Virus record (IMG/VR): IMGVR_UViG_3300007539_000185
Coordinates: 1-25,446 of that record
Strand: one strand, 5' to 3'
DNA: 25,446 nt
Origin: a virus
Shown: positions 1 to 25,446 of the stretch, one piece after another
How positions within the stretch are numbered: position 1 is the stretch's first letter
How the letters are laid out: every line of letters begins with the position of its first letter
The notes under the pieces: generated by a model
Seen by the model: the letters and a program-made list of their open reading frames with translations, nothing else
Database searches by the model: none
What the model was told of the DNA's origin: nothing
Position numbers and translations under genes: made by a program

Positions 1-173
1 AAGTCATTACGATACTTATCCCAATAGTAATCAAAGATATCAACCATCTTTTTTGCAAGGGCAACATCATAATGAGACTGTCCTTCTTTTTTATACTCTA
101 TCAAATATGCAGTATAAGGAAGTGATTTATCTTTTGCCTTATCTGGATCACAATCTTCATAAAGAATTTTCAT
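1..173 (-). CDS. Conserved T4-like phage protein, N-terminal part only
   Basis: An open frame starts at an ATG (complement of 171-173) and runs off the left edge with no stop. The visible 57 residues begin MKILYEDCDPDKAKD and end near FDYYWDKYRND. It starts 2 bases after the stop of the upstream gene, so the two are almost certainly co-transcribed and translated in tandem. The charged, aromatic-rich N-terminus resembles small hypothetical proteins common in marine T4-like phages. No catalytic motif is visible and I assign no function. Its C-terminus lies outside the window. Confidence 0.75.
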   Translation of the reverse strand, partial: MKILYEDCDPDKAKDKSLPYTAYLIEYKKEGQSHYDVALAKKMVDIFDYYWDKYRND

Positions 174-175
174 AG

Positions 176-754
176 TTAGCTTCTACCACCCCAATTAATA
201 TCTGGATATGCTTCTGCAATAATTTCTTTTGTGATCTTATACTTATCAGAGAGTTTTTTGTCCTTACAAAGACAAACAATTTCTGCCTCAAGTGGATGCA
301 ATCCCTCAAGAACATTAATAAACATTGTCTCACGACGAATATTACTCATACCATCATTACCACCTTTAACAAAATGATAAAAGTTTTTAAACTCCCTACG
401 AATTGTGGTATGACCATTCTTATCACCTGAACCCATAGAGAAGGAGTCAGTTTCATGCATTCTACGAACCTCTTCATCAATCTTAGTGCTCAGGGTTCCA
501 TTGGACTTTGCCTGATCTTCAAACCCAGAATAAGGAACATCCCCCGCAGGAAGAACAGAAATTACAGTCTCATCAAAATTCCAAATAAAAATTGCTTTTA
601 AAGAGGGATGTTCATATTTTTTGAGAACTTCAATCTTTTTTGCCTTGCTTCTTTGTTTTGATACAAGACTTAGAACTTCAAAAGCAAAAGGATTTCTTGG
701 AAGTTCTAATGATGTTGTACTAGTCGTCGTCTTCTTCTTCGTTGTTGTAGTCAT
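176..754 (-). CDS. Conserved cyanophage protein, probable DUF6433 family
   Basis: This is a soluble protein of 192 residues from the ATG at 754. The frame extends three codons upstream to a TTG at 763, but the ATG is the simpler start. After a Thr/Lys-rich N-terminus, the body shows a pattern I associate with an uncharacterised cyanophage family (DUF6433): an N-terminal helix (FEVLSLVSKQRSKAKKIEVL), a middle region with LPAGDVPYSG, then FVKGGNDGMSNIRRETMF, LEGLHPLEAEIVCLCKDKKL and a C-terminal ITKEIIAEAYP. Its role is unknown. The start overlaps the end of the upstream membrane-protein gene by 35 bases in another frame, implying translational coupling. The family assignment is from memory of the pattern; the coding call is firm. 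Confidence 0.8.
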   Translation of the reverse strand: MTTTTKKKTTTSTTSLELPRNPFAFEVLSLVSKQRSKAKKIEVLKKYEHPSLKAIFIWNFDETVISVLPAGDVPYSGFEDQAKSNGTLSTKIDEEVRRMHETDSFSMGSGDKNGHTTIRREFKNFYHFVKGGNDGMSNIRRETMFINVLEGLHPLEAEIVCLCKDKKLSDKYKITKEIIAEAYPDINWGGRS

Positions 755-944
755 AATTTTCAAAATTAAATGCGATTACTTCATCAGGAATTAAATTACC
801 TTGCTCATCAAACATTTCGGGATGAGGTCTTGGCACTTCCCGATAGTTCATCATATATTCTCTAGCAGTCCAACCAATGAGAGTACCTAGTATTAGAAAC
901 AAAATGGTTAAAAAGGAACCAAAAACTAAACTAACTGCTAACAT
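720..944 (-). CDS. Small single-pass membrane protein, acidic C-terminal tail
   Basis: A 74-residue protein starting at ATG 942-944. Residues about 4-26 (VSLVFGSFLTILFLILGTLI) form one hydrophobic helix, followed by a short basic stretch (REYMMNYREVPRP). The cytosolic-type tail contains HPEMFDEQGNLIPDEVIAF and ends in an Asn/Glu/Asp run. Small proteins with a helix plus a HPEMFDE...IPDE tail recur in marine T4-like phages; no function is known to me. It is preceded by a 191-base structured leader rather than a close upstream gene, unusual for this compact region. Its last codons overlap the next gene. Topology is inferred from the helix and the positive residues after it. Confidence 0.8.
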   Translation of the reverse strand: MLAVSLVFGSFLTILFLILGTLIGWTAREYMMNYREVPRPHPEMFDEQGNLIPDEVIAFNFENYDYNNEEEDDD

Positions 945-1135
945 TGTTCTTGCCTCGGGAAACTACTATTCTTTTCCGTGATTTAATGGAAAATTCGAAA
1001 TAGATGGTGACTTCCCGTCTCAGAAAGCAAACCATCTTTTCGAAGATGATGTGAAATGGTTGCGTCTGCTTTCTTTTACCTCCATTAATTAGAAACTCAA
1101 CACCACGATTAGTGTGGCTATCTGATTTATTTAGG
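945..1135 (-). promoter_or_regulatory. Structured 191-nt leader upstream of the small membrane protein
   Basis: This non-coding stretch can fold, as minus-strand RNA, into three successive elements. Nearest the upstream gene is a small CCAC/GTGG hairpin. The second pairs AGAAAGCA (1067-1074) with TGCTTTCT (1022-1029) and AACCAT (1056-1061) with ATGGTT (1030-1035), with a 5-nt bulge. The third, ending about 11 nt before the ATG, is an extended hairpin: CGGGAA (1012-1017) with TTCCCG (956-961), CTATT (999-1003) with AATAG (966-970), and TTTTCC (988-993) with GGAAAA (972-977). An out-of-frame GTG-initiated reading frame across it (931-1185) is not convincing as protein. A riboswitch, a translational control element or a small RNA are all possible. 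Confidence 0.55.
1128..1135 (-). promoter_or_regulatory. Possible T4-type late promoter core CCTAAATA
   Basis: CCTAAATA on the minus strand directly abuts the TGA stop of the glutaredoxin gene. It matches the last six bases of the T4 late consensus TATAAATA and resembles the other cores in this window. If used, it would produce a transcript starting with the structured leader at 945-1135. It is the weakest of the series. Confidence 0.4.
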
Positions 1136-1381
1136 TCAGGATTTGATGACCTGTTGTTCTCTGAGGAATTTGATTGTGTCAACACACCCTCCTATTTTTT
1201 TATCGTCACAGATTATTTGAGGAAAAGTTGAACCTTCTCCAAAGATATCATAAAATTCTTCCTTTGAAAAATCTTTTCCAAGATTAAAAGAAACAAATTT
1301 ACTTCCTGTTAATTCTAACACTTGTTTAACCTTATAGCAATAAGGGCAATCATCTTTTGCGTATACAGTAAAATTCATCAT
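1136..1381 (-). CDS. Glutaredoxin
   Basis: An 81-residue thiol-disulfide oxidoreductase. The dithiol active site CPYC is at residues 12-15 (DDCPYCYKVKQVLEL). The cis-proline motif TFPQI and the glutathione-binding GGCVD near residues 64-68 complete the glutaredoxin pattern, and the length is right for a single compact domain. In phage infection such proteins usually supply electrons to ribonucleotide reductase; that role is inferred, as no reductase gene is in the window. Two consecutive ATG codons (1379-1381 and 1376-1378) could start it. It lies 36 bases after the TPR/FkbM gene and before the structured leader. Confidence 0.93.
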   Translation of the reverse strand: MMNFTVYAKDDCPYCYKVKQVLELTGSKFVSFNLGKDFSKEEFYDIFGEGSTFPQIICDDKKIGGCVDTIKFLREQQVIKS

Positions 1382-1417
1382 TAATCTTTTTATTATATAT
1401 TGTTTGATAAAAAAGTT

Positions 1418-3310
1418 TTATTCTTCATCTTTGATTCTAACATACACTTGATTGTATCCAAGATTAACATCCTTTTCATATCCAATATCATTCATATATT
1501 TTTCATAGTCTAATTTATTCTGATAATTTTCCAAAACAATTACCTTTGGTTTATATTTTACATGATTAAATCCCTGAAGCACTTCCATTTCCCATCCCTC
1601 AACATCGATGGAAAGAATATCAATAGATTTGGCATCTATTTTTTTAAGAAGAGTGTCTAATTTTATTGTTTTAACTTCTATGGTTTCTTGAGTATTATGT
1701 TTTGGAACTCCTTCATATCTAATTCCAAGTGAAGAAAAACTGACTCCATCATTTTCTTCAGAATACCAATCATCATTATTTAAATTAACAGTAAATTTTG
1801 ACTTTCCGTTTTTGTTATAACAGGCATACTGATATATTTCACTTCCCTCTTTTTGATGTTGCTCAACAAATTTGGGATTTGGATCGACACAAATTGTTCT
1901 CCAACCATTATTTCTAAAATGTTTAGAAGAACTAATGAATGTTGGTGGACCAGCACCAACTTCAACCATAGTTCCCTGATAAGAAAAATCAGAGAAGAAT
2001 TTTGTTCTTATATATCGATCTGTTTCAAATTCTGCATAATAATCTCCAGAGAACATATAATCATCAACTTTATTAATCTTATCAGATTTATCACTCATCA
2101 TGTTAAGTATATTTTCATCCACAAAATCTGGATGAACCCACCAGTCTTCAAATGGTGTTTTATCATCTGGAGATATGTCACCAACAACCATGACATACCC
2201 CTTCGACTTCAAATACTCTCTAGATTTTTCTCTATATGATTTATAGTTACTATTGTAAAAATCATGTTCATACGTGATCACTCTAAATTTATATTTGTCA
2301 AAAGGAATTTTCAAAAGCACTTCATAAGTTGCATCTGGAGGATCAATATCTAATTGAAGATAATCAATAACTTCATCCTTATAATACTCATTTATTAATT
2401 GACTATAATCTATTTTAGTGGCATCGGCACAAATTGTACTGGTTTTTTTACGTGCTTCACGATACTGCTTAGAAAATTCTTCATTAAATTCTATTGAGAC
2501 ACCACACCAACCAAAACCTTCTTCCAAAAGAGCAGTATTATTTCCAAAGTAAGGTCTCGATCCTCCAATTTCAAGAAAACATCCATTTCTTTTTCCATTT
2601 AACATAGAAAGAACAAACAAATCTTGATAGACCTGAGCATAATTTTTTTCAATATTTTCAGATCCAGAAAATTTATATCTCAAGGAATTCAGTTTTTCTT
2701 TATTATATGGAATTGGATCATGCCAAACATAATTTTCATTTTTAATCCTACCCTTAAATAATCTTTCAATATTACTATCAACAGCTTGCATATGTATAGT
2801 ATCAATGTGATACTCCGTTTTTAGTTTTTGATGAAGAGTGCAGGACTCATCACACAATCCACAATGCCATGCTGAGACAGCTTTTTCAAAAACAATCCCA
2901 TAAAATCCGGGATATCCAACATCAATTTCCAATGATTCACAATTTTTATCACATATTTTTTCACCTATTGATGCAATTAAGTATGAATCTTGATAATTCT
3001 TTTCTCTCTCATAAAATCTAGAAAGAAGAAAGTAACCTTCTGGTCTAGATGGAAGCATTGATATTGCATTTTTTAACATTCCCCTCACAGAATTACTACG
3101 ACAACCCTGAAGGTCAAAGCAATTTGCCGCAGCCAATAAACATGTGTATGCAAGTTTTTGATCTTCGGTTCTTTCAGATGTTCTAATGTAATATGAAACT
3201 GCAGAAGCAGTTTGATCTATAGAAAAATAATAATTTCCAAGTTGAAAATTAATATCAGGATCTTCTGGGTTTTTGATAAAACCATTCAGAAGTTTTTGTA
3301 AGTCATTCAT
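1418..3310 (-). CDS. TPR-like protein with two FkbM-type methyltransferase domains
   Basis: A 630-residue protein in three parts. Residues about 1-180 are helical with TPR-like spacing (NFQLGNYYFSIDQTASAVSY, RPEGYFLLSRFYEREKNYQD). Residues about 224-395 form a first class I methyltransferase-like domain, with VYQDLFVL, a glycine motif CFLEIGGSRP (244-253) and YLQLDIDPPDATYEVL. Residues about 440-627 form a second, more canonical FkbM domain, with MVEVGAGPP (448-456), VDPNP (475-479) and DILSIDVEGWEMEVLQGF (564-581). FkbM enzymes O-methylate sugars and other hydroxyl groups; the substrate here is unknown. Its ATG overlaps the TGA of the radical-SAM gene (ATGA at 3307-3310), so the pair is translationally coupled. 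The first domain is divergent and may be inactive. Confidence 0.85.
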   Translation of the reverse strand: MNDLQKLLNGFIKNPEDPDINFQLGNYYFSIDQTASAVSYYIRTSERTEDQKLAYTCLLAAANCFDLQGCRSNSVRGMLKNAISMLPSRPEGYFLLSRFYEREKNYQDSYLIASIGEKICDKNCESLEIDVGYPGFYGIVFEKAVSAWHCGLCDESCTLHQKLKTEYHIDTIHMQAVDSNIERLFKGRIKNENYVWHDPIPYNKEKLNSLRYKFSGSENIEKNYAQVYQDLFVLSMLNGKRNGCFLEIGGSRPYFGNNTALLEEGFGWCGVSIEFNEEFSKQYREARKKTSTICADATKIDYSQLINEYYKDEVIDYLQLDIDPPDATYEVLLKIPFDKYKFRVITYEHDFYNSNYKSYREKSREYLKSKGYVMVVGDISPDDKTPFEDWWVHPDFVDENILNMMSDKSDKINKVDDYMFSGDYYAEFETDRYIRTKFFSDFSYQGTMVEVGAGPPTFISSSKHFRNNGWRTICVDPNPKFVEQHQKEGSEIYQYACYNKNGKSKFTVNLNNDDWYSEENDGVSFSSLGIRYEGVPKHNTQETIEVKTIKLDTLLKKIDAKSIDILSIDVEGWEMEVLQGFNHVKYKPKVIVLENYQNKLDYEKYMNDIGYEKDVNLGYNQVYVRIKDEE

Positions 3311-5142
3311 TTTGGATCAACTCCATTTATACAAAATCTACAAAGATTAAAGCAACTGTTATCTTTTGGAATTACATCCTCAAAACTTTGATCTAACAAA
3401 TTGCCTAATATGTGTTCAAGATTATAGTCTTGGCAACACAAAGAAACATCACCATTAGGAAGAACCACATTATGATAGAGTTTTTCCAGACATCCACATG
3501 TTTTTTCTTTTTCTCCGTGATAAAACGATTTATATTGATCTTTTTTATTCAATAACTCCGGTTTTAAAATACTTTCACGGGATAAATTTCCAGCTCTGTC
3601 CCACATATCATGAACGTGAGCCTTAGAAAAAACATGACTGACAGAATCATGAACTTCACCCATAGCTACTACATTAAAGTTTTGTATTTTATCACGAAGT
3701 TCTCCAAATCTTTCAACGACTTTAATATATCGATCTGTTATGGGATGCTTCGCATTTCTTTCTCTATCGGGAAGATGAAAAGTAAATCCCCCATTTGGTT
3801 CTCCGGCAAAAGGAATATCTTTAATTCTTTCAATATCATCCAATTTCATTCCTATTCCTGTAGTAAAAACAGAAACTGGATGTCCCATTTCATGAGCATA
3901 TAAAAGCATGTCAGTACAATTTGGATTCAACCAAGGTTCAGTAAATCCTGCAAATGTAATTCTGACTTCCTTTGGTATTTTATCAATACACTTTTTAAAG
4001 TTATCAAGACTCAAAAATCTTTCACCTTTATAAGATTTTTGAAGAGTTCTTTGTGGGCAGAATACACAATCAACAACACATCCGGTTTCGGTATTAATCG
4101 AAGTTGTAAATTCCATTGTTGGGAATGGAGTTTTTTTCCAATCATCATTTCGTTTTACTTTCAAATCCCCAAACATTTCTTCAAGAACTTTTTCATGAAA
4201 CTTGAGAAGGTAAGCAGCATTATCTTGAAACCCGAAAGTCATTAAGAAATCATCTTCTTTTTGCGCCAATCCAATACAGAACTCTACATGACCTCCCATG
4301 ATTGAGAAAGGATCTGTCCATTTAATAAGATTAAATTCTTTATCCCAAAGTAAAAATCTATGTGTATAAACGGCATCTTTTCTGCCAGTTTCACTTTTAA
4401 ATAATGAAACATCATGAGTGACTGCAACATAATAATCTTTCCAAGGAATAAGTTGCGATCCTCCACGAGTATCTGCACCAATGCGTGGACTTTTTTCTAA
4501 GAATACAGTTTCGGAAGTTCCAGTTTCCGGATTCACCTTGACAACTTCCGTTGGATTTGACCACTTAACATAGTGATATGGTTTATCTAAAACTGGCATC
4601 CAATTTTTTTCACAATATGAATTTGGATTATTTGGAGGTTCAATTCTAACCCTAGAAAGTTCCTTTACCTCATCCTCACGAATATCAATCTCGCACAATT
4701 CCATGCGTCCAGTTCCTTTGGTATCAAGATCTCTCCTAACACCAGAAGTATACATTTTTCCTTCCCACTCAAATATGCGGGCATCCTCAAGACCAACAAA
4801 TTCCCAAAGTTCTTTCTCCGGAAAACTTGATGTGTCTATTTTAGTAATGCGAGAAACATTATATTCATCATCTAGTTCCAGATAATAATTCCAAGTTCTC
4901 AATTTAATATCATTCTCTGGATGAAGATAAGTCAAAGGACCATACGGATGTTGAAAAATCTTTTTTTCTGAATGATAAAATGTATAGTTTACGGCTCTTA
5001 AAATTACAATTAATTTGCCATTGTGATTTAAAATCGATGGGTTCATCAATCCCAATCCCTGATTCATATAAGCAGGGATAATTAATGGTTTTATAATTCC
5101 ACCATGACTCAATACAGTTTGTGCAAAATTCATATGTCCCAT
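3307..5142 (-). CDS. Beta-propeller (GH130-like) fused to a radical SAM/SPASM-like enzyme
   Basis: A 611-residue protein from ATG 5140-5142; a TTG lies one codon upstream and another ATG at 5131-5133. Residues about 20-325 show repeating strand motifs typical of five-bladed glycosidase-like propellers: LMNPSIL, FVGLEDARIFEWEGKMY, CEKNWMPV, GGSQLIPW, THRFLLWDKEFNL and HVEFCIGLA. Residues about 340-500 carry a radical SAM signature, CVVDCVFC at about 355-362 (CX3CX2C), followed by ITFAGFTEPWLNP. The C-terminus has further cysteines (about 549, 551, 569, 570, 597, 601, 604) in a SPASM-like arrangement, with LPNGDVSLCCQDY. Radical SAM enzymes cleave S-adenosylmethionine for radical chemistry on peptides, sugars or cofactors. 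The substrate is unknown; the sugar-type propeller and neighbouring methyltransferase suggest glycan or glycoprotein modification. Confidence 0.85.
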   Translation of the reverse strand: MGHMNFAQTVLSHGGIIKPLIIPAYMNQGLGLMNPSILNHNGKLIVILRAVNYTFYHSEKKIFQHPYGPLTYLHPENDIKLRTWNYYLELDDEYNVSRITKIDTSSFPEKELWEFVGLEDARIFEWEGKMYTSGVRRDLDTKGTGRMELCEIDIREDEVKELSRVRIEPPNNPNSYCEKNWMPVLDKPYHYVKWSNPTEVVKVNPETGTSETVFLEKSPRIGADTRGGSQLIPWKDYYVAVTHDVSLFKSETGRKDAVYTHRFLLWDKEFNLIKWTDPFSIMGGHVEFCIGLAQKEDDFLMTFGFQDNAAYLLKFHEKVLEEMFGDLKVKRNDDWKKTPFPTMEFTTSINTETGCVVDCVFCPQRTLQKSYKGERFLSLDNFKKCIDKIPKEVRITFAGFTEPWLNPNCTDMLLYAHEMGHPVSVFTTGIGMKLDDIERIKDIPFAGEPNGGFTFHLPDRERNAKHPITDRYIKVVERFGELRDKIQNFNVVAMGEVHDSVSHVFSKAHVHDMWDRAGNLSRESILKPELLNKKDQYKSFYHGEKEKTCGCLEKLYHNVVLPNGDVSLCCQDYNLEHILGNLLDQSFEDVIPKDNSCFNLCRFCINGVDPK

Positions 5143-5178
5143 CAAAAAATATTTTGTATGATAAAATCACTTCTATAT

Positions 5179-5189
5179 ATTATACCACA
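5179..5189 (-). promoter_or_regulatory. Extended -10 promoter TGTGGTATAAT
   Basis: The minus strand reads TGTGGTATAAT at 5189-5179, a very good extended -10 element of the T4 early-promoter type, about 37 bases before the ATG of the radical-SAM gene. No good -35 was found. It would drive the radical-SAM and TPR/FkbM pair by host sigma-70 polymerase, unlike the late promoters elsewhere in the window. Confidence 0.5.
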
Positions 5190-5199
5190 ATGATACCGC

Positions 5200-5781
5200 A
5201 TGACTTCATCATTTGCAAAGAAAGGTTGGCATTATATACCAGACATTATTAGTAAACAAGAAGCAATACAAATTAAATATCAGAATCTAATGGGTGCGAT
5301 TCATGATCTTGGAGGTCTTAAAACTCATTATGATCCTGAAAGAGGAAATGTGATGTGTTGTTATGCTCCAGAGTCCTCCACATTTGTTGTGAAGAGAATG
5401 AAACCTATTCTTGAAGAACTACTTGGAGAGGAACTCATTCCATCATATTGGTTTACTACAACATATCATAATAAAGGATGGATGAATTGTCACACTGACA
5501 GACCTTCATGTGAGGTCTCTGTAACGATGAATATCTGTGGTGATGCAGAGTGGCCTATTAAACTTAAAGACCTCACAGGGAAGCGTAGAGAGGTCGTTAC
5601 ACCTGTTGGACATGGTGTTGCATATCTTGGAACTATCGTCCCTCACTGGAGGTCACCACTACGAACACATAAGAACGATAGGTTTATGCAACTCTTTCTA
5701 CACTATGTCAGAAAGAATGGTGAGTATGCTGACTATGCTTATGATAGGAATGAGAAGTGTTATTCCTTACTCACCAGGTAA
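5200..5781 (+). CDS. 2-oxoglutarate/Fe(II)-dependent oxygenase-like protein
   Basis: The only plus-strand gene: 193 residues from ATG 5200-5202. Metal-binding candidates are His98 and Asp100 in NCHTDRPSCEVSVTMNI, and His149 in IVPHWRSPL. Arg161 in DRFMQLFLHY is placed to bind 2-oxoglutarate. This HxD...H plus Arg pattern within a predicted beta-rich core is that of Fe(II)/2OG dioxygenases, which hydroxylate proteins or small molecules; the substrate cannot be read. It diverges from the radical-SAM gene across 57 bases and converges with the tail-chaperone gene, overlapping its end by 15 bases (5767-5781). Its isolated orientation suggests separate acquisition or timing. An out-of-frame ATG at 5190 is not the start. 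Confidence 0.8.
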   Translation: MTSSFAKKGWHYIPDIISKQEAIQIKYQNLMGAIHDLGGLKTHYDPERGNVMCCYAPESSTFVVKRMKPILEELLGEELIPSYWFTTTYHNKGWMNCHTDRPSCEVSVTMNICGDAEWPIKLKDLTGKRREVVTPVGHGVAYLGTIVPHWRSPLRTHKNDRFMQLFLHYVRKNGEYADYAYDRNEKCYSLLTR

Positions 5782-6330
5782 TTCTGCTTCAGGTTCTTCC
5801 ACAACATTTGGATCATTAATCATCGGAATTTGAGTTACTTGTGCCAGATATTCTGCATTACTTACAGAAACTGCAACTGGTGCATCAGGAAGAGTAAGTG
5901 GAAATTCAGAACCATTTGGAAGATTTCTTAAAGAAGTTCTCCAGGTTGTAAATTCTGATGACAGAGCAACACCTGTCTCCAATGATTTTGTGACAATCCA
6001 ATCAGTCTCGGACAGAAGTTTATCTCGAATACTTCTTACCTCAACATATCTTTTTGTTTCTTGTGCGGTATCATAAGTAGCAATCTCAGCATCCCATTCT
6101 GCTTGAGTCAGAATCTCAAGACCATCTTCTTCTGTGATGGTAGTATCATCAGGGCAGGTTGATAAGCAAAAAGGAATACCATTACTATCAGTTATTCTAT
6201 GAACGATCTCAAGACCTGCGATATTAGGAGCCACATATCCAAATCTGGGACGACTCCACATTAATGGAGAAATCGCAAAGACACTGGTATTATCTCTATC
6301 TACCCAATAATGTTTTAAAAGTTGTGTCAT
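5767..6330 (-). CDS. Probable tail-fibre assembly chaperone (phage tail assembly chaperone-like)
   Basis: A 187-residue protein. Residues about 95-145 (RSIRDKLLSETDWIVTKSLE through SEFTTWRTSLRNLP) match the helix pattern of tail-fibre assembly chaperones, where R..RD.LL..TDW is followed by W...R..LR.LP. The N-terminal half (HYWVDRDNTSVFAI, FGYVAPNIAGLEIVHRI) is beta-rich, and the C-terminus is acidic and proline-rich. Such chaperones help fold and oligomerise adhesive fibre tips and are encoded next to the fibres. It starts 6 bases after the P4H-like gene, so it is co-transcribed. Its end overlaps the convergent plus-strand gene by 15 bases, leaving no room for a terminator. Assignment rests on the short helical motif. 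Confidence 0.65.
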   Translation of the reverse strand: MTQLLKHYWVDRDNTSVFAISPLMWSRPRFGYVAPNIAGLEIVHRITDSNGIPFCLSTCPDDTTITEEDGLEILTQAEWDAEIATYDTAQETKRYVEVRSIRDKLLSETDWIVTKSLETGVALSSEFTTWRTSLRNLPNGSEFPLTLPDAPVAVSVSNAEYLAQVTQIPMINDPNVVEEPEAELPGE

Positions 6331-6336
6331 TTTAAA

Positions 6337-6996
6337 TTAATAGACCTCTATTCCATATTTATCTGCAATCTGTTTATCTTGCTCATCCTTTGTTGGAACT
6401 CCTTTTACTCTCATCCAACAAACACTGACGATTCTCTCACCAGATTTAACTGGTTCTACTCCATGCAGATAATGATGTGTTGATGGGAATGCAATCAGAA
6501 GACCTGGTTCTGGTTTAATACAAATTCTATGATTTGGAAATACAAACTCCCCACCCTCAAAATCATCATTTAAAAATAAAACAGTAGAAATATCTCTATC
6601 AATAGATTTTTTCCATTGCTTTGTTCCATCAGGATTTACCCATAATGCTTCACCATCATAGTGAGGTTTATAGTGTCCTCCTTCTCTATAATATAATAAC
6701 TGGGGAACTTCACTATCGTTGATATAAAAATCATAAAAAGGATTGATGACATTATATACCATATCATCATAAAGAGATTTAATGTCTGCCATGATTGGTT
6801 GTATATCGGCACACTCTACATCTCTTACATTTGGATCTACTTTTGATTCATCCCGTTTTGTTTCATTTGATTTTTCGGCATCATAAACACCCATCCTCAT
6901 TTTGGGTGCCTTCTTTACATATTCTGTGAGATATTTACATCCTTCCTTTGTTACAACATTTGGTTGAATAAGGATATTACCAAGTAAATGATTCAT
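6337..6996 (-). CDS. Prolyl 4-hydroxylase-like 2OG-Fe(II) oxygenase
   Basis: A 219-residue protein with the complete motif set of the P4H-like family. His112 and Asp114 lie in GGHYKPHYDGE, the distal His178 in FPSTHHYLHGVEPV, and the 2OG-binding Arg188 in SGERIVSVCWMR. The strand FEGGEFVFPNHRICIKPEPG between them is also diagnostic. The reaction is oxidative decarboxylation of 2-oxoglutarate coupled to substrate hydroxylation. Family members act on proline or other residues of proteins, but the phage substrate is unknown. It follows the largest kelch-like gene with its own late promoter at 7025-7032 and precedes the chaperone gene by 6 bases. No strong Shine-Dalgarno is visible. Confidence 0.92.
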   Translation of the reverse strand: MNHLLGNILIQPNVVTKEGCKYLTEYVKKAPKMRMGVYDAEKSNETKRDESKVDPNVRDVECADIQPIMADIKSLYDDMVYNVINPFYDFYINDSEVPQLLYYREGGHYKPHYDGEALWVNPDGTKQWKKSIDRDISTVLFLNDDFEGGEFVFPNHRICIKPEPGLLIAFPSTHHYLHGVEPVKSGERIVSVCWMRVKGVPTKDEQDKQIADKYGIEVY

Positions 6997-7024
6997 TCAA
7001 ACTCAATTTCTCAATCTTTAAAAA

Positions 7025-7032
7025 TATTTAGT
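7025..7032 (-). promoter_or_regulatory. Late promoter core ACTAAATA
   Basis: ACTAAATA on the minus strand begins one base after the TGA stop of the kelch-like gene and lies 29 bases before the ATG of the P4H-like gene. The same octamer occurs at 9668-9675 and 14155-14162, again just before gene starts, which supports a shared late-promoter function. Confidence 0.55.
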
Positions 7033-7033
7033 A

Positions 7034-9646
7034 TCAGATTGTATATGGATTTGCAGTTCTCAACCACATATATTTTTGTGGACTGTTTGGTGAAGAAGTT
7101 TCTGCATAGATGTAATATCCAATTGGACTCCCATCAGAGTCTGATGTCGTGCCAGTAGTACCAGATGGTGTTCCTCCAGCATCATAATTCCATCCACCAG
7201 GAGCAGAAGATGAAACTGCCACATCAGAAAAGAAAGATGTATTGTATGTTGCTGGTGGGCCAGCATTCCATTTTTGCCAATTATCGGTTGATGCAGTTCT
7301 CTTCAAATCCGGATCCATATCTACTGTTCCTCCAGAGTGTGTGAATTCCATATCATCAAGTTGGAAGTCTCCTCTAAAACTTGTTCCAGTACGATATTTA
7401 AATACAAAGTGTCCGGTGCTCGGTGATAATGGACTTAAATCTACAGTAGCAGATTTCCAAGTTAGTCCTGGTCCTGGATGCGTTTGTCCAGAGATTGATG
7501 TTACTGTTGCACCATCAGCAGTAAATGGAAGTGCAGCACTAATAGTATTAGAAGTGGGTGGTCCTGGTGCCCAATGAACAGTTAGATCACCAATGTTTGA
7601 ACCATAACCATAATACTTAAATGTCATTTGTGATGATGCACCACCACCACCTCCACCACCTCCACCACCTTCACCACCAGGATTGGCAGATTTTCTTGGT
7701 CCAGATCTTGGTCCGATTGATGGTGCAGTAGCCCATCCACCAGAAACTGAACCAAGAGCCGCTCTTGCTTGAGTTAATGACGGTCCTGGTGCAGTAACTG
7801 TTTCAGTTGCAAAATCCATTCGATCAATAAGACAAGTCCATGTCGAAGGTCCACTTAATCCACCAGCAAAATAACCATAATTACGATTAAATATTGATGA
7901 TGCCATAGTTTTATTATCAGTCAAAGATCCACTTGGAGCAGACGTAGTTTCATTTGAAAAATCTAATCGATCTATGGTGCAAAATTGTCCTGGAGGTCTT
8001 CCACCACCTGCAAAATAACCATAATTCGAATTAAATATGGATGCTAATTCTCTTCTTGCTAAAGGCAACGTTGCCGATAATGTAGATAATGTTTCACTAG
8101 AAAAATCCATACGATCAATATCAGACTCATGCCCCAATGGTATTTCTGACCTTTGCCCTCCAGTAAAATATGCATATTTGCGAGTAGAAACTCCAGACAT
8201 ACCATGCCTATAGTCAGATAAATTAACACCTGGTTCAGACACAATTTCAGTAGAAAAATCCATACGAAGAATGCTACATACACTCACTCCAGGAGCAGTT
8301 TTACCACCAGCAAAATATCCATAATGTTTTGTGGTTGCTGTTGCACTACCATATCTCGCTTGGGTCAATTCTTGTCCCGTTGCTGCCACAGTTTCGTTAG
8401 AAAAATCTAATCTATCAATTGTACATTCATATGCAGGTGCCGATAATCCACCAGCAAAATATCCAAAATTACGATTAGATACTCCATTAAGGTCATTTCT
8501 TGCTTGAGTTATTTGTTGCCCTACTGACGGAACATCTACCACCTCATTGGAATAATCCATTCGATCAATAGTACATACTTTTTGAGTATTATCATATCCA
8601 CCAACAAAATATCCTGTACCTTTTCCAATATTAACTTCATCAATATCAAGAAAATATCTTCTTGATTTTGCACTCTTGTTTATTCCACCCGCAATTACTG
8701 TAGAACCTCCCCTATTATTCAAAGTTTGTGTTGAAGAAGGTGTTGATACACTGTCCGTTGAAAAGTCTATTCTATCCATATCAGAACGATATGGAAACAA
8801 ACCTCCCAATAAGTATCCATAATTTAAAGTAGATGCTCCTCCAGCAGCACCTCTTGCTACAGTTATATCTGTTGTTCTTGAAAAACTATCATTTGAAAAA
8901 TCAATTTTATCCATTACAACAGGATAACTAGGTTCACTGGCACTAGCAACATATCCATAACTCTGACTTTGTATATGTTGAGATAATCCACCTCTGCCTG
9001 GATTATTTAATGTTCCAGAAATCACAGATGATGATTCGTTGGTAAAATCAAATCGATCTATTGTAGCAACATAAGATGTGCCATCAAAACCAGCAGCAAT
9101 ATATCCATATTGTGCCGAATAAGATGACCCAGCATTTGTTCTAGATGTCGTAAGATTGGATAGTGAAGACGTTAAAGTTTCACTAGAAAAATCCAATCTA
9201 TCTATGGTAGATATGTCTGCTGGAGTTGGAACTCTACCACTACAAACGTATCCATATTCCGGACTGTTGACACTAGAAGTCCATTGTTTAGATGAATTTA
9301 AATGAGTACCAATATCCTCAAAAGTTTCATTTGAGAAATCAAGTCTTACTATTGTACAATAAACACCAGCACTATATGGAGATTTTCCACCGACAAGATA
9401 TCCATAATTCCTACCAATTAGGGATGACATGTCAAACATGGCATAAGTATAATTCGCAATTGATCCAGGACTAGAAACAACTTCTGTAGAAAGATCCAGT
9501 CTATCAATAATACAAGCTCCTCCAGTTGGTGGTGCAAGTGCAGGATTTGTGGTTCCCACAGAATAACCGTAATTCGCAGACTCTGGCCAATCTTTTTTTC
9601 TTTGCTTCTTATATATTTTTCCTAAACCAAATACTCCTGATGGCAT
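7034..9646 (-). CDS. Double kelch-like propeller fibre protein with poly-Gly hinge and lectin-like C-terminus
   Basis: An 870-residue protein. Its N-terminus (MPSGVFGL, then WPESANYGYS) is shared with two paralogs at 9671 and 14164. About 12 repeats of 45-60 residues follow, each with an aromatic-Gly-Gly strand (YGYFAGG type) and a second strand of TIDRLDFSNET type. This is the double-glycine pattern of kelch blades. Six blades precede and six follow a linker near residues 310-335 (KSRRYFLDIDEVNIGKG). A run of ten glycines near residues 655-668 leads to a C-terminal region. Its GLTWKSATVDLSPL and GDFQLDDMEF resemble MAM/jelly-roll domains, and a second module ends the protein. Probable role: adhesin or receptor-binding fibre. 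A good Shine-Dalgarno (AAGGA) precedes the ATG at 9644-9646. Confidence 0.85.
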   Translation of the reverse strand: MPSGVFGLGKIYKKQRKKDWPESANYGYSVGTTNPALAPPTGGACIIDRLDLSTEVVSSPGSIANYTYAMFDMSSLIGRNYGYLVGGKSPYSAGVYCTIVRLDFSNETFEDIGTHLNSSKQWTSSVNSPEYGYVCSGRVPTPADISTIDRLDFSSETLTSSLSNLTTSRTNAGSSYSAQYGYIAAGFDGTSYVATIDRFDFTNESSSVISGTLNNPGRGGLSQHIQSQSYGYVASASEPSYPVVMDKIDFSNDSFSRTTDITVARGAAGGASTLNYGYLLGGLFPYRSDMDRIDFSTDSVSTPSSTQTLNNRGGSTVIAGGINKSAKSRRYFLDIDEVNIGKGTGYFVGGYDNTQKVCTIDRMDYSNEVVDVPSVGQQITQARNDLNGVSNRNFGYFAGGLSAPAYECTIDRLDFSNETVAATGQELTQARYGSATATTKHYGYFAGGKTAPGVSVCSILRMDFSTEIVSEPGVNLSDYRHGMSGVSTRKYAYFTGGQRSEIPLGHESDIDRMDFSSETLSTLSATLPLARRELASIFNSNYGYFAGGGRPPGQFCTIDRLDFSNETTSAPSGSLTDNKTMASSIFNRNYGYFAGGLSGPSTWTCLIDRMDFATETVTAPGPSLTQARAALGSVSGGWATAPSIGPRSGPRKSANPGGEGGGGGGGGGGASSQMTFKYYGYGSNIGDLTVHWAPGPPTSNTISAALPFTADGATVTSISGQTHPGPGLTWKSATVDLSPLSPSTGHFVFKYRTGTSFRGDFQLDDMEFTHSGGTVDMDPDLKRTASTDNWQKWNAGPPATYNTSFFSDVAVSSSAPGGWNYDAGGTPSGTTGTTSDSDGSPIGYYIYAETSSPNSPQKYMWLRTANPYTI

Positions 9647-9667
9647 GATATCTATTTCCTTATGTTA

Positions 9668-9675
9668 TATTTAGT
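9668..9675 (-). promoter_or_regulatory. Late promoter core ACTAAATA overlapping a stop codon
   Basis: ACTAAATA on the minus strand contains the TAA stop (9671-9673) of the upstream kelch-like gene. It lies 22 bases before the ATG of the next one, with an AAGGA ribosome-binding site between. Position and sequence match the other late cores. Confidence 0.6.
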
Positions 9676-10540
9676 TTGAGACTCCTGCACCTCCCTGCAT
9701 CTGTTGACTTAAATCGGATGCAGGTGCTGATGTAGTCTCATTAGAAAACTCTAAACGGTCTATTGTTTTAACCGTAGGTGGAGAAAAACCACCAGCAAAG
9801 TATCCATAATTGGAATTTGAGACTGCTGCTAAACTAGTTCTTGCTTGAGTTAAATTACTACTTGGTTCCGATACAGTCTCATTAGAAAAATCTATACGAT
9901 CTATTGTACAAACAGAAGGTGGAGCCTGACCACCACCAAAATAACCATAATTGGAATTAGAGACTGCTGCTAAATCAGTTCTTGCTTGAGTTAAATTACT
10001 ACTTGGCGCTGATATAGTCTCATTAGAAAAATCTATACGATCTATTGTACAAACATAAGGTGGAGCCTGACCACCACCAAAATAACCATAATTGAAATTT
10101 GAGACTGCTGCTAAACCTCTTCTTGCTTCAGTTAGATTACTACTTGGTTCCGATACAGTTTCACTAGAAAAATCTAATCGGTCAATAGTACAAACTTGAA
10201 TTGGAGATGGATCCTGACCACCAGCAAAGTAACCATAATTGGAATTTGAGACTGCTGCTAAACCATTTCTTGCTTGAGTTAATTCACTACTTGGTTCCGA
10301 TACAGTTTCATTAGAAAAATCTAATCGATCTATTGTACAAGTGGAACTTCCACCACCAAAATATCCATAATTAGAATTTGAGACTGCTGATAGTTGCTGT
10401 CTTGCTTGAGCTAACCTGAGACTAGATAGTGATGCTGTAGGCGATGTAGTTTCGTCAGAAAATGATATTCGGTGTATGTAAGAAACAGAAGGTGGTTTAC
10501 TGCCACCACCAAAGTATCCATAAGTGCTGGAGATGGAAAC
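9671..10540 (-). repeat. Tandem blade repeats, mostly 141 bp
   Basis: The second propeller is encoded by near-identical direct repeats. The marker ttgcttgag or its close variant begins at 9841, 9982, 10123, 10270 and 10402, giving spacings of 141, 141, 147 and 132 bases, all multiples of three. Differences concentrate in the segment between the GGG-coding and CTIDR-coding parts. The same unit recurs in the gene at 14164-16047. Confidence 0.85.
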
Positions 10541-11614
10541 TCCATTAACATCAGTTCCTCCAGTTTTTTTTCTCCCAAAATCTGAAACTGGAGATGATTC
10601 ATGACTAGCAAGACTTAACTGTGCAGATGGTGTAGAAAAAGTGTCATTATTTACATCTATTCTTTGTACAGCACTGGTAACACTGGGTTGATATCCACCA
10701 GCAATATAACCATATCCTGTAAATTTATTAAATGAAGAAGCGTATCGTCGTAAGACTGCTACTGGGCTAGTTGCGGATGGAATCTGGAAAGTTTCATTAG
10801 AAAAATCCATACGAACCATGTCACTTCTGAATGTAGTAGGCGGAGGTGGAGCAGGATTAGAGTGTTCACCAGCAACAAGATATCCATAATCATCTCCGGA
10901 CATTCCACCCCCAACAAGTCTATGATCTAAAGAAGTTGTTGGAGATGATACTGTTTCATTATCAAATTGTAATCTATCAATGGCACAATCACCACCTGAA
11001 CCGCCAGCAACATATCCATATTGAGGAGTTTGAAGATCAGAACTAGAATTGTTTGTAGTAGACAATGATGCTACTGGTCCAGTTGTCGTTTCTGATGAAA
11101 AATCAAATTTATTAATACTCGAATGAAGAACCGAACCCGAAGGTGGCCAAGTTGCCGGATTGTATATTATTCCTGTCGAAAAATATCCACTGTCTGGTGT
11201 AGAAAATGCACCTCCACCAGATCCTCTATTTAATGGATTGGATGTTGGTAAAGAGTTTGTGGTTCCAGTACTAAAATCAATACGATATCCAGTATCATGT
11301 GGAGCACCTAATATGTAAACTGGTGGTGGAGAAAAACCAGGAACAAAAATTGGTGTATTATATGGTTGACCTCCTATAGTATATCCATAATTTTTGTTAG
11401 ACATACAATGTGCTCGTTTCATATGAGCATCACCAAATCTACTTGGATTTCGAGACATGGTTTCAGTCGAATAGTCCAACCTATCCAAATGTGTTTGAGC
11501 TTCTGGAAAAGCACTTCCTCCACCAAAAAAATATGAATAATTTGGAGCCTCTGGCCAATTAGAATCGACCTGTCTATCGTAGACTACATCTAACCCAAAA
11601 ACATCTGATGGCAT
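9671..11614 (-). CDS. Double kelch-like propeller fibre protein
   Basis: A 647-residue paralog of the proteins at 7034 and 14164. It starts MPSDVFGLDVVY and has NWPEAPNYSYFFGG before the first blade. Twelve blades can be counted. Six are divergent (to about residue 340); then comes a linker containing GGTDVNGVSISSTYGYF. The last six are very regular 44-50-residue units of the form YGYFGGG, a variable Pro-rich loop, CTIDRIDFSNETVSEPSS and NLTQAR. It ends at VSN immediately before a new blade would begin, exactly as the 14164 paralog does. There is no glycine hinge or extra C-terminal domain. The start is 4 bases after the stop of the 281-residue protein, so the two are co-translated. Likely a late structural adhesin. 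Confidence 0.85.
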   Translation of the reverse strand: MPSDVFGLDVVYDRQVDSNWPEAPNYSYFFGGGSAFPEAQTHLDRLDYSTETMSRNPSRFGDAHMKRAHCMSNKNYGYTIGGQPYNTPIFVPGFSPPPVYILGAPHDTGYRIDFSTGTTNSLPTSNPLNRGSGGGAFSTPDSGYFSTGIIYNPATWPPSGSVLHSSINKFDFSSETTTGPVASLSTTNNSSSDLQTPQYGYVAGGSGGDCAIDRLQFDNETVSSPTTSLDHRLVGGGMSGDDYGYLVAGEHSNPAPPPPTTFRSDMVRMDFSNETFQIPSATSPVAVLRRYASSFNKFTGYGYIAGGYQPSVTSAVQRIDVNNDTFSTPSAQLSLASHESSPVSDFGRKKTGGTDVNGVSISSTYGYFGGGSKPPSVSYIHRISFSDETTSPTASLSSLRLAQARQQLSAVSNSNYGYFGGGSSTCTIDRLDFSNETVSEPSSELTQARNGLAAVSNSNYGYFAGGQDPSPIQVCTIDRLDFSSETVSEPSSNLTEARRGLAAVSNFNYGYFGGGQAPPYVCTIDRIDFSNETISAPSSNLTQARTDLAAVSNSNYGYFGGGQAPPSVCTIDRIDFSNETVSEPSSNLTQARTSLAAVSNSNYGYFAGGFSPPTVKTIDRLEFSNETTSAPASDLSQQMQGGAGVSN

Positions 11615-11618
11615 TTAC

Positions 11619-12464
11619 TTATTTTTTGCGAAGTTCTTCGTTAAATAACGAAACTTTTTCCTCACTTAATTGTTTTGTTTGCTCCTTTCTTCCCTGAAGA
11701 ATATTATTTGATAGTCCACTAATCTCTTCAATACCAGAAGCAACATGTCTCTGAAGACTCTCAAGGAATGCGATCGAATTACTTGGATCGGCATAGCCTT
11801 CCTTAATACGATTCACATCATCCTCAAGAACTGTTGGTGCGGTTGCTCTTCTCATAGAACGAATATTACCACCAGAGACTCCTGTTTGTGCAGCAAGAAG
11901 TTCATCAAGGGCCTGGTTGGCAAATCTTCTCTCCCAATAAACTGGTTGATCTGCATCAAATTCTTCTTTTGTTGGAGGATGACCACCGTTCAATTCGATT
12001 AATCTTTCAATCAATTTATCAAAAAATTCAAGTTCAGTTGTCTGTGCTTTGAAACCAGCATTCAATCCATCAATAAAACGATGGAAATTGAATTCATCAA
12101 TATCATACCAACAAAGGTCTTCACCACCTTCACGATTCTTCCACCAGATTGGTTGAGTTTTATCTTTACCTTCCCACTTATAATGAAACTCTCTTACAAT
12201 TTTCTTTGCATCCTGAATTCCATTTAGAAGGTTTTCTGCCACAGACTTGCGGTTGATAATTGCAGCTTTGAATGCTGATGGAATGGTAAAATTATCATGA
12301 ACGATGAACTTTTCGATCTGGAAGTTTGACCTTCCTTGTGCAAGTTCTCTTTCAGATTCTTTCCAACGATCACACTCTGCAAGAACCTTGAGCATAAATT
12401 CATTACTCTCATCAAGAACATCATCGGACTTTGCAAGAGCAATTTCTTTATAATTATTTGACAT
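11619..12464 (-). CDS. Helical protein of unknown function between fibre genes
   Basis: A 281-residue, largely alpha-helical, charged protein starting at ATG 12462-12464 with a strong AGGAG Shine-Dalgarno four bases upstream. A tryptophan/acidic cluster in the middle (QPIWWKNREGGEDLCWYDID) is followed by FHRFIDGLNAGFKAQTTELE. The C-terminus looks like coiled coil (LSNNILQGRKEQTKQLSEEK). There is no signal peptide, membrane segment or catalytic motif. It is sandwiched between the GT4/FkbM gene and a kelch-like fibre gene, and the latter starts only 4 bases after its stop. A fibre-assembly or attachment role is a reasonable guess from position only. I do not recognise the family. Confidence 0.8.
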   Translation of the reverse strand: MSNNYKEIALAKSDDVLDESNEFMLKVLAECDRWKESERELAQGRSNFQIEKFIVHDNFTIPSAFKAAIINRKSVAENLLNGIQDAKKIVREFHYKWEGKDKTQPIWWKNREGGEDLCWYDIDEFNFHRFIDGLNAGFKAQTTELEFFDKLIERLIELNGGHPPTKEEFDADQPVYWERRFANQALDELLAAQTGVSGGNIRSMRRATAPTVLEDDVNRIKEGYADPSNSIAFLESLQRHVASGIEEISGLSNNILQGRKEQTKQLSEEKVSLFNEELRKK

Positions 12465-12495
12465 AGAACTCCTATAGATATCAGTTCAATTTTTT

Positions 12496-14133
12496 TTATT
12501 TATGTTTGGAGAAGTGATAATCTCCATCAGCATCAGATGAGTTTTGTGTGAAGTGGGAAGACAGAACATATCCAATCGATTTCATATAAGAAATGACTTC
12601 ATCTCTCATCGGAGCACCTTTCATGTACTCTTTGTTTTGCAACTCAAGAATAATATTCGGACAATATTTAATAGTATTAACAGCACCTTTGATAATATCT
12701 AATTCACATCCCTGAACATCCATCTTAATCAAGTCAGGTTTTGGCCATCCTTTCTCTCTGATTAGAGTATCTAAAGTCTTTGTCCTTCTCCTAACTTCAG
12801 AGTAATGTTGATTTCTAAATGCATTTTGATTATAAGGAAAATCCTTATAGTTTAATTCATAATAAGAACACCCTCCATGATTTCTGGCATTCTGAAAATA
12901 AGTTACAACTTTATCATCTACTGAACTTAATACCTCAATGGCATAATTAACCTTCTTATTTTTGTAGAGAGGTTCGAATTGGTCATAACCATCAACATGA
13001 AAAATATTGGAATCTTTCCATATCATTTGTGCAACCTTTGACCAGTGCAAACAATTGGAACCAATATCATAAATCACTTTTGGATTTATTGATTGCTCAT
13101 ACTTCATCTGATAAAGATAATCAATATGATCGTATGGAGTCATTAAGATTTCGGAAAATCTTTCATAATAATCATCATACTTTTCAATATAACTTTTCCA
13201 CAGTCCAGCAACTCTTTTCCAATTATAATTTTCTATTGCATAATTTGATATCAGTTCTGATGCCTGATAATATTCATCTTTTAATGTATCGAAACAACGA
13301 AGAGCACGAATCACTTCTTCGGCAAAGTTTTTATGAAATGATTCGTCAGGTATCCATCCTCTTGGTGTGTTTTTTCCTGACATTGGAATAAACTTTCCAA
13401 TTCCATTTGCCGTTTCTGGAAGTGCTCCCATGTCTGTTGTGATTGGAAAGCATCCACAAGACATTGCTTCTGCTAATGATACACAAAAAGTTTCCTCCCA
13501 AACATTGGGATGAATATAAAAAGCCGCATCCTGAATATGAGGTAGCAACTCTTCACGATCAATACAAGGTGAATACTCAACACCAGGAAGTTTCTGAAGT
13601 TCTTTATAAACAGAAACGAATGGTGATGGTTCTAATCCATTTGGTCCGGTGATTGTTTCTTTATCACCTTCTCCTGGTTGAATATCACCATAGAGAGACA
13701 TCGAAGAAAACACTTTGAGTTTTGCATCTGGGTGATGTTTAATAACTTCCTTCCAAATTGGAACTAAAGGTGTAACTCCTTTATGTGGTGCAGAAAAAAA
13801 GATACAAGTTTTTGATTTTGGTTTTCCAGAAGGACGAAACATATCATGAACTCCGTTTGGAATTACATGAAGTTTCTCTGCTGGTGCTCTTTTATACTTT
13901 ATATACTGCTCTCGTTCCCAGTTCGAAACACAAACAATGCCATCAATTTTATTTACATATTGTGGAAGGTCTTTGTGTCCCATCTGGTCACAATTGTCAT
14001 GAGCCCAGATAATTTTATACTGTTTATTAGACTTTATAATCTCATTCGTCGTTCTCTTAACATCAACATTCTCTGGAAAAGTATAATGTTGAGCAAGATA
14101 ATAAAAAGAACTTTCAGTTGCTCCGGACTTCAT
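12496..14133 (-). CDS. GT4-type glycosyltransferase fused to FkbM methyltransferase
   Basis: A 545-residue fusion from ATG 14131-14133; a TTG two codons upstream is the only longer option before an in-frame stop. Residues about 1-330 are GT-B family 4: IVCVSNWEREQYI, LHVIPNGVHDMF, and the donor-binding signature WEETFCVSLAEAMSCGCFPI. Residues about 350-545 are an FkbM-type methyltransferase, with KVIYDIGSNCLHWSK, DLIKMDVQGCELDIIKGA and NIILELQ. It could transfer and then O-methyl-cap a sugar; acceptor and donor are unknown. The first strand of the GT-B fold seems missing, as the protein begins at the SGATES loop. Thus the N-terminus is short or degraded. It lies between kelch-like genes, with a late promoter at 14155-14162. 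Confidence 0.88.
   Translation of the reverse strand: MKSGATESSFYYLAQHYTFPENVDVKRTTNEIIKSNKQYKIIWAHDNCDQMGHKDLPQYVNKIDGIVCVSNWEREQYIKYKRAPAEKLHVIPNGVHDMFRPSGKPKSKTCIFFSAPHKGVTPLVPIWKEVIKHHPDAKLKVFSSMSLYGDIQPGEGDKETITGPNGLEPSPFVSVYKELQKLPGVEYSPCIDREELLPHIQDAAFYIHPNVWEETFCVSLAEAMSCGCFPITTDMGALPETANGIGKFIPMSGKNTPRGWIPDESFHKNFAEEVIRALRCFDTLKDEYYQASELISNYAIENYNWKRVAGLWKSYIEKYDDYYERFSEILMTPYDHIDYLYQMKYEQSINPKVIYDIGSNCLHWSKVAQMIWKDSNIFHVDGYDQFEPLYKNKKVNYAIEVLSSVDDKVVTYFQNARNHGGCSYYELNYKDFPYNQNAFRNQHYSEVRRRTKTLDTLIREKGWPKPDLIKMDVQGCELDIIKGAVNTIKYCPNIILELQNKEYMKGAPMRDEVISYMKSIGYVLSSHFTQNSSDADGDYHFSKHK
12497..12504 (-). promoter_or_regulatory. Late promoter core CATAAATA overlapping a stop codon
   Basis: CATAAATA is a full match to the cyanophage late consensus NATAAATA. 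It encodes the last codons and part of the stop of the GT4/FkbM gene (CAT AAA TAA). It lies 33 bases before the ATG of the 281-residue protein, which has an AGGAG ribosome-binding site. Confidence 0.65.
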
Positions 14134-14154
14134 ATACAATAATGTAGTTTTGAT

Positions 14155-14162
14155 TATTTAGT
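14155..14162 (-). promoter_or_regulatory. Late promoter core ACTAAATA
   Basis: ACTAAATA on the minus strand starts one base after the TAA stop of the kelch-like gene and 22 bases before the ATG of the GT4/FkbM gene. The context up to the stop (VSN codons then TAA) parallels the junction at 9671, where the octamer includes the stop itself. Confidence 0.55.
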
Positions 14163-14163
14163 G

Positions 14164-15045
14164 TTAGTTTGAGACTCCTGCTGCACCATTTCTTGCTTGA
14201 GTTAAATTACTACTTGGTGCTGATGTAGTCTCATTAGAAAACTCTAAACGGTCAATAGTGCAAACAACAGGTGGAGCAAAACCACCACCAAAGTAACCAT
14301 AATTGAAGTTAAAGACTCCTGCTGCACCATATCTTGCTTGAGTTAAATTACTACTTGGTTCTGATACAGTCTCATTAGAAAAATCTAATCGGTCAATAGT
14401 ACAAACATAAATAGAAGGTGAAGAAACACCACCAGCAAAGTATCCATAATTAGAATTAGAGACTGCTGCAAAATTACCTCTTTTTTCAGTTAATTGATCT
14501 CCTACTGGTGGCACTGCTACAGTCTCATTAGAAAACTCTAAACGGTCAATAGTGCAAACATAAACTGGTGGAATAAAACCACCAGCAAAGTAACCATAAT
14601 TGAAATTAGAGACTCCTGCTGAATACTGTCTTGCTTGAGTTAAATTACTACTTGGCGCTGATGTAGTCTCATTAGAAAAATCTAAACGGTCAATAGTGCA
14701 AACAACAGGTGGAACAAAACCACCACCAAAATAACCGTAATTGGAATTAGAGACTCCTGCTGCACTATATCTTTTTTGAGTTAATTGATCTCCTACTGGT
14801 GGCACTGCTACAGTCTCATTAGAAAAATCTATACGATCTATTGTACAAGCAAAAGGTGAACCGCCACCAAAATATCCATAATTAGAATTTGAGACTCCTG
14901 CTGAATACTGTCTTGCTTGAGTTAATCTGGAACTTAAAGCCACTACAGTTTCATCAGAGAATGATATTCGATTTATGTAAGAACTAGGGGTTGGAATAGC
15001 GCCACCAGCAAAGTAACCATAAGTGCTGGAGATGGGAACTCCATC
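14164..15045 (-). repeat. Tandem blade repeats shared with the 9671 gene
   Basis: The second propeller consists of direct repeats of roughly 140-150 bases. Several segments are nearly identical within the gene. For example, the LTQAR...CTIDRL segments around 14190-14270 and 14630-14710, and two copies of the GDQLT segment near 14490 and 14785. They are also nearly identical to the repeats 4.5 kb away at 9671-10540. This is suitable substrate for unequal exchange and gene conversion. Confidence 0.8.
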
Positions 15046-16047
15046 AACATCAGTTCCTTTCAGTGAATTTGGTTTTATACGACCACTATCTCTAACTCCA
15101 GAACCATAACCTCTCACACTACTTAAAATTGCTCCTGGTGCTGAAAATGTTTCGGATGAAAACTCAAATCTATAGATAGTGGATTTTGCTCCTGGGCCAT
15201 TACCACCAATATAACCATATTCTTTAACAGAAAAATCTATTCCTGCCGCTATTATTTCAGGTACTCCTGTAGTTGCCGCAACAGTTTCTGAAGAAAAATC
15301 TAATCGGTCAACAGTACAAACAACCGGTGTCAAACCACCAACAATATAACCATGTTCTGAACTCTCAAAAGAGTTAACGTGACTTCTTCCAACTGTCAAT
15401 TGACCCTCAACAGGAGGAACACTTCCAGTTTCTGTAGAAAAATCCATCCTATCAATTGTAGAATGTCTGACTGGAGGTGGAGTAGAAAATCCTCCACAAA
15501 AATATCCATATTGAGAACCAGATACACCTGCAAGAAATCCTCTATTTTGTGTCAGATTTGAAGAATCTGTAGACATTGTTTCTGATGAAAATTCAAGTCT
15601 ATGAATATTACACACATAAGGAGCAGCACCACCACCAAAATATGCATATTGTGGGGTAGAAATTGATGCCATATTGTCCTGAACGGCAGGTAGTGTTGTA
15701 GAAATTTGTGTGATCCCCAACGTGCCATCAAGTTCGTGTGAAAAATCAATTCTACGTATGTGATTTTGTGCTGCAGGGCTAAGTCCTCTGGTGTCACCTC
15801 CAGCAAGATAACCATATTCTGGTGAAGAAGCTTCTACCGTATCCGAAATTGCTTGAGCATTACTATATTGACTATAGTTAGGTGGTTGACTTACTGTTTC
15901 CGTTGCTATCTCAAATCGATCAATAACTGACTCTGCATATCCGGGAGGAGCTACACCACCAACAAAATAACCATAATTCGTAAATTCTGGCCAGGTTCTA
16001 TCTATTTGCTCTGTTCTTACATCTGATAAACCAAAAACTCCAGACAT
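14164..16047 (-). CDS. Double kelch-like propeller fibre protein
   Basis: A 627-residue paralog of the two other kelch-like proteins. Its start MSGVFGLSDVRTEQ and TWPEFTNYGYFVGG correspond to their N-terminal cap. Twelve blades are countable. Six are divergent; then comes a linker near residues 315-336 (KGTDVDGVPISSTYGYF), almost the same as in the 9671 paralog. The last six are regular, with CTIDRLDFSNETTSAPSS and LTQAR segments. Variable loops between GG and CTIDR include FVPPVV, FIPPVYV, VSSPSIYV, FAPPVV and SPFA. The protein stops at GVSN. Kelch propellers commonly bind proteins or glycans, so an adhesin role is inferred. It is followed directly by the GT4/FkbM gene. Confidence 0.85.
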   Translation of the reverse strand: MSGVFGLSDVRTEQIDRTWPEFTNYGYFVGGVAPPGYAESVIDRFEIATETVSQPPNYSQYSNAQAISDTVEASSPEYGYLAGGDTRGLSPAAQNHIRRIDFSHELDGTLGITQISTTLPAVQDNMASISTPQYAYFGGGAAPYVCNIHRLEFSSETMSTDSSNLTQNRGFLAGVSGSQYGYFCGGFSTPPPVRHSTIDRMDFSTETGSVPPVEGQLTVGRSHVNSFESSEHGYIVGGLTPVVCTVDRLDFSSETVAATTGVPEIIAAGIDFSVKEYGYIGGNGPGAKSTIYRFEFSSETFSAPGAILSSVRGYGSGVRDSGRIKPNSLKGTDVDGVPISSTYGYFAGGAIPTPSSYINRISFSDETVVALSSRLTQARQYSAGVSNSNYGYFGGGSPFACTIDRIDFSNETVAVPPVGDQLTQKRYSAAGVSNSNYGYFGGGFVPPVVCTIDRLDFSNETTSAPSSNLTQARQYSAGVSNFNYGYFAGGFIPPVYVCTIDRLEFSNETVAVPPVGDQLTEKRGNFAAVSNSNYGYFAGGVSSPSIYVCTIDRLDFSNETVSEPSSNLTQARYGAAGVFNFNYGYFGGGFAPPVVCTIDRLEFSNETTSAPSSNLTQARNGAAGVSN

Positions 16048-16067
16048 TTATTAGCACACTATTTTTT

Positions 16068-16727
16068 TTATTTATTCTCCTGGAAGACATGAGAACCAAC
16101 ATGACACAATTTAATACTTGTGTCTAACCATGATGTAAATCCAACACTACTTGCTCTCTCAAAGAATGAAAAATCTTCCGGTAAGAATGCCATATCTTTT
16201 TTGAGTTCATTAAAATAATGATATGAATTATGATATTCTGCTTCTGTGATTGGATAAGATGAGTGTCCCAGTGCAGGAGTATATTTTAAATCCTCATAGT
16301 TCTCACGAATTTTATCAAAAACTCTACGGTGAATAAGAGCAAACCCAAATCCAATATTGTCAATCTTAATCAATCCATCCTCTGCTAATGGTGGTTGCGA
16401 AATATTATAGTTGTATTGTAATGGAATACTCTTCATAGGATAAGCTCCACAAACAATATCTCTTTGATATGATAAAAGTTTTAATACATCTTGTGGTTCA
16501 AATCCAATGTCCGCATCAATAAACATCACATATTCATATTGTGTATTATTGATAAAGAAGTTGGCAATTCTTGACCGACCTTTGGTAATCAAACTCTCAT
16601 TTGCCAGAGTGATTAATCCATGATCAATTTGATTTGTTCTCAATTCTTTTCCAAGATTAAACAACCCTTTGGCAGTCTTATCACTAACCATTCCACCATA
16701 ACAAGGCAGTGCAATTAAAACGCTCAT
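16068..16727 (-). CDS. GT-A-type glycosyltransferase (Anp1/GT2-like)
   Basis: A 219-residue protein. The N-terminus MSVLIALPCYGG is the first strand of a GT-A fold. RSRIANFFINN and YEYVMFIDADIGF follow, with the DAD (residues 71-73) as the DxD-type metal/nucleotide-sugar motif. IVCGAYPMK and IDNIGFGFALIHRRVF complete the core, and FLPEDFSFFERASSVGF looks like the acceptor-side acidic motif. It should transfer a sugar from a nucleotide donor; identity unknown. Its ATG overlaps the TGA of the oxygenase gene (ATGA at 16724-16727), so the two products are made in step. Position right after the collagen-like fibre and before a kelch-like fibre suggests fibre decoration, though host-surface modification is equally possible. 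Confidence 0.85.
   Translation of the reverse strand: MSVLIALPCYGGMVSDKTAKGLFNLGKELRTNQIDHGLITLANESLITKGRSRIANFFINNTQYEYVMFIDADIGFEPQDVLKLLSYQRDIVCGAYPMKSIPLQYNYNISQPPLAEDGLIKIDNIGFGFALIHRRVFDKIRENYEDLKYTPALGHSSYPITEAEYHNSYHYFNELKKDMAFLPEDFSFFERASSVGFTSWLDTSIKLCHVGSHVFQENK
16069..16076 (-). promoter_or_regulatory. Late promoter core AATAAATA overlapping a stop codon
   Basis: AATAAATA fully matches NATAAATA. It is read as the end of the upstream glycosyltransferase gene (AAT AAA TAA), overlapping its stop, and lies 22 bases before the ATG of the kelch-like gene. Confidence 0.65.
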
Positions 16728-17302
16728 ACTATTAGTTCGATATTAAATGAGATTGAAATTCGTTCTTCATCAGATGTGTTTGGAAGAACAAAGTGTGGAA
16801 GCCAAGAAGGAAACAAAAGCAATTCACCAACTTTAGGATTGTATGCAAAGTATTCATCGTTCACAATACAAGACATTTGAAAATCCATCATTCTTGCAGG
16901 TCTTGGATCCTCAAAGTTAATTACATCTGTTCCCTGTGGCAATTGTATATAGTAAACTCCACTCATCCAACCAGATGGATGAACATGAGTAAAGTTCATT
17001 CCACCTTTTGGATTTATATTACCCCACATTGAACGAATCACCATCTGTGGACGATTCTTTGATAAATTTTCAATGATACTTTGAGTAACTGCTGTCGTCT
17101 TTTCTAATAGTGGTTTGAATATTTCATGTTCCCACAAATTGGTTTCACTCTGCCATCCACCACGATTACTCCTCACGGTTCCAGGTGTCTTTTTTGACAT
17201 ATCAATCAAAAAGTTTTTATATTTTTGATTTTCATCGTACTCAAAAATATCCACACTATAAAACTTGGTAGGAAAAATATCCCCCTGTTTAATATTAAAC
17301 AT
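16724..17302 (-). CDS. 2OG-Fe(II) oxygenase (2OG-FeII_Oxy_5 / TIGR02466-like)
   Basis: A 192-residue protein with the pattern of a small oxygenase family common in phages and marine bacteria. FTHVHPSGWMSGVYYIQLP (His106 and His108 region) is followed by VGELLLFPSWLPHFVLPN (distal His170) and ERISISFNIEL (Arg181, candidate 2OG ligand). The N-terminal WQSETNLWEHEIFKPL also fits the family. It presumably hydroxylates an unknown substrate. It starts 27 bases after the end of the collagen-like fibre gene and is ATGA-coupled to the glycosyltransferase. A fibre/oxygenase/glycosyltransferase order results, resembling collagen hydroxylation-glycosylation modules; that link is an inference. Confidence 0.88.
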   Translation of the reverse strand: MFNIKQGDIFPTKFYSVDIFEYDENQKYKNFLIDMSKKTPGTVRSNRGGWQSETNLWEHEIFKPLLEKTTAVTQSIIENLSKNRPQMVIRSMWGNINPKGGMNFTHVHPSGWMSGVYYIQLPQGTDVINFEDPRPARMMDFQMSCIVNDEYFAYNPKVGELLLFPSWLPHFVLPNTSDEERISISFNIELIV

Positions 17303-17321
17303 ATATTCAAATCAAATATTC

Positions 17322-17329
17322 TAATTATA
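17322..17329 (-). promoter_or_regulatory. Promoter-like TATAATTA next to a stop codon
   Basis: TATAATTA on the minus strand directly follows the TGA of the collagen-like gene and lies 20 bases before the ATG of the oxygenase gene. It differs by one base from the T4 late consensus TATAAATA, but it also contains a sigma-70 TATAAT. Which polymerase form would use it cannot be decided. Confidence 0.4.
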
Positions 17330-20300
17330 TCAGGTTATATATTTGCCCGCAACATTCACCGTTAAAGCATTTGCAACTGATGCTGTGGCAACAATCGTAT
17401 CAGTGGCTTCGATTCTCTTTTGTCTTGGAAGAATCTGAACATTACTGTTTTGAGGAATCGTAAGATTGTATGCCAGATATCCAACACGAACAGAACCACC
17501 TCTAAAAATAGAAATGGATGCATCAACATCTACAGTATCACTATAATTCGCAAGCACAATCGTATTGATTACTGATGGATTAGTGACAGAAGTAAAGACT
17601 GTTTGATCTGTGGTTGCAGTAATATTCGAACCGATTCCAATATAATCCGTTGCATCATCTTGCTTATATGTAATCCAACAATCAAGACCATTTGCAACTC
17701 CTGCAGGATTAGTTCCAATACCAGCATAAGAAGCAAAACGAAGATTGTCTGATGGATTTGCGACCAGTGGTTGATCAATAATTTCTAGTGCACCTTGATA
17801 AGGAACAATAATTTTATTCGTAATTGGAACATTCTGTCCACCATCATAATCCATTCTAGTGGTCACATACAAATCACTTGCCGTTACATTTGCGATGTGC
17901 ATACTTTCGATGACATATCTCTTACTTGCAGTTGCCGGGAAAGTAACACCAATAGCAGTGAATCCATCAATATCATCCGATGAAGAAGCATAAGCAGAGG
18001 TTGTGATTCCGGTGTCAAATCCACCACCACCTCCACCACCTTCACCAGCTGCACCCTGTGCACCTTCCGCACCTTGTGTTCCCAATGCACCTTGTGTTCC
18101 AGTAGCACCTTGAGTTCCGGTGTCTCCAGTTGTTCCGGTAGCACCCTGAGTTCCAGTGTCTCCAGTTGTTCCGGTTGTACCTTGAGTTCCCGTAGCACCC
18201 TGTGTTCCAGTAGCACCCTGAGTTCCGGTGTCTCCAGTTGTTCCCGTAGCACCCTGTGTTCCAGTAGCACCCTGTGTTCCAGCATCTCCTGTTGTTCCAG
18301 TTGTACCTTGAGTTCCCGTAGCACCCTGTGTTCCAGTATCTCCTGTTGTTCCAGTTGTACCTTGAGTTCCCGTAGCACCCTGAGTTCCTGTATCTCCAGT
18401 TGTTCCTGTTGTACCTTGAGTACCGGTAGCACCTTGAGTACCTGTGGCACCTTGAGTTCCGGTGTCTCCTGTTGTTCCCGTAGCACCTTGAGTTCCCGTA
18501 GCACCTGTGGTTCCTTGAGAACCTGTAGCACCAGTAGTTCCTTGAGTTCCTGTGTCTCCTGTAGTTCCGGTTGTTCCTTGAGTTCCAGTAGCACCTTGAG
18601 TTCCAGTGGCACCTTGAGTACCTGCTTCACCTGCATCACCTGTAGTTCCAGTAGCACCTTGAGTTCCAGTTGTTCCTTGAGCACCGGTATCCCCTTTATC
18701 ACCTGTTCTAGCAAAAGTAATTAAAACATCATCATTGTTTGTAAATGATGTCGCTCCATCTATTTGAGTTGATGTTACCGTATAATATTTTCCTTGAGAG
18801 TTATAACTTAGAGATGAAATAGTAAATAGAGCAAAAGTCGATGCATCATTCTTCAATGAAACCTTATAATGACCTTTAATTGTAGACGTTGAATCATCAA
18901 TAGTTGCTAAAAAGTCTGTCAAAACATTACTATCATCATCATCTTGATGGATATACATATCCAATCCACCACTAAATGGTGATTCACTAAATCTCAACTG
19001 CCCAGCAAGAATATTAGTAGCGTTAAGTGTTGAGTTAAACGTATAATCAAAAGTAGCACCACCAAAGTTTCCTGTTGCACCTTGAGTTCCATCAGTTCCT
19101 TGAGAACCTGTTGTCCCTTGAGAACCTGTAGCACCAGTAGTACCTTGAGTTCCTGTGTCTCCTGTGGTTCCGGTTGTCCCTTGAGAACCTGTGGCGCCAG
19201 TAGTTCCTTGAGAACCTGTGGCACCAGTAGTTCCTTGAGTTCCAGTATCTCCAGTAGCACCCTGTGTTCCAGTATCTCCAGTGGTTCCTTGAGAACCAGT
19301 AGTTCCTTGAGAACCTGTGGATCCTGTGGTTCCTTGAGAACCTGTGGCACCAGTAGCACCTTGAGTTCCGGTGTCTCCTGTTGTTCCGGTCGTACCTTGA
19401 GTTCCCGTAGCACCTTGAGTTCCTGTATCTCCGGTTGTTCCAGTTGTACCTTGAGTTCCCGTAGCACCCTGTGTTCCCGTAGCACCTTGAGTTCCTGTAT
19501 CTCCAGTTGTTCCGGTTGTACCTTGAGTTCCGGTAGCACCCTGTGTTCCCGTAGCACCTTGAGTTCCGGTGTCTCCTGTTGTTCCGGTTGTACCTTGAGT
19601 TCCGGTAGCACCTTGAGTTCCTGTATCTCCTGTTGTTCCAGTAGTTCCTTGAGTTCCAGTAGTTCCTTGAGTTCCTGTATCTCCTTTATCGCCAGTTCTA
19701 GCAAAAGTAACTAAAACTTGATCTCCATTTGAAAATGGATTAAGAGCACTACTATCAACAGTACTTATAGTAATCGTATGATATCCAGTTTGATCACTTT
19801 CTGCAGATATTGTTGATAGAATAAATGCACTAGCATCACCAATCTTTGTAATTTTTACATGACCTTTAATTGTTGATGTAGACGCATCAATTGTTGCAAG
19901 ATAAGAGGATATATCAGTAGCGTTTGTGGAATTATCATCGATATTAATTTGCGTTCTATCATTTTGATTGGATTGAAGCGAACCAACTATTCTTAAATTT
20001 CCTGATCCAGGATCAGAATCTTGAATTGACGAATCAAAATTATACTCAAATGATGCTCCACCAAAGTTTCCGGTTGTACCTTGAGTTCCATCAGTTCCTT
20101 GAGAACCTGTTGTTCCTTGAGAACCTGTAGCACCTTGAGTTCCATCAGTTCCTTGGGTTCCGGTAGCACCCTGTGTTCCCGTAGCACCTTGAGTTCCGGT
20201 GTCTCCTGTTGTTCCAGTTGTTCCTTGAGTTCCCGTAGCACCTTGAGTTCCGGTGTCTCCAGTTGTTCCGGTAGCACCCTGAGTTCCAGTGTCTCCAGTT

Positions 20301-22411
20301 GTTCCGGTTGTACCTTGAGAACCAGTGGCACCTTGAGTTCCTGTATCTCCAGTCGTTCCTTGAGAACCTGTGGCACCAGTAGTTCCTTGAGTTCCTGTAT
20401 CTCCTGTTGTTCCAGTAGTTCCTTGAGTTCCGGTAGCACCCTGAGTTCCGGTGTCTCCAGTTGTTCCGGTAGCACCCTGAGTTCCAGTATCTCCAGTTGT
20501 ACCTTGAGTACCGGTAGCACCTTGAGTTCCTGTTGCTCCAGTCGTTCCTTGAGTTCCAGTATCTCCAGTAGTTCCGGTAGTTCCTTGAGAACCTGTAGCA
20601 CCAGTCGTTCCTTGAGAACCTGTGGCACCAGTAGTACCTTGAGTTCCAGTATCACCTGTTGTACCTTGAGAACCTGTAGCACCAGTAGCACCTTGAGTTC
20701 CAGTATCACCTGTTGTGCCCTGTGTTCCAGTATCTCCTTTATCACCAGTTCTCGCAAATGTAATGAGTATGTTTTCATTATTGCTGAATGAATCTGCAGA
20801 ACCAGAAACTTTAGAGCAAGGAACTTTAAAATAACCAGTAGCTTCAGTTATAGCACCATCAATCGTAAATATAGCAAAATCACTTGGGTCAATATTATTA
20901 TAAATTTTAAAATGACCCTTAATACTTGAAGTAGAATCATCAATTGTTCTTAAAAAAGTTTGAATATCATCTTCATTTTTATCTTCATCATCAATATACA
21001 AGAAGTCAGCTGATGCTAATGAAGCATTATTAAACTTCAAAAACCCCTTTGTAGGATCAGAATCTGATGTATTTGTAGTAAAAAGGTAATCAAATGTTGC
21101 ACCACCAAAACTTCCCTCCGTTCCCTGAGTACCTATAGTACCTTGAGTTCCGGTAGTTCCTTGAGAACCTGTGGCACCAGTAGTTCCTTGAGAACCTGTG
21201 GCACCAGTAGTTCCTTGAGTTCCGGTGTCTCCTGTTGTTCCAGTTGTTCCTTGAGTTCCAGTAGCACCCTGTGTTCCGGTGTCTCCTGTTGTTCCAGTTG
21301 TTCCTTGAGTTCCAGTAGCACCCTGTGTTCCAGTATCTCCTGTTGTTCCTGTTGCACCTTGTGTTCCAGTATCACCAGTAGTTCCTTGAGTTCCTGTATC
21401 TCCAGTTGTTCCGGTTGTTCCTTGAGTTCCAGTAGTTCCTTGAGAACCTGTGGCACCAGTAGTTCCTTGAGAACCGGTAGCACCAGTGGCACCTTGAGTT
21501 CCTGTATCTCCAGTTGTTCCTGTTGTTCCTTGAGTTCCAGTAGCACCTTGAGTTCCGGTGTCTCCTGTTGTTCCCGTAGCACCTTGTGTTCCAGTATCTC
21601 CGGTTGTCCCTTGAGAACCTGTAGTTCCTTGAGTACCTGTTTCTCCAGTAGCACCTTGAGTTCCAGTATCTCCGGTTGTACCTTGAGAACCTGTAGCACC
21701 TTGAGTTCCAGTATCTCCGGTGGTACCTTGAGTACCTGTTTCTCCAGTAGCACCTTGAGTTCCAGTATCACCTGTTGTACCTTGAGAACCTGTAGCACCA
21801 GTAGCACCTTGAGTTCCAGTAGCCCCTTGAGTTCCTGCTCCAGTGGCACCTTGAGTTCCTAAGTCTCCTTGAATTCCAGTGGCACCCTGAGTTCCAGTAG
21901 CCCCTTGAGTTCCTGCTCCAGTGGCACCTTGAGTTCCTAAGTCTCCTTGAATTCCAGTGGCACCCTGAGTTCCTGCTCCAGTGGCACCTTGAGTTCCTTG
22001 AGTACCCTGAGAACCCTCAGAACCAGTTTGAGTAACCCAACTCAGATTTCCACTACCATCTGTTCTTAAAACTTGATCAACATCTCCATCATCAGATGGA
22101 AGAGTTAAAACATAATTTGAAGCGAGAGATGATGGAGATTCAATCTGAATATAATTATTTCCATTATCACTTCCTTCTTTAAGTTGTATATATCCAGCAG
22201 TATCTGTTCCGGCAATTCCTAAGATTTCTTTTGATGCAAGATAAGTATCTTCACTTGCAATAGAAGATCCTGTTCCAAGAATTCCTCCATTACCTGCACC
22301 ACTATCTCCTAAGTATAAAACCTTAGAACTCGTGTTGTAAATCGGTTCACCTTCATGAAAGATTGAGGTTACAATTCCAGAACCTCTTTTGATTTTAAGT
22401 ATATTACCCAT
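17330..22411 (-). CDS. Giant collagen-like tail fibre
   Basis: A 1693-residue fibre. Residues 1-130 form an N-terminal attachment region, with [30 protein letters not shown] and repeated ligand-like strands. It resembles the N-terminal domain of phage tropism determinants (Mtd_N-like). Four collagen-like Gly-X-Y segments follow at about 131-434, 557-780, 907-1113 and 1240-1457. They are separated by three copies of one roughly 120-residue beta-rich domain (FGGATFDY..., [12 protein letters not shown], ...[13 protein letters not shown]). A glycine run leads to a roughly 230-residue C-terminal head ([20 protein letters not shown] onward), probably the receptor-binding tip. The Gly-X-Y parts contain [12 protein letters not shown] and GSQ triplets and no proline. 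The late promoter is at 22458-22465; no clear Shine-Dalgarno. Confidence 0.92.
18040..22020 (-). repeat. Collagen-coding 9-bp-periodic repeats in four blocks
   Basis: Low-complexity repeats of Gly-X-Y codons make up four blocks, interrupted by unique DNA at about 20735-21110, 19685-20070 and 18695-19070. The blocks create long false open frames on both strands (for example Ser/Cys-rich frames on plus and Leu/Glu/Val-rich frames on minus), which are artefacts. Codon choice alternates (gga/ggt/ggc/ggg, act/aca/acc/acg), so the repeats are not perfect at DNA level. Confidence 0.9.
21810..21965 (-). repeat. Perfect 78-bp tandem duplication in the collagen gene
   Basis: Positions 21810-21887 and 21888-21965 are identical, encoding the same 26-residue collagen unit twice. 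A partial third copy continues into 21966 and beyond. Identity including synonymous positions indicates a recent unequal exchange. The unit carries one-residue interruptions of the Gly-X-Y register (GAG within ATGAGTQ). Confidence 0.9.
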
Positions 22412-22457
22412 GTGAGTCTATAAGGTTACACGTTTACAATTTAATATCATCAAAGTA

Positions 22458-22465
22458 TATTTATT
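22458..22465 (-). promoter_or_regulatory. Late promoter core AATAAATA touching a stop codon
   Basis: AATAAATA on the minus strand overlaps the last base of the TAA stop of the coiled-coil protein gene (TAAATAAATA) and lies 47 bases before the ATG of the collagen-like fibre. It is a full match to NATAAATA. Confidence 0.65.
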
Positions 22466-24666
22466 TAAGCATAAGTTCCGTAATCATCAATAAGAGGATC
22501 GGAATTATAGTCATTATTAATACCCAAACTCTGGGGACTTACAAATTTAAATCCAGGAATACTTGGGTCATAAACAAGTAGAAAGTTTGTTGCTCCGGCA
22601 CCAATATTTGATACATCTACGTTAGAAAGATCACCAAGATTCATGGTGACACTTACTGTAGCAATATTACCACCAACAGTAACATCAATATTATCAGCAA
22701 AGTTTACTGTTGTCGCAGACCCAACCGAAGATCCATCATTTTGAAAAGTAGTTGGAGAGGCAACTCCTGTAAGATTACTACCATCACCATAAAAAGAAGT
22801 GGCAGAAACTATACCGGTTTCGGACTCCATTGATATAGAACTACCAACGGATACATTACCTTGAAATGTAGAAATACCAGATACATCTAAAGTCCCATCA
22901 ACATCAAGTGTTGCTGTTGGTTGAGTAGAACCAATTCCAACTTTACCAGTATCAATACTAAAGAAAGCTGTTGTTGCACCGACTCCAATAGTAACATTAT
23001 TCTCAAAGGTAGAAGAATTAGAAACACTTAAATTTGGAGCATACAGATTAGTATTGAATTCCATTCTGGAATTCGAATTACTCCATGTCAGAGTTTTATT
23101 AGAATCACTACCATGAATAATAATTCCGGCACCATCCAACTGGGAATCAGTTAACTTTGTTCCTGATGTATAGGCAATCCCGATTGTTTTATCAGATATT
23201 TCTAAGGTTTGACTCTTAATAGTGGTCTCAGATCCTTCGACTATAAGGTCACCTTTTATGACCACTGTCCCACTGGTGGTTCCAACTCCGACAGGTGATG
23301 GGTCAATTACAATAGTGGATGTTCCGGCAATACCTGCGGTTGTAATCGTAACACTTGTATTTCCAGAACCAACTCTCAGTGTTCCGACACCAACTGTGCC
23401 TGCATAATTAGCACCACCCTCAGCATTTACAAGTTCAGTTTCTCCAGATGCAATTCTTCCAGAACCTGCATCAAGAGTAATCGAACCTTCACCGACAGTA
23501 AGAATACCAGTAATTCTGGTATTACCATAAACCAAAAGTGCATTACCAGGATATGGACTATCTTCTATTGATGTTGTTCCAATACCAACCTGACCTAAAG
23601 TATACGGTCCATCAACACCAACGTTAAATGCGACTTCGGGATCGGCAAAATCAAAAGATTCGGATGAAGCATTATATCTTAAAAACTTACCATCATATGA
23701 TGCAGGATCTCCGGTAAAATTAATATCATCCAGATATCTAAACTTGGTTTCACCACCTCCACCAAGAGATGAAAGTTGTTGCTGTATTCTGTTGACAAAA
23801 GTTCTGTAGTGATCCTGAAGTTGGTCAAAGGTTACAAACTTCTTATCTAATACATTATTAGGATTACCGGCATCTTCGGATATTTTTTTATACTTATCCT
23901 CAAGTTCATCAAGTCTCTGACCGAGAACAGAGGATTCAATAATTTTTTCTACATCATCAATTTTTTCACCAAGTTGTCCATTGATATTACGCCTGACAAT
24001 ATCAGAACTTTTTAATTGCTTTATTTGCTGATCAAATTCTTCTCTCAGTTGATCAATATAGTCATTCTGATTTTTAATCTTAAGTTCATTTATTGCAACT
24101 TCAGACTGAATTGAAATAACATTCTCTAAAATATTTTTCTTTAGTGTTCCCTCAATATAGTCAAGTTTTTCATTGTGTTCTTGACGTGAGGTCTTACTCT
24201 CTTCCAGAAAATCTGTAAGAGAATTAACTTTTCTATCTACCTTGAGTTCAAGTTCAACAAATCCTTTTTTATATTTTGGAATATCAACTTCTACAAATTG
24301 ATTAACATTCTCTAAAAGATATGATGCATCAGCACGAATCTCACTTAACTTTTCCTCATTGATTGACTTTACATTCTTCTGAATGTTTGTTATTGATTCA
24401 TTAACATAAAGAAGTTGGGAAAAGATGGCTTTATCAAGGTCTTCCTTATTGACAGAATTATTGATTTCAACTTTAAGCAGTTCTATTTGTTCGGAAAGAG
24501 CAGTAATACTATTGAGTTTAGTTTCAAAGTCATTTAAATATGTTTTGTAATTATTAAAGACATCAAAAACATTACCAAAGTTTTCTTCAGAAACTTTAAT
24601 CTCTCCAATGTTTATACCTTTTTCCGGATCTTTATGAAAAAAATCAGATGGTTTCTTCAGGGGCAC
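22465..24666 (-). CDS. Structural protein: long coiled coil plus beta-rich fibre domain
   Basis: A 733-residue protein starting at GTG 24664-24666 (MPLKKPSDFFHK); no ATG alternative is near. AGGAAG lies about 14 bases upstream. Residues about 25-300 are a heptad-like coiled coil rich in Leu/Ile/Glu/Lys/Asn (LNSITALSEQIELLKVEI, LREEFDQQIKQLK). A glycine break (SLGGGGETKFRYLDD, near residue 301) leads to a beta-rich half. This has repeated fibre motifs: VGIGTTS, VYGNTRITGILTVG, LDVDGTLDVSGISTFQG and SATSFYGDGSNLTGV. Such strands build trimeric beta-helical fibre or adhesin shafts in phages. Its long N-terminal helix suggests attachment to, or length-setting in, the tail or whisker apparatus. 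It sits between a hairpin with late promoter and the collagen fibre. Confidence 0.85.
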   Translation of the reverse strand: MPLKKPSDFFHKDPEKGINIGEIKVSEENFGNVFDVFNNYKTYLNDFETKLNSITALSEQIELLKVEINNSVNKEDLDKAIFSQLLYVNESITNIQKNVKSINEEKLSEIRADASYLLENVNQFVEVDIPKYKKGFVELELKVDRKVNSLTDFLEESKTSRQEHNEKLDYIEGTLKKNILENVISIQSEVAINELKIKNQNDYIDQLREEFDQQIKQLKSSDIVRRNINGQLGEKIDDVEKIIESSVLGQRLDELEDKYKKISEDAGNPNNVLDKKFVTFDQLQDHYRTFVNRIQQQLSSLGGGGETKFRYLDDINFTGDPASYDGKFLRYNASSESFDFADPEVAFNVGVDGPYTLGQVGIGTTSIEDSPYPGNALLVYGNTRITGILTVGEGSITLDAGSGRIASGETELVNAEGGANYAGTVGVGTLRVGSGNTSVTITTAGIAGTSTIVIDPSPVGVGTTSGTVVIKGDLIVEGSETTIKSQTLEISDKTIGIAYTSGTKLTDSQLDGAGIIIHGSDSNKTLTWSNSNSRMEFNTNLYAPNLSVSNSSTFENNVTIGVGATTAFFSIDTGKVGIGSTQPTATLDVDGTLDVSGISTFQGNVSVGSSISMESETGIVSATSFYGDGSNLTGVASPTTFQNDGSSVGSATTVNFADNIDVTVGGNIATVSVTMNLGDLSNVDVSNIGAGATNFLLVYDPSIPGFKFVSPQSLGINNDYNSDPLIDDYGTYA

Positions 24667-24692
24667 TTTTTTCTCTTACTTCCTGTATTAGA

Positions 24693-24700
24693 TATTTATG
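24693..24700 (-). promoter_or_regulatory. Late promoter core CATAAATA
   Basis: CATAAATA on the minus strand, 27 bases before the GTG start of the coiled-coil structural gene. It fully matches NATAAATA. Unlike most others here it is separated from the upstream stop (24796-24798), by about 95 bases that contain a hairpin. Confidence 0.65.
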
Positions 24701-24725
24701 ATTATAACACAACCCATAAAACTTG

Positions 24726-24759
24726 ACAAAGGTATTAAATATGAGTAGAATACCTTTGT
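24726..24759 (-). terminator. 11-bp hairpin, probable terminator
   Basis: ACAAAGGTATT (24726-24736) and AATACCTTTGT (24749-24759) are perfect inverted copies around a 12-base loop. The hairpin lies about 37 bases after the stop of the preceding fibre gene and just upstream of a late promoter, where a terminator is expected. In the minus direction the following bases (CAAGTTTTATG) give only a weak U-tract, so processing or attenuation is an alternative. Confidence 0.5.
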
Positions 24760-24795
24760 TAGGTTTGAAGATAATATTAATATAGTATTTTTATA

Positions 24796-25446
24796 TTATG
24801 CAATTGCTCTTATAGTTAAATGTGGTTTCATAATAATATAATTTCCTGTTGCACTAGTACCATTCCACCAAACGTTTGCATGAATTTGGGCTTGATAACC
24901 AGTTTCATTATACTCCCTAAACTGAACATTTAATGTTTTTGGAGAAGTCCAGGAAGTGAATTTACCATTATTCACATCATTTGTGTCTGCATCACAATTA
25001 ATAGTCATTCTTATTTCAACTGGAGCTGTTGCATAACCATAGGTAGAATTCTGCGATCCTGCAACAGTCATTGCACTAGGATAAACATCATTTCCATCAA
25101 TATTCATAATACTATGAGAAATACCACTACTTGTAACAGCATCCCATTTGTAATAGAAACTGTAAACAACTCTTTTAGTTCCAACTGGAGGAGTATATGA
25201 AATTTGACTTCCAGTAATTGTTTGATAAGAAATTGTTCCCTCTTGTATGGCAGTAACATCCGCAAGAGTATAAGACCCAGATTTTACTACAATTGTTGAA
25301 CCATCACAAATGCCAGAAATCTCTTCAATAATTTCACCTGGTTCATATACAGTTTTTCTTATTGAACCAACAACATCAAGAGTTCTTTCTGGTTTTGAAG
25401 ATTTGATGCCGACATTATATTCACCAGTATTAATTGTAACAGGATA
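24796..25446 (-). CDS. C-terminal part of a tail fibre/adhesin, cut by the window edge
   Basis: An open frame of 216 codons plus TAA (24796-24798) enters from the right edge with no in-frame stop. An internal ATG at 25105-25107 is not the start. The visible part begins with YPVTINTGEYNVGIKSSKPE and RTLDVVGSIRKTVYEPGEII, the VGI...P...LDV.G motif typical of beta-structured fibre shafts. It ends in a distinct C-terminal domain (VVYSFYYKWDAV, IRMTINCDAD, TLNVQFREYNETGYQAQIHA, WWNGT, KPHLTIRAIA). This looks like a receptor-binding or trimerisation tip. The upstream part, including the start, is outside the window. Confidence 0.8.
   Translation of the reverse strand, partial: YPVTINTGEYNVGIKSSKPERTLDVVGSIRKTVYEPGEIIEEISGICDGSTIVVKSGSYTLADVTAIQEGTISYQTITGSQISYTPPVGTKRVVYSFYYKWDAVTSSGISHSIMNIDGNDVYPSAMTVAGSQNSTYGYATAPVEIRMTINCDADTNDVNNGKFTSWTSPKTLNVQFREYNETGYQAQIHANVWWNGTSATGNYIIMKPHLTIRAIA

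Follow-up and report, generated by a model that had tools for sequence, protein, structure and literature searches.

A predicted beaded tail fibre with proline-free collagen-like rods in a cyanophage fragment related to Synechococcus phage S-SKS1

Results

A collagen-like fibre interrupted by globular inserts

The stretch of DNA analysed here (the window, 25,446 nucleotides of viral record IMGVR_UViG_3300007539_000185) represents part of the genome of a cyanophage that is related to Synechococcus phage S-SKS1. It encodes a collagen-like protein whose shaft is not one continuous run, but four Gly-X-Y rods separated by three globular inserts of about 120 residues, and the context of the insert domain is collagen in nearly all of the loci that we checked. 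We lean towards a reading in which this protein is a beaded trimeric tail fibre of an S-SKS1-like cyanophage, with rods clamped by the inserts (Table 1).

Table 1 Features of the fibre gene and of the neighbouring enzyme genes in the window.
Feature	Position	Strand	Basis
PF13640-type 2OG-Fe(II) oxygenase	6337..6996	-	59 bits, cut-off 27
Group-1 glycosyltransferase and FkbM methyltransferase domain fusion	12496..14139	-	Pfam and PHROG matches
GT-A-like glycosyltransferase (phrog_1574)	16068..16727	-	phrog_1574, 1.2e-31
2OG-Fe(II) oxygenase (PF13759)	16724..17302	-	99 bits, cut-off 27
Collagen-like tail fibre gene	17330..22411	-	ATG start, 1693 aa; open frame, PF01391, PHROG tail fiber families
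C-terminal domain, residues 1465-1693	17333..18019	-	Two tandem β-sandwiches (AF2 model)
Collagen rod 4 and Gly-rich end, residues 1237-1464	18020..18703	-	76 triplets, starts GDKGDT
Insert (node) domain 3, residues 1120-1236	18704..19054	-	43% identity to insert 1
Collagen rod 3, residues 907-1119	19055..19693	-	71 triplets, starts GDKGDT
Insert (node) domain 2, residues 787-906	19694..20053	-	45% identity to insert 1
Collagen rod 2, residues 556-786	20054..20746	-	77 triplets, starts GDKGDT
Insert (node) domain 1, residues 439-555	20747..21097	-	Gly-X-Y flanks; AF2 model
Collagen rod 1, residues 130-438	21098..22024	-	Triplet count, 0 Pro
N-terminal domain, residues 1-129	22025..22411	-	30–32% match to tail-fibre N-termini

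The Pfam Collagen model PF01391 matches the protein with 425.9 bits (cut-off 27.2). A PHROG profile search returned several "tail fiber protein" families, and the S-SKS1 orthologue lies within a run of tail fiber and baseplate genes, which together place the product in the putative tail-fibre class. The NCBIfam Scl2/SclB model is also matched (413 bits, above the cut-off of 325), presumably due to composition.

Counting runs of at least six triplets only, the shaft contains 325 Gly-X-Y triplets, in agreement with the roughly 300 of the initial annotation, which had also described the shaft as proline-free and hence without hydroxyproline. All 18 prolines of the protein indeed fall outside the triplets. 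Proline makes up 5.0% of residues (5577 in total) in 11 other window proteins, and at this rate the 650 X and Y positions of the shaft should hold about 32 prolines. None is observed, thus their absence is not due to chance. The Y position is dominated by Thr, as had been noted (186/325, 57%), and Gln (110/325, 34%), and the X position by Thr, Ala and Asp (166, 74 and 46 of 325). The most frequent triplets are GTQ (83), GTT (78), GAT (66), GDT (39) and GSQ (23). Charged pairs are few and the only lysines of the shaft are three, all located in the GDKGD restarts. The first rod carries three one-residue breaks of the type G-A-G-T-Q.

The proline-free shaft was considered as a unique feature and rejected as such. 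When we scanned for 20 in-phase Gly codons irrespective of composition, we found at least 120 loci. Of those listed, 119 have at least 15 triplets; among these 119, 16 are Pro-free, 24 have fewer than 0.02 Pro per triplet, and 29 have a Y-Thr content of at least 50%. Pro per triplet rises with the GC content of the locus (Spearman 0.43, n = 114 listed loci); the lack of Pro is thus in part accounted for by an AT-rich genome. An exact DNA pattern for the triplet order in the window matched a single locus, which encodes a different protein.

The terminal domains

Searches of Pfam and PHROG with the N-terminal domain gave nothing above noise; the domain shows a 30–32% match to tail-fibre N-termini of the Synechococcus S-B43 type and of Pelagibacter Mosig. 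Its probable role is virion attachment. The C-terminal domain has no PDB sequence match at E ≤ 1. The second half of its AF2 model (pLDDT 83.0, pTM 0.80), over model residues 118–228, is similar to the trimeric cement protein 7dou (107 residues aligned, RMSD of 4.0, Z 10.5), with 7vmf and 7a02 (Z 9.6) tied as matches. Foldseek matches of the domain, at low TM, were not taken as relatives, nor were C1q, PHM, IBDV and nucleoplasmin, at Z 7–8 in VIA. The tandem β-sandwich is probably the distal tip of the fibre.

The insert domain is found within collagen

In a first scan, 79 of 80 loci (the best 80 of 572 confirmed, with contig ends counted as flanks) had Gly-X-Y repeats both before and after the insert, and an HMM recount of the same loci gave 141 inserts, 138 of them flanked on both sides, one at an edge and two on one side. 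A second scan, with divergent inserts, found both flanks in 78/78 loci (the best 78 of 583 confirmed). The two scans have 18 contigs in common and cover 138 contigs in all, and close relatives are over-represented among these best-ranked loci. Bacterial genome contigs gave the same arrangement in 8/8 loci, and a collagen scan that was blind to the insert found it in 9 of the 120 loci listed, with 10 inserts flanked on both sides and one at an edge. Proline-rich shafts also carry the domain, which is thus tied to collagen and not to proline-free collagen. No insert match was found in a nearly Pro-free shaft (L030; 165 triplets, 1 Pro) or in record L160.

Some fibres hold several copies of the insert. 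Its core (T55, S59, T60, K64, G65, H66, F118 and R120) is invariant in 50 sequences and is strongly conserved while the rods vary. The restart of the rod after the insert is enriched in Lys-Gly-Asp/Glu, with KG[DE] in the first triplet in 70 of 130 cases and in triplets 2–6 in 8 of 638. KGD and KGE pairs are described as strongly raising the melting points of host–guest peptides (PMC7824840). This Lys-Gly-Asp edge may be mere inheritance along with the domain.

The AF2 monomer model of insert 1 is confident (pLDDT 94.6). Neither Pfam nor NCBIfam matches the domain above noise, and its best PHROG match (E 0.0055), to a family of unknown function, is not above noise either. Searches against solved structures gave weak best matches by PDB sequence (E 0.13), by Foldseek (E 0.053) and by VIA (94 residues aligned, RMSD of 3.5, Z 6.5), which is no proof of a new fold; no lectin fold or other solved structure stood out in Foldseek or VIA. 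By comparison with viral models, 45 are matched at E ≤ 0.001, and 25 of these bear the name collagen triple helix repeat, from phages and giant viruses. We found no description of the domain in the literature within reach of our search, which excluded most subscription journals.

A model for the beaded fibre

We propose that the N-terminal domain would anchor the fibre, the four proline-free rods would form the shaft, and the tandem β-sandwich tip would terminate it. Collagen rises by 0.286 nm per residue, on which basis the rods would each measure around 60–90 nm and together around 280 nm. Each insert would be a node, probably keeping the three chains joined and in register, after which the next rod would restart via a Lys-Gly-Asp salt bridge (GDKGD). 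The predicted triple helices may be stable by the usual hydroxyproline-free means of microbes, namely Y-Gln, Y-Thr and backbone bonding, aided by cool water and by short rod segments clamped at both ends, and dedicated glycosylation of the rods would not be needed.

A broader, more tentative proposal is that this unnamed viral domain, obligately inside collagen, re-nucleates and locks hydroxyproline-free helices largely irrespective of their X/Y composition, thereby permitting very long, unmodified, proline-free fibres, and that it is common to tailed phages, some bacterial contigs and giant viruses. Microbes and viruses must keep collagen folded and in register without hydroxyproline, and the insert, which occurs in proline-free and proline-rich shafts alike, is a tangible candidate for the part responsible and one that is easy to express. 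It would also provide a handle for naming collagen fibres in aquatic viruses that have not been cultured, and could serve as a building block in recombinant collagens.

The neighbouring enzymes and alternative readings

We examined the enzymes encoded beside the fibre. In the adjacent oxygenase, H106, H108, H170 and R181 are invariant in 12 homologues and are presumably the metal and 2OG residues; these conserved residues and the score in Table 1 point to a PF13759 member. The GT-A-like protein scores 19.3 bits against PF00535, below the cut-off of 23.3, but has a profile match to PDB 2c0n (A197; E 1.8e-6), and D71 and D73 (DxD) are invariant in its alignment. The family of the more distant oxygenase, PF13640, includes prolyl 4-hydroxylases.

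The initial annotation had correctly placed glycosyltransferase-like genes near the fibre, and had suggested that they O-glycosylate the Y-position Thr of the shaft and so stabilise the helix as in the cuticle collagen of Riftia. The Thr content and the two glycosyltransferase-like genes favour this reading, as does the glycosylation described for Riftia cuticle collagen, where glycosylated Thr stabilises the helix (PMC11766948), and for BclA of Bacillus (PMC8968730). However, Thr and Gln are reported as frequent Y residues in unmodified collagens of bacteria and viruses (PMC3368898, PMC8968730), and the closest relatives of the window provide a clean natural experiment. Their oxygenase is 97% identical and their glycosyltransferase, where the contig reaches it, 98–99% identical, yet their shafts, also proline-free, are dominated by GAQ, GNQ and GDT with a Y-Thr content of 15–28% (0.24 in L012, 0.28 in L014, and 0.15–0.16 in L013, L015 and L016, the last three being partial shafts). 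Thus, abundant Y-Thr is not kept by relatives that keep the enzymes, and the shaft is replaced while the tip and the enzymes stay constant. The collagen of L030 has only 2% Y-Thr despite a glycosyltransferase 72% identical to that of the window. Both enzymes also follow fibres that lack collagen. From 42 records (the window, L012–L037, L159–L171, L009 and L011), three of which lack a C-terminal match, we dropped those with less than 800 nt downstream or with near-identical tips (>97%), leaving 22 loci with the same C-terminal domain. Among these the oxygenase lies directly downstream of 10/19 fibres without collagen and 2/3 with collagen, and the glycosyltransferase within 1.2 kb of 12/19 and 3/3, respectively. 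In one of the records (L170) the collagen is in a different frame from the C-terminal domain. The closest homologues of the glycosyltransferase lie beside Kelch-like genes in 14/14 loci, in company with the group-1 glycosyltransferase/FkbM gene in 13/14 and a coil gene in 11/14, and with Gly-X-Y in 5/14. The proposed link of the enzymes to the fibre is weakened by these data, and we regard glycosylation of the shaft by them as improbable. From the same gene neighbourhoods, which are the evidence available here, we give a nearly even chance to a reading in which both enzymes act on other products of the cassette, with the Kelch-like repeat proteins as the simplest targets and the shaft as a bystander. 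The oxygenase, when present, is directly behind the fibre gene, which counts against this reading and makes the C-terminal domain of the fibre a candidate substrate as well.

The remaining alternatives concern the inserts and the rods. The inserts could be adhesion beads that bind host or particle glycans along the fibre, with collagen a mere display rod, and both the constant core beside variable rods and the multiple copies in some fibres would suit such a role. A plain adhesin would be expected outside collagen too, where the best-ranked loci place almost none, and we consider this reading rather unlikely. No lectin fold emerged among the structural matches, which were weak and say little on this point. 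Gly at every third residue is also compatible with polyglycine-II packing, and the scarcity of charged pairs and lack of proline could indicate polyglycine-II-like bundles or a flexible spacer rather than a collagen triple helix. This is very unlikely given the strict phase over 71–81 triplets, the PF01391 score, and the use of the same insert to link proline-rich, ordinary collagen-like rods. We retain the beaded, clamped fibre as the preferred reading.

Comparison with known collagen-like proteins

Among the closest known counterparts is the S-SKS1 fibre SWZG_00003, which shares the C-terminal domain (48% identity) and the adjacent downstream 2OG oxygenase (67% identity), but is 368 residues long and has neither collagen rod nor insert. 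The side-tail collagen EPclA of an E. coli prophage is similar: it too is a tail fibre of a phage, has globular domains at either end of a collagen rod, and is described as free of hydroxyproline and unglycosylated, with Gln and Thr favoured in Y (PMC3368898). A phage collagen of this type is reported to melt at 42 °C (PMC3368898), but is an imperfect guide because such rods carry charges and are rich in Pro at the X position (48%), whereas the window fibre has no Pro and few charges; an insert domain such as joins the four rods here is not among the features mentioned for EPclA in that account (PMC3368898). Gram-positive collagen-like proteins (Scl, BclA) likewise have Thr- and Gln-rich Y positions, but belong to the cell surface or the spore and differ in their ends, and Pro is given as approximately 31% of their X positions (PMC3368898). 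In the cuticle collagen of Riftia pachyptila, Thr is prominent and hydroxyproline is described as not being the stabiliser, and glycosylated Thr is reported there (PMC11766948). The window fibre is likened to it by Gly-X-Y and Thr. Finally, proteins of Marseillevirus LCMAC102, Indivirus ILV1 and Klosneuvirus KNV1, collagens by protein name, share the predicted insert fold (TM 0.85–0.94 over the insert), although these are viruses of eukaryotes and the sequence identity to the insert is 23–37%.

Architecture and composition of the fibre

The fibre frame encodes 1693 residues, and its four-rod, three-insert plan is absent from the initial annotation. The Gly-X-Y rods comprise 325 triplets with no proline, whereas the proline rate of the window would predict ~32 across their 650 X/Y positions, and all 18 prolines of the protein lie in globular parts. 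Thr occupies the Y position in 186/325 triplets and Gln in 110/325. The triplet count and proline-free, Thr-rich composition annotated initially were right. The fibre matches Pfam Collagen at 425.9 bits. A 78-bp tandem repeat in rod 1 (2.3 copies, 97% match), in the same stretch as the G-A-G-T-Q breaks, is probably the shaft's latest duplication.

Features of the fibre and its neighbourhood
Feature	Window positions	Strand	Fibre residues
Fibre gene	17330-22411	-	
N-terminal domain		-	1-129
Gly-X-Y rods, four		-	130-438, 556-786, 907-1119, 1237-1464
Inserts, three, between rods		-	117-120 residues each
C-terminal domain (tip)		-	1465-1693
Rod 1 tandem repeat	21798-21973		
Insert search query	20741-21109		
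2OG-Fe(II) oxygenase	16724-17302	-	
GT-A-like glycosyltransferase	16068-16727	-	
Kelch-like repeat proteins, three	7034-9646, 9671-11614, 14164-16047		
PF13640-type oxygenase	6337-6996		
"Ferrochelatase"	5200-5781	+	
Radical SAM/SPASM protein	3307-5145		
FkbM methyltransferase	1418-3310		

A composition-blind scan, demanding only 20 in-phase Gly codons, returned at least 120 loci. Among the matches listed, 119 loci have at least 15 triplets; 16 of these are also proline-free, which led us to reject the lack of proline as unique to the window's shaft, and 29 have at least 50% Thr in Y. Proline per triplet rises with the GC of the locus (Spearman 0.43, n=114). In the position tables of PMC3368898, Pro fills 22% of X and 9% of Y positions in viral collagens, where Gln accounts for 13% and Thr for 9% of Y; in Gram-positive collagens Thr is 48% of Y. 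The window shaft is thus an extreme case within a range that is already known.

The insert is a collagen-associated domain

Insert 1 shares 45% identity with insert 2 and 43% with insert 3. The insert alone gave no match above noise in Pfam or NCBIfam and no clear match in the PDB, and its best PHROG match (0.0055) is a family of unknown function. The AlphaFold2 model (mean pLDDT 94.6) has one helix and eight strands of at least 3 residues. A comparison with BFVD gave 45 matching models at E≤0.001, of which 25 carry the name collagen triple helix repeat; Marseillevirus LCMAC102, Indivirus ILV1 and Klosneuvirus KNV1 are among the viruses represented.

A first IMG/VR scan confirmed at least 572 relatives, and 79 of the best 80 have Gly-X-Y on both sides, counting contig ends as flanked. 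An HMM recount of these loci found 138 inserts flanked on both sides, one at a contig edge and two one-sided; for one of the latter (L299), the frame ahead of the insert is not collagen. A second scan started from divergent inserts and found 78/78 flanked (best 78 of at least 583); 18 contigs occur in both scans, which together cover 138. Flanking was also found in 8/8 bacterial genome contigs, and the blind scan placed the insert in 9/120 loci among the matches listed, again within collagen. Proline in the flanking rods runs from none to 0.73 Pro per triplet, and GSS/GTS, GXQ and GXK types all occur among them. Only 13/50,697 GenBank phage records match the insert, compared with at least 572 relatives in metagenomic virus contigs, a strong cultivation or sampling gap.

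Once the insert ends, Gly-X-Y resumes with GDKGDT. The KG[DE] pair occupies the first triplet after 70/130 inserts and 8/638 of the next five triplets, an enrichment that the p-value overstates because the sequences are related. The window shaft has only three Lys, all at the three restarts. In host-guest peptides, KGD and KGE pairs are reported to raise the melting point by ~15–17 degrees (PMC7824840), and KG[DE] at the restart fits a clamp at the rod start. Our proposed model is a beaded trimeric fibre, with the inserts as nodes that would hold short rods and nucleate them anew. Two observations speak against a simple node rule: nodes also occur in shafts that are not proline-free, and a nearly proline-free shaft (L030) shows no insert. 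We infer the trimer, helix, clamp and receptor functions of the fibre.

The shaft is exchanged or rewritten beside near-constant tip and enzymes

The tip model (pLDDT 83.0) comprises two beta-sandwiches; its second half is similar to 7dou, a trimeric cement protein of a phage (Z 10.5, rmsd 4.0, 107 aligned), and the modelled tip likely binds a receptor. The window is a virus record of 25,446 bases, and its nearest named relative is Synechococcus phage S-SKS1 (78% identity over 10% of the first 17.3 kb). In S-SKS1 the same 2OG oxygenase (67% identical) comes after the 368-aa fibre SWZG_00003, whose C-terminal domain is 48% identical to the window's, but this fibre lacks collagen. Marine virus AG-345-L05 (L011 221-7696) combines the same tip with a 2491-aa shaft made of another repeat, rich in Gly and Asn, hence at least two kinds of shaft carry it.

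The initial annotation proposed that nearby glycosyltransferases O-glycosylate Y-position Thr, stabilising the triple helix. We gathered 26 loci by C-terminal domain for comparison. In five of them (L012-L016) the tip is 98–100% identical to the window's, the oxygenase 97% and the glycosyltransferase, where present, 98–99%, yet the shafts, though likewise proline-free, are Thr-poor and led by GAQ, GNQ, GDT and GHQ triplets. Thr makes up 0.24 and 0.28 of Y positions in the complete shafts (L012, L014) and 0.15–0.16 in three partial ones (L013, L015, L016), compared with 0.57 in the window. The latter three share ~92% DNA identity with window 11520-18058, stopping where rod 4 ends; therefore the shaft has been exchanged or rewritten and the enzymes have not. 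Y-position Thr is abundant, as annotated, whereas its tie to the neighbouring enzymes is not supported.

Across 22 distinct loci, the oxygenase immediately follows 10/19 fibres without collagen and 2/3 with it, and the glycosyltransferase is within 1.2 kb of 12/19 and 3/3. Of 589 glycosyltransferase neighbourhoods 80 were kept, five with Gly-X-Y. The 14 loci with a close homologue carry a Kelch-like gene (14/14), a group-1 glycosyltransferase/FkbM gene (13/14), a coil gene (11/14), collagen (5/14) and the oxygenase (4/14). On these counts and the shaft comparison, both enzymes appear linked to the cassette of fibre tip and Kelch genes, not to Y-position Thr, and may nonetheless modify the fibre.

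The three long Kelch-like proteins are mutually alike, with units containing YGYFGGG and TIDRLDFSNET; homologues stand in tandem in most relatives, where their number and length differ, a pattern that would fit diversification of the locus through exchange between copies. At the cassette end, the radical SAM/SPASM protein and the FkbM methyltransferase, which has a TPR-like start, are possible further surface-modifying enzymes. The PHROG family name ferrochelatase for the long gene on the opposite strand looks doubtful because Pfam gives no match at E≤0.01. The PF13640-type oxygenase is a single 219-aa frame in the window and two overlapping annotated genes, SWZG_00285/00286, in S-SKS1 (L010 11122-11783).
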